The notes under the pieces are model-generated. The model saw nothing but the letters and a program-made list of their open reading frames with translations. It ran no database searches and was not told the origin of the DNA. This document shows positions 1 to 64,000 of a stretch of 64,000 nt of DNA, piece by piece. Location of the stretch: assembly GCF_003814915.1 (NCBI RefSeq), contig NZ_RKQK01000002.1, forward strand, positions 311,184 through 375,183, read 5' to 3'. Position 1 is the stretch's first letter; each line of letters starts with the position of its first letter. Made by a program: the position numbers and the translations under genes. The stretch comes from Pacificibacter maritimus. GTDB taxonomy: Bacteria > Pseudomonadota > Alphaproteobacteria > Rhodobacterales > Rhodobacteraceae.

Positions 1-430
1 CATTGTCTTTGTTGCGATCTCCAAGAATCCACGCCCAAATCACGCCAAGGTAGAACGTAATCTTTTCGATAAAACCTGCATCTTCAGCCAATACTGGCGC
101 GACCTCTTCTGTGACCTTCGGGGCGAAATCTATATCTTTGGTCCCGTCATCAATAATAATTTCAGTCGGCGGAAATACTTCATCCGTGATGATAAATTCA
201 CCCAATTCGCCTGTGCCACCTTTTGGAGCCTCAATGCGCGTTGGATCCAGCACGGGCCCATTTTTATTGGACTTGCCGCCAAAATACCCTGAATCAGATG
301 AATAAGCGTCCAAGTTGCTCGACACCGACGAGGAAATCGACGTTGAGATGCTCAATTGCATCGCCACAAGCACGACGACAACAAGCAAAGAACACACGCT
401 TGCAATGATACTGACCTTTGACTGAAACAC
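1..430 (-). CDS. Membrane-anchored protein of unknown function, 3' end cut by window edge
   Basis: An open frame runs from a GTG at 428-430 through the left edge (143 codons visible). The start is supported by GGAGAG (438-443) seven bases upstream. Residues 7-26 are one hydrophobic segment (SIIASVCSLLVVVVLVAMQL), so the protein is probably anchored by its N terminus with the rest outside the cytoplasm. A Ser-rich linker (about 28-45) and an acidic, Pro-rich middle follow, and a second hydrophobic stretch (FYLGVIWAWILGD) begins near the cut. I do not recognise a family. It is divergent from panC, with about 200 bases between the starts that must hold both promoters. Confidence 0.6.
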   Translation of the reverse strand, partial: MFQSKVSIIASVCSLLVVVVLVAMQLSISTSISSSVSSNLDAYSSDSGYFGGKSNKNGPVLDPTRIEAPKGGTGELGEFIITDEVFPPTEIIIDDGTKDIDFAPKVTEEVAPVLAEDAGFIEKITFYLGVIWAWILGDRNKDN

Positions 431-635
431 GAAAATGCTCTCCGAATAAATTATGTGTTTGATCCAAGAATCGCCTTCAAAAGTGGCGAGATCATGACCA
501 GCTTTTGGGTATAATATGAAATTTACCATGTTTTATCAGCGTAATTCGTAAAAATTCACGCATAGAGGATCCCTTGCCGTGCGCAAATTGCAAGGCTACT
601 GTCCGCGAAAGTTGAAGACGCGCAAAGGACATGCG

Positions 636-1484
636 ATGAAAATTTGCCGAACGAAATCCGCTTTACGTGAAGTCGTAAAAGAGTTTCGCGCACAGGGTGA
701 TACCGTGGGCTTGGTGCCAACAATGGGATATTTGCACCAAGGTCACATGACTTTGGTCAGCACAGCGCAATCTCAAACCGATCGCGTGATTGCGACGATT
801 TTTGTCAACCCTACCCAATTTGGCGATGAGGCAGATCTGGATGCATATCCGCGAGATGAAGCGCGCGATTTTGCTCTGCTTGAAGCCCAAGGTGTCGATG
901 TGGTTTTCGCGCCCTCTGTCGATGAAATGTATCACCCGAACAGACAGACCTCGGTGGAAACCGAACAGCTCGCCAATATGTTGATGGGTGCTCTACGCCC
1001 TGATCACTACAAAGGTGTCTGTACGGTGGTCAGTAAACTGTTCAACATCGCGCAGGCTGATAAAGCCTTTTTTGGGGAAAAAGACTATCAACAACTTTTG
1101 GTGATAAAAACGATGGTGCGCGACCTTGATATTCCTATCGATATCGTGGGCGTCCCAACGGTGCGCGAAGTCGATGGGTTGGCGATGTCATCGCGTAATG
1201 TGCGCCTGAGTCCAGAAGATCGCAAAGCCGCTTTAATCTTGAACAAAGCTCTCGCCTACGGTGACTACGAAGCATCAGACGGGCGCACAGCTGAGGATTT
1301 AGAAGCCGAACTACACAGCTTCATTTCGCGTGAACCGCGTGCAAAAATTGAAACCATTGATGTGCGTGATGCCACCAGCCTTGAGGTGCCGCAAGGCCAA
1401 ATTGATAGGGCTGTGGTGATCTTGCTCGCTGTGCGTTTCGGTGATGTATTATTGATTGATCAACGGGTCTGTGACCCAAGCTAA
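636..1484 (+). CDS. panC: Pantothenate synthetase
   Basis: Joins pantoate and beta-alanine with ATP to make pantothenate, the last step before CoA synthesis; cytoplasmic. The 282-residue product has the HIGH-like nucleotide motif [10 protein letters not shown] at 28-37, then [15 protein letters not shown] and the KMSKS-equivalent MSSRN, all in family order and at usual length. An in-frame GTG at 579 would add 19 residues that do not look like PanC; the ATG at 636 has AAAGGA six bases upstream and starts with the usual MKICRTK. It is followed after 32 bases by panB on the same strand, so the two pantothenate genes probably form an operon. Confidence 0.95.
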
Positions 1485-1516
1485 AGACGGGCACAGGCCC
1501 CGAAAGGAGACATGTT

Positions 1517-2338
1517 ATGTCCACCCAAACCGAAGTTATCCGTCGCAATACTGTACCACAAATCGCCAGTCGCAAAGGCGCAGAGCCGATTGTGTCTTTA
1601 ACCTCTTATCACGCGCACACGGCCGCGATTGTAGATAAGTTTGCCGATTTCATTTTGGTTGGCGACAGCTTGGGGATGGTCATGCACGGAATGGAAAGCA
1701 CTGTCGGCGTGCCGCTTGATTTGATGATCATGCATGGCAAAGCTGTGGTGCGTGGCACGCAAAAAGCGTTGATCGTCGTTGATATGCCGTTTGGCACCTA
1801 CGAAGAAAGCCCCAACATGGCCTTTCGCAATGCCGCGAAAATCATGAAGGAAACGCAGTGCCAAGCGGTCAAACTTGAAGGCGGCGCGCGCATGGCTGAA
1901 ACGATCAAATTTTTGGTCGAACGCGGCATACCTGTGATGGCACATATCGGCCTGACACCACAGTCCAGTCACGTGATGGGCGGCTTCAAAACCCAAGGCC
2001 GTGACGAAGACACATGGCCTGCCCATATCGCAGATGCCAAAGCCGTGTCAGAGGCTGGCGCCTTCGCGGTTGTGGTTGAAGGCGTGGTAGAACCGCTTGC
2101 CGATCAAATCACCGCTGCGGTTGATATTCCGACCATTGGCATCGGCGCATCCGCAAAGTGCGATGGGCAAATCCTAGTGCTGGAAGACATGCTGGGGCTT
2201 AACCCTTGGGTGCCCAAGTTTGTCAAAAAATATGGCAATCTTGGCCTTATGATTGAACAAGCGGTCAGTGACTATGCCTCTGAGGTGAAAAACCGCAGTT
2301 TTCCAAGCGCCGAAAATATGTATCAGCCCAAGAAATAA
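1517..2338 (+). CDS. panB: 3-methyl-2-oxobutanoate hydroxymethyltransferase
   Basis: Adds a hydroxymethyl group from methylene-THF to ketoisovalerate, giving ketopantoate, the first committed step of pantothenate synthesis. The 273-residue sequence has the TIM-barrel signatures [10 protein letters not shown] and [11 protein letters not shown] (Mg-binding Asp), VKLEGG and [10 protein letters not shown], and ends with the [11 protein letters not shown]-like C terminus. The start has AAAGGAG before it with good spacing. panC is immediately upstream; panE, which reduces ketopantoate, is not in the window. Confidence 0.96.
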
Positions 2339-2466
2339 CGCCCAACCGCGCGATATAATGACAGTGTGAGGGGTGGGTGCCGGCAAAAATTCCCCCTTGC
2401 ACGCAGCGCAAGTCTTCTCCAATTGTAACAAGCTTTGCTTCCAAAGCCGTCACAAAAGGAGTGACC

Positions 2467-2976
2467 ATGAAACATATTATTTTGCCAATTCTGGCTCTGT
2501 CTTTAGCGGCTTGCGCCCCAATGCCGCGTGCAAATCCCCTGTCGCGTGCTCAAGCTGATGCCCTGACACTCTCAGCGATTGAGGTCACAACGACAGGCGC
2601 CGCTTTCGAAAACCAGCGTGCGGCAGATTTCAGCACCCGTTTAGACCCCGATTTAACCGCGACCTTACAACGCGACTTTGCCGACCGTCTAAAGCCAAGC
2701 GGCGCAATTTTGACGGTCGATGTGGCGCGCCTCAATGTGGCCGACAGCGGCCGCACGGCTTTTGGTTGGGATCAATCAAAGTTGATCGGACAAGCGCGTT
2801 TAACCGATGCAACTGGCGCGGTTCTGGCAACCTACCCTATTCAGGTGAACGCAGGCCAAGCTGCAAAAACCCGCACGGGGGCATTGGTAAGCGCAGCCAT
2901 AGGCAGTTCTGAAAAGAATTATCTGAAACTCATCAAAACGTTTTCAGAAAATCTCTTGGAGCAAATTGAAGACTGA
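2467..2976 (+). CDS. Predicted outer-membrane or periplasmic lipoprotein
   Basis: The 169-residue product starts with a lipoprotein signal peptide (MKHIILPILALSLAAC), the lipobox being LSLAAC with Cys16 as lipid attachment site. The ATG at 2467 follows AAAAGGAGTGACC, a strong ribosome site; a longer in-frame start at 2377 is not needed and would bury the signal peptide. The mature part has no Cys and no motif I can name; it looks like a small mixed alpha/beta domain with a Gly/Ala-rich segment near the end (GALVSAAIGSS). A rho-independent terminator follows directly, so it ends its transcription unit. Confidence 0.75.
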   Translation: MKHIILPILALSLAACAPMPRANPLSRAQADALTLSAIEVTTTGAAFENQRAADFSTRLDPDLTATLQRDFADRLKPSGAILTVDVARLNVADSGRTAFGWDQSKLIGQARLTDATGAVLATYPIQVNAGQAAKTRTGALVSAAIGSSEKNYLKLIKTFSENLLEQIED

Positions 2977-2979
2977 TAA

Positions 2980-3014
2980 AAAGGCGGGTCCAGTGACCCG
3001 CCTTTGTTTGTTTG
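2980..3014 (+). terminator. Rho-independent terminator after the lipoprotein gene
   Basis: Perfect 11-bp stem (AAAGGCGGGTC at 2980-2990 with GACCCGCCTTT at 2995-3005), four-base loop CAGT, then a T-rich tail. It begins three bases after the stop codon. Confidence 0.9.
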
Positions 3015-3091
3015 TGCACAGATGAACGCGAAAGTCAGCAGTGTCACAGCGCAGTGTTCAGCGCTATCTTATCTCGCATAGGAGATGCAAC

Positions 3092-4006
3092 ATGACCTTT
3101 CGACCTGTAAAATCGATCACCCAAGCAAAACCCACCATGGAAGGCGCAGGTGTGCACCTGTACCGCGCCTTCGGGTTTCATAAGCCACGCGAATTCGATC
3201 CCTTTTTGCTGTTTGACGACTTTCGCAACGATGACCCAGAGAAGTTTGAACAGGGGTTTCCATGGCATCCGCATCGCGGCATCGAAACGATCACCTATGT
3301 TCTCGACGGTAAAATCGAGCATGGCGACAGCCTTGGCAACCGCGGCATTTTGGGCGCGGGCTCAGTGCAATGGATGACCGCAGGTTCTGGGATTATGCAC
3401 CAAGAAATGCCGCTCGCGAATGCGACTGGCCAAATGCACGGGTTTCAACTTTGGGCCAACCTGCCCTCTCGTCTAAAAATGACTGCGCCGCGCTATCAAG
3501 ACATCCAAGGCTCTGATATCCCTGTTATTATTGATGATGACGGCACCGCGGTTAAGATCGTTACGGGGTCATTTTGGGGCAAACGCGGCCCTGTCGATGG
3601 CATCGCAGCAGACCCGCTATACCTCGACATTTCCATCCCGCCGAATACACGCAAAACATTGCCCGTAGATACCTACGCCAATACCTTTGCCTATATTTTT
3701 GCGGGCCAAGGCAGCTTTCGCGATGCGTCAAACCCCTATGGTGTACGGGTGGAAAAAGAAGTGGCGGGTGAAGAAATCAACATTCGCGACATGACAGGCA
3801 ACCGCACTTTGGTGAACTTTGACACAGGCAGTGAAATCACAGTGCAATCTGGTCCTGATGGGCTGCGTTTTTTGCTCATATCAGGCCAACCTATTCAAGA
3901 ACCCGTTGCCTGGCACGGTCCGATTGTGATGAATACGCAAGCCGAGCTGAACCAAGCTATGAAAGACCTGCGAAACGGGACTTTCATCCAAGATCAACGA
4001 CACTAA
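3092..4006 (+). CDS. Pirin family protein
   Basis: Bicupin protein of 304 residues. The N-terminal cupin carries the pirin signature PWHPHRGIETITYVLDG, with the two metal-binding His of the family, followed by AGSGIMHQEMP, which supplies the other His and Glu ligands. A C-terminal pirin_C cupin ends the protein. Pirins are Fe(II)-binding proteins; some bacterial ones have quercetin dioxygenase activity or bind other enzymes, so the role cannot be read from sequence. The ATG at 3092 has TAGGAG before it; the upstream in-frame start at 3041 lacks one and adds non-family residues. It appears monocistronic. Confidence 0.9.
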   Translation: MTFRPVKSITQAKPTMEGAGVHLYRAFGFHKPREFDPFLLFDDFRNDDPEKFEQGFPWHPHRGIETITYVLDGKIEHGDSLGNRGILGAGSVQWMTAGSGIMHQEMPLANATGQMHGFQLWANLPSRLKMTAPRYQDIQGSDIPVIIDDDGTAVKIVTGSFWGKRGPVDGIAADPLYLDISIPPNTRKTLPVDTYANTFAYIFAGQGSFRDASNPYGVRVEKEVAGEEINIRDMTGNRTLVNFDTGSEITVQSGPDGLRFLLISGQPIQEPVAWHGPIVMNTQAELNQAMKDLRNGTFIQDQRH

Positions 4007-4029
4007 CACATCAGCCTCATTCAACAGAC

Positions 4030-4071
4030 CGCGCGGCAAGCCACCGAGAACCATTCGCAATTTGCCGCGCG
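4030..4071. other. Long GC-rich hairpin downstream of the pirin gene
   Basis: CGCGCGGCAA (4030-4039) and TTGCCGCGCG (4062-4071) form a perfect 10-bp inverted repeat around a 22-base loop, 24 bases after the pirin stop. There is no T-run after it, so it may be a 3'-end stabilising structure or a protein-binding site rather than a simple terminator. Confidence 0.5.
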
Positions 4072-4235
4072 ACGCCCCAAAATGACGTCTTGCAAGATTT
4101 AGTCACCTTCCCTTTTGAACAATCTACTGGCAAACTGCCTCAAATGCTCTAAATCGGGCATCAAGAGCAACGCAGTTTTCCTGCGATAATGTGTCGAACC
4201 CCTAGCAAAAAAGGGGAAATACAGGTCAGTACGTC

Positions 4236-4853
4236 GTGAAACCAATTGATTGTTATAATCGGGACGCTGTTTCAGCCCCATCGCGCATTTCTTTTAACGG
4301 GCTGCGCCAAGCCCTGCGCTGTGCCGTCCTGTGTACGCTTGTAGCTACCTCATTCGCGCCCCGTGTTGTTGCGCAAGACACAACGCCAGAAGCTTCTACC
4401 GCCCCAGAAACAAGTGCCAAAGAAATCAGAGGTACGGTCACCAATCTGCCTTTGCCGCGGTTTGTGTCACTCAAAGCTACTGAAGCCAATGCGCGCCGTG
4501 GACCTTCCTTAAGTCACCGCATTGATTGGGTGTTCAAATTGCGCGGCTATCCTTTGGAAGTGATCGCAGAATATGGCCATTGGCGGCGCGTTCGTGATTT
4601 TGAGGATGCTACAGGTTGGGTTCACTATTCCCTGATCTCAGGCGCACGCACGGCTTTAGTGCAGCACGAAACGGTTGATCTACATGCCCGCGCAGATCTG
4701 TCCAGCCGCCTTACAGCCCAAGCAGAAAAAGGCGCAGTCCTACGCCTGCTCGAATGTAATATCGAGTGGTGCAAAGCCTCTGCTGGTGGCCACAAAGGCT
4801 GGCTGAAAAAGACTGGGCTTTGGGGTGTGCGTCCAGATGAAATTCTTGAATAA
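4236..4853 (+). CDS. Exported protein with bacterial SH3-like domains
   Basis: 205 residues starting at GTG. The N-terminal hydrophobic stretch (AVLCTLVATSFAPRVVAQD) ends in a plausible signal peptidase site near AQD, so the protein should be periplasmic. After a low-complexity linker come two SH3-like repeats: one around LKATEANARRGPSLSHRI to WVHYSLISG, the other around DLHARADLSSRLTA to KGWLKKTGLWGV. The pattern of N/ARxGPS, followed by W and GWV, is typical of SH3_4/SH3_3 domains that bind cell-wall material. The ribosome site before this GTG is weak, so the start is less sure than the family. Confidence 0.75.
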   Translation: MKPIDCYNRDAVSAPSRISFNGLRQALRCAVLCTLVATSFAPRVVAQDTTPEASTAPETSAKEIRGTVTNLPLPRFVSLKATEANARRGPSLSHRIDWVFKLRGYPLEVIAEYGHWRRVRDFEDATGWVHYSLISGARTALVQHETVDLHARADLSSRLTAQAEKGAVLRLLECNIEWCKASAGGHKGWLKKTGLWGVRPDEILE

Positions 4854-4874
4854 ACACGTCTGAAAGGTAGCAGT

Positions 4875-5864
4875 TTGGAACTTATTAAATCTCCTTTGTC
4901 AGCACGCAACATGCCTTCTGGGTATAAATCCGCGGTTATCCACGCCTATGGCAGCTGGTTTGGTGCTTTGACGCAAAACAAGCATGATTTTTTCACCAAA
5001 CTCGCAACCATGCTAAAAAGCCATGATATCAAACCCCATTTGGTGGAAGGCAACAGTCGCACTTCAAAAGGCCTGCTGGCCGAAGATCATCTACACATCA
5101 TCGTTGGCGGCCCTGCGATGTATGGTGTGGGTATTTTGCATGCCTTTCCCTCGTACCTTTGGGGGTTTTGGTATTTTGATGAAATCGGAACGGGCTGGAA
5201 CAGCTCACTGCGCTTTGCACGCTACACAAAAGACGACATTGATCCTGAACATGCCGCGTTCTTTTTCAACGGTGTAACGGGCTATATGCTGCGTGAAAAC
5301 GTATCGAAGCTGCGCCAAGAACCGCGAATGGATGCGCCTTTACGCCCGTCAACCGCAGTGATTTTTTGCCAACCAAATAAAACCACTCAACCGCGTCACA
5401 ATTTTTTATCCACCGAGCAAATGATCGAAACAGCTGCTAAGTTCGATAGAGACGCAGTGGTTTATGTAAAGCCCCACCCGCAACAGACAAAGGTGGGCCG
5501 ACTGCGTACCTTGGAAGTCTGTGAAGACTACCCCAATGTCAAAACTTCAGATGCATCGATCCATGATTTGATCGAATCTGCGCGCGTCGTGATTACGCAG
5601 AATTCAACGACGGGTTTCGAAGCATTGATGCAGCGAAAACCTGTGATTACCTGTGCAAAGTCCGATTATTGGCATGCGACATTGACCCCAAAGTCCGTAG
5701 CTGATTTAGAAGCCGCGATTGAATTCGGGCCCGAAACCATGCGCGATTTCGATTTCGAAGGGTACTTTCACTGGTTTTTGGAAAAACATTGCCTAGAGCC
5801 AACCAAAGACAATTTTTCTGATCGGGCATGGCAGCGCATTCGAGACAAACTGATGCTGCCTTAA
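4875..5864 (+). CDS. Capsule-polysaccharide-synthesis-like glycosyltransferase homologue
   Basis: 329 residues starting at TTG, with AAGG (4864-4867) seven bases upstream; the next start is ATG 4911. The C-terminal half has the GT-B type signatures of the KpsC/KpsS (capsule_synth) group: VYVKPHPQQTK, then HDLIESARVVITQNSTTG with FEALMQRKPVITC, where a Ser/Thr-rich turn precedes the Glu. In that family the domain transfers Kdo in capsule linkers. No other capsule or LPS gene is nearby, so the substrate is unknown. It lies 21 bases after the SH3-like gene and may be cotranscribed with it. Confidence 0.65.
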   Translation: MELIKSPLSARNMPSGYKSAVIHAYGSWFGALTQNKHDFFTKLATMLKSHDIKPHLVEGNSRTSKGLLAEDHLHIIVGGPAMYGVGILHAFPSYLWGFWYFDEIGTGWNSSLRFARYTKDDIDPEHAAFFFNGVTGYMLRENVSKLRQEPRMDAPLRPSTAVIFCQPNKTTQPRHNFLSTEQMIETAAKFDRDAVVYVKPHPQQTKVGRLRTLEVCEDYPNVKTSDASIHDLIESARVVITQNSTTGFEALMQRKPVITCAKSDYWHATLTPKSVADLEAAIEFGPETMRDFDFEGYFHWFLEKHCLEPTKDNFSDRAWQRIRDKLMLP

Positions 5865-5890
5865 CGCCAAATATCGCGTAGGATAACGAC

Positions 5891-6763
5891 ATGACATCGC
5901 ATGCGCGCTTAAATATTTCTGCGGGGCTGGCCTCGGTTTCTGTTGCATTGATTTTGGTCGGAGCAAAGCTGTGGGCCTTTGAGCAAACCAGCGCACTTTC
6001 CATTGCAACATCTTTGGTCGATAGCGCCCTTGATCTCGCGATGGCTTTGGGCGGGCTTTGGGCCATTTATTACGCAGCGCGCCCTCCCGATGATGATCAT
6101 ACTTTTGGGCATACCTCCGCCGAAGATTTGGTGGCGCTGTCCCAATCTGTGCTGATCTTACTGTCGAGCGCATTTATTACCACCACTGCGCTGCGCAGAC
6201 TTTTTGTAAGTCCCGCCCCACGAATTCAGTCAGAATCAATCGGCCTAGGAGTTATGGTCTTTTCGATCGTGCTAACGCTGGGCTTGGTTTTGTGGCAAGG
6301 CAAAGTGGCGCGGCGCACAGGCTCCAAGGTCGTAGCCGCAGACAGTCTTCACTACATAGGCGACTTGATTCCCAACATCGGTGCGATTCTAGCGCTACTG
6401 GCCGCAAGGTTTTGGGATTGGCATAGTGTCGATAGTATCGTCGCGCTGGGGGCTGCGGCCTATTTGGCTTATGGCGCGCATAAAATTGGCAGATCAGCAT
6501 GGGACGCTTTGATGGATCGCAGCGCCCCGCAAGATATGATTTCAGGCATAGAAGCATTGGCCATGGTTGAACCTGGCATTGACGGGTTTCATGATCTCAA
6601 AACGCGCACCGCTGGATCAATGGTTTTCGTCCATCTACACATTGAATTAGATGGCGACTTGCCGCTGAGGCAGGCCCATGACATCGGTAAATCACTGAAA
6701 GCCAAAATTTTACAGGCTTATCCGAATACCGATGTCATCATACACAAAGATGTTTCGCAGTAG
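5891..6763 (+). CDS. Cation diffusion facilitator (FieF-like) metal exporter
   Basis: Inner-membrane proton-coupled exporter of divalent metals such as Zn2+ or Fe2+. The 290-residue protein has six predicted membrane segments and a cytoplasmic C-terminal domain. Metal sites are visible: SLVDSALDL in TM2 (Asp for site A), DDDHTFGH in the first loop, and ADSLHYIGD in TM5 (A-D-x-x-H-x-x-x-D). The C-terminal domain shows VFVHLHIELDGD and the His near the end (VIIHKDV), fitting the dimeric metal-sensing domain. It starts 26 bases after the glycosyltransferase homologue and converges on the M3 peptidase gene, two bases away. Confidence 0.9.
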   Translation: MTSHARLNISAGLASVSVALILVGAKLWAFEQTSALSIATSLVDSALDLAMALGGLWAIYYAARPPDDDHTFGHTSAEDLVALSQSVLILLSSAFITTTALRRLFVSPAPRIQSESIGLGVMVFSIVLTLGLVLWQGKVARRTGSKVVAADSLHYIGDLIPNIGAILALLAARFWDWHSVDSIVALGAAAYLAYGAHKIGRSAWDALMDRSAPQDMISGIEALAMVEPGIDGFHDLKTRTAGSMVFVHLHIELDGDLPLRQAHDIGKSLKAKILQAYPNTDVIIHKDVSQ

Positions 6764-6765
6764 GC

Positions 6766-8781
6766 TTACGCCAATCCGCGCCCTTTCAGCATCGCCTCAG
6801 GGCCAGGCATCCGCCCACGAAAGGCGGTGTAAAGCGCTTCGGCATCAGCAGATCCACCTGTCGACAGAATATGCGTTTCCAGACGTTTGGCTGTCTCGGC
6901 GTCAAAGGCACCAGCCTCTTTGAAGGCGTCGAAAGCATCGGCATCCATCACTTCGGACCACATGTAGGAATAGTACCCACATGAGTATCCATCGCCCGCA
7001 AAGACATGTTGGAAATGCGGCGCTTCGTGGAACATCGTTGTCGCATGCGGCATGCCCAATTGATCCAAAGTTTGCGCTTGTGATTGCATCGGATCGCTGG
7101 GCGCATCGCCGTCATGAAAATTCAGATCAGTCAAAGCAGAAGCCACATATCCAACCGTTGTATAGCCCTGATCATAGGTTTGAGCGTTCAGCAAACGTTG
7201 CAACATATCGGCAGGCATTGGCGCGCCTGTGTCTGCATGTGTCGCGAATTCTTCAAGCACTTCGGGGACTTCCAGCCAGTGCTCATAGAGTTGACTTGGC
7301 AATTCCACAAAGTCACGTGCAACGGATGTGCCAGAGATGCTTTCAAAGGTCACATTGGACAGCATTTGGTGCAAAGCATGCCCAAATTCGTGGAACAATG
7401 TGCGCGCATCATCATAGGATAAAAGATTGGGTTTATCCCCTGAAGCTTTGGCGAAGTTACAAACATTCAACACGATGGGTTTGGTATCACCCCCAAGTTT
7501 CTTTTGCGACCGCATCGCGGTACACCATGCGCCAGAGCGTTTCGATGAGCGCGCAAAATAATCTCCGATGAAGACTGCCAAATGTTCCCCATCGCGCGTG
7601 ACATTCCAGCCGCGCACATCCTCATGATACAGGGTTTCTTTAAGGGGCTCGAACTGCAAATTGAACAGACGTGTCGCGCAGGAAAACGCAGCCTCGATCA
7701 TACGATCCAACTGCAGATAAGGTTTCAATTCGGCTTCGTCCAAGTCATGTTCGATCTTGCGGCGTTTTTCAGAATAATACCGCCAGTCCCAAGGTTCCAA
7801 TGGTGCGGCAAAGCCATCTGCTACCAGCATCTTTTCCAAAATATCTGCGTCGCGCTCTGCAGCCTGCTTGGCGGGGCTCCAGACTTCCATCAACAAATCG
7901 CGCACCGCATCGGGTGTTTTCGCCATTTGAGTTTCAAGTTTGTACGTGGCAAAACTTTCATAGCCCAAAAGCTTCGCGCGCTCTTCGCGCAGCTTCAAAA
8001 TCTCGGCAGCATTGGCGCGGTTGTCGGTTTTGCCCCCGCGTGATCCACGCGACTTCCAAGCCTTAAACACCGCTTCGCGCAAATCACGGCGCGGTGAAAA
8101 TTGCAAGAAAGGCACAAACAACGACCGCGACGTGGTCAGGCATGGGCCATTCAGTTTTTTCGATGCCCCCGCCGAACGCATCGCGTCACAGACAAAATCA
8201 GGCAAGCCTTCAAGATCGTCCTCGGTCAGTTCCAAAAACCAGTCAGATTCATCGCTTAACAAGTTCTGTGAAAACTCTGTGCCCAAACTAGACAGCCGCG
8301 ATTTGACTTTGGCCATCCGAGCTTTGTCATCATCGGACAAAAGCGCACCAGAGCGCACAAAGCTGCGGCGCGTGAGCATCAAAACCCGCATTTGTTCATC
8401 GGTTAAACCAAGCTCATCGCGCTTATTCCAAAGCGTTTCAATACGCGCAAACAATGCGGCATTCGCTGTGATTTCGGATGAGTAATCCGACAGAATCGGA
8501 CCAAAATCGCGTTGCAAAGCTTCGCGCGCATCGTTGCTATCAGCCCCCGCTATCCCATAGAAGACGCCCAGCACCTTGGACAACAAATCTTCTGCTGTTT
8601 CCATGGCTTCAATGGTGTTTTCAAAGGTCGGGGGCTCAGGGTTTTCTGCAATTGCAGTGATTGCAGCCCTGCCTTGGTCTATGCCAGCATCAAACGCAGG
8701 TCGAAAGTGATCATCGGTGATGTCATCAAAAGGTGGCAGGTCGAACGCGGTGGTCCAAGGGCGCAAAAACGGGTTGGTCAT
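6766..8781 (-). CDS. M3-family zinc oligopeptidase (Dcp/OpdA type)
   Basis: Cytoplasmic metallopeptidase that degrades short peptides. At 671 residues it has normal length for Dcp/OpdA. The zinc motif FHEFGHALHQ lies at about residues 462-471, followed by GTSVARDFVELPSQ, the M3A segment containing the third ligand region, and GYSCGYYSYMWSEVMDADAF near the end, the substrate-gripping loop of the family. The ATG at 8781 has AAAGGAG before it, so a longer frame running back to 8862 is not used. Whether it is a dipeptidyl carboxypeptidase or an endo-oligopeptidase cannot be decided here. It is last in the coaBC-dut-thiF run, 52 bases after the previous gene. Confidence 0.9.
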   Translation of the reverse strand: MTNPFLRPWTTAFDLPPFDDITDDHFRPAFDAGIDQGRAAITAIAENPEPPTFENTIEAMETAEDLLSKVLGVFYGIAGADSNDAREALQRDFGPILSDYSSEITANAALFARIETLWNKRDELGLTDEQMRVLMLTRRSFVRSGALLSDDDKARMAKVKSRLSSLGTEFSQNLLSDESDWFLELTEDDLEGLPDFVCDAMRSAGASKKLNGPCLTTSRSLFVPFLQFSPRRDLREAVFKAWKSRGSRGGKTDNRANAAEILKLREERAKLLGYESFATYKLETQMAKTPDAVRDLLMEVWSPAKQAAERDADILEKMLVADGFAAPLEPWDWRYYSEKRRKIEHDLDEAELKPYLQLDRMIEAAFSCATRLFNLQFEPLKETLYHEDVRGWNVTRDGEHLAVFIGDYFARSSKRSGAWCTAMRSQKKLGGDTKPIVLNVCNFAKASGDKPNLLSYDDARTLFHEFGHALHQMLSNVTFESISGTSVARDFVELPSQLYEHWLEVPEVLEEFATHADTGAPMPADMLQRLLNAQTYDQGYTTVGYVASALTDLNFHDGDAPSDPMQSQAQTLDQLGMPHATTMFHEAPHFQHVFAGDGYSCGYYSYMWSEVMDADAFDAFKEAGAFDAETAKRLETHILSTGGSADAEALYTAFRGRMPGPEAMLKGRGLA

Positions 8782-8833
8782 AGGGATCTCCTTTGAGATC
8801 AAGCTATGCATGCGCAAGGGAAAGTAAAAGAGT

Positions 8834-9868
8834 TCAAGTCCCGCAAATCGGGCAATCGGCATTCTTTTTAATGTTGATCATTCTGGTTTCGGCGTAAAGC
8901 GCATCATAGATCATCATGCGCCCCCCCAAGCCTTGCCCCGCGCCTGTAATGTGCTTGATCGCCTCCATCGCCAACAGAGTTCCCAAAATGCCTGGCAAGG
9001 GGGCCGCAACACCCGCTTCGGCGCAGGTTGTCGTCAGATCCGCTTTGGGTTTATGTGGGAAAACACAGTGGTAACAGGGCGTGTTTTGTGCGGGGTGATA
9101 CAAGCTGACTTGACCTTCCCACTGAGTTATCGCAGCCGAGAGCAACGGAATGCCAGCCGCGACACAGGTCGCATTGACCAAGGTCCTCGTCTCAAAATTA
9201 TCTGACCCATCTATGACCAGATCATAGTCGTTTATCAGTGATGTGCTGCCTTCATCAAAGCGGCGATTATATGGTCTTACCTCGACAAACGGGTTTTGCG
9301 TCTGCATCGCTTTTTGGGCAGAAAATACCTTGGGCATATCTTGGGACTGATCGGTATGAATCACTTGGCGTTGCAGATTTGAAGCATCCACAACATCGTC
9401 ATCAATCACACCGATTGTTCCGACCCCAGAAGCTGCAAGATATTGCAGCACAGGCGCCCCGAGCCCGCCCGCGCCGATCACCAAAACACGCGCATCCTTG
9501 AGCTTGCGCTGACCCTGCCCCCCAATTTCGCGCAAAATGATATGACGGCTGTATCGTTCCAATTCTGCATCACGAAAAGCGGGACTGGATTGCAGGTTTT
9601 GATTTTCATCCTTGGTGGCGCGCTTTTTCAATGCTTTCAGCGCAAACCGATAGGCAAAGATCAATACAACAACACCGCCAAAAACGGCCCACTCTTTGAA
9701 GCCACCACCAAGGGTCTGGCGCAAAGGCGCCTCAGCAGGCAGTATCGAAACCGCAAGCAAAACGGCTAGATACAAGACTCCGATCATCGTCAAGCGCAAG
9801 GGAAAGGGCGTTTTGAGAGCCCAGCCAATGCCCCATAAAACGCCTGCGATGACCAGAAACATCACCAT
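8834..9868 (-). CDS. MoeB/ThiF-family adenylyltransferase with N-terminal membrane segments
   Basis: E1-like enzyme that adenylates the C-terminal Gly-Gly of a sulfur-carrier protein (MoaD or ThiS). The first 80 residues hold about three hydrophobic helices (for example VIAGVLWGIGWAL and FGGVVVLIFAYRFAL), then the ThiF fold starts with ERYSRHIILREIGG and the nucleotide motif GAGGLGAP (about 131), DDDVVDASNLQRQVIH and DGSDNFETR. Zinc cysteines are present as CYHC (about 264) and CPIC at the C terminus; a further Cys in TTCAEAGVAAP matches the conserved catalytic region. The start lies three bases after the dut stop, so translation is probably coupled. The membrane anchor is unusual compared with E. 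coli MoeB. Confidence 0.85.
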   Translation of the reverse strand: MVMFLVIAGVLWGIGWALKTPFPLRLTMIGVLYLAVLLAVSILPAEAPLRQTLGGGFKEWAVFGGVVVLIFAYRFALKALKKRATKDENQNLQSSPAFRDAELERYSRHIILREIGGQGQRKLKDARVLVIGAGGLGAPVLQYLAASGVGTIGVIDDDVVDASNLQRQVIHTDQSQDMPKVFSAQKAMQTQNPFVEVRPYNRRFDEGSTSLINDYDLVIDGSDNFETRTLVNATCVAAGIPLLSAAITQWEGQVSLYHPAQNTPCYHCVFPHKPKADLTTTCAEAGVAAPLPGILGTLLAMEAIKHITGAGQGLGGRMMIYDALYAETRMINIKKNADCPICGT

Positions 9869-9871
9869 GAT

Positions 9872-10339
9872 CTAAGCTGTTCCCGTCGATCCGAAACCAC
9901 CTGTGCCTCTTTCGGTTTCGTCAAGATCGGACGCGAGGCTGTAAAGCCCTTGCACCACAGGTGCGACCACGAATTGACCAATCCGTTCACCATGCGCGAT
10001 GTGAAAATCGTCAGTCCCGTGGTTGATTACCAAAATCCCAACAGGGCCACGGTAATCTGCATCAATGGTCCCAGGAGTATTGACCAAAGACAGCCCATGC
10101 TTCAGGGCCAAGCCTGACCTTGGACGCACTTGCACTTCAAAGCCTGCGGGTATTTCCATTGCAAAGCCAGTGGGAACCAAAGCGCGCGCGCCCGCCTTAA
10201 GTGTCAGGCCTGTGTCACGCAGATCCGCGCTAAAGTTGGCACGCACGTCAGCCCCTGCGGCTTGAGCAGTTTCGTGTTTCGGCAGCGCGATGTTTGTATC
10301 CGCACCTTCGAGCCATTTGATTTTAATCTGGGTATTCAT
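9872..10339 (-). CDS. dut: Deoxyuridine 5'-triphosphate nucleotidohydrolase
   Basis: Trimeric dUTPase that removes dUTP from the nucleotide pool and supplies dUMP for thymidylate. The 155 residues show all five family motifs: AGADVRA, RPRSGLALKHGL, NTPGTIDADYRG, GERIGQFVV and the C-terminal glycine-rich arm RGTGGFGSTG that closes over the active site. Its ATG overlaps the coaBC stop (ATGA), the same coaBC-dut order seen in many proteobacteria. Confidence 0.97.
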   Translation of the reverse strand: MNTQIKIKWLEGADTNIALPKHETAQAAGADVRANFSADLRDTGLTLKAGARALVPTGFAMEIPAGFEVQVRPRSGLALKHGLSLVNTPGTIDADYRGPVGILVINHGTDDFHIAHGERIGQFVVAPVVQGLYSLASDLDETERGTGGFGSTGTA

Positions 10340-11532
10340 GAGGTCACAGCCTTTGCAATGCGTTGCGCCAATTTTGTGGCGACTTGAGTTTTATCCATGC
10401 GAGGCCAGACATCAGCGTTATCTTTGGAAATCAAAGTCACCGCATTTTCAGATCCGCCCATGATCCCCGTTTCGGGGCGTACATCGTTGGCCACGATCCA
10501 ATCGCAGCCTTTGCGGTCTCGCTTGGATGTAGCGTTTTCGATGACATCGTCGGTCTCTGCGGCAAAACCAATCACCAACTGCGGGCGGTTCTTTTTCAAT
10601 TGCGATACAGCCGCCAAGATGTCTGGATTTTCCGTGAACTTTAAATCTGGCATGGCGCCGTTTTTCTTTTTTATCTTCGATGTCGTCGGCGTTGCCATTC
10701 GCCAGTCTGCAACGGCGGCTGCGAACACCGCCACGTCAACGGGCAGCGCGGCATCAACAGCCTCTTTCATATCGCGCGCAGTTTGCACCTGCACCACATG
10801 CACGCCTGTCGGCGGGGGCACTTCTGCGGGGCCTGTGATAAAAATCACATCTGCGCCAAGGTCGCGTAGTGCAGATGCAATCGCCGCACCCTGCGCGCCA
10901 CTCGAGCGATTGGCGATATAACGCACTGGATCAATCGGCTCGTGGGTTGGGCCAGAGGTCACCAAAACCTGTTTCCCCACCAAAGGTCCATCGGTAAGTG
11001 CGCTGCGAATTGCGCCGATAATATCTGGGGTTTCAGACAGACGACCCAAACCAAATTCACCACAGGCCATTACGCCCTCTTCAGGGCCAATGAACATGAC
11101 CCCATCCGATTTCAAAATCTCGACGTTTCGCTGGACGGCGGGGTGGTGCCACATGCGTACATTCATCGAGGGCGCGACCAAAACGCGCTTGTCCGTGGCT
11201 AAAAGCAGGGTTGATGCAAGATCATTTGCAAGCCCATTTGCCATTTTCGCCAGTAAATCCGCAGTCGCGGGAGACACAACAACCAAGTCAGCAGCGCGGG
11301 ACAATTCGATATGCCCCATCTCGGCCTCGCTGGTGAGATCAAATAGATCGCGGTGCACTTTTTCTGCTGCTAAAGCTGAGACCGAAAGCGGTGTCACGAA
11401 CTCTTCTGCAGCCTTGGTTAAAACGGGAACCACCCGCGCACCTTCGTCGCGCAAACGGCGCATGAGATCGAGCGATTTAAACGCAGCAATCCCACCACCG
11501 ACAATCAACAAAATAGTTTTACCGTTCAACAT
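10336..11532 (-). CDS. coaBC: Bifunctional phosphopantothenoylcysteine decarboxylase / synthetase
   Basis: Makes 4'-phosphopantetheine from 4'-phosphopantothenate and cysteine, steps two and three of CoA synthesis. Of 398 residues, the N-terminal flavodoxin-like CoaC half has the active-site His in GHIELSRAADL, the PSMNVRMW motif (about 121-128) and the ACGEFGLGRL substrate-recognition clamp with its Cys. The CoaB half starts with VLVTSGPTHEPIDPVRYI and has NRSSGAQG for CTP binding and DLKFTENPDIL. It heads the coaBC-dut-thiF run and complements panBC at the start of the window in the same pathway. Confidence 0.97.
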   Translation of the reverse strand: MLNGKTILLIVGGGIAAFKSLDLMRRLRDEGARVVPVLTKAAEEFVTPLSVSALAAEKVHRDLFDLTSEAEMGHIELSRAADLVVVSPATADLLAKMANGLANDLASTLLLATDKRVLVAPSMNVRMWHHPAVQRNVEILKSDGVMFIGPEEGVMACGEFGLGRLSETPDIIGAIRSALTDGPLVGKQVLVTSGPTHEPIDPVRYIANRSSGAQGAAIASALRDLGADVIFITGPAEVPPPTGVHVVQVQTARDMKEAVDAALPVDVAVFAAAVADWRMATPTTSKIKKKNGAMPDLKFTENPDILAAVSQLKKNRPQLVIGFAAETDDVIENATSKRDRKGCDWIVANDVRPETGIMGGSENAVTLISKDNADVWPRMDKTQVATKLAQRIAKAVTS

Positions 11533-11609
11533 GTGCCTATCCCTTTGGGTGTTGCCAAAGGTGTAAGCCCGCTCCGTGGCAAACTCAAGTCGCCACAGAG
11601 CATGACACT

Positions 11610-12500
11610 TTAGTGAAGCAGCGCTTTTAATGCTTCTCCGTGACTTTCAAGCGATTGACGCATTTTGACAAAAGCTGCGACTTCGACTTGACGCACGCGT
11701 TCTTTTGACAGCTTCAATTCTTCACCCAAGCTTTCCAAAGTACGTGGATCATCGGCCAGCTTTCTGGCTTTTAAAATAAAGCGTTCGCGGTCGGTCAACT
11801 TGTTCATGGCGTCATCCACCCAAGCTTTTAACTGTGCTTGATCGTGGTTTTCTTCGACGATTTCTGTCGTTGTTGCGCCATCATCAGCAAGGGTATCGAT
11901 CCACTCTCGACCTTCATCTTCGCTCGATTGTGTGGCATTCAACGAAAAGTCTGACCCAGACAGACGACCGTTCATGGTTTCCACATCGCGCAACGGAACC
12001 GACAATTCTGTCGCGATCTTTTGCATCAAATCGCCTTGCTCAAGCGGCGTACCTGTTGCTTGGGCCTCGCGCTCAAAACGTGCTTGGACGCGACGCATGT
12101 TAAAAAACAATGACTTTTGAGATGACGTAGACCCTGTGCGGACCAACGACCAATTGCGCATCACGTGATCTTGCACTGAGGCTTTGATCCACCAAACGGC
12201 ATAGGTTGAAAAGCGTACACCGCGATCAGGGTCGAATTTTTCCGCTGCCTTCATCAAGCCCAATGACGCTTCCTGAACCAAATCGTTCATGGGGGCGCCG
12301 TAGCGTTTGAACTTTGCCGCTTGGGAAATAGCCAGCCGCATGTATGCTGAAATCAAGCGGTGCAAAGCTGCCTCATCCTTGTTGTCACGCCAAGCGACCG
12401 CAAGAGCGTATTCTGTGTCCGCGTCCAGCATTTCTGCTTTCATCGAACGGCGCGTGAATTTGCTATCGGCTTGTGCTGCATCAAGTGGCATATCATTCAT
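11610..12500 (-). CDS. rpoH: RNA polymerase sigma-32 family factor, RpoH(II) type
   Basis: Alternative sigma factor for heat or oxidative stress genes. The 296 residues contain region 2 (LISAYMRLAISQAAKF, DLVQEASLGLMKAAEKFD, RFSTYAVWWIKASVQDHV) and region 4 (LTDRERFILKARKL, LKLSKERVRQVE). The RpoH box, normally Q-R-K-L-F-F-N-L-R, reads SSQKSLFFNMRR, which resembles the second RpoH paralogue of Rhodobacteraceae. That subtype assignment is from memory and less certain than the family. In Rhodobacter, RpoH(II) takes part in the singlet-oxygen and oxidative stress response. It stands alone, divergent from cobU. Confidence 0.9.
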   Translation of the reverse strand: MNDMPLDAAQADSKFTRRSMKAEMLDADTEYALAVAWRDNKDEAALHRLISAYMRLAISQAAKFKRYGAPMNDLVQEASLGLMKAAEKFDPDRGVRFSTYAVWWIKASVQDHVMRNWSLVRTGSTSSQKSLFFNMRRVQARFEREAQATGTPLEQGDLMQKIATELSVPLRDVETMNGRLSGSDFSLNATQSSEDEGREWIDTLADDGATTTEIVEENHDQAQLKAWVDDAMNKLTDRERFILKARKLADDPRTLESLGEELKLSKERVRQVEVAAFVKMRQSLESHGEALKALLH

Positions 12501-12594
12501 CCCTCTATCGAGCGCGCTTGCCAGACTGGTCAGAAGCGCTATTACAAGGGTTACGCAGGCAAATCGGTTTTGGATGACTTAAAGTGATTTTTTT

Positions 12595-13143
12595 ATGACA
12601 TCAAAGATAACTTTGGTTTTGGGGGGCGCATCAAGCGGCAAGTCCAACATTGCAGAACAACTATGTTTTTTCAGTGACTTACCTAGATCATACATTGCAA
12701 CTGCGCAATCTTTTGACGCCGAAATGGCTACCAAAATAGCCCAGCACAAAAGTGATCGCGGCGACGAATGGACGACATTCGAAGAACCATTCGCTGTCGA
12801 TGAGGTATTGAAAACCATTCCAAGCGGGCAGATCGTTTTACTTGATTGTGCGACGCTTTGGTTGACCAACCATCTGCTTGCTGAGGCGAATATCAATCTT
12901 GAGACAGAAAAGCTTTTGCAAGCGCTGTCTAACTGCAAAAGCCAAGTCATTCTTGTTTCCAACGAAGTCGGCATGGGCATCGTGCCCGAAAACGCGCTGG
13001 CACGAAAGTTTCGCATCGCGCAAGGTCAACTGAACCGAAAACTCGCCAAACAAGCTGACACGGTTATTGGCGTGATGGCTGGTTTGCCTTTTGCATTGAA
13101 AGGCAGCCTGCCTGCCGCACTGACTGAAACGAGCACATCGTGA
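12595..13143 (+). CDS. cobU: Adenosylcobinamide kinase / adenosylcobinamide-phosphate guanylyltransferase
   Basis: Phosphorylates adenosylcobinamide and then activates it with GTP during nucleotide-loop assembly of vitamin B12. The 182 residues start with the P-loop GGASSGKS (10-17), then YIATAQSFDAEM, the QHKSDRGDEW segment with the His that is guanylylated in the family, LLDCATLWLTN, and VSNEVGMGIVPE, a signature of CobU/CobP. No strong ribosome site precedes the ATG. It overlaps the next gene by four bases (GTGA). I saw no cobalamin riboswitch in the 94 bases upstream. Confidence 0.95.
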   Translation: MTSKITLVLGGASSGKSNIAEQLCFFSDLPRSYIATAQSFDAEMATKIAQHKSDRGDEWTTFEEPFAVDEVLKTIPSGQIVLLDCATLWLTNHLLAEANINLETEKLLQALSNCKSQVILVSNEVGMGIVPENALARKFRIAQGQLNRKLAKQADTVIGVMAGLPFALKGSLPAALTETSTS

Positions 13144-13709
13144 GCCGCTTGTGGTTAATTCGCCATGGCCCAACGCATGCAAAGGGGTTTGTCGGCTGGA
13201 CAGACCTGCCTGCGGATCTGTCAGACACCGCTCGGCTGGCGCGCATGGATCAGTATTTGCCTGATGTACCCGTGGTTTCATCCACCTTGCAGCGGGCCGT
13301 CAAAACGGCGGATGCGATCCAAGGCAGGCGCACTCGGCTGCCGCATGACCCAGACTTACGCGAAACTCATTTTGGCGAATGGGAAACGCTTACTTGGGCA
13401 GAAATCGAAACGCGTGACCCACATTTGACCAGACGCGTATTCGAAACGCCTGGTGACACAGCTCCGCCTGGTGGGGAGAGTTGGCATCAATTCTCAGCGC
13501 GCGTGCATTCTGGTATAGATGCGATTGAGGGCGATGCGATCGTTGTTGCACATATGGGGGTGATTTTGGCCCTTTTACAGCGCGCCCTCGGATGCTCTGC
13601 ATATGATGCCTTTAGTCATAAAATCGACAACCTGTCGATCACGGCGATCACCCGCGATACAGTCGAAAACCCGCGTTGGTCTGTTCAATCGATCAATCAA
13701 ATATTGTGA
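13140..13709 (+). CDS. Histidine phosphatase family protein, probable alpha-ribazole phosphatase
   Basis: 189 residues starting at GTG that overlaps the cobU stop. The phosphohistidine motif LIRHGPTHAKG is at the N terminus, SSTLQRAVKTAD supplies the second Arg, LRETHFGEWE the Glu/acid loop, and VVAHMGVIL the second catalytic His. CobC, which removes phosphate from alpha-ribazole phosphate in B12 assembly, belongs to this superfamily, and the tight coupling to cobU is the main reason to propose that role. The phosphatase superfamily itself is certain. Confidence 0.8.
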   Translation: MSRLWLIRHGPTHAKGFVGWTDLPADLSDTARLARMDQYLPDVPVVSSTLQRAVKTADAIQGRRTRLPHDPDLRETHFGEWETLTWAEIETRDPHLTRRVFETPGDTAPPGGESWHQFSARVHSGIDAIEGDAIVVAHMGVILALLQRALGCSAYDAFSHKIDNLSITAITRDTVENPRWSVQSINQIL

Positions 13710-13787
13710 ACTGATCCATGTGAAAATCTCGCTTTCTTCCGATGGCGTTCTGCACTTATCCTGATTGAAACAACAGGAGACAAGAAT

Positions 13788-14480
13788 ATGGGTTTCGATC
13801 TTTTTATCGGTGACAAAGGGTTTTCAAGCTGGTCATTGCGCGGTTGGTTGCTGTTTGAAAAGTTTGGCATCAACGTCCAAACTCATATGCTCGGGTTGTA
13901 TTCTGGCACGCTCAAACAAGACATGAAAAAGCTGGCCCCCGCACGCTTCGTCCCAACAGTGCGCACCCCCGAAGGCTGGGTTATCGGCGAAAGCACTACG
14001 ATCGCCGAAACATTGGCCGAACGGTTTCCCGATGCAGGAATATGGCCCCAAGATGCCGAAGCCCGCGTTTTTGCGCGTTGGCTGGTTGCGGAAATTCATG
14101 CGGGGTTTGCGACCCTTCGCGGTGATTGCCCGATGCAACTTTTCAAGCAGGTCGATGGGTTTGAAATCTCGCCTGATTTGCAGGCAGATATCGACCGCTT
14201 GGAGGTCATGCTTGGTCACGCTTTTGATCACTTTTCCGACGCCAACCAAGGCCCGTGGCTTTTTGGAAATTACAGCGCTGCCGATGCATTCTACGCCCCT
14301 GTCGCAGCACGGATCGCGGGATATAACCTACCCGTCTCGACCCGTTTGGCGGCCTATGTGCATGCGCATCTTACGGATCCCGCGTTTAAAGCATGGCGCG
14401 CCGATGGTATTTCCGTCTCTTACGATCCATTTCCCTATGATCTTGGGCCTGCCCCTAAACCTTGGCCTGTGGCAGATTAA
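13788..14480 (+). CDS. Glutathione S-transferase family protein
   Basis: 230 residues with a thioredoxin-like N-terminal domain (GDKGFSSWSLRGWLL, in which the SSWS serines fit the active-site turn of YfcF/zeta-like GSTs, and GESTTIAETLAERFP, the glutathione-binding E-S motif) and an all-helical C-terminal domain with GPWLFGNYSAADAFYAP, the N-capping motif. The ATG has CAGGAGAC before it. The substrate is unknown. It is a single gene between the cob pair and comM. Confidence 0.9.
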   Translation: MGFDLFIGDKGFSSWSLRGWLLFEKFGINVQTHMLGLYSGTLKQDMKKLAPARFVPTVRTPEGWVIGESTTIAETLAERFPDAGIWPQDAEARVFARWLVAEIHAGFATLRGDCPMQLFKQVDGFEISPDLQADIDRLEVMLGHAFDHFSDANQGPWLFGNYSAADAFYAPVAARIAGYNLPVSTRLAAYVHAHLTDPAFKAWRADGISVSYDPFPYDLGPAPKPWPVAD

Positions 14481-14510
14481 ACAGCTTGATTGCCTGAGAA
14501 TGATCTGTTG

Positions 14511-14526
14511 TTAACCCTTTGCTAAC
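14511..14526 (+). promoter_or_regulatory. CtrA-like binding site upstream of comM
   Basis: TTAA (14511-14514), seven bases, then CTAAC (14522-14526) matches the CtrA consensus TTAA-N7-TTAAC with one mismatch, and the right half extends to CTAACCAT. A further TTAAC lies at 14555-14559 next to the ribosome site of comM. Spacing and position 46-61 bases before the start fit a response-regulator site. The assignment rests on the motif only. Confidence 0.4.
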
Positions 14527-14571
14527 CATAAACGCGCTACGCCGTTTACACAGGTTAACAGGAGGTCTCAC

Positions 14572-16083
14572 ATGGTGGCGCGCACAGTCACAGTTGCATT
14601 TGAAGGCATAGAAGCCCGCCCTGTCGAAGTGCAGTGCGCCCTGTCGCCTGGCTTGCCTGCTTTTGTCATCGTCGGACTGCCTGACAAGGCCGTCTCCGAA
14701 GCGCGCGAACGGGTGCGCGCTGCACTTGCCTCAATGCAAATTGCGCTGCCCTCGAAAAAAGTCGTGATCAACATGTCGCCTGCCGACTTGCCCAAGGCGG
14801 GGTCGCATTTTGACTTGCCCATTGCCTTGGCGATACTTGCAGCCACAGGGGTCGTGCCCGAAGACCGTGTTGCGAATTGCGTGTCCTTAGGTGAATTATC
14901 TCTAGACGGCTCGCTTGTGAATGTCGCAGGGGCCTTGCCTGCAGCGCTTTTGGCAGCACACGAAAACCACGATTTGATCTGTCCAACAGGCAGCAGCCAA
15001 GAAGCCGCATGGGTCGGCGCAACGCAAGTCTATGGCGCGGATCACTTGACAAACCTCATCAAACATTTGCGCGGGGACAGCTATCTGCCACAAGCACAAC
15101 CTGGCGAAGTTACCAGCCCCAATCATCAGAAATGTTTGCGCGACGTGAAGGGGCAAGAGAAAGCAAAGCGCGCACTGGAAATCGCAGCGGCAGGCCAGCA
15201 TCACCTATTTATGGTTGGCACACCTGGATCGGGAAAATCCATGCTGGCCACGCGCTTGCCCACAATATTGCCCCCCTTGAGTCCAAGTGAAGCGCTTGAA
15301 ACATCGATTATCCATTCGCTTTCTGGATTACTTGGCGACGGCGGCATCAATCGTGCGCGCCCTTTTCGCGACCCACATCATACGGCGTCGATGGCCGCAA
15401 TTGTCGGCGGCGGGCGCACGGCACAACCGGGCGAAGTGTCATTGGCACATAACGGCGTTTTGTTCATGGATGAGTTCCCAGAATTTCCGCGCGGTGTCCT
15501 AGAAACACTCCGCCAGCCGATTGAGAGCGGAGAGATCATGGTGGCGCGCGCCAATGCCCATGTTAAATATCCCGCGCGTTTTATGCTGATTGCAGCTGCG
15601 AACCCTTGCAAATGCGGGTACTTGCCTGATCCCGCGCGCGCCTGTTCTAAGGTTCCTACCTGCGGCGATGACTATCTTGGGCGCATTTCAGGGCCACTTA
15701 TGGACCGATTTGATATTCGCTTCGAAGTGCCTCCAGTTCAGTTCACCGATCTGGCCTTGCCGCCCTCTGGCGATACTTCAAAAGCTGTCGCTCAGCGGGT
15801 CGCGGCCGCACGCGAAGTGCAGCTGGCACGCTTAGAGGGAACAGGCCTGCGCACCAATTCACAAGTTGAAGGACAGCTTTTAGAAGATATCGCGTCACCA
15901 GATTCCGAAGGCCAAGCGCTCTTGGCGAAGGCAGCGGAAAAACTGGGGCTATCTGCACGCAGCTATCACCGTGTGATGAAGGTCGCGCGCACGATTGCGG
16001 ATCTAGATCACAGCGATGATGTGCGCAGACACCATATCGCCGAAGCGTTAAGCTATCGCGTGATTTCCAAGGCTTCGAATTGA
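14572..16083 (+). CDS. comM: YifB/ComM-family Mg-chelatase-like AAA+ ATPase
   Basis: Hexameric helicase that extends branch migration during natural transformation. The 503 residues have the ChlI-like N-terminal domain (ALSPGLPAFVIVGLPDKAVSEAR), Walker A GTPGSGKSM, Walker B LFMDEFPEF, sensor 1 LIAAANPC followed by the C-x-C-GY...C...C cysteine cluster of the family, arginine-finger region DRFDIR and the Mg_chelatase_C domain with LSARSYHRVMKVARTIADL. The ribosome site AGGAGG is eight bases before ATG. Its last 31 bases overlap the convergent hydrolase gene. Confidence 0.95.
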   Translation: MVARTVTVAFEGIEARPVEVQCALSPGLPAFVIVGLPDKAVSEARERVRAALASMQIALPSKKVVINMSPADLPKAGSHFDLPIALAILAATGVVPEDRVANCVSLGELSLDGSLVNVAGALPAALLAAHENHDLICPTGSSQEAAWVGATQVYGADHLTNLIKHLRGDSYLPQAQPGEVTSPNHQKCLRDVKGQEKAKRALEIAAAGQHHLFMVGTPGSGKSMLATRLPTILPPLSPSEALETSIIHSLSGLLGDGGINRARPFRDPHHTASMAAIVGGGRTAQPGEVSLAHNGVLFMDEFPEFPRGVLETLRQPIESGEIMVARANAHVKYPARFMLIAAANPCKCGYLPDPARACSKVPTCGDDYLGRISGPLMDRFDIRFEVPPVQFTDLALPPSGDTSKAVAQRVAAAREVQLARLEGTGLRTNSQVEGQLLEDIASPDSEGQALLAKAAEKLGLSARSYHRVMKVARTIADLDHSDDVRRHHIAEALSYRVISKASN

Positions 16084-16952
16084 GCATCCAGAAAAGCGTA
16101 TAAATCAGCTAGGGCTTCGTCTGCTTCGTTTAGCCGATCATGAAACAACTGCCAGACATGCGGCAGATCATGCCATTCTTTCGCCTCAACATCTACATTC
16201 TGCGCCTGAAGCGAGGCCACCATGCGACGCCCATCATCGGCTAAAATCTCGCTATCGCTCCATTGCAAAAAGACAGGCGGAGCATTTTTGAAAGGCGCAA
16301 ACAGAGGCGAAGCACGGTGATCGGTCGGGTCCGCAGATTGTAGGTAGTGTTTGCGCACCTCGTAGATGCGTTCAACGGGTAAGATTGCATCAGTTTGCGC
16401 ATTCGTGGTCAAAGACCTGCCGGTAAAACTCAAATCCGTCCAAGGCGAAAAAGCGAAAGCAGCCAAGGGGGACATGTCGTGACGACAAAGATCCGACAAA
16501 ACCGCCAAGGTCAGCCCACCACCTGCGCTGTCCCCCCCTATGATTAAGCCGTCAGAAACAGAACTCAGCGCCTTGGCGACGGATAGGCAGTCGTTGAAAG
16601 CCGCGGGAAACGGATGCTCTGGCGCCAATCTATAATCAGGCAAGATCACTTGCAGCTTGGCTCTGGCGGCGATCGTTCCAGCCAAAGCGCAATGGGTCGA
16701 CGGCGACCCCATAATATATGCGCCACCGTGAAGATACAAAAGTTCGCCCCGTGCGCCTTTAGGGGTAAGTTTGCGGCAAGCTACCCCACCGATTTCAATG
16801 GTTTCGTCTTTGAGGCCCCACTCACGTGGGAACCCCATAGCTTGCAGTTCAAAGTTTTGACGCTGCACTTGAACAGTCGGCAACCAAGCAAGCTTGCGCT
16901 TTTCCACGGTTCTTAGCCAAAAGTTCAAAACATCGCGGCGCCGAAATAACAT
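16053..16952 (-). CDS. Alpha/beta hydrolase, hormone-sensitive-lipase (Aes) family
   Basis: 299-residue esterase-type enzyme. The HSL family oxyanion motif appears as LYLHGGAYIMG, the nucleophile elbow as GGDSAGGGL, and the acid and His of the triad fit SEILADDGRR and HDLPHVWQLF. Natural substrates of such enzymes are short-chain esters; nothing in the context narrows it. The ATG directly follows the TAA of gshB with no base between, so it is translated from the rsmI-yraN-gshB message. Its 3' end overlaps comM by 31 bases in opposite orientation. Confidence 0.9.
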   Translation of the reverse strand: MLFRRRDVLNFWLRTVEKRKLAWLPTVQVQRQNFELQAMGFPREWGLKDETIEIGGVACRKLTPKGARGELLYLHGGAYIMGSPSTHCALAGTIAARAKLQVILPDYRLAPEHPFPAAFNDCLSVAKALSSVSDGLIIGGDSAGGGLTLAVLSDLCRHDMSPLAAFAFSPWTDLSFTGRSLTTNAQTDAILPVERIYEVRKHYLQSADPTDHRASPLFAPFKNAPPVFLQWSDSEILADDGRRMVASLQAQNVDVEAKEWHDLPHVWQLFHDRLNEADEALADLYAFLDAQFEALEITR

Positions 16953-17897
16953 TTACGCAGACCTTTTTGCCTCGATCACTTCCCATAGTTTTTCGGCAGT
17001 ATTCGTGCCATCGAACCGTTCGAGTTCTTGAATGCCTGTGGGGGAAGTGACGTTGATTTCGGTCAGGTAATTGCCGATCACATCAATACCAACAAAAACT
17101 TGGCCCTTTTCACGCAAAAGCGGTCCGATAGCGGCACAGATTTCCAAATCCCGTTCGCTCAACCCGATCTTTTCAGGGCGTCCACCCACATGCATGTTGG
17201 ACCTTGTTTCACCTTTTTGCGGCACGCGGTTGATCGCGCCCACAGGTTCACCATCAACCAAAATAACGCGCTTGTCGCCGTTGGAAACATCGGGCAAGAA
17301 CTTTTGCACAATCAACGGTTCGCGGTTAATGCCCGTGAACAGCTCATGCAGCGACGACAGGTTTTTGTCGTCAGGTCCAAGACGGAAAACACCCGCACCA
17401 CCATTCCCGTAAAGCGGTTTCAAGATCACATCGCCATGCTTGGCCTTAAATGCTTTGATCGTATTCAAATCACGCGCAATTGTTGTTGGCGGCGTGAGAT
17501 CTGGGAAATTCAAAACCAGCAATTTTTCTGGATAGTTACGCACCCAGAATGGGTCATTCACAACCAGTGTCGTGTCGGAAATCATATCAAGCAAATGCGT
17601 TGAGGTGATATAGCCCATGTCAAATGGCGGGTCTTGGCGCAGCCAAACAACATCGTAAGTCGAAAGGTCAACGGTTGTTTGTTCACCCAAGCTATAGTGG
17701 TTTCCTTCGACCATCTGCACAGTCACGGGCCAACCGCGTGCGGTTATCTTACCTTCTTCAAAGGCAAGCTTATCAGGCGTGTAATAGAACAGCTCGTGAC
17801 CGCGCGCTTGCGCTTCGACCATGATGCGAAATGTGCTGTCAGCTTTGATATCGATTGGACCGATTGGATCCATTTGAATGGCAACTTTTAAGGACAA
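16953..17897 (-). CDS. gshB: Glutathione synthetase
   Basis: ATP-grasp enzyme joining gamma-glutamylcysteine and glycine. With the TTG at 17897 as start (GGGGAG eight bases upstream) the product is 314 residues and begins LKVAIQMDPIGPID, the usual N terminus of GshB; the upstream ATG at 17951 would add 18 atypical residues and ignore that ribosome site. Motifs include DPPFDMGYI, ILKPLYGNGGAGVFR (ATP-grasp glycine loop), KRVILVDGEPVGAINR and VGIDVIGNYLTEINVTSP (metal-binding Glu/Asn). It lies in the conserved rsmI-yraN-gshB run. Confidence 0.96.
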   Translation of the reverse strand: MSLKVAIQMDPIGPIDIKADSTFRIMVEAQARGHELFYYTPDKLAFEEGKITARGWPVTVQMVEGNHYSLGEQTTVDLSTYDVVWLRQDPPFDMGYITSTHLLDMISDTTLVVNDPFWVRNYPEKLLVLNFPDLTPPTTIARDLNTIKAFKAKHGDVILKPLYGNGGAGVFRLGPDDKNLSSLHELFTGINREPLIVQKFLPDVSNGDKRVILVDGEPVGAINRVPQKGETRSNMHVGGRPEKIGLSERDLEICAAIGPLLREKGQVFVGIDVIGNYLTEINVTSPTGIQELERFDGTNTAEKLWEVIEAKRSA

Positions 17898-17993
17898 GGC
17901 TCTGTCTCCCCAAGGAACTTTGTTCTTAGATGGACCACCACGGGCTTTCATTCAATGGTTGGCCGCGATCAATGGCTATGTTTCGGTTTAAAA

Positions 17994-18404
17994 TCACAAG
18001 ATTGATGCGTTTTCGATAATTTCGATTGCACCTTTTGCGTCAACCAAGGCGACATCTATGCGCATGTCTGCCAGCGTACCTTGAGGTGTTTGTGCGATGT
18101 AATCCTGTGCGCTGGTGCAAATACGCCCCAACTGACGCGCAGATAGACTGTCCGCAGCACGTGCCAAACTTTGCGATGTTTTTACTTCGACAAAGATAAA
18201 CATGTCTGATTTTTCAAAAATCAGATCAATTTCTCCTGCGCGACCTCGCCAGCGCGTTTCACAAAGCCTGTACCCGCGTGCCTCATATTGGGCGCAAACC
18301 GCATTTTCGCCTGCCAGACCTGACAGATAGGCCAAACTCCCCCGCGCCTTGCGGTCATCTCCGGTGATGGATGGGTGCCAAGGCCTGTCGCTGGTCATAG
18401 TCAT
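17994..18404 (-). CDS. YraN family (UPF0102) nuclease-fold protein
   Basis: 136 residues of the UPF0102 family, which has a Holliday-junction-resolvase-like restriction endonuclease fold. GENAVCAQYEARGY, then RWRGRAGEIDLIFE and VEVKTS show the D/E-x-K nuclease pattern (GEIDLI...FVEVK). Function is not firmly known. The start is two bases after the rsmI stop. In E. coli yraN likewise lies near rsmI (yraL) and lpoA (yraM), so the neighbourhood is ancient. Confidence 0.92.
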   Translation of the reverse strand: MTMTSDRPWHPSITGDDRKARGSLAYLSGLAGENAVCAQYEARGYRLCETRWRGRAGEIDLIFEKSDMFIFVEVKTSQSLARAADSLSARQLGRICTSAQDYIAQTPQGTLADMRIDVALVDAKGAIEIIENASIL

Positions 18405-18406
18405 AG

Positions 18407-19276
18407 CTATTCGTCTTTAAGTGCCTTCGATCGTTCCAAGGCTGTTTGATACACTTGCCGCTTGGGCATCCCCAAAGCTTGGGCGACGGTTGCTGCGGCA
18501 TCTTTCACTGACATTTCGGCCAGCGCGGCATCCAAAGCGGCTTCTAAATCTTCTTCGCTGGCTTCAACTGCTTCAGCACGCGCAACCAGCAAAACGATTT
18601 CGCCCTTAAAGTTGCGGTCTTTCAAGCTTTCGCATAGCTCGCCCAAAGTGCCGCTGATCACCTCTTCGAACCGTTTCGTAATCTCGCGACAAATCGCAAC
18701 TTTGCGCTGCGCCCCATAAAGTTCGCACAATTCAGTTAGCGTTTTGTAAATACGGTTTGGGCTTTCATAAAATCCCAAAGTCGCCTGAACAGGGCCGAAT
18801 TCTTTAAAAAAGGTCTTGCGCGCGCCACCTGTAGAGGGCGGAAATCCGGCAAACAAAAACCGATCTGAGGGCAATCCAGCGATTGTCAAAGCAGCGATCA
18901 TCGCAGAAGGCCCCGGAGCCGAAGTGACAAAATACCCTAAAGCCAAAGCTTCACGCGATAAAACGAATCCCGGATCAGCCACCAAAGGTGTGCCAGCCTC
19001 AGATGCATAAGCGACTGATTTGCCTTCTGCCATGAGTGCCAAAAGTTTGGGACGCGCTTTCGCACCATTTTGATCATGATAGGCGATCATCTTGCGTGTC
19101 CCCAAAGGCACACCATGCATATCCATGAGGCGGCGCAGGGTCCGCGTGTCTTCTGCGGCCAAAACATCAGCAGACGCCAATGTATCAAGGGCGCGCAGTG
19201 TAATATCACGGGCATTGCCAATGGGAGTTGCAACGAAGTGCAAACCAGCGGGAAGGTGCTTTATCTCGAAGTCCAA
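18407..19276 (-). CDS. rsmI: 16S rRNA (cytidine-1402-2'-O)-methyltransferase
   Basis: Methylates the ribose of C1402 in 16S rRNA at the decoding centre. The 289 residues have the tetrapyrrole-methylase fold: LHFVATPIGNARDITLRAL, LAAEDTRTLRRLM, YASEAGTPLVADPGF (SAM loop), TSAPGPSAMIAALTIAGLPSD split over two strands, and FYESPNRI. The C-terminal helix region (KRQVYQTALERS) is the RsmI HTH-like tail. The start diverges from lpoA-like with 109 bases between. Confidence 0.96.
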   Translation of the reverse strand: MDFEIKHLPAGLHFVATPIGNARDITLRALDTLASADVLAAEDTRTLRRLMDMHGVPLGTRKMIAYHDQNGAKARPKLLALMAEGKSVAYASEAGTPLVADPGFVLSREALALGYFVTSAPGPSAMIAALTIAGLPSDRFLFAGFPPSTGGARKTFFKEFGPVQATLGFYESPNRIYKTLTELCELYGAQRKVAICREITKRFEEVISGTLGELCESLKDRNFKGEIVLLVARAEAVEASEEDLEAALDAALAEMSVKDAAATVAQALGMPKRQVYQTALERSKALKDE

Positions 19277-19385
19277 GGGATTTCCAAGTCTTTGCGGCGT
19301 TTACTCTTGTGGCACGGTCGCATAGTCTTACAACCAATGAAATGTTTGCCATTTAAGCTGTCACCGACAGGAGTGAGGTTCCCCT

Positions 19386-20570
19386 ATGTTCGCTGTTCTG
19401 AGCACCGCCCGCAAGTCGCTCGTTAAAGTTACTGCCGTTGTGTCTTTTTTGACCTTAGCGGCCTGTGATCCAAGCATGTTTCCAGCGCCCTCGTCAAATG
19501 GGCCAAGCATCAACACAGATAAACCGATTCCTGTCGCACTTCTGGTGCCATACGAATCCGCGCAATCTGCCGATAACAGCATGGCGAAATCTATCGAAAA
19601 CGCAGCACGGTTGGCGATGGCAGATTTGGATGGCGTGAACATCGACCTGCGAGTCTATGCAACAGGAGGCCAAGCAGAGCGGGCATCTGCGGCTGCGACA
19701 CGCGCTGTGACAGATGGCGCTAAAATCATTCTGGGGCCAGTTTATGGCGGATCGGCAAAATTGGCTGGCATCCCTGCCGCAAACGCTGGCGTGAATGTTT
19801 TGGCCTTTTCAAACAACCCGACAGTCGCCGGCGGCAATGTATTTATTCTTGGGTCCACCTTTGACAATACAGCAAACCGTCTGGTGAAATATGCGTCTCA
19901 GAACGGCAAAAAACGTATTTTGGTTGTGAATGCTCAAAGCCCTGCTGAAATGGCGGGTGCGACAGCAATCAAAACTGCAATCGCCCGTAATGGCGCAACA
20001 TTTGCTGGCGAGAAAAGCTTTGAGTTGAGCCAACAAGGTGTGGTGCAAGCCATCAGCCCAATCGCAAGTGCTGTACGGTCTTCCGGCGCGGATGCAGTGT
20101 TTTTCACCTCAGGCAATGACGGCGCAATGCCACTGTTGGCGCAGATGCTACCTGAAAACGGCATAAAATCTCCCGGCACACAGTACATCGGCTTGCAACG
20201 CTGGAATTTCCCTGCCTCATCAGTTTCCTTGCCAGGTCTTCAAGACAGCTGGTTCGCAATTCCTGATCAACGCTTGGTTCAAAACTTTTCCAACCGCTAC
20301 ACAGCAGCTTACGGACAAGCGCCACATTCATTAGCGGGTCTGGCTTATGACGGCATCGCGGCGATTGGTGCTTTGGCAAAATCTGGCGACTCGCAAGCTT
20401 TGACCAAACAAGCGCTCACCCGTGGCTCTGGATTTGTCGGTGTTAACGGTATCTTCCGCCTCAAAGCCGACGGTACAAACGAACGTGGCCTATCGGTCGC
20501 AACCATTCAAAATAATCAGGTGATCGAGATTGACCCCGCACCAAGAACCTTTGGCGGCGCTGGCTTCTAA
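19386..20570 (+). CDS. LpoA-like penicillin-binding-protein activator lipoprotein
   Basis: 394 residues. A signal peptide ends in the lipobox LTLAAC, so it is a lipoprotein. The mature part is a type-1 periplasmic-binding-protein fold: PVALLVPYESAQSADNSMA, ILGPVYGGSAK, VLAFSNNPTVAGGNVF, AVFFTSGNDGAMPLLAQML and LAGLAYDGIAAIGAL, like the C-terminal domain of E. coli LpoA, which activates PBP1a from the outer membrane; the N-terminal TPR domain of LpoA is absent. Position next to rsmI-yraN supports the link. Activation of a PBP is inferred from homology. Its 3' end overlaps the glnD frame. Confidence 0.85.
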   Translation: MFAVLSTARKSLVKVTAVVSFLTLAACDPSMFPAPSSNGPSINTDKPIPVALLVPYESAQSADNSMAKSIENAARLAMADLDGVNIDLRVYATGGQAERASAAATRAVTDGAKIILGPVYGGSAKLAGIPAANAGVNVLAFSNNPTVAGGNVFILGSTFDNTANRLVKYASQNGKKRILVVNAQSPAEMAGATAIKTAIARNGATFAGEKSFELSQQGVVQAISPIASAVRSSGADAVFFTSGNDGAMPLLAQMLPENGIKSPGTQYIGLQRWNFPASSVSLPGLQDSWFAIPDQRLVQNFSNRYTAAYGQAPHSLAGLAYDGIAAIGALAKSGDSQALTKQALTRGSGFVGVNGIFRLKADGTNERGLSVATIQNNQVIEIDPAPRTFGGAGF

Positions 20571-23343
20571 ACCAACACTCGCTTCTTTTGTCCCGCCCGC
20601 ACCGGAGAGCATAATCTGCGCCCCTTCGGCGATATTTGACATAGCTGCGGTCGACGCTGCACTTGAGGCTGCCTTTGCGCATGCCTCGAGTGAAAGCGAT
20701 CTACGCGCTGCGACTGTACAGGTTTTGACGCAAGCCAACGAACAGGGGCGTGCGGCCATTGAAAGCGCCGTGATGCAAGCGCCGCGAAATGCGCGCCCTG
20801 CAACCCATGCCTATGCGTGGCTGACGGATTGCTTGGTCACATCGGTTTTATATGTGGCGCAGCACCGCTTGCACCCCGACACAGATGAACACGAACAAAT
20901 CGCAGTTTTGGCTGTGGGCGGGTATGGGCGCGCAGAAATGTCGCCTTATTCCGATGTGGATCTGTTGTTCCTCGCGCCGCATAAAATCACAGGCTGGTTG
21001 GAACGGGTCATCGAAAGCATGTTGTACATGTTTTGGGATATGCACCTGAAGGTGGGACATGCATCGCGCACAGTGCGCGAATGTATGCGGCTGGGTAGAG
21101 AAGATTTCACTATTCGCACAGCCATGCTTGAGTTGCGTCACTTGGCTGGCGACGAGGCACTGACAACAGAATTGCGCATAAAGCTGCGCGACGATTTGTT
21201 TAAAAACACAGCCCCTGAATTTATCGAAGCCAAGCTCGCTGAACGCGATGACCGCCACAAAAAACAAGGCGGCCAGCGTTATATGGTTGAGCCGAATATT
21301 AAAGAAGGCAAAGGCGGTTTGCGCGATTTGCAGTCTTTGTTCTGGATTGCCAAATATGTGCACGGCGTGCGTGACCCTGCTGACCTTGTGCAGGCGGGTG
21401 TGTTCACCGCAGACGAGTATCGCGAGTTCGACGAGGCAGAAACCTTTTTACACGCCACCCGCAATCAGCTGCACCTATTGGCCAAGCGCCCAATGGAGCA
21501 ACTGACCTTTGACATGCAAGTCGATGTGGCAGAACGCCTTGGGTTCATTGACCATTCTGGTCGGCGCGCTGTTGAACACTTTATGCAATTCTACTTTGTC
21601 CATGCCACGCGTGTGGGCGAATTGACCCGTGTTTTCATGACCTCACTTGAGGAACTGCACGTCAAATCAGAGCCCGCGTTGCAACGACTTTTCAAACGCA
21701 AGCGTAAAACCACCGCAGGCTATATCGTACAACGCGGGCGGCTCAATATCGAAGATCCGCAGGCCTTCTTGGATGACAAGATCAACCTGCTACGGATATT
21801 CGGCGAAGCGCTGCGAACTGGGCACCTCATCCATCCTGACGTGTTGCGTCTTTTGTCCGCCAATCTTGATTTATTCGATGATGATTTTCGCGCGCGCAGT
21901 GATGCGAAAAAGATCTTTTTGGACATCTTGCTCAACCACGGCAACCCCGAACGCGGGTTGCGCCGCATGAATGAAATGGGCGTGCTCGGGGCATTTATTC
22001 CAGAGTTCCAGCACATTGTGGCAATGATGCAATTCAACATGTACCATAGCTACACTGTGGATGAGCACACGATCCAAGTGGTCTCCGTTCTCGCGCAGAT
22101 CGAGCGTGGCGAATTGGTCGAAGAACTGCCTGTCGCCTCAAGTATCCTAGAGCGTGGCATCAACCGCAAAGTTCTTTATGTTGCGGCCTTGCTGCATGAC
22201 ATCGGCAAGGGACGCAAAGAAGATCATTCGATCATCGGCGCGCAGATCGCGCGCAAAGTTGCCCCAAGGCTGGGACTAAAGCCCGCCGAATGCGAAACCG
22301 TTGAATGGCTGGTGCGGTATCATTTGCTTATGTCAGATATCGCGCAAAAGCGTGATCTGTCTGATCCGCGTACTGTTCGTGATTTTGCCAAAGCCGTAAA
22401 ATCCCGAGAGCGACTTGACCTTTTGACCGTGCTCACGGTCTGCGATATCCGCGGTGTTGGCCCTGATGTTTGGAATAACTGGAAAGCCGTGTTGTTGCGT
22501 AACCTTTATGCCCAGACGATGGAAGCGCTTGAACACGGGCTTGAGGCCATCAACAGGCAAACGCGCGAAAGCGAAGCCAAAAAAGCGCTGCGCGAAATGC
22601 TTGCGGGCTGGCCCGTTAAGAGCATTCGTGCCGAGGTCGGGCGCCACTATGGCCCCTATTGGCAAGGTCTGCCGACTGCTGCACATTTGGTGATGGCCAA
22701 CTTGCTCAAAGACATCAAAGACGACGAAATCAAGATCGATCTGAAACCAGACCACGATCGTGATGCGACCCGCGCCTGTTTTGCCATTGTCGACCATCCT
22801 GGTATTTTTTCGCGCCTCGCTGGCGCTTTGGCTTTGGTGGGGGCGAATGTCGTAGATGCGCGCACTTATACGACCAAAGATGGCTACGCGACGGCTGCGT
22901 TTTGGGTTCAAGATGCTGATGGGCATCCCTATGAAAAATCCCGTTTGCCGCGCTTGAAACAGATGATCAAGAAAACGCTGATGGGCGAAGTTGTTGCAAG
23001 CGAAGCACTTGTGTCGCGTGACAAAATCAAAAAACGCGAAAGCAAATTCCGCGTTCCCACATCGATCACCTTTGACAATGAAGGTTCTGAAATTTTCACG
23101 ATCATCGAAGTCGACACGCGTGATCGCGCGGGGTTGCTGCACGATCTCACAAAATCTATGGCGTCAAATCATATCTCGATTGCCAGTGCGCAAATCGCCA
23201 CCTACGGGGCGCAGGTCGTCGATGTGTTTTATGTAAAGGATATGTTCGGGATGAAAATCCACGCGATTGCCAAGCAAGAAGCGCTGGCCAAAAAATTGCG
23301 CGAAGCGATGGATAAAGGGGCGCGCCGCGCCAGTGACGCATGA
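20530..23343 (+). CDS. glnD: [Protein-PII] uridylyltransferase / uridylyl-removing enzyme
   Basis: Nitrogen sensor that adds or removes UMP on PII. Of 937 residues, the nucleotidyltransferase motif AVGGYGRAEMSPYSDVDLL is near 130-150, the HD domain has ALLHDIGKGRKEDHS, and two ACT domains follow (CFAIVDHPGIFSRLAGAL and IIEVDTRDRAGLLHDLTK), which bind glutamine. The frame opens at TTG 20530, inside the end of the LpoA-like gene, with AGG at 20518-20520; no ATG exists before the conserved region, so the start may be this TTG or a later non-ATG codon. It overlaps murJ by four bases. Confidence 0.93.
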   Translation: MTPHQEPLAALASKPTLASFVPPAPESIICAPSAIFDIAAVDAALEAAFAHASSESDLRAATVQVLTQANEQGRAAIESAVMQAPRNARPATHAYAWLTDCLVTSVLYVAQHRLHPDTDEHEQIAVLAVGGYGRAEMSPYSDVDLLFLAPHKITGWLERVIESMLYMFWDMHLKVGHASRTVRECMRLGREDFTIRTAMLELRHLAGDEALTTELRIKLRDDLFKNTAPEFIEAKLAERDDRHKKQGGQRYMVEPNIKEGKGGLRDLQSLFWIAKYVHGVRDPADLVQAGVFTADEYREFDEAETFLHATRNQLHLLAKRPMEQLTFDMQVDVAERLGFIDHSGRRAVEHFMQFYFVHATRVGELTRVFMTSLEELHVKSEPALQRLFKRKRKTTAGYIVQRGRLNIEDPQAFLDDKINLLRIFGEALRTGHLIHPDVLRLLSANLDLFDDDFRARSDAKKIFLDILLNHGNPERGLRRMNEMGVLGAFIPEFQHIVAMMQFNMYHSYTVDEHTIQVVSVLAQIERGELVEELPVASSILERGINRKVLYVAALLHDIGKGRKEDHSIIGAQIARKVAPRLGLKPAECETVEWLVRYHLLMSDIAQKRDLSDPRTVRDFAKAVKSRERLDLLTVLTVCDIRGVGPDVWNNWKAVLLRNLYAQTMEALEHGLEAINRQTRESEAKKALREMLAGWPVKSIRAEVGRHYGPYWQGLPTAAHLVMANLLKDIKDDEIKIDLKPDHDRDATRACFAIVDHPGIFSRLAGALALVGANVVDARTYTTKDGYATAAFWVQDADGHPYEKSRLPRLKQMIKKTLMGEVVASEALVSRDKIKKRESKFRVPTSITFDNEGSEIFTIIEVDTRDRAGLLHDLTKSMASNHISIASAQIATYGAQVVDVFYVKDMFGMKIHAIAKQEALAKKLREAMDKGARRASDA

Positions 23344-24881
23344 AACCGATCAGATTGATGCGCGGTTTTTTAACCGTTGGCGGCTGGACCTTGATGAGCC
23401 GCGTTTTGGGCTTTGTTCGTGACGCGCTGATCGCTGCCTATCTGGGGGCTGGCCCCGCTGCCGAAGCATTTGTCGTCGCGTTTTCTTTGCCCAACATGTT
23501 CCGCCGATTTTTTGCGGAAGGCACTTTAAATGTGGCATTCGTCCCATTGTTTTCAAAAAAGGTCGAAGCCCAAGACAACCCACGTGGTTTTGCCGAAGAC
23601 ACCCTATCAGCTTTAGCAGGGCTGCTGTTGGTTTTGACGATAGCGGCAATGATATTTATGCCATTGCTGGTATCTGCGATGGCCGCTGGTTTTATCGGCG
23701 ACAGCCGCTTTGATTTGGCTGTGCATTACGGGCGCATCACCTTTCCTTACGTCTTGTTCATTTCACTGGGCGCATTGTTTTCGGGAATTTTGAACGCCAC
23801 GGGGCGCTTCGCCGCAGCGGCCGCCGCCCCCGTTATGTTGAACATCATTTTATCGCTTGCGATGGTTGTTGCGCATTTTGCAGGCTTTGATGTGGGCACG
23901 GCCTTGGTGTGGGCTGTGCCAGTCGCAGGGGCAGCTCAGCTTTTGATCGTTTGGGTGGCCGCCAGTAAAGCTGGATTTTCGATCCGACCACGCTTGCCGC
24001 GCATGACGCCAGAATTGAAAAAACTACTCATCTTGGCTGGTCCAGCCGCCCTTGCGGGGGGCGTTGTGCAAATCAACTTGTTGGTCGGGCGACAGGTTGC
24101 GTCATTTTCTGAAGCGGGCGCATTACAGTATCTCAATCTTGCGGATCGCCTGTATCAACTGCCCTTGGGGGTCGTCGCGATTGCCATCGGTGTGGTGCTT
24201 TTGCCCGATCTATCGCGCCGCTTGCAAGCTGGAGACCGCGCAGGCGCACGCAGTGCTTATAACCGCGCTTTTGAATTTGCATTATTGCTCACCATCCCTG
24301 CGGCTGTCGCGCTCATCGTTATGCCCGAAGCTTTGATTGGAGTCTTATTCCAACGCGGCGCTTTTACGCCCGAACACGCGCAAGCCACTGCTCTGGCTGT
24401 GGCGATTTACGGGTTGGGCTTGCCTGCCTTTGTGATCCAAAAAGTTTTACAGCCACTTTATTTTGCCCGAGAAGACACCAAAACGCCGTTTCGTTTTGCA
24501 GTATATTCTATGGTGGTCAACGCAGCGCTTGCCATCGGTTTGTCGTTTTGGATCGGCTATCTCGCGGCTGCAGTCGCCACATCTTTGGCCGCATGGAGCA
24601 TGGTGATTTTACTTTTCATCGGAAAAGCATCCATGGGCGAAGATGTCACATCAGATGCACAATTACGCAAACGTGCACCGCGCATCCTACTTGCGGCTTT
24701 GGCTATGGGCGCGCTTTTGTACGGCACTCAAATTTTATTGGCCCCTGTGTTTGATTTCTCGCGCCTGCTGGCAACACTTATCCTGATTGCCTTGGGCATT
24801 GTATCGTATTTCGGCATCGGGCAAGCGATCGGAGCGCTCAACTTGCGAGACATAAAATCGTCTATGAAGCGCGGCCGCTAA
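23340..24881 (+). CDS. murJ: Lipid II flippase MurJ
   Basis: Moves lipid II across the inner membrane for peptidoglycan synthesis. The 513 residues form about 14 membrane segments of the MOP/MviN fold, starting with LTVGGWTLMSRVLGFVRDAL and FSLPNMFRRFFAEGTLN, both signature stretches carrying the essential Arg residues, and FQRGAFTP in the middle. The ATG overlaps the glnD stop (ATGA). With the LpoA-like gene this places two cell-wall functions around glnD. Confidence 0.96.
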   Translation: MKPIRLMRGFLTVGGWTLMSRVLGFVRDALIAAYLGAGPAAEAFVVAFSLPNMFRRFFAEGTLNVAFVPLFSKKVEAQDNPRGFAEDTLSALAGLLLVLTIAAMIFMPLLVSAMAAGFIGDSRFDLAVHYGRITFPYVLFISLGALFSGILNATGRFAAAAAAPVMLNIILSLAMVVAHFAGFDVGTALVWAVPVAGAAQLLIVWVAASKAGFSIRPRLPRMTPELKKLLILAGPAALAGGVVQINLLVGRQVASFSEAGALQYLNLADRLYQLPLGVVAIAIGVVLLPDLSRRLQAGDRAGARSAYNRAFEFALLLTIPAAVALIVMPEALIGVLFQRGAFTPEHAQATALAVAIYGLGLPAFVIQKVLQPLYFAREDTKTPFRFAVYSMVVNAALAIGLSFWIGYLAAAVATSLAAWSMVILLFIGKASMGEDVTSDAQLRKRAPRILLAALAMGALLYGTQILLAPVFDFSRLLATLILIALGIVSYFGIGQAIGALNLRDIKSSMKRGR

Positions 24882-24895
24882 GCGCCCCCTTGGCT

Positions 24896-25594
24896 CTAAC
24901 GTTTGCGCAGCTTTGCTAGAATCCGAGGAAATGCGCCTGGAACCAAAAGAGGTGACACGACAAACCCCACAACAAATCCCGCGATTTCAGCCACCCAAGT
25001 TGGATCACTGCCAAAAAACAGCGCCCAAATCAGCTGGATCGCCAGTAAAAAGCCGATCAAAGAAAAAGCGCGCATCTGGTTTTCATGCATCGCTCCAAGG
25101 CCGATCCACAAGATAAACGTATAGGCCCCGATCAATCCATATGCTCCAGGGTATGCGCCCAGCAACGGGACGCTAGAGTTTAGGAAAAGCCCGAAAGCCA
25201 AAGCGCCCACAATCGTCGCCACCGCGAAAACCGCGATAAAGGCCAGATTGCCAAACACGTCCCCCACCATTTTGCCCAGCGCAAGAATGAATACAATGGC
25301 CATGAGAACCTGCACAAATGACACGTGGATCACGCTGTAGCTGAGAAAGCGGATCACATGTTCCAACGGCCAAGTGTTTTGATCACGCATTGCTTCAAAA
25401 ACGGAATTGAAAAAACCAAAATCTTCCATTGCGGCGACGCGCCAACCTATCGCCTCAGGGCCGCCAATGATGCCGTAAGATCCGATCTGGAATAGAAGTT
25501 CGATGCCTCCAATTAAAAGCGCCAAGGCAATGACCGCAGGCGGCAGTGCGTTAAAGGGCATTTCAGTTTGATTAAACGGGGACTGATCGGACAT
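24896..25594 (-). CDS. Rhomboid-family membrane protein lacking catalytic Ser and His
   Basis: 232 residues with about seven membrane segments. The rhomboid core pattern G-A-S-G-A-x-x-G-L-L-G-A-Y aligns with GAYPGAYGLIGAY, so the catalytic Ser position is Tyr; the TM6 His (A-H-x-x-G) aligns with AEIAGFVVGF, where it is Glu. By family knowledge such proteins (iRhom or derlin-like) are not proteases but can bind membrane proteins. The ATG at 25594 has AAGGAAG upstream; the longer frame from 25645 would overlap the trpS promoter region. Divergent from trpS (77 bases). Confidence 0.75.
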   Translation of the reverse strand: MSDQSPFNQTEMPFNALPPAVIALALLIGGIELLFQIGSYGIIGGPEAIGWRVAAMEDFGFFNSVFEAMRDQNTWPLEHVIRFLSYSVIHVSFVQVLMAIVFILALGKMVGDVFGNLAFIAVFAVATIVGALAFGLFLNSSVPLLGAYPGAYGLIGAYTFILWIGLGAMHENQMRAFSLIGFLLAIQLIWALFFGSDPTWVAEIAGFVVGFVVSPLLVPGAFPRILAKLRKR

Positions 25595-25671
25595 TTTGTT
25601 TGGCTTCCTTGACGCTATTGCTTGGCATAGGTAAGCCATGAGCACTCAATAATCCAGTGACGGAGTTCCAA

Positions 25672-26688
25672 ATGGACAAGCCAGCCTTTACCCCCCGCGT
25701 TTTTTCGGGAATCAAACCTTCGGGCGGCCTCACCCTTGGCAACTACTTGGGCGCGATCAAGCGTTTCGTAGATATGCAAGGCGGTGAGTTTGAAACCATT
25801 TATTGCGTGGTCGACATGCACGCCGTGACTGTTTGGCAAGATCCAAAGGACCTGCAACATGCAACCCGTGAAGTTGCAGCGGGCTACCTTGCATCAGGCA
25901 TTGATCCTGACACATCGATCTTGTTCAACCAGTCCCGCGTGTCGGCCCATGCTGAACTCGGCTGGCTGTTCAACTGTGTCGCGCGCGTTGGTTGGATGAA
26001 CCGCATGACTCAGTTCAAAGACAAAGCTGGTGAAAATGCCGAGGGCGTGTCTTTGGGTCTGTATGCCTACCCTGCTTTGATGGCGGCTGATATTTTGGCC
26101 TATCACGCGACACATGTGCCTGTGGGCGAGGATCAAAAGCAGCACGTTGAGCTGACACGCGATATCGCCAACAAATTCAATCACGACTACAAAGTGGATT
26201 TCTTCCCTGAAACCACTCCTGTGATCGAAGGTCCTGCAATGCGGGTGATGAACCTGCGCGATGGCACGAAAAAGATGTCCAAATCTGGCGAGTCCGATAT
26301 GGAGCGCATCAACATGACCGATGACGCCGATAAGATCGCGAAAAAATTCAAAAAGGCCAAAACAGATCCAGATGGCATTCCTGAAACTTTGGAAGGCTTG
26401 GAGGGTCGCCCTGAGGCGCGCAATCTTGTGAACATCTATGCAGCTCTAAGCGATATGACCAATGAACAAGTTGTGGCCGAATATGCGGGCGCAGGCTGGG
26501 GTAAATTCAAACCTGCCTTGGCGGATTTGGCGGTTGAAAAGCTTGCACCGATTTCCACTGAAATGCAGCGCTTCATGGATGACCCCGCTGAAATTGACCG
26601 CATCATGGCCAAAGGGGCTGCTAAGGCCAAGGCAATTTCTGGCCCGATCTTGGACAAGACTTTCGATATCATGGGCTTTGTGCGTTAA
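25672..26688 (+). CDS. trpS: Tryptophanyl-tRNA synthetase
   Basis: Class I synthetase charging tRNA-Trp. The 338 residues have [18 protein letters not shown] (the HIGH-type motif is in TLGN), [23 protein letters not shown] and the signature [10 protein letters not shown]. The ATG at 25672 is six bases after CGGAGTT; an in-frame GTG at 25657 sits inside that ribosome site and is unlikely. A rho-independent terminator follows. Confidence 0.97.
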
Positions 26689-26725
26689 GCACCGCGCCAA
26701 CCCCAGATGACGGAAAATACAATAG

Positions 26726-26750
26726 AGGGCGCCGATCAGGGCGCCCTTTC
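26726..26750 (+). terminator. Rho-independent terminator after trpS
   Basis: AGGGCGCC (26726-26733) pairs with GGCGCCCT (26740-26747) around a six-base loop, followed by TTC. Perfect 8-bp GC-rich stem 38 bases after the trpS stop; the T tail is short. Confidence 0.75.
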
Positions 26751-27055
26751 GCATGTGGGGGCCGCAAATCGACACTGCCCGTATTCAGATGGCGTCATAA
26801 AACTGAATCCAAACTTGGCTAACATAGGGGGCATACGTCACGGCGCAGATGCATCGCCATGCCAAGCCCCCATTGCGGCAGGCGCATCTATCTCATCGAA
26901 TTGTCCCCAACGATGTCGCTGGCGTTGTTTATTTGCACCCTCAGCTGAACAGGCTGGGGGTGTTCTTTTATACGGATTCACTTGCGCAACCTCATGCACT
27001 TCGCCATCATCGCGTTAAAGCTGGTCGACTTAGAAGGTTAAGGGAGTGAAAGCCT
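26751..27055. other. 305-base region without a convincing gene
   Basis: Lies between the trpS terminator and the universal stress protein gene. Short frames exist (for example a plus-strand frame at 26849-27049) but lack ribosome sites and a recognisable family. The clearest structure is a terminator-like hairpin at 26936-26970, listed separately. A small RNA or a long leader with an attenuator would fit; nothing proves either. Confidence 0.4.
26936..26970 (+). terminator. Terminator-like hairpin upstream of the usp gene
   Basis: CACCCTCAGC (26936-26945) pairs with GCTGGGGGTG (26953-26962), one G-T wobble, loop TGAACAG, followed by TTCTTTTA. It has the form of a rho-independent terminator but no protein gene ends nearby, so it may end a small RNA or attenuate the usp leader. 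Confidence 0.55.
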
Positions 27056-27517
27056 GTGAGCATGCGGAAGTTTCTAGTGGTCTTGGATGACAGTCGCGAA
27101 TGCCTCAATGCGATGCGCTTTGCTGCGATGCGCGCAAAAAACACGGGCGGCGGGGTGCAAATTCTGTCTGTGATTCCGCCTGATGAATTCAACCATTGGA
27201 TCGGGGTTGCCGATATTATGCGCGAAGAAGCGCGCGAACGTATTGTCGTGCACTTCGAAGTCTTTGCCAAATGGATGCGTGACAAACAAGGAATCGATCC
27301 TGAATTGGTGATCCGCGAGGGCGAACCAGTGTCTGAAATCTTAGCGCAAGTAAAGGATGACACTGACGTGGGTGTGCTCGTTTTGGGCGCGGGTACTGAA
27401 AAACAAGGGCCAGGTCCGTTGATTTCAGCCCTGACAAAACAGGCGGGGTTTTTGCCAATTCCTATGACCTTGGTCCCGGGAGAAATGTCTAAAGAACGGC
27501 TTGAGGCGATCACCTAA
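27056..27517 (+). CDS. Universal stress protein (UspA family)
   Basis: 153 residues starting at GTG, with GGGAG nine bases upstream; the ATG at 27062 would be too far from it. FLVVLDDSRECLNAMRFAAMRA is the usual first strand and helix with the Asp that contacts ATP. The C-terminal ATP-binding pattern G-x2-G-x9-G is only partly kept (LVLGAGTEKQGPGPLISAL), so ATP binding is uncertain. Such proteins are cytoplasmic and induced by stress or growth arrest; the partner is unknown. Confidence 0.88.
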   Translation: MSMRKFLVVLDDSRECLNAMRFAAMRAKNTGGGVQILSVIPPDEFNHWIGVADIMREEARERIVVHFEVFAKWMRDKQGIDPELVIREGEPVSEILAQVKDDTDVGVLVLGAGTEKQGPGPLISALTKQAGFLPIPMTLVPGEMSKERLEAIT

Positions 27518-27525
27518 AGTCACAC

Positions 27526-27542
27526 TTTAGAAACGTTCTAAA
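27526..27542. promoter_or_regulatory. Irr-box-like palindrome before the nfuA-type gene
   Basis: TTTAGAA (27526-27532), ACG, TTCTAAA (27536-27542): a perfect 7-bp inverted repeat with three-base spacer. It matches the Irr (Fur-family, haem/iron-responsive) box of alphaproteobacteria as I recall it. It ends two bases before a TTGACT -35 element, and the downstream gene is an Fe-S carrier, a typical Irr/Fe-S regulon member. Confidence 0.7.
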
Positions 27543-27544
27543 TA

Positions 27545-27573
27545 TTGACTTTTGTCCGTTAAGGCCCCATATC
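27545..27573 (+). promoter_or_regulatory. Sigma-70-type promoter of the nfuA-type gene
   Basis: TTGACT (27545-27550), 17 bases, CATATC (27568-27573). The gene starts 27 bases further on, behind AAGGAAA. The Irr-like palindrome lies directly upstream of the -35 box. Confidence 0.55.
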
Positions 27574-27600
27574 CGACAAGACCAGTAAGGAAAGCCGATC

Positions 27601-28164
27601 ATGTTTATTCAAACCGAATCCACGCCAAACCCCGCGACGCTGAAATTCTTGCCCGGCCAAAACGTTTTGGACGCAGGCACCGCTGATTTCACAACTGTTG
27701 AAGCCGCAGCCGCATCTCCTTTGGCAAAGCGCATCTTCGCAGTCGGCAATGTCGCTGGCGTTTTCTTCGGCACTGATTTTGTGACCGTCACAAAAAATGA
27801 CGAAACGGATTGGGATCACATCAAGCCCGCTTTGCTCGGCGCGATCATGGAACATTTCCAATCTGGCGACCCTGTGATGGAAGGTGAAAGCGGCTCCCCT
27901 GCGGGACACGCCGCGCATGATGGCCCTGACAGTGACATAGTTGACCAAATCAAAGAACTTCTGGACACCCGCGTGCGCCCAGCCGTTGCACAAGACGGTG
28001 GTGACATCACATTTCATGGCTTCGAAAAGGGCGTTGTTTACTTGCACATGCAAGGTGCATGCGCAGGGTGCCCTTCTTCGACTCTGACCTTGAAAATGGG
28101 CATCGAAAACTTGCTGCGCCATTACATTCCAGAAGTGCTCGAAGTGCGTCCTGTCGCTGCCTAA
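27601..28164 (+). CDS. NfuA/NFU1-type Fe-S cluster carrier protein
   Basis: 187 residues that carry Fe-S clusters to target enzymes. The N-terminal Nfu_N domain starts MFIQTESTPNPATLKFLPG, typical of mitochondrial-type NFU1; an acidic linker follows; the C-terminal NifU domain has RPAVAQDGGDITFHGF and the cluster-binding CAGCPSS (C-x-x-C). AAGGAAA precedes the ATG. The upstream Irr-like box suggests regulation by iron or haem. rimI follows after three bases, an arrangement that implies cotranscription. Confidence 0.93.
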   Translation: MFIQTESTPNPATLKFLPGQNVLDAGTADFTTVEAAAASPLAKRIFAVGNVAGVFFGTDFVTVTKNDETDWDHIKPALLGAIMEHFQSGDPVMEGESGSPAGHAAHDGPDSDIVDQIKELLDTRVRPAVAQDGGDITFHGFEKGVVYLHMQGACAGCPSSTLTLKMGIENLLRHYIPEVLEVRPVAA

Positions 28165-28167
28165 CCA

Positions 28168-28602
28168 ATGGCGCATGACCTGACACATGCAGATCTTGCG
28201 GCGCTTCATCAAGCCTGCTTTTCAATGCCCCGCCCTTGGTCTGAGACCGAGTTCGCGGGGCTTTTGGCATTGTCAGATGTGTTTTGTTTCTACGGCGCAG
28301 GGCCATCCTTTGCCATGGGGCGCGTTGTCGTAGGTGAAGCCGAACTGTTGACCCTTGCGGTTGATCCTCGCGCTCAAGGACAAGGATTGGGGCGCACAGC
28401 TTTGCAATCTTACGAAGACGCAGCAGCCGCGCGCGGCGCCGAGGTTTCATTTTTGGAAGTCGCAGCGAATAACCATACAGCAATCAAACTCTATATGTCT
28501 CACGGCTACAGCGAATCTGGCACACGCCGTGGCTATTACACAGATGCAGACGGCGCTAAAGTCGATGCACTTGTGCTGTCAAAGCCTCTCGTAAAGGTAT
28601 AA
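28168..28602 (+). CDS. rimI: Ribosomal-protein-alanine N-acetyltransferase-like GNAT
   Basis: 144-residue GNAT acetyltransferase. The acetyl-CoA loop is AVDPRAQGQGLGR and the family's C-terminal part FLEVAANNHTAIKLYMSHGY followed by RRGYYTDADGAKVDALVLSK matches RimI, which acetylates the N terminus of S18 in E. coli. The usual neighbour tsaB is absent here; instead it is fused in an operon with the Fe-S carrier gene. RimI is the best match, but a related GNAT cannot be excluded. Confidence 0.82.
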   Translation: MAHDLTHADLAALHQACFSMPRPWSETEFAGLLALSDVFCFYGAGPSFAMGRVVVGEAELLTLAVDPRAQGQGLGRTALQSYEDAAAARGAEVSFLEVAANNHTAIKLYMSHGYSESGTRRGYYTDADGAKVDALVLSKPLVKV

Positions 28603-28669
28603 GTTTGCAGCAAGTGAGGCATGTTTTTCGAAACTTAGCGTCACTTGCGACCAAATGGTAAAATTCTTA

Positions 28670-28698
28670 TTGACCCCCTCGCTGCAACACGTCCTAAT
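28670..28698 (+). promoter_or_regulatory. Possible promoter of the BMP transporter operon
   Basis: TTGACC (28670-28675), 17 bases, CCTAAT (28693-28698), about 120 bases before the substrate-binding protein gene. The long leader includes a weak hairpin (AAACCA/TGGTTT). I searched this leader for a purine riboswitch core and did not find one. Confidence 0.4.
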
Positions 28699-28817
28699 CC
28701 AACGGTGACTGAAACCATCCAACGTGGTTTTGGGGGTATACCGAAAAGGCATATCTTAACCAATTTCTGGACACAGCAGAAATGCAGGTCCCAATATAAA
28801 CTCTACGGGAGACGACT

Positions 28818-29807
28818 ATGACCCTGATGAAATCCTTCCTTGGCGCGGCGGCGACTTTAGCTTTGACTTCGGGCGCAGCTTTGGCTGACCCTGCTTTGAT
28901 CTTTGATCTAGGCGGTAAGTTCGACAAATCATTCAACGAATCTGCATATAATGGCGCTGAACGTTGGGCTGCAGAAACTGGCGGCACATATCGCGATGTT
29001 GAACTCACATCCGATGCACAGCGCGAGCAAGCTCTACGCCGTTTTGCCGAAAGTGGTTACAACCCAGTTGTTATGGCCGGCTTCAACTTTGCCACAGCAC
29101 TTGAAACAGTTGCGGCCGATTTCCCTGATACAAAATTCGCAATCATCGACATGGTTGTCGACGCGCCAAACGTGAAATCCGTTGTCTTCTCTGAACATGA
29201 AGGGTCTTACTTGGTTGGTGTTGCAGCAGCTTACGCGGCTGAGGGCGACACAGTGTCATTCATTGGCGGCATGGACATGCCGTTGATTTCCAAATTCGCA
29301 TGTGGCTATGCTCAGGGTTTCAAATCTGTGAAACCTGATGGCACAGTGATCGTCAACATGACAGGCACAACGCCAGCGGCTTGGAACGACCCTATTAAAG
29401 GTGGCGAACTGACACGTGCACAAAAAGCTGCAGGCTCTGAAGTTGTCTTTGCTGCGGCAGGCGGCACCGGTCTTGGCGTGCTTCAAACCGCCAAAGACGA
29501 AGGCATCTTGGCCATCGGCGTGGACAGCAACCAAAACTACCTTCAGCCAGGCACTGTTTTGACATCAATGGTCAAGCGCGTTGATAACGCCGTTTACGAT
29601 GCCTTCATGCAAGGTGATGCGCTTGAAACTGGCTTTAGTGTTATGGGTCTTTCAAACGGCGGCGTTGGTGTCGCTATGGATGACAACAATGCATCTTTGA
29701 TGACTGACGAAATGACAGCAGCTTTGGCTGATGCAGAAGCTAAGATTATTTCGGGTGAAATCGTTGTGCACGATTACATGTCCGATGAAACTTGTCCTTC
29801 TTACTAA
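28818..29807 (+). CDS. BMP-family ABC transporter substrate-binding protein (nucleoside type)
   Basis: 329 residues, with a signal peptide ending about TSGAALADP, so periplasmic; no lipobox. LIFDLGGKFDKSFNESAYNG is the typical opening of the BmpA/PnrA family (Asp and Phe that stack on the nucleoside base), followed by VVMAGFNFATAL, AIIDMVVDAPNVKSVVF, EGSYLVGVAAAYA and GVDSNQNYLQPGTVLTSMVK. Homologues bind purine nucleosides. The start has CGGGAGAC upstream. It heads the four-gene transporter operon, and a stable hairpin follows its stop. Confidence 0.93.
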   Translation: MTLMKSFLGAAATLALTSGAALADPALIFDLGGKFDKSFNESAYNGAERWAAETGGTYRDVELTSDAQREQALRRFAESGYNPVVMAGFNFATALETVAADFPDTKFAIIDMVVDAPNVKSVVFSEHEGSYLVGVAAAYAAEGDTVSFIGGMDMPLISKFACGYAQGFKSVKPDGTVIVNMTGTTPAAWNDPIKGGELTRAQKAAGSEVVFAAAGGTGLGVLQTAKDEGILAIGVDSNQNYLQPGTVLTSMVKRVDNAVYDAFMQGDALETGFSVMGLSNGGVGVAMDDNNASLMTDEMTAALADAEAKIISGEIVVHDYMSDETCPSY

Positions 29808-29839
29808 GGCTGGTTTGAAATGGTTGTGACAACCTCACA

Positions 29840-29863
29840 GGGGCGGCAGACATCTGCCGCCCC
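29840..29863 (+). other. Stable hairpin after the substrate-binding-protein gene
   Basis: GGGGCGGCAG (29840-29849) and CTGCCGCCCC (29854-29863) form a perfect 10-bp stem with loop ACAT, without a U-tract. Structures like this after the binding-protein gene usually protect its mRNA or reduce read-through into the transporter genes. Confidence 0.7.
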
Positions 29864-29885
29864 ATCTTCACCCCAAACTGCGTCT

Positions 29886-31442
29886 ATGTCCGATCCACTC
29901 GCGATTGAGCTGCGTGGAATTTCCAAAGCTTTTGGTCCCGTGCAAGCGAACAAAGATATTTCGATATCGGTGCGCAAAGGGACAATACATGGCATAATCG
30001 GTGAGAATGGCGCGGGTAAATCCACGCTTATGTCGATCTTGTACGGTTTTTACAAAGCTGACAGTGGCACCGTTTTGATCAATGGCCAAGAGGTGCAAAT
30101 CACGAGCAGCCAAGCCGCGATCAACGCAGGCATCGGCATGGTGTTCCAACACTTCAAGCTGGTTGAAAACTTTACAGTCTTGGAAAATGTAATTTTGGGC
30201 GCCGAAGAAGGCGCGCTGTTGAAACCGTCTTTGGGCAAGGCGCGCAAGCTGTTACAACAGCTCTCTGACGAATACGAACTTTCTGTCGATCCAGATGCTT
30301 TGGTTGAAAATCTCTCTGTTGGTCACCAACAACGGGTCGAGATTCTCAAGGCGTTGTATCGCCAAGCCGATATCTTGATCCTTGATGAACCCACAGGCGT
30401 TTTAACGCCAGCAGAAGCAGACCACCTGTTTCGCATTTTGCAGGGGCTCAAAGAACAAGGCAAGACCATCATTTTGATCACCCACAAACTGCGCGAAATC
30501 ATGGATGTCACTGACTCAGTTTCTGTGATGCGGCGCGGCGAAATGACGGATACCGTGAAAACCTCTGAAACATCTCCCGAAGCTTTGGCCGAACTGATGG
30601 TCGGGCGTAAGGTTTTGTTGGAAGTTGAAAAAACACCCGCAGCGCCAGGCACACCAATCTTAGAAGTTGAGAACCTGACAGTCGTCGACGCCCAAGGTGT
30701 GATCCGCGTGAAGGGCATTGATTTACAGGTGCGCGCAGGGGAGATCTTGGGAATTGCTGGTGTCGCCGGCAATGGCCAGACTGAACTTTTAGAAGTCCTT
30801 GGCGGCTATCAAGTGGGCACAGGTGTGATCCGCATGAACGGCGAAGAACTGGATCTAACAGGCAACGCGTCAGATGGACAATCGCGGCGCGAAAAAGGCA
30901 TTGGCCATGTGCCCGAAGATCGTCACGACGAAGGCCTGATTCTTGAGTTTTCCGCTTGGGAAAACATCATGTTTGGTTACCATCATGATCCTGAATACCA
31001 GAAAAACGGGCTGATCATGGACACTGCCAAGATCAAGCAAATCGCCTATGACAAGATGGAACGATTTGACACGCGCCCGTTGAATGAAAAACTGCCCGCG
31101 AAAAGTTTCTCAGGTGGCAATCAGCAAAAGATCGTTCTGGCCCGTGAAATCGAACGCAATCCAGATTTGCTTTTGATCGGTCAACCCACGCGTGGCGTCG
31201 ATATTGGCGCTATCGAATTCATTCATCAGCAAATCGTCGCTCTACGTGATCAAGGCAAAGCCATTTTGCTGGTCTCGGTCGAGCTAGACGAAATCCTAAG
31301 TCTTTCTGATCGAATTGCGGTCATGTTTGACGGCAAGATCATGGGCGAACGCCTGCCAGCAGAAACAGACGAACGTGAGCTTGGCATGTTGATGGCGGGT
31401 ATCAATAACGGCGCAGACGCCGCACAGTCTGGGGACGCATAA
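29886..31442 (+). CDS. BMP-family ABC transporter ATP-binding protein (two ATPase domains)
   Basis: 518 residues with two nucleotide-binding domains. The first has Walker A GENGAGKST, the signature LSVGHQQRVEI and Walker B ILILDEPT. The second has the degenerate Walker A region GIAGVAGNGQTELLEVLGG, signature FSGGNQQKIVLAREI and LLLIGQPTRGVD, where the usual Asp-Glu is Gly-Gln, as in other ABC transporters of this and the ribose type. The frame is open from ATG 29820, preceded by AAGG, but that start would put the hairpin at 29840-29863 inside the coding region; 29886 begins at MSDPLAIELRGISKAFG, the family N terminus. Confidence 0.92.
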   Translation: MSDPLAIELRGISKAFGPVQANKDISISVRKGTIHGIIGENGAGKSTLMSILYGFYKADSGTVLINGQEVQITSSQAAINAGIGMVFQHFKLVENFTVLENVILGAEEGALLKPSLGKARKLLQQLSDEYELSVDPDALVENLSVGHQQRVEILKALYRQADILILDEPTGVLTPAEADHLFRILQGLKEQGKTIILITHKLREIMDVTDSVSVMRRGEMTDTVKTSETSPEALAELMVGRKVLLEVEKTPAAPGTPILEVENLTVVDAQGVIRVKGIDLQVRAGEILGIAGVAGNGQTELLEVLGGYQVGTGVIRMNGEELDLTGNASDGQSRREKGIGHVPEDRHDEGLILEFSAWENIMFGYHHDPEYQKNGLIMDTAKIKQIAYDKMERFDTRPLNEKLPAKSFSGGNQQKIVLAREIERNPDLLLIGQPTRGVDIGAIEFIHQQIVALRDQGKAILLVSVELDEILSLSDRIAVMFDGKIMGERLPAETDERELGMLMAGINNGADAAQSGDA

Positions 31443-31443
31443 C

Positions 31444-32541
31444 ATGCAAGCAATGCCGAAATGGGCAGATGCCATTCTAATTCCATTTATCTCACTTTTG
31501 TTGGCTTTCATCCTGTCTGGCTTGATGATTATGGCCATTGGCAAAGATCCTGTCGTGGCAGTGCAAACGATGGTTCAAGGGGCTTTTGGGTCTACCAATG
31601 GCTTGGGCTACACGCTGTATTACACCACCAACTTTATCTTTACCGGCCTTGCCATCGCGGTCGCCTATCAAGCGCGGTTGTTCAACATCGGCGGCGAAGG
31701 GCAAGTGATGCTCGGCGGCGTGGGCGTTGCTTTGGTTTGCCTTGCAATTGATTGGCCGCATTGGGCCATTGCCCTGCCTGCCGCCATGATAGGTGGTGCT
31801 GTATTTGGCGCAGCTTGGGCCTTTATTCCTGCCTATCTGCAAGCCAAGCGGGGGTCACATATCGTGATCACCACGATGATGTTCAACTTTATTGCATCGG
31901 CTTTCGTCGGCTACCTGCTGATCAACTTTCTAAAAGTTCCAGGTTCAATGTCGACCGAAAGCGCGGGGTTTCCAGACGGGGCTCACCTGCCGAATTTCCA
32001 CGATATGTTGGCCCCTTTTGGCATTGAATTCAGCGCGAATTCACCTGCAAATATTGCATTTTTGATCGCCCTGCTGGCTGCAGTTGGATTTTGGGTTTTG
32101 ATATGGAAGACCCGCTTGGGATTTGAAATTCGGTCCTTTGGCGCCTCTGAAACTGCTGCAAAATACGCTGGCATCAACCCTGTGCGTATCACCATCATTG
32201 CGATGTTGATTTCAGGTGCCCTGTGTGGCCTGATGGCGATCAACAATGTCATGGGCGAAGCAGAGCGCCTGATTGACAATGCACCAGAAGGCGCGGGCTT
32301 TATCGGCATCGCAGTGGCCTTGATGGGTCGCAATCACCCGATTGGTATCGTTTTAGCTGCCTTGTTGTTTGGGTTTTTGGTGCAAGGTGGCGCGGAACTG
32401 AATTTATGGGAATCTATTCCGCGCGAATTGGTCATGGTGATCCAAGGTTTGGTTATCTTGTTCACAGGTGCGCTAGACAATATGGTCCGCCGCCCGCTTG
32501 AAAAACTATTCCTTGCCCTGCGCAAAGCTAAGGAGGCTTGA
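31444..32541 (+). CDS. BMP-family ABC transporter permease, first subunit
   Basis: 365 residues with about ten membrane segments of the BPD_transp_2 family. GLAIAVAYQARLFNIGGEGQ is the conserved segment of this permease type, and AAKYAGINPVRITIIAMLISG precedes the EAA-like cytoplasmic loop. It starts one base after the ATPase stop. With the second permease it forms the heterodimeric membrane channel for nucleosides; the identity of the substrate is inferred from the family. Confidence 0.93.
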   Translation: MQAMPKWADAILIPFISLLLAFILSGLMIMAIGKDPVVAVQTMVQGAFGSTNGLGYTLYYTTNFIFTGLAIAVAYQARLFNIGGEGQVMLGGVGVALVCLAIDWPHWAIALPAAMIGGAVFGAAWAFIPAYLQAKRGSHIVITTMMFNFIASAFVGYLLINFLKVPGSMSTESAGFPDGAHLPNFHDMLAPFGIEFSANSPANIAFLIALLAAVGFWVLIWKTRLGFEIRSFGASETAAKYAGINPVRITIIAMLISGALCGLMAINNVMGEAERLIDNAPEGAGFIGIAVALMGRNHPIGIVLAALLFGFLVQGGAELNLWESIPRELVMVIQGLVILFTGALDNMVRRPLEKLFLALRKAKEA

Positions 32542-32543
32542 TC

Positions 32544-33695
32544 ATGGATTTCCTGACCATCCTACAAATCCTCGACAGTACTCTGCGTCTTGCAACGCCT
32601 TTATTGCTGACCTGTTTGGCAGGGCTATTTTCAGAACGTGCGGGCATCGTTGACATCGGCCTCGAAGGTAAACTTTTAGCCGCGGCCTTTCTATCTGGTG
32701 CTGTCGCCTATACAACGGGTTCAATCTGGCTTGGCCTGCTTGCAGGCGTCGCGGCATCCATGCTGTTTTCCATGCTGCACGGGCTTGCTTCAATCACGTT
32801 TCAAGGCGACCAATTGATTTCAGGCGTTGCCCTAAACTTTTTAGCCGCGGGTCTGACTGTGGTGATAGGTCAAAGTTGGTTCCGGCTTGGGGGGCGCACT
32901 CCGTCACTGCCGACTGACGCTCGTTTCGGCGAATGGAACCTGCCATTTTCTGACGCCATGTCGAAAATTCCTGCCTTTGGCCCAGCCTATGACGAATTGA
33001 TCTCAGGGCATACAGCCTTGACCTATATCGCCCTTTTGGCTGTGCCGATCTCTTGGTGGGTGCTCTACCGCACGCGGTTTGGCCTGCGCCTGCGCGCTGT
33101 GGGTGAAAACCCAAGTGCTGTGGATACGGCAGGTATTTCTGTGGTGCGCTTGCGTTACATTGCCCTGATTATTGCAGGGGCACTTTGTGGCCTTGCGGGT
33201 ACATATTTGGCCTCGTTGGCGGCAGGGTTTGTCAAAGATATGTCAGCAGGGCGTGGCTATATCGCCCTTGCTGCTTTGATTTTCGCCAAGTGGCGCCCTT
33301 GGTATGCACTCTCAGCGACCTTGTTGTTTGGCTTGTTGGAAGCTGTTGGCAACCGCTATCAAAACATCCAGTTTCTTGATTTCGTCGAACTGTTTTCACT
33401 ATTAGGCTTTGCAGCTTTGGCCGTTGTCTTGGCAGTGCAAATCATTCGTGTAGCTCTGAGCACCATTTCAGTGCGTGACTTGGCAAAGCCTTTCATCGCG
33501 TGCTTGAGCGTGGGGGCAGTATTGGTTGCGACAACTGCAATCCGTGCGATGGATCTGCCTCTGTTTGGCTTCGCTTTGCCGGTGCAATTCATGCAAGCGC
33601 TGCCTTATATTTTGACCGTCGTTATATTAGCGGGCTTCATTGGCAAGGCTATCCCGCCGCGCGCAAGCGGCACACCCTATGTGAAGGAACGTTAA
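32544..33695 (+). CDS. BMP-family ABC transporter permease, second subunit
   Basis: 383 residues, about ten membrane segments. LLLTCLAGLFSERAGIVDIG is the usual opening (Glu before R-A-G), and AVGENPSAVDTAGISVVRLR the cytoplasmic coupling loop. The ATG at 32544 is seven bases after AAGGAGG; the in-frame TTG at 32538 is closer than the usual spacing and unlikely. The C-terminal segments end with IPPRASGTPYVKER. Last gene of the transporter operon. Confidence 0.93.
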   Translation: MDFLTILQILDSTLRLATPLLLTCLAGLFSERAGIVDIGLEGKLLAAAFLSGAVAYTTGSIWLGLLAGVAASMLFSMLHGLASITFQGDQLISGVALNFLAAGLTVVIGQSWFRLGGRTPSLPTDARFGEWNLPFSDAMSKIPAFGPAYDELISGHTALTYIALLAVPISWWVLYRTRFGLRLRAVGENPSAVDTAGISVVRLRYIALIIAGALCGLAGTYLASLAAGFVKDMSAGRGYIALAALIFAKWRPWYALSATLLFGLLEAVGNRYQNIQFLDFVELFSLLGFAALAVVLAVQIIRVALSTISVRDLAKPFIACLSVGAVLVATTAIRAMDLPLFGFALPVQFMQALPYILTVVILAGFIGKAIPPRASGTPYVKER

Positions 33696-33819
33696 CCATA
33701 TGATCACAATGGGTTAAAACTGTTCACGTGGGTGCGTGTTATACATCGTATCACGAAACAGGGTTTGACCTAAGGTTGAAACCGTTGCATCCATAGTTAC
33801 CAAGCTATGAGAGCCAAGA

Positions 33820-34731
33820 ATGCAGATTTTCCTACCTATTGCCGAAGTTTCCGTAAACGCATTTGTCCTGTTGGGACTGGGCGGTATTGTGGGAATATTA
33901 TCGGGCATGTTTGGTGTGGGCGGCGGGTTTCTCATCACACCCTTGTTGTTTTTTGTCGGCATTCCGCCTGCTGTCGCAGTCGCAACATCAGCCAATCAGA
34001 TCGTCGCCTCATCAGTGTCGGGCGTTTTAGCGCATTTTAAACGCAAAACCGTAGATTTGCGCATGGGTTGGGTTTTGCTTGCGGGGGGCCTTATTGGCTC
34101 CGCTATCGGGATGCAGATCTTCAACGTTCTGAAAGCGCTCGGCCAAGTCGATTTACTTGTAACGCTGTGCTACGTGGTATTCTTGGGCATCATTGGCGCG
34201 CTTATGCTGGTCGAATCTTTACGTGCTTTACGCCGGTCAAAAGGCCGTCCAGGTAAGGCCCGCGAACGCACAAAACACACTTGGGTTCACAACCTTCCGT
34301 TCAAGATGAAGTTCCGCGCCTCGGGGCTGTATATTTCGGTCATACCCCCAATTATCGTAGGATTGGTTGTGGGGATGCTAGGGGCTATCATGGGGGTCGG
34401 TGGCGGCTTTATTATGGTGCCCGCGATGATCTATATCCTTGGCATGCCGACAAAAGTTGTGATCGGCACCTCACTGTTTCAGATCATCTTTACAACGTCA
34501 TTCAACACAATGCTGCACGCCTATACCAACCAAACGGTTGATTTGATGCTTGCAATGATTTTGCTGGTTGGCGGCGTGATCGGCGCACAGATCGGCACAC
34601 AAATCGGCCTGCGCTTAAAAGCCGAACAATTGCGTATCATGTTGGCGCTTTTGGTTCTTTCCGTTTGTCTCAAGCTTGGATTTGATCTGCTTATTCGTCC
34701 AAGTGAACTCTTTTCAATCGGAGTGTTATGA
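33820..34731 (+). CDS. TauE/SafE family membrane exporter
   Basis: 303 residues, about eight membrane segments in two repeats. Each repeat has the family's Gly-rich motif: GILSGMFGVGGGFLITPLLF and GMLGAIMGVGGGFIMVPAMI. Relatives export sulfite, sulfoacetate or other organic anions. It overlaps the following TIGR02186 gene by four bases (ATGA), and this pairing is frequent in alphaproteobacteria, pointing to a joint membrane function. The substrate is unknown. Confidence 0.9.
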   Translation: MQIFLPIAEVSVNAFVLLGLGGIVGILSGMFGVGGGFLITPLLFFVGIPPAVAVATSANQIVASSVSGVLAHFKRKTVDLRMGWVLLAGGLIGSAIGMQIFNVLKALGQVDLLVTLCYVVFLGIIGALMLVESLRALRRSKGRPGKARERTKHTWVHNLPFKMKFRASGLYISVIPPIIVGLVVGMLGAIMGVGGGFIMVPAMIYILGMPTKVVIGTSLFQIIFTTSFNTMLHAYTNQTVDLMLAMILLVGGVIGAQIGTQIGLRLKAEQLRIMLALLVLSVCLKLGFDLLIRPSELFSIGVL

Positions 34732-35474
34732 TGCGCGTCTTACTTACGTCATTTTTATTCGCTCTGTTCGCCGTTGAACTTGCCGCCGAAGAAGTCGTGG
34801 CGGACCTATCTCAAAACCGCGTTTCAATTACAGCGAATTTTGACGGCTCCGAAATTCTGATTTTCGGCGCTATTAAACGTGACATTGCAGCCCCTGATGA
34901 CAGCGACTTGGATGTCATTGTCACGGTGATGGGTCCAGAAAAGATTGAAACGATTTTGCGCAAGGATCGCAGGCTTGGCATTTGGATCAACGTCGAAAGT
35001 GAAAAACTGGGCCTTGCTCCAAGTTTTTACAGCGTTGCCGCCACCCGCCCTGTCGAAGACATACTCAACCCACTTTCGGATGCGCTGTGGAAAATCACAG
35101 CAGAAGAACAAATCTTAAGTGAACGCCGTGGATTGCCTGCCCGCGAAGCACTTTTGCGTATTCGCCGTGACTCTGGGCTATACAGGCGTGCGAATGACGG
35201 CGTAACACTCAACCAAGATACCTTGTTCAACACATCGATTGCCCTGCCTGCAAACTTGGTGGAAGGCACATATATAACGCGCATTTTATTGGCGCGTAAT
35301 GGCACTGTGCTTGATGATTACCGTACAGAAATTGAGGTGCAAAAGGTCGGCATCGAACGCTGGCTTTACAATCTGGCCCATGACAATGCGATCTTATACG
35401 GCCTGTTGTCATTGTTTTTGGCAGCAATTGCGGGATGGGGCGCATCGGAAATATTTAGAATATTGCGCCGCTAA
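34728..35474 (+). CDS. TIGR02186 family membrane protein (TauE partner)
   Basis: 248 residues with an N-terminal signal peptide (MRVLLTSFLFALFAVELAAEE) and one C-terminal membrane segment (AILYGLLSLFLAAIAGWGASEIF), leaving a large periplasmic domain: VADLSQNRVSITANFDGSEI and FGAIKRDIAAPDDSDLDVIVTVMGP are the start of the Alph_Pro_TM family domain. The function is unknown; the constant position next to a TauE/SafE exporter suggests an accessory role. Its 3' end overlaps the convergent helicase gene by four bases. Confidence 0.88.
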   Translation: MMRVLLTSFLFALFAVELAAEEVVADLSQNRVSITANFDGSEILIFGAIKRDIAAPDDSDLDVIVTVMGPEKIETILRKDRRLGIWINVESEKLGLAPSFYSVAATRPVEDILNPLSDALWKITAEEQILSERRGLPAREALLRIRRDSGLYRRANDGVTLNQDTLFNTSIALPANLVEGTYITRILLARNGTVLDDYRTEIEVQKVGIERWLYNLAHDNAILYGLLSLFLAAIAGWGASEIFRILRR

Positions 35475-37012
35475 AGTAAGCTGGCTTCATCTTGCATTTG
35501 CAACGATAGGGGTGCCGCTTCGATGGCTTTCAAATCCTGAACGCTCAGCTGGTTTTCTGGCTTTGCAAGGCGTGCACGCGTGACCCAAAACAGTCGTTTT
35601 TCAGCCCGCGTGATCGCCACATAGGTCAAGCGTTTCCACAAAGGAATACCCGCCTCCATACGCCCTGCCCTTGCAGCAGCAAAGATGTCAGGGGCAAAGA
35701 CTTGCACATTTTCCCACTGTGACCCCTGCGCTTTATGAATAGTCACAGCTGCGCCATGCAAAAATGTAGCCCCCATGCGCGCGGCAAAAGGGATAAAAGG
35801 TTCTTCTTCATCTGGGAATTCGATCTTAACAATAGAGGCCGCAGAGATATTGGGATCTTGCGCGCCCATGACGTGTAAACGTGAGAAACCAGGCTTGCGC
35901 CCTGGCCCCAAATACACGACTTGCGCGCCTTTAATCAGGCCACGCGCTTCTAGATCCAGCCGCTTTTTACGATGTTTTGCTGGCAGTTCGATACCATCAC
36001 AAATCAAAGGCTCCCCCGCCAAAAGCTCATCTTTCGGCGCGCCGTAGACATTGCGAAAGGCTTGGATCAAGCGAATGCGGGTCGCGTTACGCCAAACCAG
36101 CGCGGGCGATCGCGCCATAAGGTCGCTTTCAACCCGCTGCGCATAAACCACACGATCATCCTGTTTCGATGCCTCTTCAACCATGCGTTCAAAATCATCA
36201 TATCCCAAAGCGGGATCGGCCAAGGCATGAGCCAGATCCAAGATAGGACTGTCAGCTTCTTGGCGGTGAATGCGGTTGAGCACATGAATCGCGGGGTCTG
36301 GCAATTGCTCAAAGACCATTGAGCCCGCCTGATTGACAGGGGCCAGCTGTGCGGGATCGCCGAACAACACTAGGGTGGGAAAGATGTCTTGTAGATCTTC
36401 AAACTGCTTTTTGTCCAGCATCGATGATTCATCAATAAAGCCGATATCCAACGGGTCTTCGCGGCGTTTCCAACCCGTGATAAAATCAGACCCACGCAGT
36501 CCCGCAGCCGCCAATGCTCCGGGAATGGATTTGTTAAGCTGGTAAAATGCAAAGGCGCGATCTAATGCCTCAGGCGCGAGATCTTCCATTTCGGGTCGGT
36601 CTGCTTCACCCGCCAGCCATTCCGCAATCTTTTCATAATCGGGGTCATAGACTGGCGTGTAAAGGATACGGTGAATTGTGGTCGCGGGCACGCCGCGATT
36701 GCGCAGCACTGAAGCCGCCTTATTGGTCGGTGCAAGAATGGCAAGAGTGCGCCTGTCAACGCGTTTTTTTCCCTCGTAATCCCCAGAAACAATATCAACA
36801 CCTGCTTCATCCAAGGCGGTGTAAAGTTCTGATAGCAACAAGGTTTTACCTGATCCCGCTTTGCCAATCACAGCGCGCACATGTGCTTGATCTTCGGGCA
36901 TTCCGGTGATGATACCGTCCTCCAAATCAACACCAACACGCTTAAGAACAGCGCTAATAGCATCAAAGGCTTCGGCCTGATCATCGGAATATGTAACAAG
37001 GTTTTTTGACAT
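35471..37012 (-). CDS. RecD-like ATP-dependent DNA helicase
   Basis: 513-residue superfamily 1 helicase. Walker A is GKAGSGKT (about 48-55), motif Ic/Q region ILAPTNKAASVLRNRG, Walker B FIDESSML, motif III LFGDPAQLAPV, motif IV/V around HKAQGSQWENV and motif VI YVAITRAEKRLFWV. It is close to the C-terminal half of RecD2/TraA-type proteins, without the RecD2 N-terminal domain. Relatives unwind DNA 5'-3'. It lies 59 bases downstream of luxI on the same strand, so it may be cotranscribed with the quorum-sensing genes. Confidence 0.85.
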   Translation of the reverse strand: MSKNLVTYSDDQAEAFDAISAVLKRVGVDLEDGIITGMPEDQAHVRAVIGKAGSGKTLLLSELYTALDEAGVDIVSGDYEGKKRVDRRTLAILAPTNKAASVLRNRGVPATTIHRILYTPVYDPDYEKIAEWLAGEADRPEMEDLAPEALDRAFAFYQLNKSIPGALAAAGLRGSDFITGWKRREDPLDIGFIDESSMLDKKQFEDLQDIFPTLVLFGDPAQLAPVNQAGSMVFEQLPDPAIHVLNRIHRQEADSPILDLAHALADPALGYDDFERMVEEASKQDDRVVYAQRVESDLMARSPALVWRNATRIRLIQAFRNVYGAPKDELLAGEPLICDGIELPAKHRKKRLDLEARGLIKGAQVVYLGPGRKPGFSRLHVMGAQDPNISAASIVKIEFPDEEEPFIPFAARMGATFLHGAAVTIHKAQGSQWENVQVFAPDIFAAARAGRMEAGIPLWKRLTYVAITRAEKRLFWVTRARLAKPENQLSVQDLKAIEAAPLSLQMQDEASLL

Positions 37013-37071
37013 GCGCAGACCCTATAGGGACCGCGCAAAAGGTGCTAGTGCCGTTCGGCGTTTTGCAGCAT

Positions 37072-37710
37072 TCAAACAGATGCTTGAAGCGGCATTTTTG
37101 CGACTGGCGAAAAGGCTTCACGCAGCCATGCTTTCGACGTGCTACGATCAATGCCAACTTTGGCCAAGGTCGGCGCAAAGGCATCTTTGCACATCTGCCA
37201 AAGTCCTACACCAATTTCCTCACGTCCTTGACCTGCACGACCAATCACATCTGGGCACAACCCCATGAGACGATAAATACGTTCCATCCGTGGATCAAAA
37301 ACGCCGACAAAATGGTCAAGTTTGAATTCATCCATCACTTCACCTGCCCCTAAAGTTAAAGCAGCTGTCACTTTGCGATCTGCGCCTGGTGCTAGGCAAA
37401 ACCGTGTGCATTCCCAAATGAGAGGGCTTTCAATTCGCACGCCATCTGTCAGATGCCCGAAATGATCATTCACCATCGTCTGGCCAACGGTTGGCAAGAA
37501 ACGCATGGACCCACCATGGGTGCCATCCGCATTTTCCCAAACCACATAAAGGGGATTGCAGTCATCATATTCATCACGCTCAAAGCCCGCATCATCGACC
37601 TGAACGGCCCAGCCCAAACGGTTTTTAAATTGATCTGCACGATCTCTAAACATCGTATCGCGCAATAGGGGAAAGTTATGAAGAGAATCGCCGTAAATAT
37701 ACCGTAACAT
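37072..37710 (-). CDS. LuxI-family acyl-homoserine-lactone synthase
   Basis: Makes an acyl-homoserine lactone from S-adenosylmethionine and an acyl-ACP. All invariant residues are visible in the 212-residue product: Arg24, Phe28, Trp34, Asp46, Asp49, Arg70 (GGSMRFLPT), Glu100 and Arg103 (WECTRF). The acyl chain length cannot be read from the sequence. It lies 165 bases downstream of the luxR gene on the same strand, with an inverted repeat between them that could be the LuxR target. Confidence 0.93.
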   Translation of the reverse strand: MLRYIYGDSLHNFPLLRDTMFRDRADQFKNRLGWAVQVDDAGFERDEYDDCNPLYVVWENADGTHGGSMRFLPTVGQTMVNDHFGHLTDGVRIESPLIWECTRFCLAPGADRKVTAALTLGAGEVMDEFKLDHFVGVFDPRMERIYRLMGLCPDVIGRAGQGREEIGVGLWQMCKDAFAPTLAKVGIDRSTSKAWLREAFSPVAKMPLQASV

Positions 37711-37778
37711 GTGGTTGCTCCTGAATCCGTCTGATGTTCTGGAAGCTAGACATCATGGATAACCAAGGGCTAAGCACT

Positions 37779-37818
37779 GCGTACGGTCGAATTTTCAGGT
37801 CCTTTTACCGCCGTACGC
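37779..37818. promoter_or_regulatory. Inverted repeat between luxR and luxI, candidate lux box
   Basis: GCGTACGG (37779-37786) and CCGTACGC (37811-37818) are exact inverse complements separated by 24 bases; each arm also contains the palindrome CGTACG. It lies 69-108 bases before luxI, where a LuxR-type activator would bind. Confidence 0.5.
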
Positions 37819-37875
37819 TGGGCGATAAAATATGCAACACTTTAGCGGCAGTGAAGTTGCAAGAGCTTTTTGAGA

Positions 37876-38589
37876 TCAAACGATAATCACGCCCGTAGAC
37901 AAAGCGCGCGCCACTGCATGTGTTGTATTTAATGCGCCCAACTTGTGACGAGCGGCTTCGATGTAAACCCGCAGGGTATGTTCGGAAATGCCCATTTCTT
38001 GCGCCGCTTGCGCGCGCGATAGGCCTTTCGCAAGATACGAAATCGCCATTGCTTCGCGCGGCGATAAAGCAGGCGTCGACGCTACCTTATCGCTTGCTTC
38101 AAATTCGAGTGCTTTTTTGTTGAATTCATGGGCCACGATTATCAAATCGCGTCCAAACGTATCTACAAACTGATCCCAATCGGCATCTGATGAGGTATTA
38201 TTAACCGTAAACAGAGCAAACTGCCCTTTAGGCCCTCGGATCGGAATAGTGTATCCTTGATTGCCAACACCATATTCGATGGCTTCCAGAAAAAAGGCTT
38301 TGGCGGCTTTTGAGGACCAATCAAGCTGCTTCCAATTTACGGGAGTGAAGCGTTGAAAGCACCCAAAAATCACTGGGTCCATGCGCAGGTAGTCTTTTTC
38401 AAGGTAGCGATCGACCCATTCCGATGAATAAGTGCCCGCACCAAAGCGCTCCCCGACACTATTCACCCAGTGATAAACCACATGTTCAAGGTTCAAAATA
38501 TCACAGAGATCTTCTGTAGCGGATTGAAATTCCTCAAGAGTCTCAACTTGCTGGACGGATTCGAGAAAGCTCTCTATTTGCGATTTCAT
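37876..38589 (-). CDS. LuxR-family quorum-sensing transcription regulator
   Basis: 237 residues. The autoinducer-binding domain keeps the pocket residues of the family: Trp58, Tyr62, Asp71, Pro72 (DYLRMDPVIF) and Trp86 (PVNWKQLDW), and GYTIPIRGPKGQFALF. The C-terminal helix-turn-helix is LSPREAMAISYLAKGLSRA followed by AQEMGISEHTLRVYIEAARH. With luxI directly downstream it should be the cognate AHL receptor. Its start lies inside the end of a small upstream gene, so translation is probably coupled. Confidence 0.93.
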   Translation of the reverse strand: MKSQIESFLESVQQVETLEEFQSATEDLCDILNLEHVVYHWVNSVGERFGAGTYSSEWVDRYLEKDYLRMDPVIFGCFQRFTPVNWKQLDWSSKAAKAFFLEAIEYGVGNQGYTIPIRGPKGQFALFTVNNTSSDADWDQFVDTFGRDLIIVAHEFNKKALEFEASDKVASTPALSPREAMAISYLAKGLSRAQAAQEMGISEHTLRVYIEAARHKLGALNTTHAVARALSTGVIIV

Positions 38590-38752
38590 GTTGACATGCC
38601 CGATCTACTTGCGCCTCGGGATCTTTGTTCGCAAGTTCAACAGCCACCACGAGACAGGCATCAGACAAGTGATCCGCAGTCGCAGGCATTCCGTTTAATT
38701 CGGCAAAGGTCCGAAGGTCTGTCAACACATCAAGTATCCAATCGTTCCGCAT
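38543..38752 (-). CDS. Small conserved-looking protein overlapping luxR
   Basis: A 69-residue frame, MRNDWILDVLTDLRTFAELN to the acidic/basic tail ISNRELSRIRPAS-like end, whose last 47 bases overlap luxR. The ATG at 38752 has TGAGG six bases upstream; the frame continues to an ATG at 38764 without such a site. The sequence is a helix-rich, acidic domain with no Cys pattern or signal peptide. I recall similar short proteins before luxR-type or other genes in roseobacters, but cannot verify it. The function is unknown; it could tune luxR translation. Confidence 0.6.
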   Translation of the reverse strand: MRNDWILDVLTDLRTFAELNGMPATADHLSDACLVVAVELANKDPEAQVDRACQHEIANRELSRIRPAS

Positions 38753-39153
38753 GTAAAGCCTCATCCATTCAAGTTTTTAAAGTTGTCTCAACCTTAGCCT
38801 GTAAAATTCAGCAGAAACATTCACGGATTCACCCTCCCCAGAAATAGTGAGGTCATGATTTTTAACGTCATGATTTCTATAACTATCAAAAACAAAAGAA
38901 AAAATGCGATGAGCTCAGTCAGAGTTACCCCATAATCAAGGCGCTAAAACAAGAATCACCGCAAGCAACCTTGAGTTGCATAATCGCCACAGGCCAAACC
39001 GAACAACTGATTATGAAATAACCGCTCATGCTGCCCCCCGTGCAGCACCTTAGAAAAGGGGTTAAGCCACACAATTTGAAGTCGTGACGTCACCTCTGGC
39101 TTGATCCAAAAACACGGCTATAGTGACCTGAACTTCAGTCGAAAGGTGCCAAG
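38753..39153. other. 401-base region without a gene, divergent promoters
   Basis: Separates the lux genes (minus) from deoD (plus), so it must hold both promoters. The notable structure is a 10-bp direct repeat GTCATGATTT at 38852-38861 and 38867-38876, 15 bases start to start, at about 100-125 bases before the small gene. The region is A/T-rich at 38860-38910. No frame of convincing quality was found. Confidence 0.5.
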
Positions 39154-39861
39154 ATGCCAACCCCTCATATTTCCGCCGCTCAAGGTGACATCGCCGAAAC
39201 CGTTTTGCTACCAGGCGATCCATATCGTGCCAAATGGGCTGCTGAGACATTCTTGGATAACCCAAGATTGGTCAACGAAGTGCGGGGTATGCTTGGCTAC
39301 ACTGGCACTTATAAAGGCAACCCTGTCACCATCCACGGATCAGGCATGGGCATGCCCTCATTGTCGATCTACGCCAATGAATTGATTACAGAATACGGTG
39401 CTAAAACACTTATCCGTATCGGCTCATGCGGAGCCATGCAGAAAAGCATCAATGTGCGCGATGTGATCATCGGCATGAGCGCTACAACATTATCGACGCC
39501 CTCCCGAGGTATTTTCAAAGAAATCAACTTTGCGCCCTGCGCCGACTATGGCTTGTTGGAAAAAGCGGTGACTGCCGCACGCGCGAAAGGAACGCCAACT
39601 CATGTGGGCAATATTTATTCCGCGGATGTCTTTTACGACGAGCGCCCAGACTTAAACGAAATCATGATCCGTCATGGGATCTTAGGCGTCGAAATGGAAG
39701 CGGCTGAATTGTACAATTTAGCTGCACGCCATGGATGCCGCGCCTTGGCTGTCTTGACGGTTTCCGATCACTTGATCACCCATGAGGCGCTGCCATCTTC
39801 AGAGCGTGAAAGCTCGTTTGGCGATATGGTTGAAATCGCCCTGCAAGCCGCCTTTGCATAA
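39154..39861 (+). CDS. deoD: Purine-nucleoside phosphorylase, DeoD type
   Basis: Splits purine nucleosides with phosphate into base and ribose-1-phosphate. At 235 residues it has normal length for the hexameric DeoD type. [20 protein letters not shown] contains the phosphate site, [17 protein letters not shown] and [10 protein letters not shown] follow, [12 protein letters not shown] binds the nucleoside ribose, and [10 protein letters not shown] carries the Asp that protonates the base. It could use nucleosides imported by the BMP transporter 6 kb upstream, although the two are not linked in one operon. AAAGG precedes the ATG. Confidence 0.96.
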
Positions 39862-39902
39862 ACGCCCCTTGGGGTGATCGACCGAGACAAGTTACACTAT
39901 CG

Positions 39903-39927
39903 AGGTCGCCTTAGGGCGGCCTTTTTT
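39903..39927 (+). terminator. Rho-independent terminator after deoD
   Basis: GGTCGCC pairs with GGCGGCC around TTAG, followed by TTTTTT (39922-39927). It lies inside the longer open frame upstream of the aldo/keto reductase, showing that this frame's early codons are not translated. Confidence 0.85.
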
Positions 39928-39948
39928 GATGACGAAAGGAGTCCCCAT

Positions 39949-40944
39949 TTGACTTTACCAACACGTCAACTTGGCGCAGGCGGGCCGATGGTCGGTGCAA
40001 TCGGCTTTGGCGCAATGAGCTTTGCTGGTTTTTTTGGTCCCGCTGATGATGAGACAAGCTTAAAAACTTTGGCCGCAGCCGAAGCCGCAGGCATCGACTT
40101 TTGGGATACAGCAAATATTTATGGAATGGGCCGATCTGAAAGCGTCATCGGCCGATACTTTAAAGAGATCGGGACATCACGGCCGATTACCTTGGCCACG
40201 AAAGTCGGTATTGTGCCAGGCCCGCCCCGTACAATAAACAACGAAGCAGGATACATTCGCCGCGAACTCGAAGCGTCGTTAACGCGGTTAAACCGTGACC
40301 ACGTTGAGCTATATTACATTCATCGCCGCGAACAAGATCGCCCAATTGAAGATGTGGCAGAAACCATGGGCAAGCTGATCGAAGAGGGCTTGATCGGCGG
40401 TTGGGGCCTATCCGAAGTCGCCCCCACCACAATCAAACGTGCCCATGCAGTCACGCCCTTGCGCGCTGTGCAAAGTGAATATTCACTATGGTCGCGGGAA
40501 CCTGAACTGGGTGTGATCCAAACCTGTGCTACTTTGGGTATTGCGTTTGTGCCGTTTTCACCGCTTGCGCGCGGTATGATCACGGCAAATGATTTGACGC
40601 CCAACACCTTTGAGCCCCATGACTTTCGTCGTGTGAATCCGCGGTTTGTTGAACCAAATTTCTCGACCAATCTCAGCCACGTACATGCCTTGCGAGATTT
40701 CGCACAAGGCAAGGGCATCACTGTGACGGCGCTCGCGCTGGCATGGTCGATGAAAGCAAATGACACAGTGATCCCCATTCCAGGCACACGCACGGCAGAA
40801 CACATGCAAGATTGGTTGGCCGCGGCTTCGCTTGATCTATCTGCGAACGACCTAATGTTAATCGAACAAATCATGCCAGTCGGCTGGGCCCATGGCGCGC
40901 GCTATGCAGATACCCAAGTGGTTGGCGTAGAACGGTACTGCTAA
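39949..40944 (+). CDS. Aldo/keto reductase
   Basis: 331-residue NADPH-dependent oxidoreductase of the AKR superfamily. The TTG at 39949 follows AAAGGAG by eight bases and begins LTLPTRQLGAGGPMVGAIGFG; the frame stays open back to 39874 but passes through the deoD terminator. The tetrad is recognisable: GIDFWDTANIYG (Asp, Tyr), ATKVG (Lys), LYYIHR (His). VIPIPGTRTAEH binds the NADPH phosphate. It is of the YakC/Tas subgroup type, and its substrate is unknown. Confidence 0.92.
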   Translation: MTLPTRQLGAGGPMVGAIGFGAMSFAGFFGPADDETSLKTLAAAEAAGIDFWDTANIYGMGRSESVIGRYFKEIGTSRPITLATKVGIVPGPPRTINNEAGYIRRELEASLTRLNRDHVELYYIHRREQDRPIEDVAETMGKLIEEGLIGGWGLSEVAPTTIKRAHAVTPLRAVQSEYSLWSREPELGVIQTCATLGIAFVPFSPLARGMITANDLTPNTFEPHDFRRVNPRFVEPNFSTNLSHVHALRDFAQGKGITVTALALAWSMKANDTVIPIPGTRTAEHMQDWLAAASLDLSANDLMLIEQIMPVGWAHGARYADTQVVGVERYC

Positions 40945-40957
40945 GCTCGCAATGTAA

Positions 40958-40986
40958 AAGAGCCGCCCTAACATGAGGCGGCTCTT
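40958..40986. terminator. Terminator between aldo/keto reductase and creD
   Basis: AAGAGCCGCC (40958-40967) and GGCGGCTCTT (40977-40986), nine-base loop, 10-bp perfect stem. On the minus strand it is followed by TTTT, so it ends creD; it may also stop the convergent reductase transcript. Confidence 0.85.
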
Positions 40987-41003
40987 GGTGGTTCCTTGCT
41001 ATG

Positions 41004-42458
41004 TTATCCCTTGGCTTGACTGGCCTTGAGCGCTGCAGTGCGCGCCGCCTTGGCTTCAATACTGTCGGGCGCTGGCTCTTTGGGTTTCTTGCTAAAGAGC
41101 CCAGTTCCTTCTGGGCCATACCAGTCTTCATTGCGGGTGAAATACATAGTTGCAGCAAGCGCGACAAAGGCCAGCGTTGCACCAGCAAGCAGTGCGTAGT
41201 CTTCGGATTGCAAAATCAAGTACAGCACGCCGTAGAGAACCAAAAGCATCAACGCCAAGACTGCAGTCCGCTTGCCAAGATTCAATCCAAAATGCCCAAA
41301 GAATGTAAGCAGTATGATCGTCGCCCCCGCTGAGATGCCATAGGCAATAGCAAACCCAAACTGTTCAGAATAGGCCACCATCAACAGCACAAAAATAGAT
41401 TGCGCCAAGCCAATCAGCAGATATTGAACAGGATGCGCAGGGCGCTTGGTGCCTTTCTCAATCAACAGAACGGTCAAAAACGTTAGCGCTATAAACAGGA
41501 TAGCGTATTTGGCCGCGCGATATGATTTTTGATAAAAGTCATTCGGCTCGATAAAGTCGACCCCGAATGCCATATCACGGCGCAGTGTCTGCGCATAGTT
41601 TTCCCGCGACAATTGCGGCAAAGTCCGCGCCAAGTGCGGGATCGTCCAATTGGCCGAAAATCCACTTTCCGACACGTCAGACCCGTCAGGTAGAAATGCC
41701 CCACCAAAGCTGGGGTTCGCCCAATCCGATGTCACAGAAACAGACGTTTGACGCCCGACTGGCGCGATCATCAAGGATTGAGCACCGTTTAAGCCAAGAT
41801 GCAAATCATAGGTGTTGAAAGAACGTGGGTCACCAATTGCAGCGGTAATACCTGCACCGTTTGCCGCTGAAGCGATAGGTTCAAGTGGAAACTCTGCTCC
41901 ATCAAGGGTCAAAACTGCAACGCCACGCAAGGCCGCGTTGTTGGACAGATCCACAATCATCGCGGTTTCATCCCACAAGATAACTTCATCGTTCACAGCC
42001 ATATCCGCGATTTGATCGGTGGGAAAATCGAACTCCACAGAAAGGTCCGCTTGATAGACTGGAACATTGAAAATGCCGCGGTGGCGCACCTGCGTCTGCG
42101 TGTCGACGGCAACGTCAAATTGATTTGGATAGATATAGATCGGCGCGCGGCGCTGTGTCACCCGGCGCGTCACACGTTTGGATACCGCGTTGCCGTTTTC
42201 ATCAAGTTTAACTTCACCAGTGATTGTGTCTGTCACCTCCTCAGCCGTGATTGCATCGACGGTTTCTTCAACTGGCACAACCAAAACAGGACCAGAAATC
42301 ACTTGGTCCCCACCCCATTCACGACCAACATCGCGCAGCGTGCTTTCAGAATAGTATTTTCTGCTTTGAACGATTTCTGATACAAAAAACAAAGGGATGA
42401 ACATTAACAGGGTCAAAAGCCCCACGATTAAAAAACGTATTCCTATAGCGTCGCGCAT
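41004..42458 (-). CDS. creD: CreD family inner-membrane protein
   Basis: 484 residues. One N-terminal membrane segment (FLIVGLLTLLMFIPLFFVSEI) precedes a large domain of about 300 residues, and at least five segments lie at the C-terminal end. RDVGREWGGDQVISGPVLVVP and RAPIYIYPNQFDV are typical CreD stretches. In E. coli it belongs to the CreBC regulon and affects envelope integrity, but its biochemical role is not known. The tail is Ala/Lys-rich and cytoplasmic (EAKAARTAALKASQAKG). It lies downstream of sdhB, separated by a terminator. Confidence 0.9.
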   Translation of the reverse strand: MRDAIGIRFLIVGLLTLLMFIPLFFVSEIVQSRKYYSESTLRDVGREWGGDQVISGPVLVVPVEETVDAITAEEVTDTITGEVKLDENGNAVSKRVTRRVTQRRAPIYIYPNQFDVAVDTQTQVRHRGIFNVPVYQADLSVEFDFPTDQIADMAVNDEVILWDETAMIVDLSNNAALRGVAVLTLDGAEFPLEPIASAANGAGITAAIGDPRSFNTYDLHLGLNGAQSLMIAPVGRQTSVSVTSDWANPSFGGAFLPDGSDVSESGFSANWTIPHLARTLPQLSRENYAQTLRRDMAFGVDFIEPNDFYQKSYRAAKYAILFIALTFLTVLLIEKGTKRPAHPVQYLLIGLAQSIFVLLMVAYSEQFGFAIAYGISAGATIILLTFFGHFGLNLGKRTAVLALMLLVLYGVLYLILQSEDYALLAGATLAFVALAATMYFTRNEDWYGPEGTGLFSKKPKEPAPDSIEAKAARTAALKASQAKG

Positions 42459-42542
42459 AGCTTACCTCGCTCCCAATTTCGAGCCACAGTCGGTCTAATA
42501 TACCCCGACGTCAAGACGCGTAATTCTTGTGCGCTCCAACCA

Positions 42543-42571
42543 AAAAGGCCCCGCACAAAGCGAGGCCTTTT
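42543..42571 (-). terminator. Rho-independent terminator of the sdh operon
   Basis: On the minus strand AAAAGGCCTCGC pairs with GCGGGGCCTTTTT around TTTGT, with one base unpaired; T-run at its 3' end. It lies 26 bases after the sdhB stop. Confidence 0.8.
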
Positions 42572-42596
42572 ATGAATTCATCAGCAAAGCAGCGTT

Positions 42597-43376
42597 TTAA
42601 TGCGCGCGCTCTAGCATCATGCCTTTGATAGATGCGATGGCTTTCGCTGGGTTCAAACCCTTTGGGCAGGTCTTTGAACAGTTCATGATGGTGTGACAGC
42701 GGTACAATTTGAACGGATCTTCCAACTCGTCCAAACGCTCACCGGTTGCCTCATCGCGGCTGTCGATGATCCAGCGGTACGCGTGCAACAAGGCTGCTGG
42801 CCCGAGGTATTTATCGCCATTCCACCAGTAAGATGGGCAGGATGTTGAACAACATGCACACATCACACATTCGTAAAGGCCATCAAGTTTTTTGCGGTCA
42901 TCAATTGACTGACGCCACTCTTTCGCAGGCTTGTTTGTTTTGGTTTCCAGCCACGGCATAATAGACGCGTGTTGTGCATAGAAATGCGTAAGGTCAGGGA
43001 TCAAATCTTTGACCACAGGCATGTGTGGCAAAGGATAGATTTTTACATCACCTTTGATCTCATCCATACCGTAAATACAGGCCAGAGTGTTGATTCCATC
43101 GATGTTCATCGCACATGATCCACAGATACCTTCACGGCATGAGCGGCGAAATGTAAGTGTCGCATCGATTTCGTTTTTGATCTTGATCAGCGCGTCCAAA
43201 ACCATTGGACCACATTTGTCCATATCAACAAAATATGTGTCCACACTTGGGTTTTTGCCCGCATCTGGATTGTAGCGGTAGATCTGGAATTTGCGCACAT
43301 TGGTCGCGCCCTCGGGTTTTGGCCAAGTTTTACCAGTGGTAATTTTAGAGTTCTTCGGCAGAGTAAGTTGTACCAT
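42597..43376 (-). CDS. sdhB: Succinate dehydrogenase iron-sulfur subunit
   Basis: Carries electrons from SdhA to ubiquinone through three clusters. The 259 residues have the 2Fe-2S ligands [15 protein letters not shown] with the later Cys in NTLACI, the 4Fe-4S pattern [16 protein letters not shown], and the 3Fe-4S ligands in [24 protein letters not shown] precedes the ATG. A small lipoprotein gene separates it from sdhA by ten bases; all genes are on the minus strand. Confidence 0.97.
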
Positions 43377-43385
43377 GAATGTCTC

Positions 43386-43706
43386 CTATCCGAGCATGAC
43401 GCCCAATCCGTTTTGGGCGATGCAAGAGATGGTTTCGGGTTGGCTGGCAATGGAAGTCACGATGCTCACCGTGGAATTATCAACGCCTGTCACAGCAGCG
43501 CGTGCAAGCGTCACAAGTTCGTCTGTTGAAGCTTGATCCACAATGCATTCTACATAGGGTTCCGCATTTACACCTGGTAGCTTTTGGGAAATCACCGAGT
43601 TGATGACCCCTTTAGCCGTAGAGCGTACAGTTTGTTCAACTGCCATCTCTGGCGCAAGGCAACCGCTCAAGAGAGCAGTTGCTGCTAAGATCCCCACGAG
43701 ACGCAT
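43386..43706 (-). CDS. Small lipoprotein inside the sdh operon
   Basis: 106 residues with a lipoprotein signal peptide [16 protein letters not shown]; Cys16 is the lipid site. Two further Cys are in PYVECIVDQAS and ETISCIAQNGLG and could form a disulfide in the periplasm. Its ATG overlaps the sdhA stop (TAATG) and its stop is ten bases before sdhB, so it is translated as part of the operon. No family is recognised. The position suggests a role at the envelope face of complex II or simply hitch-hiking; nothing in the sequence decides. Confidence 0.75.
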   Translation of the reverse strand: MRLVGILAATALLSGCLAPEMAVEQTVRSTAKGVINSVISQKLPGVNAEPYVECIVDQASTDELVTLARAAVTGVDNSTVSIVTSIASQPETISCIAQNGLGVMLG

Positions 43707-45514
43707 TAGAACGTCCGCGCTTTTGGTGCGATGGTTTTCAGGCTGATGCCACCTTCCGCTTCAGTGGACAAAGGATCTTTGACCACATCACGATGTGACA
43801 GTTTCACCTTATTGCCATCGACATGCGCAACGGTGTGAACGCGCCAAGCTTTATCATCACGCGTTGGGTAATCTTCATGCGCATGCGCGCCACGAGACTC
43901 TTTGCGTGCTTCAGCGCCAACGATGGTCGCCATAGCGTTTGGCATCAAGTTGGCCAGTTCCAGCGTTTCCATCAGATCAGAGTTCCACACAAGGCTGCGA
44001 TCGGTGACTTGTAGATCACCCATTTTGCCAGCGATGGCAGTCATCTTTTCGACGCCCTCTTTGAGCGTCTTATCTGTACGGAACACAGCTGCATCCGCTT
44101 GCATTGTTTTTTGCATCTCTAGACGCAGCTCAGCCGTTTTGATTTCGCCATTTGCTTGACGCAACCCATCGAAACGATCAAAGGCGGCATCAATTGACGC
44201 TTGGTTCAGCACAGGGTTCGGCGCCTCAGGGTCAACCACTTTGCCAGCCTTAATCGCAGAAGCACGACCAAAGACCACAAGGTCGATCAATGAATTCGAT
44301 CCAAGACGGTTTGCACCGTGAACCGACGCACAGCCCGCTTCGCCCACAGCCATAAGGCCAGGAACAATAGCGTTTTGATCATCTGCTGTTGGGTTTAAAA
44401 CCTCACCCCAATAGTTGGTTGGGATACCGCCCATGTTGTAATGCACTGTCGGCAAAACGGGGATCGGTTCTTTGGTGACATCAACGCCCGCAAAGATTTT
44501 TGCCGACTCTGAAATGCCAGGAAGACGTTCAGCGAGAGCTTCAGGTGGCAAGTGCGACAAGTTGAGGTGGATGTGATCGCCGTCAGCACCCACACCGCGA
44601 CCTTCACGAATTTCCATGGTCATAGAGCGAGACACGTAATCGCGTGGCGCGAGGTCTTTATAGGTCGGCGCGTACCGCTCCATGAAGCGTTCACCTTCGG
44701 AGTTGGTCAGGTAACCCCCTTCGCCGCGTGCGCCCTCGGTGATCAGACAGCCTGAGCCGTAAATCCCTGTTGGGTGGAATTGTACGAATTCCATATCCTG
44801 CAAAGCAAGACCCGCGCGTGCAACCATGCCGCCGCCGTCACCCGTACAGGTGTGTGCAGAGGTGGCTGAGAAGTAAGCACGGCCGTAACCGCCTGTCGCC
44901 AGAACAACCATTTTCGCGTTGAAGACGTGGAAAGTACCGTCGTCGAGTTTCCAGCAGACAACACCCTGACATTGACCGTCTTCAGACATGATCAAATCAA
45001 TCGCGAAGTATTCGATGTAGAACTCAGCGTTGTTTTTCAAAGACTGACCATACAACGTGTGCAAGATCGCGTGACCGGTACGGTCTGCGGCAGCACATGT
45101 ACGTTGAACGGGTGGGCCTTCGCCGAATTCAGTGGTGTGGCCACCAAATGGACGCTGGTAGATTTTGCCCTCTTCGGTGCGCGAGAAAGGCACACCGTAG
45201 TGTTCGAGTTCGTAAACCGCTTTGGGGGCTTCACGCGCGAGGTATTCCATCGCGTCTGTGTCGCCCAACCAGTCAGAACCTTTCACAGTGTCGTACATGT
45301 GCCACTGCCAGCTGTCTGGACCCATATTGCCCAGTGAGGCGGCGATACCGCCTTGGGCCGCAACAGTGTGCGAACGGGTTGGGAAAACTTTGGTGACACA
45401 AGCAGTGCGCAGACCCTGCTCGGCCATGCCGAGGGTCGCACGCAAGCCAGCGCCGCCAGCGCCGATCACAACGACATCATAGTCGTGTGTTTCATATTCA
45501 TAAGCTGCTGCCAT
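43706..45514 (-). CDS. sdhA: Succinate dehydrogenase flavoprotein subunit
   Basis: Oxidises succinate to fumarate. The 602 residues have the Rossmann motif [19 protein letters not shown], the covalent FAD His in [27 protein letters not shown]-like and [20 protein letters not shown] segments, QFHPTGIYG (substrate His), and REGRGVG with the catalytic Arg. C-terminal [18 protein letters not shown] is typical. AAGGAG precedes the ATG. sdhD ends 12 bases upstream. Confidence 0.98.
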
Positions 45515-45526
45515 GGGGTGTGCTCC

Positions 45527-45898
45527 TTACAGCGCGAGTTTTACAAGGCCAAAAAGGCCAGCGGCGATCAGGGTGTAAGACATCATGTTCACTGCGATGA
45601 TTGTGAACTTGCGCTTTAGACCACCCACGTAGTCCTCAATCAGAACCTGTGCGCCGTTTTTAAAGTGAATAAGGCCAACAACCAAAGTCAGGCCTGCGAT
45701 AATCGAAGGATAAGGTCTGCTGTATGTCGCAAGAACTTCTTCATATGTCCCGCCCAGCGCGTTGCCAAAGGACAAAACAAAAAGCGGGATAAGGATCAAC
45801 AAAGCGATAGACGATGTGATCATGTGCCAGTGATGCTCGGGGCCAGATTTGGCAGCGCCGAGTCCTACTGCGCGTTGGCGATCAGTGCGAAAAGACAT
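45527..45898 (-). CDS. sdhD: Succinate dehydrogenase membrane anchor subunit
   Basis: 123 residues with three membrane segments (SIALLILIPLFVLSF, IIAGLTLVVGLIHF, MSYTLIAAGLFGLV). EHHWHMI before the first segment and HFKNGAQVLIEDYVGG between segments two and three are conserved in the family, the latter close to the quinone site. GGGAGG precedes the ATG. With SdhC it anchors the enzyme and forms the ubiquinone pocket. Confidence 0.94.
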   Translation of the reverse strand: MSFRTDRQRAVGLGAAKSGPEHHWHMITSSIALLILIPLFVLSFGNALGGTYEEVLATYSRPYPSIIAGLTLVVGLIHFKNGAQVLIEDYVGGLKRKFTIIAVNMMSYTLIAAGLFGLVKLAL

Positions 45899-45912
45899 AT
45901 CTGCAGCCTCCC

Positions 45913-46302
45913 TTATGTGACGATCATGGTGAGGAATGTCAGCACAGTCGCGCCGATCAACATTGCCCAGCCTAGTTTTTCTGAGGTTTCAACGTTCAAG
46001 CAGTAGCCGAAATCCCAAGCAAGGTGACGCAAGCCGCCGCCCAAGTGGTACCAAAGCGCCCATGTTGAAAAGAAGAACACCAAATCGCCAAACCAAGAAC
46101 GCAAGAATGCGTCGGCTGTGGCAAAACATTCAGGTGAAACAGCTGCGGCAACAAGCCACCAGACGATCATGAATGTGGCAACGATCAATGCGTTACCAGT
46201 GATGCGGACAAGAATTGATGACATAGATGTCATCTGGGGACGATAGTATGTCCCGATCATAAAGGGTGACAGAGGGCGATTGCCTCGGTTCACATCAGCC
46301 AT
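45913..46302 (-). CDS. sdhC: Succinate dehydrogenase cytochrome b556 subunit
   Basis: First gene of the operon, 129 residues. RPLSPFMIGTYYRPQMTSMS is the usual N terminus with the Ser/Arg near the quinone, SILVRITGNAL follows, and HLGGGLRHLAWDFG contains the haem-ligand His. Three membrane segments. AAGGAATT precedes the ATG. The promoter region upstream has the paired GTGATCAC palindromes at 46439-46468. Confidence 0.95.
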   Translation of the reverse strand: MADVNRGNRPLSPFMIGTYYRPQMTSMSSILVRITGNALIVATFMIVWWLVAAAVSPECFATADAFLRSWFGDLVFFFSTWALWYHLGGGLRHLAWDFGYCLNVETSEKLGWAMLIGATVLTFLTMIVT

Positions 46303-46528
46303 GGCGAATTCCTTACACGTGATGCGGTGACGGTTCGATGATGTTGTATCAAGTTTTAGGGCAGAGTCATCTCTTGTCAGCGCTAACGAGTGATGAATTT
46401 GTTGGAAAATGAGATAAAAAGTAAGAAAAACTGAGTAGTGTGATCACAAATATTTGGTCGTGATCACAAAAACACCCCAAATGATATCCGACTATTTTCA
46501 TTGGATATAATGCCCCGCCAACACAGAA
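46303..46528 (-). promoter_or_regulatory. sdh control region
   Basis: 226 bases before sdhC. It holds the tandem GTGATCAC operators (listed separately) 137-166 bases before the start codon, an AT-rich stretch between them and the gene, and a separate inverted repeat ATATCC (46484-46489) / GGATAT (46503-46508). I could not place a clear sigma-70 promoter. Confidence 0.55.
46439..46468. promoter_or_regulatory. Tandem GTGATCAC operators before sdhC
   Basis: TGTGATCACA at 46439-46448 and CGTGATCACA at 46459-46468, centres exactly 20 bp apart (two helical turns). Both continue with AA on the plus strand, giving GTGATCACAAA. The same element occurs before sucC and gntR; the palindrome is of GntR/FadR operator size. 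Confidence 0.75.
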
Positions 46529-46750
46529 TTGAGCAAGGTTTTCAGCCAGGTGACAGCCGTGACCTGTTCGCAGTCGAATGATATCCCCGTGATGTTCTTT
46601 AGGCTTCAGAAAATAGAACGCGCAGATAGCCTGCCAAAGCGCCCTGTCGGCCCGCGCTGGCGGGGCACCATTTTATGCGAAACATTTACGCCGCAAGGTT
46701 TGGTCGAAAATGTAGACTTAGCGTTGAAGAACGACGTTTTGATTTACTGA
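46529..46750 (+). CDS. Doubtful small open frame
   Basis: A 73-residue frame from TTG, without a good ribosome site; an internal ATG at 46592 would give 52 residues. The C-terminal part (RPVGPRWRGTILCETFTPQG) has protein-like composition and codon use similar to neighbours, and the stop falls ten bases before the convergent DUF1737 gene, which is why it is listed. No family is recognised. It may be a remnant. Confidence 0.25.
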   Translation: MSKVFSQVTAVTCSQSNDIPVMFFRLQKIERADSLPKRPVGPRWRGTILCETFTPQGLVENVDLALKNDVLIY

Positions 46751-46759
46751 GCGAAGCTA

Positions 46760-46963
46760 TTAAAGCGCCCCGAGTTTAACATCCCGTGAATAGCTGCCCT
46801 CTGCGTCTTTTGTGACAGCTTGCGCACAGCGCATGGTCCCATTTGCCGCGTCATATGCGTAAGATGGGTCGCCATAGAGCGCCCACCCCTTATTCAGGGC
46901 TTCAGTCACCTTATGACAAAAGTCAGATGTGTCATCAGCAGTTAGCAATCGATAAGCTTTCAT
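46760..46963 (-). CDS. DUF1737 domain protein
   Basis: 67 residues, MKAYRLLTADDTSDFCHKVT, then EALNKGWALYGDPSYAYDA and MRCAQAVTKD, the full DUF1737 pattern (Y-R-L-L-T, G-W-x-L-Y-G). Unknown function; small cytoplasmic protein. The ATG at 46963 follows GGGGGTGA; the longer frame from 46999 would run into nnrU. The start lies four bases after the nnrU stop, so the two are cotranscribed. Confidence 0.85.
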   Translation of the reverse strand: MKAYRLLTADDTSDFCHKVTEALNKGWALYGDPSYAYDAANGTMRCAQAVTKDAEGSYSRDVKLGAL

Positions 46964-46967
46964 AGCT

Positions 46968-47513
46968 TCACCCCCAAGGCGTTGCACCCAGCGCTGCATG
47001 CAGCCCCATGATCACAACCGTCACAATCAATGCGCCGATCACCGCCATGACTTCTTTTTTCGCCCCAACAGGCACATAAGGTTCAGGCGTCACACCCGCG
47101 CGTTTAATTAAAATAACGCTCCAGACGGCCCACGCCAGCAATCCACCGAACAGCAAGAATGAGGCCAAATCACCGTTCACTAAAAGATGCGCCAAGGCCC
47201 AGACTTTCACAGCTGTCAGTTGTGGATTTTTGATTTTCGACGTGATCCAAGTTTTCATGCCAGAGGCGGCGAACAGATAGATCGCAAAAAGCATCAGCAG
47301 ATTATTGATACCAACCAAAGCTGGCACTCGCCCCCAGTAAACAGGGCCATCTGCGGTTTTATAGCCAATCACCATCAAAACGATCGCAATAAAAGACAAG
47401 GCCGCGACCAAGATGCGCCCTTTCTCGCCTAAATCTGCCCGCACATCAGGCGCGATGCGATTGAAAACATGCGCGCCTGTCCAAAGAACGACACCGAGTA
47501 TAATAAGGATCAT
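46968..47513 (-). CDS. NnrU family membrane protein
   Basis: 181 residues with five to six membrane segments. HVFNRIAPDVRADLGEKGR and WALAHLLVNGDLASFLLFGG, with His and Asn/Asp in the membrane, are the NnrU family signatures. In denitrifiers nnrU is near nitrite/nitric oxide reductase genes; related proteins act in isoprenoid isomerisation (carotenoid/chlorophyll context), so the role here is open. No denitrification gene is in the window. The gene lies three bases after the CitE-like lyase gene. Confidence 0.87.
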   Translation of the reverse strand: MILIILGVVLWTGAHVFNRIAPDVRADLGEKGRILVAALSFIAIVLMVIGYKTADGPVYWGRVPALVGINNLLMLFAIYLFAASGMKTWITSKIKNPQLTAVKVWALAHLLVNGDLASFLLFGGLLAWAVWSVILIKRAGVTPEPYVPVGAKKEVMAVIGALIVTVVIMGLHAALGATPWG

Positions 47514-47516
47514 GGC

Positions 47517-48359
47517 TTACTCCATTGCTTTGATCGCATGCGCTTTGTCTAAAAGAGCTTGTGCAGTGACTATATGAAGATTCTCAACGATTTGACCATC
47601 GACAACTGCAATTGCACTGCCGTTTACTTGTGCCTGTTCAAAAGCTGAGATTTGGCGCATGGCGAGATCAATGTCTTGATCACTTGGCGCAAATATCATG
47701 TTGGCCACTGCAAGCTGCGCGGGATGGATCAGAGTTTTGCCATCAAACCCCAAATCCCGCCCCTGTTCACATTCGCGCCGCAGCCCCGCTTCATCTTTGA
47801 AGGCATTGAAGACACCGTCCAAGATAGCGACCCCATGGGCACGTGCAGCCAAGAGGCAGCTCTGAAGCGCCGTCATCAATGGCAAACGATCCGCGCGAAA
47901 CCTCGCCCCTAAATCCTTGGCCAAATCATTGGTTCCCATGACAAACCCTGCGACACGCTCATGGCGCGCTATCTCACGCGCATTTAACACGCCAAGAGGC
48001 GTTTCTATCATCGCCCAAAGCGGTACATTTGGTACGACCTGAGCGAGCTGATCGACATCATCGACTGTGTTTACTTTGGGCAAAAGCACGGCATCGCAAG
48101 ACAGGCCAGTTAAGGCGTCAACGTCAAGCCCGCCCCAAGGGGTATCAAGACCGTTGATGCGGACAATTTTTAACCGCCGCCCATAGCCGCCCTGCGCCAA
48201 AGCCTGCCTAAGTGTTTCGCGTGCGGATGCTTTTTCATCGGGGCCAACAGCATCTTCTAGATCAAACACAATCGCATCACAGGCAAGCCCGCGCGCCTTA
48301 TCCAAAGCCCGCGTATTGGACGCTGGGATATATAGCGCAGAGCGCAAAAGTTGGGTCAT
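47517..48359 (-). CDS. CitE-like CoA-ester lyase
   Basis: 280 residues of the HpcH/HpaI aldolase-CitE superfamily. RSALYIPASNTRALDKARG, then DAIVFDLEDAVGPDEKASAR, with the Mg-binding Glu/Asp in FDLEDAV, VRINGLDTPWGGLD (Arg), LPKVNT, WAMIETPLGVLNA (Glu), and GTNDLAKDLG. DGKTLIHPAQL is the CoA-binding end. Family members split malyl-CoA, methylmalyl-CoA or citramalyl-CoA, or hydrolyse malyl-CoA (Mcl2 in Rhodobacter). I cannot choose between these. The start at 48359 gives the family N terminus. Confidence 0.88.
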   Translation of the reverse strand: MTQLLRSALYIPASNTRALDKARGLACDAIVFDLEDAVGPDEKASARETLRQALAQGGYGRRLKIVRINGLDTPWGGLDVDALTGLSCDAVLLPKVNTVDDVDQLAQVVPNVPLWAMIETPLGVLNAREIARHERVAGFVMGTNDLAKDLGARFRADRLPLMTALQSCLLAARAHGVAILDGVFNAFKDEAGLRRECEQGRDLGFDGKTLIHPAQLAVANMIFAPSDQDIDLAMRQISAFEQAQVNGSAIAVVDGQIVENLHIVTAQALLDKAHAIKAME

Positions 48360-48484
48360 CTTCTTGTCTTTCTGCATGTCGTGTTGGGCGATCGTTCTCA
48401 TGGCCCCTTTGCCCCCCAAAAACCGTAAAGGCATGGGATTTTCTTACTCCAGATGCGGTAGGAAGGGCTGAACAGGCCGAGGCA

Positions 48485-48499
48485 TTAACCAATTATTAC
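48485..48499 (+). promoter_or_regulatory. Weak CtrA-like site
   Basis: TTAA, seven bases, TTAC (48485-48499), one base off the CtrA consensus, 95 bases before the small exported-protein gene; a TTAAACTTTAAC sequence follows at 48540-48551. Motif match only. Confidence 0.25.
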
Positions 48500-48594
48500 C
48501 GCTCGCCCTCCAGCATAGGTCCATAAATATGAAGCCACGTTAAACTTTAACAGCGACGCCTTTCAAGTGCGTCCAGATACAGTAGGGATCAAAG

Positions 48595-48906
48595 ATGACG
48601 AAATTTGTTTACAGCCTCACTCTGGCCGCAATTGCAGGCATTATGCTCCCATCGGCCAGTATGGCGCGTCAACCCTGCGCCCAGCGCGACCAGATAATTG
48701 AGCGCCTGAACACCATTTATGGAGAGATACGCCAGTCTATCGGACTTGCACCCAACAACGGGTTGTTTGAAACATACGCCTCACCTGAAACGGGCAGCTG
48801 GACCATCTTGGTCACTTCAGTGCATGGGGTCACCTGCGTCATTGCATCGGGACAAGCATTTGAAACTTTGGCAGGTACGCTGCCGCCCGCTGGAGAAGAT
48901 GCATGA
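48595..48906 (+). CDS. Small exported protein of unknown function
   Basis: 103 residues. A signal peptide (FVYSLTLAAIAGIMLPSASMA) ends about SMA-RQ. The mature part has CAQRDQIIERLNTIYGE, then GLFETYASPETGSWTILVTS and VTCVIASGQAFE; the two Cys (in PCAQ and TCVIA) may form a disulfide. The pattern resembles short periplasmic proteins of roseobacters, but I recognise no named family. AGGGATC precedes the ATG. Its stop abuts the convergent TauE/SafE gene. Confidence 0.65.
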   Translation: MTKFVYSLTLAAIAGIMLPSASMARQPCAQRDQIIERLNTIYGEIRQSIGLAPNNGLFETYASPETGSWTILVTSVHGVTCVIASGQAFETLAGTLPPAGEDA

Positions 48907-50783
<1,877 letters not shown>

Positions 50784-50807
50784 GCCACTTTGATATCAGA
50801 AAAAATT

Positions 50808-50837
50808 AAAGGCCGGATCGTTAGGATTCGGCCTTTT
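50808..50837. terminator. Terminator after mdh
   Basis: AAAGGCCGGATC (50808-50819) pairs over 12 positions with GATTCGGCCTTT (50825-50836), one G-T wobble, loop GTTAG, then TT. T-runs exist on both strands, so it may also serve the convergent glycosyltransferase gene. Confidence 0.88.
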
Positions 50838-50868
50838 TCATGCGCTTGTAATTCTTAAGTTGGCGGCG

Positions 50869-51882
50869 CTAATCGCCAAAATATGACAGCCCAGCCATAT
50901 CCAACAACTCCGCATTTTCCGCGCGCAGGCACGCATCAAAACTGGCAGCACTCAAATCAAGACCCGCGCAACCTTGAGGCCCAAATGGAGTTTGATTCAA
51001 ACTCTGAAATCCCTCGTAAAATGCGACCTGATCTGTCGTCAATGCCTTCAAGGCTTGGGTCACTGTAGTCATTTTGTGACGGTCATGCGCGTGTTCGCGG
51101 GCATAAATCGCCTGCAAAATACGCTGCGATCCCATTTTGCGCTTGGGGCCATCGGGTGTTTCATAGCCTCGTTTCAAGATTTTCAATAGAAAGTGCAATC
51201 GCGTCAGCCCATCAAAATGGTAAAACAACGACCGCCCTTCGCGGCTTGGCGCACGCTCATTCGTGCCCCTCACATGCGCGCGGTGCACCCCCATCGACCA
51301 AGGCGCGCCTTTGGGAACAAATGCTTTTCCACCCACGTGGCCGCTAAACCCGTATTTCAGCATCGGGGCGAACTCCCCGAACAACGGCTCTGACACCAAA
51401 TCGAACATTTCAATCGGTTCGCGAAATGCGCCATCAAAAAGCTTTGCGTCTTGTCCTTTTTGATTTGCTGTCGGTGTATAAACGCGTTCGAAATTGCGAA
51501 TGATAACACAGCGATCGTTTGCACCAGATAGATCGTCAAAAACAACCGATCCGTCAGTGACAAACTCGTCCGCATCGCAATGCAGCAACCAATCTGTCAT
51601 GCCTAAAGCCTGCGCCTGTTCTGCATTGAATTTTTGTCGCGCAGTGTGACGCGGAGGGCGGCGGGATAGACCACTCTCGTTCCAATAATTTTGATCACAT
51701 TCCGTCACATAGCAGCGTTCAATCGGGGCAAGCATATCGCGTGCCGCTTCATTCTTTCGATCTAGGAAAATATGTACTGCATGTGCGCCAATGGTCAAAT
51801 GGTGTCGCACGAATGCCGCGATCAAAATTGCAGGTTCATCAACGGTCGCAACGACACCCCATGTTGGGCTCGAGTTTGGCAT
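50869..51882 (-). CDS. Glycosyltransferase family 2-type protein
   Basis: 337 residues. TWGVVATVDEPAILIAAFVR and HHLTIGAHAVHIFLDRKN are the usual N terminus of the Glyco_tranf_2_4 family, with LLHCDADEFV as the D-x-D metal/nucleotide-sugar site. HKMTTV and HVGGKAFVPKG further on are typical. No membrane segment. The acceptor is unknown, and no polysaccharide cluster is nearby. No ribosome site is evident before the ATG. It lies between mdh and the suc operon, opposite in orientation. Confidence 0.82.
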   Translation of the reverse strand: MPNSSPTWGVVATVDEPAILIAAFVRHHLTIGAHAVHIFLDRKNEAARDMLAPIERCYVTECDQNYWNESGLSRRPPRHTARQKFNAEQAQALGMTDWLLHCDADEFVTDGSVVFDDLSGANDRCVIIRNFERVYTPTANQKGQDAKLFDGAFREPIEMFDLVSEPLFGEFAPMLKYGFSGHVGGKAFVPKGAPWSMGVHRAHVRGTNERAPSREGRSLFYHFDGLTRLHFLLKILKRGYETPDGPKRKMGSQRILQAIYAREHAHDRHKMTTVTQALKALTTDQVAFYEGFQSLNQTPFGPQGCAGLDLSAASFDACLRAENAELLDMAGLSYFGD

Positions 51883-52193
51883 ATAATTTTAAGTCCATTA
51901 TGACACTTGGCGTTTTCACGCCTCAGAACACCGCAAAACTTTTGCTATAACAACCTAAATCGTGGTGTTGAGATTGAAAAAGGCACTTATAGAAAAGGGA
52001 ATCGCCCAACAGGAGTTGGCATTTTTGCTTTTAATCATTGCATTCACATGTTTTGTGATCACACGATTGAAGCCTGTGATCACAAATTGGCGAAATAATC
52101 ATTTTCTCTGACAACAACGGGAAAAAACTGTTCCTTAATACATGTAGTGTGTGTCATGTCTTATAAGAATAAAACTTAGGATGGGACCATTTC
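51883..52193 (+). promoter_or_regulatory. suc control region (311 bases without a gene)
   Basis: Lies between the glycosyltransferase homologue and sucC, which are divergent. It contains the tandem GTGATCAC operators (52054-52084), 110-140 bases before sucC, an AT-rich segment at 52090-52180, and AGGATGGGA before the sucC ATG. Small frames seen here have no ribosome site or family. Confidence 0.6.
52054..52084. promoter_or_regulatory. Tandem GTGATCAC operators before sucC
   Basis: TGTGATCACA at 52054-52063 and 52075-52084, centres 21 bp apart. The left copy reads GTGATCACAAA on the minus strand, the right copy on the plus strand, so the pair is head-to-head with A-runs outward. Same element as before sdhC and gntR. 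Confidence 0.75.
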
Positions 52194-53390
52194 ATGAATA
52201 TTCATGAGTATCAGGCGAAAGCATTGCTTCGCACATACGGCGCACCAGTTTCTGACGGGCGTGCTGTTTTGAATGCGGCAGATGCAAAAGCAGCAGCTGG
52301 CGAACTTGACGGACCACTATGGGTTGTGAAAGCACAAATCCACGCAGGCGGCCGCGGCAAAGGTAAATTTGTCGAAGCGGAAGCTGGCGAAAAAGGTGGC
52401 GTGCGTTTGGCATTCTCCGTTGAAGAAGCGGCAGAACAAGCGCAAAAAATGTTGGGGCAAACTTTGGTCACGCACCAAACAGGCCCAGCTGGTAAGCAAG
52501 TCAACCGCATCTACATCGAAGACGGTTCTGACATCGAAAAAGAATTGTACTTGGCTTTGCTCGTGGATCGTCAAACATCTCGCGTGTCTTTCGTTTGCTC
52601 CACTGAGGGCGGCATGGACATCGAAGAAGTTGCGGCAAACACACCTGAAAAAATCTTGTCTTTCTCAGTTGATCCTGCGTCTGGTTACCAAGCGTTCCAC
52701 GGCCGCCGCGTCGCATTCGCTTTGGGCCTTGAGGGCGCACAGGTTAAGCAATGTGTGAAATTGATGGGCAACCTCTACCGTGCTTTCACCGAGAAAGACA
52801 TGGAGATGCTCGAAATCAATCCTTTGATCGTTCTCGAAAAATCACTTGATCTTAAAGTGCTCGACGCGAAAGTGTCTTTCGACGGCAACGCAATGTACCG
52901 CCACGCGGACATCGCTGAACTGCGCGACGAGACTGAAGAAGATCCAAAAGAACTCGCAGCCTCTAAGCATGACCTCAACTACATCGCGCTCGACGGCGAA
53001 ATCGGTTGTATGGTGAACGGCGCAGGTCTGGCGATGGCCACAATGGACATCATCAAACTCTACGGCGCTGAGCCTGCGAACTTCCTCGACGTTGGTGGCG
53101 GTGCGACCAAAGAGAAAGTGACAGAAGCATTCAAAATCATCACTTCTGATCCTAACGTTAAAGGCATCCTCGTGAACATCTTCGGCGGCATCATGCGCTG
53201 TGATGTGATCGCAGAAGGCGTGATTGCAGCTGTGAAAGAAGTTGGTTTGCAGGTTCCGCTTGTTGTGCGCCTTGAGGGCACAAACGTTGAGCTTGGCAAA
53301 GACATCATCAAAAATTCAGGCTTGAATGTGATTGCTGCGGACGACCTGAAAGACGGCGCGCAAAAAATCGTTAAAGCGGTGAAAGGATAA
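52194..53390 (+). CDS. sucC: Succinyl-CoA synthetase beta subunit (ADP-forming)
   Basis: Makes succinate and ATP (or GTP) from succinyl-CoA with SucD. The 398 residues start [20 protein letters not shown], an ATP-grasp opening; [20 protein letters not shown] is the nucleotide loop, [14 protein letters not shown] and [14 protein letters not shown] bind Mg, and [20 protein letters not shown] leads the C-terminal domain. First gene of sucCD-odhAB-lpd, behind the paired palindromes. Confidence 0.98.
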
Positions 53391-53394
53391 TATC

Positions 53395-54279
53395 ATGGCC
53401 ATTCTCGTAAACGAAAACACCCGCGTCATCTGTCAGGGCCTAACAGGCTCACAAGGCACATTCCACTCAGAGCAAGCCATCGCATATGGCACCAAAATGG
53501 TTGGCGGCGTGACACCAGGCAAAGGCGGCATGACCCACCTTGACCTGCCAGTGTTCAACTCTGTTCACGAAGCGAAACACGTCACAGAAGCAAACGCCTC
53601 TGTGATCTACGTGCCTCCGCCCTTCGCAGCGGATTCAATCCTTGAGGCGATCGACGCCGAAATGGAATTGATCATCTGTATCACTGAGGGCATCCCTGTT
53701 CTTGACATGATGAAAGTTCAGCGCGCTTTGGAAGGATCTAAGTCACGCTTGATCGGACCAAACTGCCCAGGCGTTATCACACCTGACGCATGTAAAATCG
53801 GCATCATGCCAGGCCACATCCACAACCGTGGCTCTGTTGGCGTTGTGTCCCGTTCTGGCACATTGACATATGAAGCTGTGAAACAGACATCTGATCTGGG
53901 CCTCGGCCAATCCACAGCTGTGGGCATCGGCGGCGACCCCATCAAAGGGTCCGAGCACATCGACATCCTCGACATGTTCTTGGACGACGACGAAACCGAA
54001 TCCATCATCATGATCGGCGAAATCGGCGGTTCCGCAGAAGAAGAAGCCGCAGAATTCCTCGCAGAGCAGCGTAAAAAAGGCCGTTGGAAACCAACAGCTG
54101 GCTTTATCGCAGGTCGCACAGCCCCTCCCGGCCGTCGCATGGGCCACGCTGGCGCGATTGTTGCAGGTGGTAAAGGTGATGCAGAAAGCAAAATCGAAGC
54201 CATGAAATCTGCTGGTATCGTTGTGGCGGATAGCCCTGCGACCCTTGGCGAAGCTGTTATGGCAGCGATCAAAGCTTAA
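53395..54279 (+). CDS. sucD: Succinyl-CoA synthetase alpha subunit
   Basis: 294 residues. [20 protein letters not shown], the CoA-binding Rossmann start, is followed by [20 protein letters not shown], and the phosphohistidine is in [30 protein letters not shown] and [19 protein letters not shown] are typical. It starts four bases after sucC. A terminator-like hairpin separates it from odhA. Confidence 0.98.
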
Positions 54280-54295
54280 TAAACAGCTAAAAATT

Positions 54296-54329
54296 GCCTG
54301 TCCCCATGTCGAATTGGGGTCAGGCTTTT
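54296..54329 (+). terminator. Terminator-like hairpin between sucD and odhA
   Basis: GCCTGTCCCCA (54296-54306) pairs with TGGGGTCAGGC (54315-54325) except for one T-T mismatch, loop of eight bases, followed by TTTT. It lies 16 bases after sucD and 70 before odhA on a continuing operon, so partial termination is likely. Confidence 0.75.
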
Positions 54330-54398
54330 CCACATCAGGCGATGCGTCTATAGCGCAGATAGCCATAACGCATCGACATCAAACCCAAGGTCATTTTC

Positions 54399-57362
54399 AT
54401 GTCAGACCAAAGCGACAACGACATTTTCCACGCGTCTTCCTTTATGCAAGGCCACAATGCGGAATACCTCGAACAGATGTATGCCCGCTATGCCACTGAC
54501 CCGTCTTCAGTTGATGCGTCATGGAATGAGTTTTTCAAAAGCTTGGGCGACACAGCCGCTGATGCGCAAGCCGAAGCCGCGGGCCCATCTTGGGGGCGCA
54601 ATGATTGGCCGCCTGTACCAAATGACGATTTGACCGCAGCGCTGGATGGCCAATGGGCCGCAGAACCAGAAGCCGCTGGCAAGAAAATCAAAGCCAAAGC
54701 CGACGAAAAAGGCGTTCAGGTTTCTGACGACCAAATCAAACGCGCCGTGCTGGATTCAATCCGCGCCTTGATGATCATTCGCGCCTACCGTATTCGCGGT
54801 CACTTGGTTGCTGATCTTGATCCGTTGAAAATGAAAGCGGACACACCGCATCCCGAGCTTGATCCAAAATCATACGGTTTCACCGAAGCTGACATGGATC
54901 GCCCGATTTTCATCGACAACGTGCTCGGCTTGCAAATGGCCTCTATGCGTCAGATTTTGGACATCGTGAAGCGCACCTATTGTGGCACTTTCGCGATGCA
55001 ATACATGCATATTTCCGACCCCGAACAAGCGGGTTGGTTGAAAGAGCGGATCGAAGGCTACGGCAAAGAAATCCAGTTTACGAAAAACGGCCGCAAGGCC
55101 ATTTTGAACAAGCTGGTTGAAGCTGAAGGTTTTGAGAAATTCCTGCATGTGAAATACATGGGCACCAAGCGGTTCGGCCTTGATGGCGGCGAAAGCTTGA
55201 TCCCTGCGATGGAACAAATCATCAAACGCGGCGGCAACTTGGGCGTCAAAGAAATCATCATCGGCATGCCGCACCGCGGTCGTTTGTCTGTGCTGTCCAA
55301 CGTGATGAGCAAACCCTACCGCGCGATTTTCCACGAATTCCAAGGTGGGTCATTCAAACCCGAAGACGTGGATGGATCAGGCGATGTGAAATACCACTTG
55401 GGCGCCTCATCTGACCGCGAATTTGATGGCAACACAGTGCACTTGTCACTGACAGCAAACCCATCGCATCTTGAAGCCGTAAATCCTGTTGTGCTTGGTA
55501 AAGTACGTGCGAAAACTGACCAGAACAACGACCCTGAGCGTACATCGGTGATTCCAGTGTTGCTGCACGGCGATGCCGCATTCGCGGGCCAAGGTGTTGT
55601 CGCAGAGTGTTTCGGCTTGTCCGGCCTGCGCGGTCACAAAACAGGCGGCACAATCCATATCGTTGTGAACAACCAAATTGGCTTTACCACTGCGCCGCAT
55701 TTCTCACGCTCTAGCCCCTACCCAACAGACAACGCCCTTGTTGTTGAGGCGCCGATTTTCCACGTGAACGGTGACGATCCTGAAGCCGTTGTACACGCGG
55801 CAAAGGTTGCGACTGAGTTCCGTCAGAAATTCCACAAAGACGTTGTGATCGACATCTTCTGTTACCGCCGTTTTGGTCACAACGAAGGCGACGAGCCGAT
55901 GTTCACCAACCCTGCGATGTACACAACGATCAAAAAGCACAAGACAACCTTGCAGCTTTACACAGATCGTTTGGTCAAAGACGGCCTGATCCCAGAGGGC
56001 GAAATCGAAGATATGAAAGCCGCCTTCCAAGCGCATCTGAATGATGAGTTCGAAGCGGGCAAAAACTTTAAACCGAACCGAGCTGATTGGTTGGATGGGC
56101 GCTGGTCGCATATCAACAAAGAAGGCGAAGAATACCAACGTGGTCAAACTTCGATTTCTGCCGAAACAATGGCCGAAGTTGGCAAATCTTTGTCGCATAA
56201 GCCTGATGAGCTCACCATCCACAAAACAGTTGGCCGTCAGCTTGAAGCCAAATCCAAGATGTTTGAAACGGGTGAAGGCTTTGATTGGGCAACAGGCGAA
56301 GCCTTGGCATTTGGATCGCTTTTGACCGAAGGCTACCCAGTCCGCTTGGCAGGACAAGATTCCACGCGCGGAACCTTCTCACATCGTCACTCTGCGTTGA
56401 TCGATCAGAAATCCGAAGACCGCTACTACCCACTCAACAACATCCGCGAAGGCCAAGCACAGTACGAAGTCATCGACTCTATGCTGTCTGAATATGCGGT
56501 GCTTGGATTTGAATACGGCTACTCATTGGCCGAACCAAATTCTTTGGTGATGTGGGAAGCACAGTTCGGCGATTTCGCCAACGGCGCGCAGATCATGTTC
56601 GACCAATTCATCTCATCGGGTGAAAGCAAATGGTTGCGCATGTCGGGTCTCGTGATGTTGTTGCCACACGGCTATGAGGGCCAAGGCCCAGAACACTCCT
56701 CAGCCCGCCTTGAGCGCTTCTTGCAAATGTGTGGTCAGGACAACTGGATCGTAGCGAACTGTACGACACCGGCGAACTATTTCCACATCTTGCGCCGTCA
56801 AATCCACCGCTCTTTCCGCAAGCCTCTCGTTTTGATGACACCAAAATCGCTTTTGCGTCACAAGCTTGCAACATCGGTTGCCGCTGATTTCACCGAAGGA
56901 TCATCATTCCACCGCGCTCTTTGGGATGATGCCGATGCACAGCATCGCACTGGCAAATCCGACATTACGCTGAAAGATGACGATAAAATAAAACGTGTCG
57001 TGATCTGTTCGGGCAAGGTCTACTACGACCTTCTAGAAGCGCGTGATGAAGCGGGCAAAGACGACACTTATATCTTGCGCCTTGAGCAATTCTACCCTTT
57101 CCCCGCCCTTGCAATGGTCAAGGAATTGGAACGCTTCAAGGGGGCCGAAATTGTTTGGTGCCAAGAAGAACCCAAAAACCAAGGCGGTTGGACATTTGTC
57201 GAGCCAAACATCGAATGGGTTCTCACCCGTATCGGTGCAACACATACGCGCCCAGTCTACGCTGGCCGCACCGCATCTGCGTCACCTGCAACTGGTCTCG
57301 CATCCCAACACAAAGCACAACAACTGGCGCTCATTAATGACGCGCTAAACATCGAAGGGTAA
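54399..57362 (+). CDS. sucA: 2-oxoglutarate dehydrogenase E1 component
   Basis: Thiamine-diphosphate decarboxylase of the oxoglutarate dehydrogenase complex. The 987 residues start with the E2-binding peptide region ([20 protein letters not shown]), then [37 protein letters not shown] (His of the active site), [16 protein letters not shown] with NNQIGFTT (TPP-Mg), and [20 protein letters not shown]. The C-terminal domain reads [18 protein letters not shown] is nine bases before the ATG. Confidence 0.98.
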
Positions 57363-57366
57363 TCCC

Positions 57367-58857
57367 ATGTCTGTTGAAGTCCGCGTCCCGACCCTCGGCG
57401 AAAGCGTCACCGAAGCCACTGTCGCTACTTGGTTCAAAAAGCCAGGTGATACCGTTGCTGTTGATGAAATGCTTTGCGAATTGGAAACTGATAAAGTGAC
57501 CGTCGAAGTTCCATCCCCTGCGGCTGGCACATTCGGCGAAATCATCGCAGCTGAAGGCGAAACAGTTGGTGTTGACGCCCTCTTGGCGACTTTGAACGCA
57601 GGTGACAGCGCAGGCGCCGCTCCTGCCGCAGCGCCTGCTGCAGAAAAATCAGCCCCTGCTTCAGATGCAGCTGGCTCAAGCGTTGATGTTATGGTGCCAA
57701 CACTCGGCGAATCCGTAACGGAAGCGACTGTTGCAACTTGGTTCAAAGCTGTTGGTGATACAGTCGCGCAAGACGAAATGCTGTGTGAACTTGAGACTGA
57801 TAAAGTTTCAGTTGAAGTGCCTGCACCCGCCGCTGGCACATTGACTGAAATCATAGCAGCAGAAGGCGCGACAGTTGATGCGACTGCCAAACTTGGTGTT
57901 ATTTCATCAGGTAAAGGCGCAGCCGCTTCGGCGCCAGCTGCAACATCAACCCCTGCTGCGACATCAGGCAAAGACGTTGAAAACGCGCCATCAGCCAACA
58001 AACTTATGGCCGAAAACGGTGTTGACGCAGGATCGATCACAGGCACTGGCAAAGATGGTCGCATCATGAAAGACGATGTGCTCAAAGCCATGTCAGCGCC
58101 AAAAGCAGCCCCTGCACCAGCAGCCGCACCACGTGCAGCTTCGGCACCTGCAGATGCAGCCCGCGAAGAGCGCGTGAAAATGACAAAACTGCGCCAAACA
58201 ATCGCGCGCCGTTTGAAAGAATCGCAAAACACCGCTGCGATGCTGACCACCTACAACGAAGTCGACATGACCGAAGTCATGTCTCTGCGCAATGAATACA
58301 AAGACCTGTTCTTGAAAAAGCACGGCGTCAAATTGGGCTTCATGTCCTTCTTTACCAAAGCCTGTATCCACGCTTTGAACGAAGTGCCTGAAGTGAATGC
58401 CGAGATCGACGGCACTGACATCGTGTACAAAAACTATGTCAACATGGGCATTGCTGCAGGCACGCCAACAGGTCTTGTTGTGCCTGTGATCCGTGACGCC
58501 GATGGCATGTCTTTTGCAGACATCGAAAAAGCGATTGCTGAAAAAGGCGCGCGTGCCCGTGACGGCAAGTTGTCCATGGCTGAAATGCAAGGCGGCACAT
58601 TCACCATCTCTAACGGTGGTGTTTATGGTTCCTTGATGTCATCCCCGATCTTGAACCCTCCACAGTCTGGCATCTTGGGCATGCACAAAATCCAAGACCG
58701 TCCTATGGCGATCAATGGCCAAGTTGTGATCCGTCCGATGATGTACCTTGCACTAAGCTACGATCACCGCATCGTTGACGGCAAAGGTGCCGTGACCTTC
58801 CTTGTGCGCGTCAAAGAAGCGCTGGAAGATCCACGTCGTTTGTTGATGGATCTGTAA
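57367..58857 (+). CDS. sucB: 2-oxoglutarate dehydrogenase E2 (dihydrolipoyl succinyltransferase), two lipoyl domains
   Basis: 496-residue core of the complex. Two lipoyl domains are visible: residues about 3-78 with lipoyl-Lys in [11 protein letters not shown], and about 109-184 with [11 protein letters not shown]; they share the block [16 protein letters not shown]. Ala/Pro-rich linkers follow each. Then the E3-binding domain ([31 protein letters not shown]) and the acyltransferase domain ending in [10 protein letters not shown]. coli SucB has one lipoyl domain. It starts four bases after odhA. Confidence 0.97.
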
Positions 58858-58866
58858 ATCAAATCT

Positions 58867-58892
58867 GGGCGGGCTTCGGTCCGCCCTAATTT
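58867..58892 (+). terminator. cUUCGg tetraloop hairpin between sucB and lpd
   Basis: GGGCGGGC (58867-58874), TTCG, GTCCGCCC (58879-58886), one wobble pair, then TAATTT. The C(UUCG)G loop is extra stable; the position, nine bases after the sucB stop, fits a terminator or processing site with lpd continuing 71 bases on. Confidence 0.75.
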
Positions 58893-58957
58893 ACTAAAAC
58901 GCTTTTCTAACTTTGTGGGTCGAGACATGCGCTCCCCATCATCTAGGAGAAACCACA

Positions 58958-60352
58958 ATGGCTTCCTACGACGTAATCATCATCGGTGCTGGCCCTGGCG
59001 GCTATGTTTCTGCAATTCGCTGTGCGCAGCTCGGCCTGAAAACGGCTGTCGTTGAAGGCCGCGACACCTTGGGCGGTACATGCCTTAACGTCGGCTGTAT
59101 CCCGTCCAAAGCTTTGCTCAACGCAACACACCACTTGCACGAAGCAGAGCACAACTTTGCCAAGATGGGCCTCAAAGGCAAATCGCCTTCCGTCGACTGG
59201 AATCAGATGAAAGCCTACAAAGATGACGTTGTTGGCCAAAACACTGGCGGCATCGAATTCTTGTTTAAAAAGAACAAAATCGACTGGATCAAAGGTTGGG
59301 CATCTGTCCCTGCGGCTGGCAAAGTGAAAGTTGGCGACGAGGTACACGAGGCGAAAAATATCGTTATCGCATCGGGTTCTGTCCCATCAAGCTTGCCTGG
59401 CATCGAAGTCGACAATGACGCAGGCGTCGTGGTCGACAGTACAGGCGCGCTTGAATTGCCTAAAGTCCCCAAGAAAATGACCGTCATCGGCGCAGGCGTC
59501 ATCGGGCTTGAGCTGGGGTCTGTTTACGCACGCTTGGGCACCGAAGTCACCGTTGTAGAATACATGGACGCGATTACACCTGGCATGGATGCAGACGTGC
59601 AGCGCACCTTCAAAAAGCTGCTTGAAAAGCAGGGGCTAACATTCATCATGGGTGCCGCGGTTCAGGGCGTTGAAGCGAATAAAACCAAAGCCAAAGTGTC
59701 TTACAAACTCAAAAAAGACGACTCTGATCACGTGCTTGATGCAGATGTCGTTCTTGTTGCAACTGGCCGCAAAGCCTTCACAGACGGTCTTGGCCTCGCT
59801 GAGATCGGCGTTGAGTTCACAGAGCGCGGTCAGGTCAAAACCAACGCGCATTGGGCCACAAACGTATCAGGCATTTACGCCATCGGTGACGCCATCGAGG
59901 GACCAATGTTGGCGCACAAAGCCGAAGACGAAGGCATGGCCGTCGCAGAAGTCATCGCAGGCAAACATGGCCACGTGAACTATGATGTCATTCCCGGTGT
60001 CGTTTACACATCGCCCGAAGTTGCCACAGTCGGCAAAACTGAAGCCGCTTTGAAAGCCGAAGGTCGCAAGATCAAAGTTGGCAAGTTTTCCTTCATGGGC
60101 AACGCACGCGCCAAAGCCGTGTTCCAAGGCGACGGTTTCGTGAAACTCATCGCGGACGCAGAAACCGACCGTCTGCTCGGTGCTGCGATCATCGGGCCGT
60201 CAGCTGGCGATATGATCCACGAGATTTGTGTGGCAATGGAATACGGCGGATCGGCGCAAGACGTTGCTATGACCTGCCACGCGCACCCGACTTATTCCGA
60301 AGCTGTGCGCGAAGCCGCACTGGCCTTGGGCGATGGTCCAATCCACGCCTAA
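58958..60352 (+). CDS. lpdA: Dihydrolipoyl dehydrogenase
   Basis: Flavoprotein E3 that reoxidises lipoyl groups with NAD. The 464 residues start [19 protein letters not shown], with the redox disulfide in [19 protein letters not shown] loop [22 protein letters not shown] segment [20 protein letters not shown] and catalytic His in [11 protein letters not shown]. The ATG at 58958 follows AGGAGAA; an in-frame GTG at 58913 would add 15 residues and is not needed. The product serves OdhA/B directly upstream. Confidence 0.97.
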
Positions 60353-60374
60353 AATTTAGGTTCAACACATCACA

Positions 60375-60400
60375 AAGGGCGGCCCATAGAGGCCGCCCTT
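60375..60400. terminator. Terminator between lpd and the thioesterase gene
   Basis: AAGGGCGGCC (60375-60384) and GGCCGCCCTT (60391-60400) form a perfect 10-bp stem with loop CATAGA. It lies between convergent genes and can serve both. Confidence 0.82.
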
Positions 60401-60423
60401 CATGCTTTTAAACTATCGTCCGC

Positions 60424-60906
60424 TTAAGTCCCACTGATAGCAGCCATCTTGGCCGCATGTTCTTTGCGCAGCTCTTTGCGCAATTCTGCCGCACGCCAAC
60501 GGCGACGATCCAGTTCAGTCATTGGTTGGAACTGCGGTGCTGCAACGGGTTTGCCATCGTCATCAACTGCGATCATCGTGAAGTAACAGCTATTGGTGTG
60601 ACGCAGCTTACGGGTGCGAATGTTTTCCGCTTCCACACGAATTCCGATTTCCATAGAGCTGCGGCCTACATGATTAACAGAGGATCGAAAATGCACCAAT
60701 TCGCCCACATGAATAGGCTCTTTGAACATCACCTGATCCACTGAAAGCGTCACAGCGTATTTAGCGGAAAAACGCGACGCGCATGAGAAAGCGACAAGAT
60801 CCAGAATTTTCAACAACGCGCCCCCATGCACCTTGCCAGAAAAATTCGCCATCTCAGGCGTCATAAGTTCTGTCATTTCTAAGAAGCGTGAATTTTCCAT
60901 AGTCAT
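60424..60906 (-). CDS. Acyl-CoA thioesterase, hotdog fold
   Basis: 160 residues. MANFSGKVHGGALLKILDLVAF-like start (the hotdog helix, with Asn/Asp and Gly-Gly), SVDQVMFKEPIHVGELVHF and GRSSMEIGIRVEAEN are typical of the YciA/BFIT-like group. The catalytic Asp fits DLVAFSCASRF. The tail is rich in Arg/Lys/Glu. Preference among acyl-CoAs is not readable. It starts 28 bases after the gntR stop on the same strand, so the regulator and thioesterase form an operon. Confidence 0.87.
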   Translation of the reverse strand: MTMENSRFLEMTELMTPEMANFSGKVHGGALLKILDLVAFSCASRFSAKYAVTLSVDQVMFKEPIHVGELVHFRSSVNHVGRSSMEIGIRVEAENIRTRKLRHTNSCYFTMIAVDDDGKPVAAPQFQPMTELDRRRWRAAELRKELRKEHAAKMAAISGT

Positions 60907-60934
60907 CTCATATCATAAGGTCAGTGAGGGTGGA

Positions 60935-61567
60935 TCAAACGACCAAAAGTCGCAAGCCTTGCGTCACATCAGATCGCAATGCCAAACGCAAGCTTGGCTC
61001 ATCGCCAGCACGCAGCGCAGCAACAATCAAACGATGGTTGTGCGGCACTTCTGTGCGGTTCAGTCGCGCATAGAGCGACCGCATCGTAGGCCCAAGTTGC
61101 AGCCAAACGGTTTCCGTCAAAGCCAGCATTGCAGGCGCTTGCGCGCGCAAATAAAGCGTGCGGTGAAATTCCAAATTGGTGCGGATATAGCCAACATCGT
61201 CATGCTTGGCCGCGCATTCCGCGATCGTCGCATTGATTGCTTGCAATCGGTCGATCAGGGCAAGATGCGCGCGCGGCAATGCCCGCGACCCCAGTTCAGG
61301 TTCGATCAAAGCACGTATCGAGGCCAGTTCTTCAATACGTTCGCTGGATAGCTCAGGCGTACTCACCCGCCCCGAAGATGACAGCGTCAAACCGCCATCG
61401 GCAACGAGTCGGCGTACGGCTTCACGCGCGGGTGTCATGGAAACATCAAATGCCTTGCCAATCCCGCGGATGGTCATGGACTGTCCGGGGCGAAATTCCC
61501 CATGCATGATTTGACCGCGCAACGTCCTATAAACACGTTCATGCGCCGCGGTTGCTGTGTCATGCAT
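60935..61567 (-). CDS. GntR-family (FadR/FCD) transcription regulator
   Basis: 210 residues. The winged helix-turn-helix covers AHERVYRTLRGQIMHGEFRP, GKAFDVSMTPAREAVRRL and the wing SSSGRVSTP. The C-terminal FCD domain is all-helical (ELASIRALIEPELGSRAL, NLEFHRTLYLRAQAPAML), with His/Asp positions that could bind metal or a carboxylate. The ATG at 61567 lacks a ribosome site; 61603 and 61669 are alternatives, but a TTGACC box and the operator lie upstream of 61603 and argue against the longest. Operator arrangement suggests autorepression. Confidence 0.88.
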   Translation of the reverse strand: MHDTATAAHERVYRTLRGQIMHGEFRPGQSMTIRGIGKAFDVSMTPAREAVRRLVADGGLTLSSSGRVSTPELSSERIEELASIRALIEPELGSRALPRAHLALIDRLQAINATIAECAAKHDDVGYIRTNLEFHRTLYLRAQAPAMLALTETVWLQLGPTMRSLYARLNRTEVPHNHRLIVAALRAGDEPSLRLALRSDVTQGLRLLVV

Positions 61568-61611
61568 TTTCGGCGGTTGGCTGATGGGCAGTTGTGGTAT
61601 CATTTTATTAA

Positions 61612-61638
61612 TGTGATCACAAAGCTGAAGAAGGTCAA
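61612..61638 (-). promoter_or_regulatory. gntR promoter with overlapping GTGATCAC operator
   Basis: On the minus strand TTGACC (61638-61633) is a good -35 box, and the perfect palindrome TGTGATCACA (61612-61621) lies in the spacer and -10 zone (CACATT/CATTAA). It again extends to GTGATCACAAA on the plus strand. An operator in that place blocks RNA polymerase, typical of autorepression. The -10 box itself is weak. Confidence 0.6.
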
Positions 61639-61681
61639 TCGCAGATGTCCCCAAGCCAACGCAAATCAAGCACTTATGGCC

Positions 61682-62380
61682 TCAAGTGACCTTATCGAAC
61701 CGCCACGCATGTAAGGCTTGGCCTTCAATCCGCAACCAGTCTCTGTGCAGTTTAAAATCGGGGCAGACAGCACGGACATGCGCCCAAAACCGATCAGAGT
61801 GATTCATTTCCAATCTGTGGGCTACCTCATGCGCTGCGACGTAATCCAAAACGGGGTCAGGTGCCATCACCAAGCGCCATGAGTACATAAGATTGCCATC
61901 ACTCGTGCAGGACCCCCAGCGCGAACGCGTATCACGGATGGTCAAGCGCCCATAATCTGTATCCAAGAGTTTGGCGTATTTATCGGAGGCCGCACGAAAC
62001 CGTGTCTTGGCCTGCAATTTTAGAAAGGCTTCAACCCGAGGCCCCACCATTTCGGCGTGATCGGGAACCACCAAGGTTTCATCTTGCACGCGCGCGGCGC
62101 GCACAGCGCCAGAAACGATCAACAGGTCTTGCCCCCGATAGGGCACCCGCACCCCAAGTTTCGCGAAACGCACATCAGGCAACCCGCCAAGGTTGTCGCG
62201 AATCCATGGCTCTTTGTCGCGCAAGAAAGCCAAAGCGGATTTTTCATTGGTGCGCAGCGGCATCGACAGAGTGACCCGCCCATCTAAGCGTGACACACGC
62301 AATGATAGTCTGCGTGTGCGCGCAGATCGGCGCAAGATCACCCCGATGGTGGGGTCGCCTTCTAAAATGACTTGATCCAT
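61682..62380 (-). CDS. YgjP/DUF45-type zinc metallopeptidase domain protein
   Basis: 232 residues of the M48-related YgjP family. The zinc motif is AAHEVAHRLEMNHSDRFW (H-E-x-x-H followed by a second His), preceded by SRWGSCTSDGNLMYSWRLVM, the constant substrate-side block of the family. The N-terminal half has VILRRSARTRRLSLRVSRLD. Targets are unknown. It diverges from the TIGR02300 gene, with about 190 bases between. Confidence 0.9.
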   Translation of the reverse strand: MDQVILEGDPTIGVILRRSARTRRLSLRVSRLDGRVTLSMPLRTNEKSALAFLRDKEPWIRDNLGGLPDVRFAKLGVRVPYRGQDLLIVSGAVRAARVQDETLVVPDHAEMVGPRVEAFLKLQAKTRFRAASDKYAKLLDTDYGRLTIRDTRSRWGSCTSDGNLMYSWRLVMAPDPVLDYVAAHEVAHRLEMNHSDRFWAHVRAVCPDFKLHRDWLRIEGQALHAWRFDKVT

Positions 62381-62572
62381 TGTCTCGCGCCCGTCCGTCA
62401 GTGTCAGCCCTATGCCGCAGGTTCATCTCCCACGACAGAACCACAGTACCGCTGCTTTACCGCAGTCGCCACAGCAAAACACCGTAAATCTGCAAAAGCC
62501 TTTGACACGCCCGCGATGATATGGCATGGCGCGTCATCTCCGAAATGGATCTACAAGACGAAAGGGATTGTC

Positions 62573-62893
62573 ATGCCCAATGAAGAATGGGGCGTTAAGC
62601 GCCTCTGCCCAACCAGCGGCAAACGGTTTTACGACCTCAACAACGACCCAATCGTTTCACCATACACTGGTGAAGTGGTGACGTTTGACGCGAATAATAA
62701 ATCGCGCGTTGCAGCAGCTGAAAAGCAATCTACAGCACCAGAAGACGATGATGTAGATGACACAGACGAGTTGTTGGTTGATGATGACGACTCAGACATC
62801 GATATCGATGATTCTTTGCTAGAAGATGATGACGACGACAATGTGTCGCTCGACGAAATCGCTGATGTCGCTGCGGACGATGACGACAACTAA
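62573..62893 (+). CDS. TIGR02300 family acidic protein (FYDLN_acid)
   Basis: 106 residues. EEWGVKRLCPTSGKRFYDLN and NDPIVSPYTGEVVTFD form the ordered domain, with the F-Y-D-L-N motif that names the family, followed by an extreme run of Asp/Glu making up almost half the protein. The ordered part resembles a small zinc ribbon but has only one Cys. Function is unknown; it is found in alphaproteobacteria only. The ATG at 62573 follows AAAGGGA; upstream frame to 62372 is out of line with the family. Confidence 0.88.
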   Translation: MPNEEWGVKRLCPTSGKRFYDLNNDPIVSPYTGEVVTFDANNKSRVAAAEKQSTAPEDDDVDDTDELLVDDDDSDIDIDDSLLEDDDDDNVSLDEIADVAADDDDN

Positions 62894-62952
62894 TTTTCGC
62901 AACACCGTGCTATTTTGGGCTTGAACTTCGCTCGATAGCGCAATAATCAAAC

Positions 62953-62978
62953 GCGGCAGGGCGTTTTTCGCCCGCCGC
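62953..62978. terminator. Hairpin after the TIGR02300 gene
   Basis: GCGGCAGGGCG (62953-62963) pairs with CGCCCGCCGC (62969-62978), one bulged A, loop TTTTT. It is followed by a second small hairpin, TGACTGCA (62979-62986) / TGCAGTCA (62989-62996). Likely the transcript end before the tRNA gene. Confidence 0.6.
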
Positions 62979-63007
62979 TGACTGCACTTGCAGTCAATCT
63001 TGGTTTT

Positions 63008-63083
<76 letters not shown>

Positions 63084-63269
63084 AACCCCTCCCCCTTTAA
63101 AATTAGTAATTTACAGAGATTATTGATCAACATCGACCACCATCTTTGACCAAGTCCTAGATGCTGGAAATGTTGGACTGATGCCCTGCCCTCGCGCTGG
63201 CCTTGTGCTGGCCTTTAGCCATCGCCTTGCTGTGACGCGCACAGGGTTTTGCACGCACGCAGGCATAAA

Positions 63270-63298
63270 AAAAGCGGCAAGACAGGCTTGCCGCTTTT
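63270..63298 (-). terminator. Rho-independent terminator of acnB
   Basis: AAAAGCGGCAAG and CTTGCCGCTTTT form a 12-bp perfect stem with loop of five bases; on the minus strand it is followed by TTTTTTT in all. It begins 21 bases after the acnB stop. Confidence 0.92.
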
Positions 63299-63318
63299 AG
63301 AGTTTCTATGTCGCCAGT

Positions 63319-64000
63319 TTAGAACTGGATGGACTTTGCATCCAACGGCTTTTGCAATGGCGGTGCAAACTTTGTAAGGTCGATGCCCTCAACAGCTTTG
63401 AGGTATTCGTCCAAAGTCGGCGTGCGACCAAGGACAGCTGAAAGCACAACAACTGGCGTTGACGCGAGCAGGGATTCACCTTTTTTCTCTGAAGAGTCTT
63501 CAACAACACGTCCTTGGAACAAGCGTGTTGATGTCGCCAAAACAGTGTCACCTTTGGCGGCTTTTTCTTGGTTACCCATGCAAAGGTTACAGCCAGGGCG
63601 CTCGAGGTAGAGGATGTTTTCATACTCTGTACGCGCCGTGTTCTTTGGTGCTGCATCATCAAACTCAAAGCCAGAGTATTTCTGCAAAACAGCCCAATCG
63701 CCGTCTTCTTTCAATTCGTCGATGATGTTGTATGTGGGGGCAGCCACAACAAGCGGCGCCTTGAATTCAACCGTTCCAGTTTCTTTTTCAAGATTTTTCA
63801 GCATCTTAGACACGATCTGCATATCGCCTTTGTGCACCATACAGGATCCGATGAAGCCAAGATCAACTTTACGTTCGCCTTTGTAGTAAGACACAGGGCG
63901 AATGGTGTCGTGGGTGTAACGCTTGGACACGTCTTCGTTGTTTACGTCTGGGTCCGCGATCATCGGTTCGATGATTTGGTCGAGATCAACAACAACTTCA
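63319..64000 (-). CDS. acnB: Aconitate hydratase B, C-terminal part (cut by window edge)
   Basis: TCA-cycle enzyme that isomerises citrate and isocitrate. Only the last 227 codons are present, reading through the right edge. EVVVDLDQIIEPMIADPDVN, then YTHDTIRPVSYY and GFIGSCMVHKGDMQ lead to the cluster-binding ERPGCNLCMGNQEKA, with two of the three Fe-S Cys visible, and NTARTEYENILYLERPG. AcnB and not AcnA, judged by this C-terminal order. It adds aconitase to the TCA genes of this region. Confidence 0.93.
   Translation of the reverse strand, partial: EVVVDLDQIIEPMIADPDVNNEDVSKRYTHDTIRPVSYYKGERKVDLGFIGSCMVHKGDMQIVSKMLKNLEKETGTVEFKAPLVVAAPTYNIIDELKEDGDWAVLQKYSGFEFDDAAPKNTARTEYENILYLERPGCNLCMGNQEKAAKGDTVLATSTRLFQGRVVEDSSEKKGESLLASTPVVVLSAVLGRTPTLDEYLKAVEGIDLTKFAPPLQKPLDAKSIQF

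What the first reader, a model, noticed from the sequence alone, without database searches (positions are those of the whole stretch)
46439..61621. One GntR-type operator, GTGATCACAAA, before sdh, suc-odh and the local gntR gene
Reading by eye, the palindrome GTGATCAC occurs five times: 46460-46467 and 46440-46447 before sdhC, 52055-52062 and 52076-52083 before sucC, and 61613-61620 before gntR. All five are between genes, and all extend to GTGATCACAAA on one strand. A given 8-mer is expected about once by chance in 64 kb. The FadR/GntR protein at 60935-61567 is the only nearby regulator of a family with operators of this size. I infer that it controls succinate dehydrogenase and the whole succinyl-CoA synthetase / oxoglutarate dehydrogenase operon. 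I know of no description of this exact regulon but cannot search the literature.
Basis: partly seen in the sequence, partly recalled or inferred. Interest (0 to 1): 0.82.

Follow-up and report, generated by a model that had tools for sequence, protein, structure and literature searches.

The report
AkgR operators of TCA-cycle genes

Summary
The five sites are real: GTGATCACAAA occurs exactly five times in the window, between genes. In the whole genome the 11-mer occurs seven times; the other two lie inside frames. Of 150 genomes of the family, 15 lack a close relative of the window's GntR, and 13 of these lack the pair; 3 of 135 with it lack the exact pair, each with a likely reason. A control regulator shows a weaker but similar association. 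The protein is the counterpart of R. sphaeroides RSP_0981 (AkgR): 73% identical, at the place its locus number demands. RSP_0981 is published as predicted regulator of sucCD, odh and sdh, and GTGATCAC as an AkgR motif. So the inference is supported but known. In the passages I could read I saw no mention of the tandem layout, its joint absence with the gene, or the variable site at the gntR start.

The parts
46440..46467 (-). Tandem operator before sdhC: GTGATCAC-N12-GTGATCAC, centre spacing 20 bp, 137 bp before the sdhC start
   Evidence: such pairs recur before sdhC in Rhodobacterales
52052..52086 (+). Tandem operator before sucC: TTTGTGATCACA-N11-TGTGATCACAAA, centre spacing 21 bp, 110 bp before the sucC start
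   Evidence: present before sucC in 49 of 50 genomes outside the lacking set (48 exact, 1 with one mismatch), absent in 12 of 12 of the lacking set
61613..61623 (+). Single GTGATCACAAA at the start of gntR (akgR), ending 9 bases before the likely ATG at 61603; candidate autoregulatory site
   Evidence: an exact GTGATCAC beginning 14-45 bp before the first aligned residue in 23 of 30 loci, the window's included
60935..61603 (-). gntR = counterpart of akgR, 222 codons with ATG at 61603 (210 with ATG at 61567); GntR HTH plus FCD domain
   Evidence: 73% identical to the GntR beyond sdhB in R. sphaeroides
45913..46302 (-). sdhC, first gene of the sdh cluster (sdhD 45527-45898, sdhA 43706-45514, sdhB 42597-43376)
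   Evidence: frames; named by reading and by matching order in R. sphaeroides
52194..60352 (+). sucC (52194-53390), sucD (53395-54279), odhA (54399-57362), odhB (57367-58857), lpd (58958-60352): candidate operon downstream of the tandem operator
   Evidence: frames; same order in R. sphaeroides

Best explanation
This is the AkgR regulon in another member of the family of Rhodobacter sphaeroides. The GntR/FCD protein encoded at 60935-61603 is the counterpart of RSP_0981 (AkgR). Most likely two AkgR dimers bind side by side on one face of the DNA (sites 20-21 bp, two turns, apart), about 110-140 bp before sdhC and sucC, and raise transcription of succinate dehydrogenase and of the succinyl-CoA synthetase / 2-oxoglutarate dehydrogenase genes together in response to a metabolite that I cannot name. 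A single copy of the site lies against the start of the regulator gene itself, where a bound dimer would hinder transcription or translation start, giving negative feedback. Shown here: the sites, their conservation, their tie to the gene, orthology. From print (passages): RSP_0981 as predicted regulator of these operons, AkgR as an activator, GTGATCAC among its sites. Recalled: that AkgR is RSP_0981. Inferred: two-dimer binding, activation in this organism, autorepression, an effector.
For: Sites. Joint occurrence in 150 genomes: gene present 132 with and 3 without the exact pair, gene absent 2 with and 13 without, Fisher p 3e-14, relatedness not corrected. The 3: G035 has two pairs with one mismatch, one just before its sucC; in G139 no sucC was found and in G056 only a weak match (E 1.3e-65), which suggests assembly gaps. 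In 12 of 12 lacking genomes with sucC, the best resemblance in 330 bp upstream has 3-7 mismatches. Orthology: G046 carries a reaction-centre M chain identical over 308 residues to PDB 4v9g (recalled as R. sphaeroides); its GntR, 73% identical, stands beyond sdhB with one frame between, fitting RSP_0981 given sucC RSP_0967, mdh 0968, mcl-2 0970, sdhA 0976, sdhB 0979. Literature: passages of PMC4344238 and PMC6365646. Narrowness: TGTGATCACA occurs 3 times in the R. sphaeroides genome, all in the two operators; 4 of 5 places in G091 and 4 of 8 in the window's genome are sdh, suc or gntR sites.
Against: G018 and G105 keep the pair without a detected close relative of the gene, though both are fragmented. 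A control regulator of the same family (from locus L143) is also associated with the pair (130/4 and 4/12, p 2e-11; absence = best E worse than 1e-60), so part of the association is shared ancestry or genome reduction. Of the 9 genomes that tell the two apart, 7 side with this gene and 2 do not; if the weak control matches of G004 and G016 (56-57% identity) are not counted as present, 5 of 7 do. On the tree, a quick one with gappy rows, 4 independent pairs rest on strong branches; the site goes the same way in 3.8 of 4 on average, median p 0.125, not significant. G123 has the gene but no site before its sucC. R. sphaeroides has no GTGATCAC at its gntR, and 7 of 30 loci lack it. No binding or expression data for this organism. 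A Pseudomonas GntR-like protein to which AkgR is 32% identical is proposed to use the same palindrome, so the motif alone does not name the protein.
Confidence: 0.83

Rival explanations
1. The sites belong to another GntR/FCD regulator of the genome (there are 12 FCD proteins) and the local gene is a bystander.
For: Twelve FCD proteins in the genome; a control member, L143, is also associated with the pair; in 17 of the 30 best-matching genomes gntR lies more than 17 kb from sucC or on another contig (coordinates, counted by eye).
Against: Seven of nine discriminating genomes side with the local gene. The gene at its counterpart's locus in R. sphaeroides is published as predicted regulator of exactly these operons, and GTGATCAC as an AkgR motif. 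The local gene carries the site itself in 23 of 30 loci. Of the other 11 FCD proteins only L143 was tested.
Confidence: 0.05
2. The local protein binds these sites but represses the operons, being released by a metabolite, rather than activating them.
For: Most FCD regulators are repressors (recalled); the single site at the gntR start would fit repression of that gene. No promoter could be placed relative to the sites.
Against: AkgR is called a transcriptional activator in print (passage). The pairs lie 94-204 bp before the start codons in the regions examined, leaving room for a promoter downstream.
Confidence: 0.1
3. The LacI-type regulator CceR or another global regulator uses the sites.
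For: Succinate dehydrogenase, 2-oxoglutarate dehydrogenase and fumarase are reported in the CceR regulon of R. sphaeroides (passage).
Against: The same passage says they are not in it in Paracoccus denitrificans; a P. denitrificans record carries a 70% identical GntR. CceR's motif and distribution were not compared here.
Confidence: 0.02

Closest known systems
AkgR (recalled as RSP_0981) of Rhodobacter sphaeroides, Imam, Noguera and Donohue 2015
   Same: Orthologous gene (73% identity), same target operons (sucCD, odh, sdh), same palindrome, and the same tandem pair at 21-bp spacing before both operons in the R. sphaeroides genome
   Different: Here the gene stands beyond lpd instead of beyond sdhB, the sdh pair has a 12-bp spacer, and the gene carries its own site, which R. 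sphaeroides lacks
PS417_07240 of Pseudomonas simiae (deoxyribonate cluster regulator)
   Same: GntR-like, proposed to bind GTGATCAC at -47 to -40 before its own gene (passage)
   Different: AkgR is 32% identical to it; different pathway
McbR of E. coli (PDB 4p9f)
   Same: Closest solved structure by sequence, E 2.2e-19
   Different: Other targets and physiology (recalled)
CceR (LacI family)
   Same: Also reported to act on TCA-cycle genes in R. sphaeroides (passage)
   Different: Different protein family (recalled); these targets are not in its regulon in P. denitrificans

Membership tests
AkgR | GntR-type HTH with FCD ligand domain | tested here: met
   PF00392 47.7 bits and PF07729 67.2 bits, both over the curated cut-off
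AkgR | Orthologous to RSP_0981 | tested here: met
   73% identical to the GntR at the RSP_0981 position of the R. sphaeroides genome; a match at E 8e-80 or better in 135 of 150 family genomes. RSP_0981's own record was not available and reciprocal best hits were not run
AkgR | Recognises GTGATCAC | tested here: inconclusive
   Sites present and co-occur with the gene; binding itself not testable here
AkgR | Operators before sucC and sdhC | tested here: met
   Pairs precede sucC and sdhC in the window, in R. sphaeroides and in relatives
AkgR | Activates its targets | not testable with these tools
   Only the word 'activator' in a passage
FadR in the strict sense (acyl-CoA responsive) | FadR C-terminal domain instead of FCD (recalled) | tested here: not met
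   Pfam lists FCD and GntR only at E up to 0.001

The most novel reading that the evidence does not exclude
AkgR works as an obligate pair of dimers on a two-turn double operator that keeps both copies letter-perfect in most genomes of a whole bacterial family; gene and double operator come and go together (at least four changes on strong branches of the tree, direction not determined), while a start-codon feedback site varies by lineage. AkgR would then be a dedicated, narrow switch for the lower TCA cycle.
Probability: 0.5. Interest if true: 0.4.

Novelty: already known. Interest (0 to 1): 0.25.

Why it matters
It ties a raw-sequence observation to a published regulator and indicates that the circuit is conserved across Rhodobacterales. 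The conserved double operator, the family genomes without the gene and the variable feedback site make the mechanism (cooperativity, activation, autoregulation) directly testable.

Tried and rejected
Promoter position: a simple sigma-70-like scan between site and start codon scored no better than shuffled sequence (8.19 against 8.16 for sdhC, 7.78 against 7.95 for sucC), so no activator class is claimed; CGTGAC in 22 of 35 sdhC regions, at a median of 58 bp after the site, is only a hint.

Naming G046 by plasmid comparison: the first 20 kb of contigs 7 and 6 found no match in the plasmid collection; a reaction-centre protein against the PDB did.

Linkage as evidence: none of the 120 stretches (3.1-8 kb) holds a relative of the GntR at E 0.001 (one search repeats it with a positive control, best chance match E 0.18). 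In the 30 best-matching genomes gntR is within 17 kb of sucC in 13 (coordinates, counted by eye; some of the other 17 are on another contig and could still be near). Nearness was therefore dropped as an argument.

Wider regulon: of the four other TGTGATCACA places of the genome three are inside frames; the fourth (C1:361672) lies between a serS-like frame and the start of another frame, 10 bases before it, so an extra target there is not excluded. The one extra place in G091 is inside a frame (gene names by eye).

Literature: the primary paper (10.1128/mBio.02461-14) is not held; I know its title from reference lists and its content by recall. A text search for GTGATCAC found 397 papers, of which I saw a listing of 40, none evidently on this system. 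Other searches. Since the primary paper was not read, I do not claim that the double-operator layout is absent from print.

Full report
Observation. GTGATCACAAA is present exactly at the five stated places. Two lie 20 bp apart centre to centre before sdhC, two 21 bp apart before sucC, and one ends 9 bases before the likely ATG of gntR. A sixth GTGATCAC at 31864 is inside a frame and lacks the AAA. In the whole 3.08-Mb genome the 8-mer occurs 111 times, so it is not rare enough to carry the argument; of the first 15 places in contig order 13 lie inside frames of 150 codons or more. The 11-mer occurs 7 times: the five, and two inside frames.

Recurrence. Sorting all 130 places in them (order read from the record titles): in Rhodobacterales 70 have a 12- or 13-bp spacer, of which 66 stand 60-260 bp before sdhC or sucC, 3 stand on the mdh side where sucC is cut off by the end of the stretch held, and 1 is inside a folC-like frame (name by eye). 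Other spacings occur twice in Rhodobacterales. In other or unplaced records 19 have a 12- or 13-bp spacer, 4 of them before sdhC or sucC. Among regions chosen because they hold the exact pair, the consensus is TTTGTGATCACA-N11-TGTGATCACAAA, itself symmetric, with a 13-bp spacer in 30 of 35 sdhC and 75 of 86 distinct sucC regions.

Gene and sites together. In 150 genomes of the family (one per genus, at least 90% complete), 135 have a close relative of the window's GntR (best E 8e-80 or better) and 15 do not (best E 9.5e-46 or worse; one has no match). The exact pair is in 134 and missing in 16. Gene present: 132 with and 3 without pair; gene absent: 2 with and 13 without. For the three: G035 has two one-mismatch pairs, one just before its sucC; in G139 no sucC was found and in G056 only a weak match, which suggests assembly gaps. 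The two with pair but no gene, G018 and G105, are in 210 and 320 contigs. In 12 of the 13 lacking genomes sucC is found (not in G106), and its 330 bp upstream hold nothing nearer than 3-7 mismatches to the pair; G016 with 3 may be a remnant. Of the 50 other genomes examined in that call, G018 among them, 48 have the exact pair before sucC, 1 has one mismatch, and G123 has none; G123 has one pair elsewhere in its genome.

Controls. Another FCD regulator of the genome (L143; absence = best E worse than 1e-60) shows a similar though weaker association: 130/4 and 4/12 raw; after counting G035 as having the pair and dropping G056 and G139, 131/3 and 4/10, against 133/0 and 2/13 for the window's gene. 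So shared ancestry and genome reduction contribute. Nine genomes separate the two regulators; seven agree with the window's gene, two (G018, G105) do not; without G004 and G016, whose control matches are only 56-57% identical, it is five of seven. A quick tree of 62 genomes from SucC, SucD and OdhA, with five rows under half filled, needs 6 changes for the lacking group, 4 of them forced by strong branches; 4 independent pairs on strong branches go the same way in 3.8 on average, median p 0.125, too few to be significant.

Identity of the regulator. The protein has GntR and FCD domains. G046, a genome of the same family with contigs of 3,188,524, 943,018, 114,045 and 37,100 bases among its seven, carries a reaction-centre M chain identical over 308 residues to PDB 4v9g, which I recall as R. 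sphaeroides. Along its chromosome lie, in order, lpd, odhB, odhA, sucD, sucC, mdh, a TauE-like gene, mcl-2, an NnrU-like gene, further frames, sdhC, sdhD, sdhA, sdhB, one frame, the GntR (73% identical to the window's) and a YgjP-like gene. Published locus numbers sucD 0966, sucC 0967, mdh 0968, sdhA 0976, sdhB 0979 (passage of PMC8920488) and mcl-2 0970, mch 0973 (passage of PMC6747724) fit this GntR to RSP_0981. [quoted passage not shown] sphaeroides. The equation AkgR = RSP_0981 is my recall of the primary paper, which is not held; its title is seen in reference lists.

Narrowness. TGTGATCACA occurs 3 times in the R. sphaeroides genome, all in the two operators; 5 times in G091, 4 of them sucC (2), sdhC and gntR sites; 8 times in the window's genome, 4 of them sites of this set, 3 inside frames and 1 between genes just before another frame.

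Mechanism. Two sites two helical turns apart suit two dimers side by side; their distance of 94-204 bp from the start codons leaves room for a promoter. I could not place that promoter, so activation rests on the printed word 'activator'. The site at gntR begins 14-45 bp before the first aligned residue in 23 of 30 loci examined, the window's included, and is missing at the R. sphaeroides gene; in 7 of the 23 a stop in frame separates it from the protein. Negative feedback there is inferred and lineage-dependent.

Odds. The novel case went from 0.55 to 0.50 because gain and loss cannot be told apart on the tree.

Verdict. Interest is low except for the double-operator layout, its joint absence with the gene, and the variable feedback site, none of which I saw in the passages that I could read.

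Noticed in passing
window 31864-31871: Sixth GTGATCAC, inside a permease-like frame (by eye), not extended by AAA; probably chance.
   Followed up: yes
window 60935-61603: The recognition-helix region reads VSMTPAREAVRRL; VSMTP.RE..RRL is kept at 95% or more per position in 31 aligned loci, whereas L143 and L144, two of the four other FCD proteins that my pattern caught, read VSRTPIREAL. The Arg-to-Met change may set the operator preference.
   Followed up: partly
window 60935-61603: The metal-site residues recalled for FCD domains (Asp, His, His, His) look changed: H147, H190 and D212 are invariant in 31 aligned loci, with Asn before the first His and Asp in place of the last His (the reference motif is recalled).
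   Followed up: no
L214 (G016), upstream of sucC: GCGATCGC-N12-GCGATCAC, three mismatches, in a genome without a close gntR relative: possible decayed operator.
   Followed up: no
L275 position 1501 (G000:C1:361672): A TGTGATCACA between a serS-like frame and the start of a TspO-like frame (names by eye), 10 bases before the latter: a possible extra target.
   Followed up: no
regions upstream of sucC in 88 loci: GGGACA recurs shortly before the sucC start codon in 43 of 88 regions, perhaps the ribosome-binding region.
   Followed up: no
window 60424-62380: Thioesterase-like, gntR and YgjP-like genes (names by eye) stand in a row on the minus strand; gntR next to the YgjP-like gene is also seen in R. 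sphaeroides and in G091, where gntR is on another contig than sucC.
   Followed up: no
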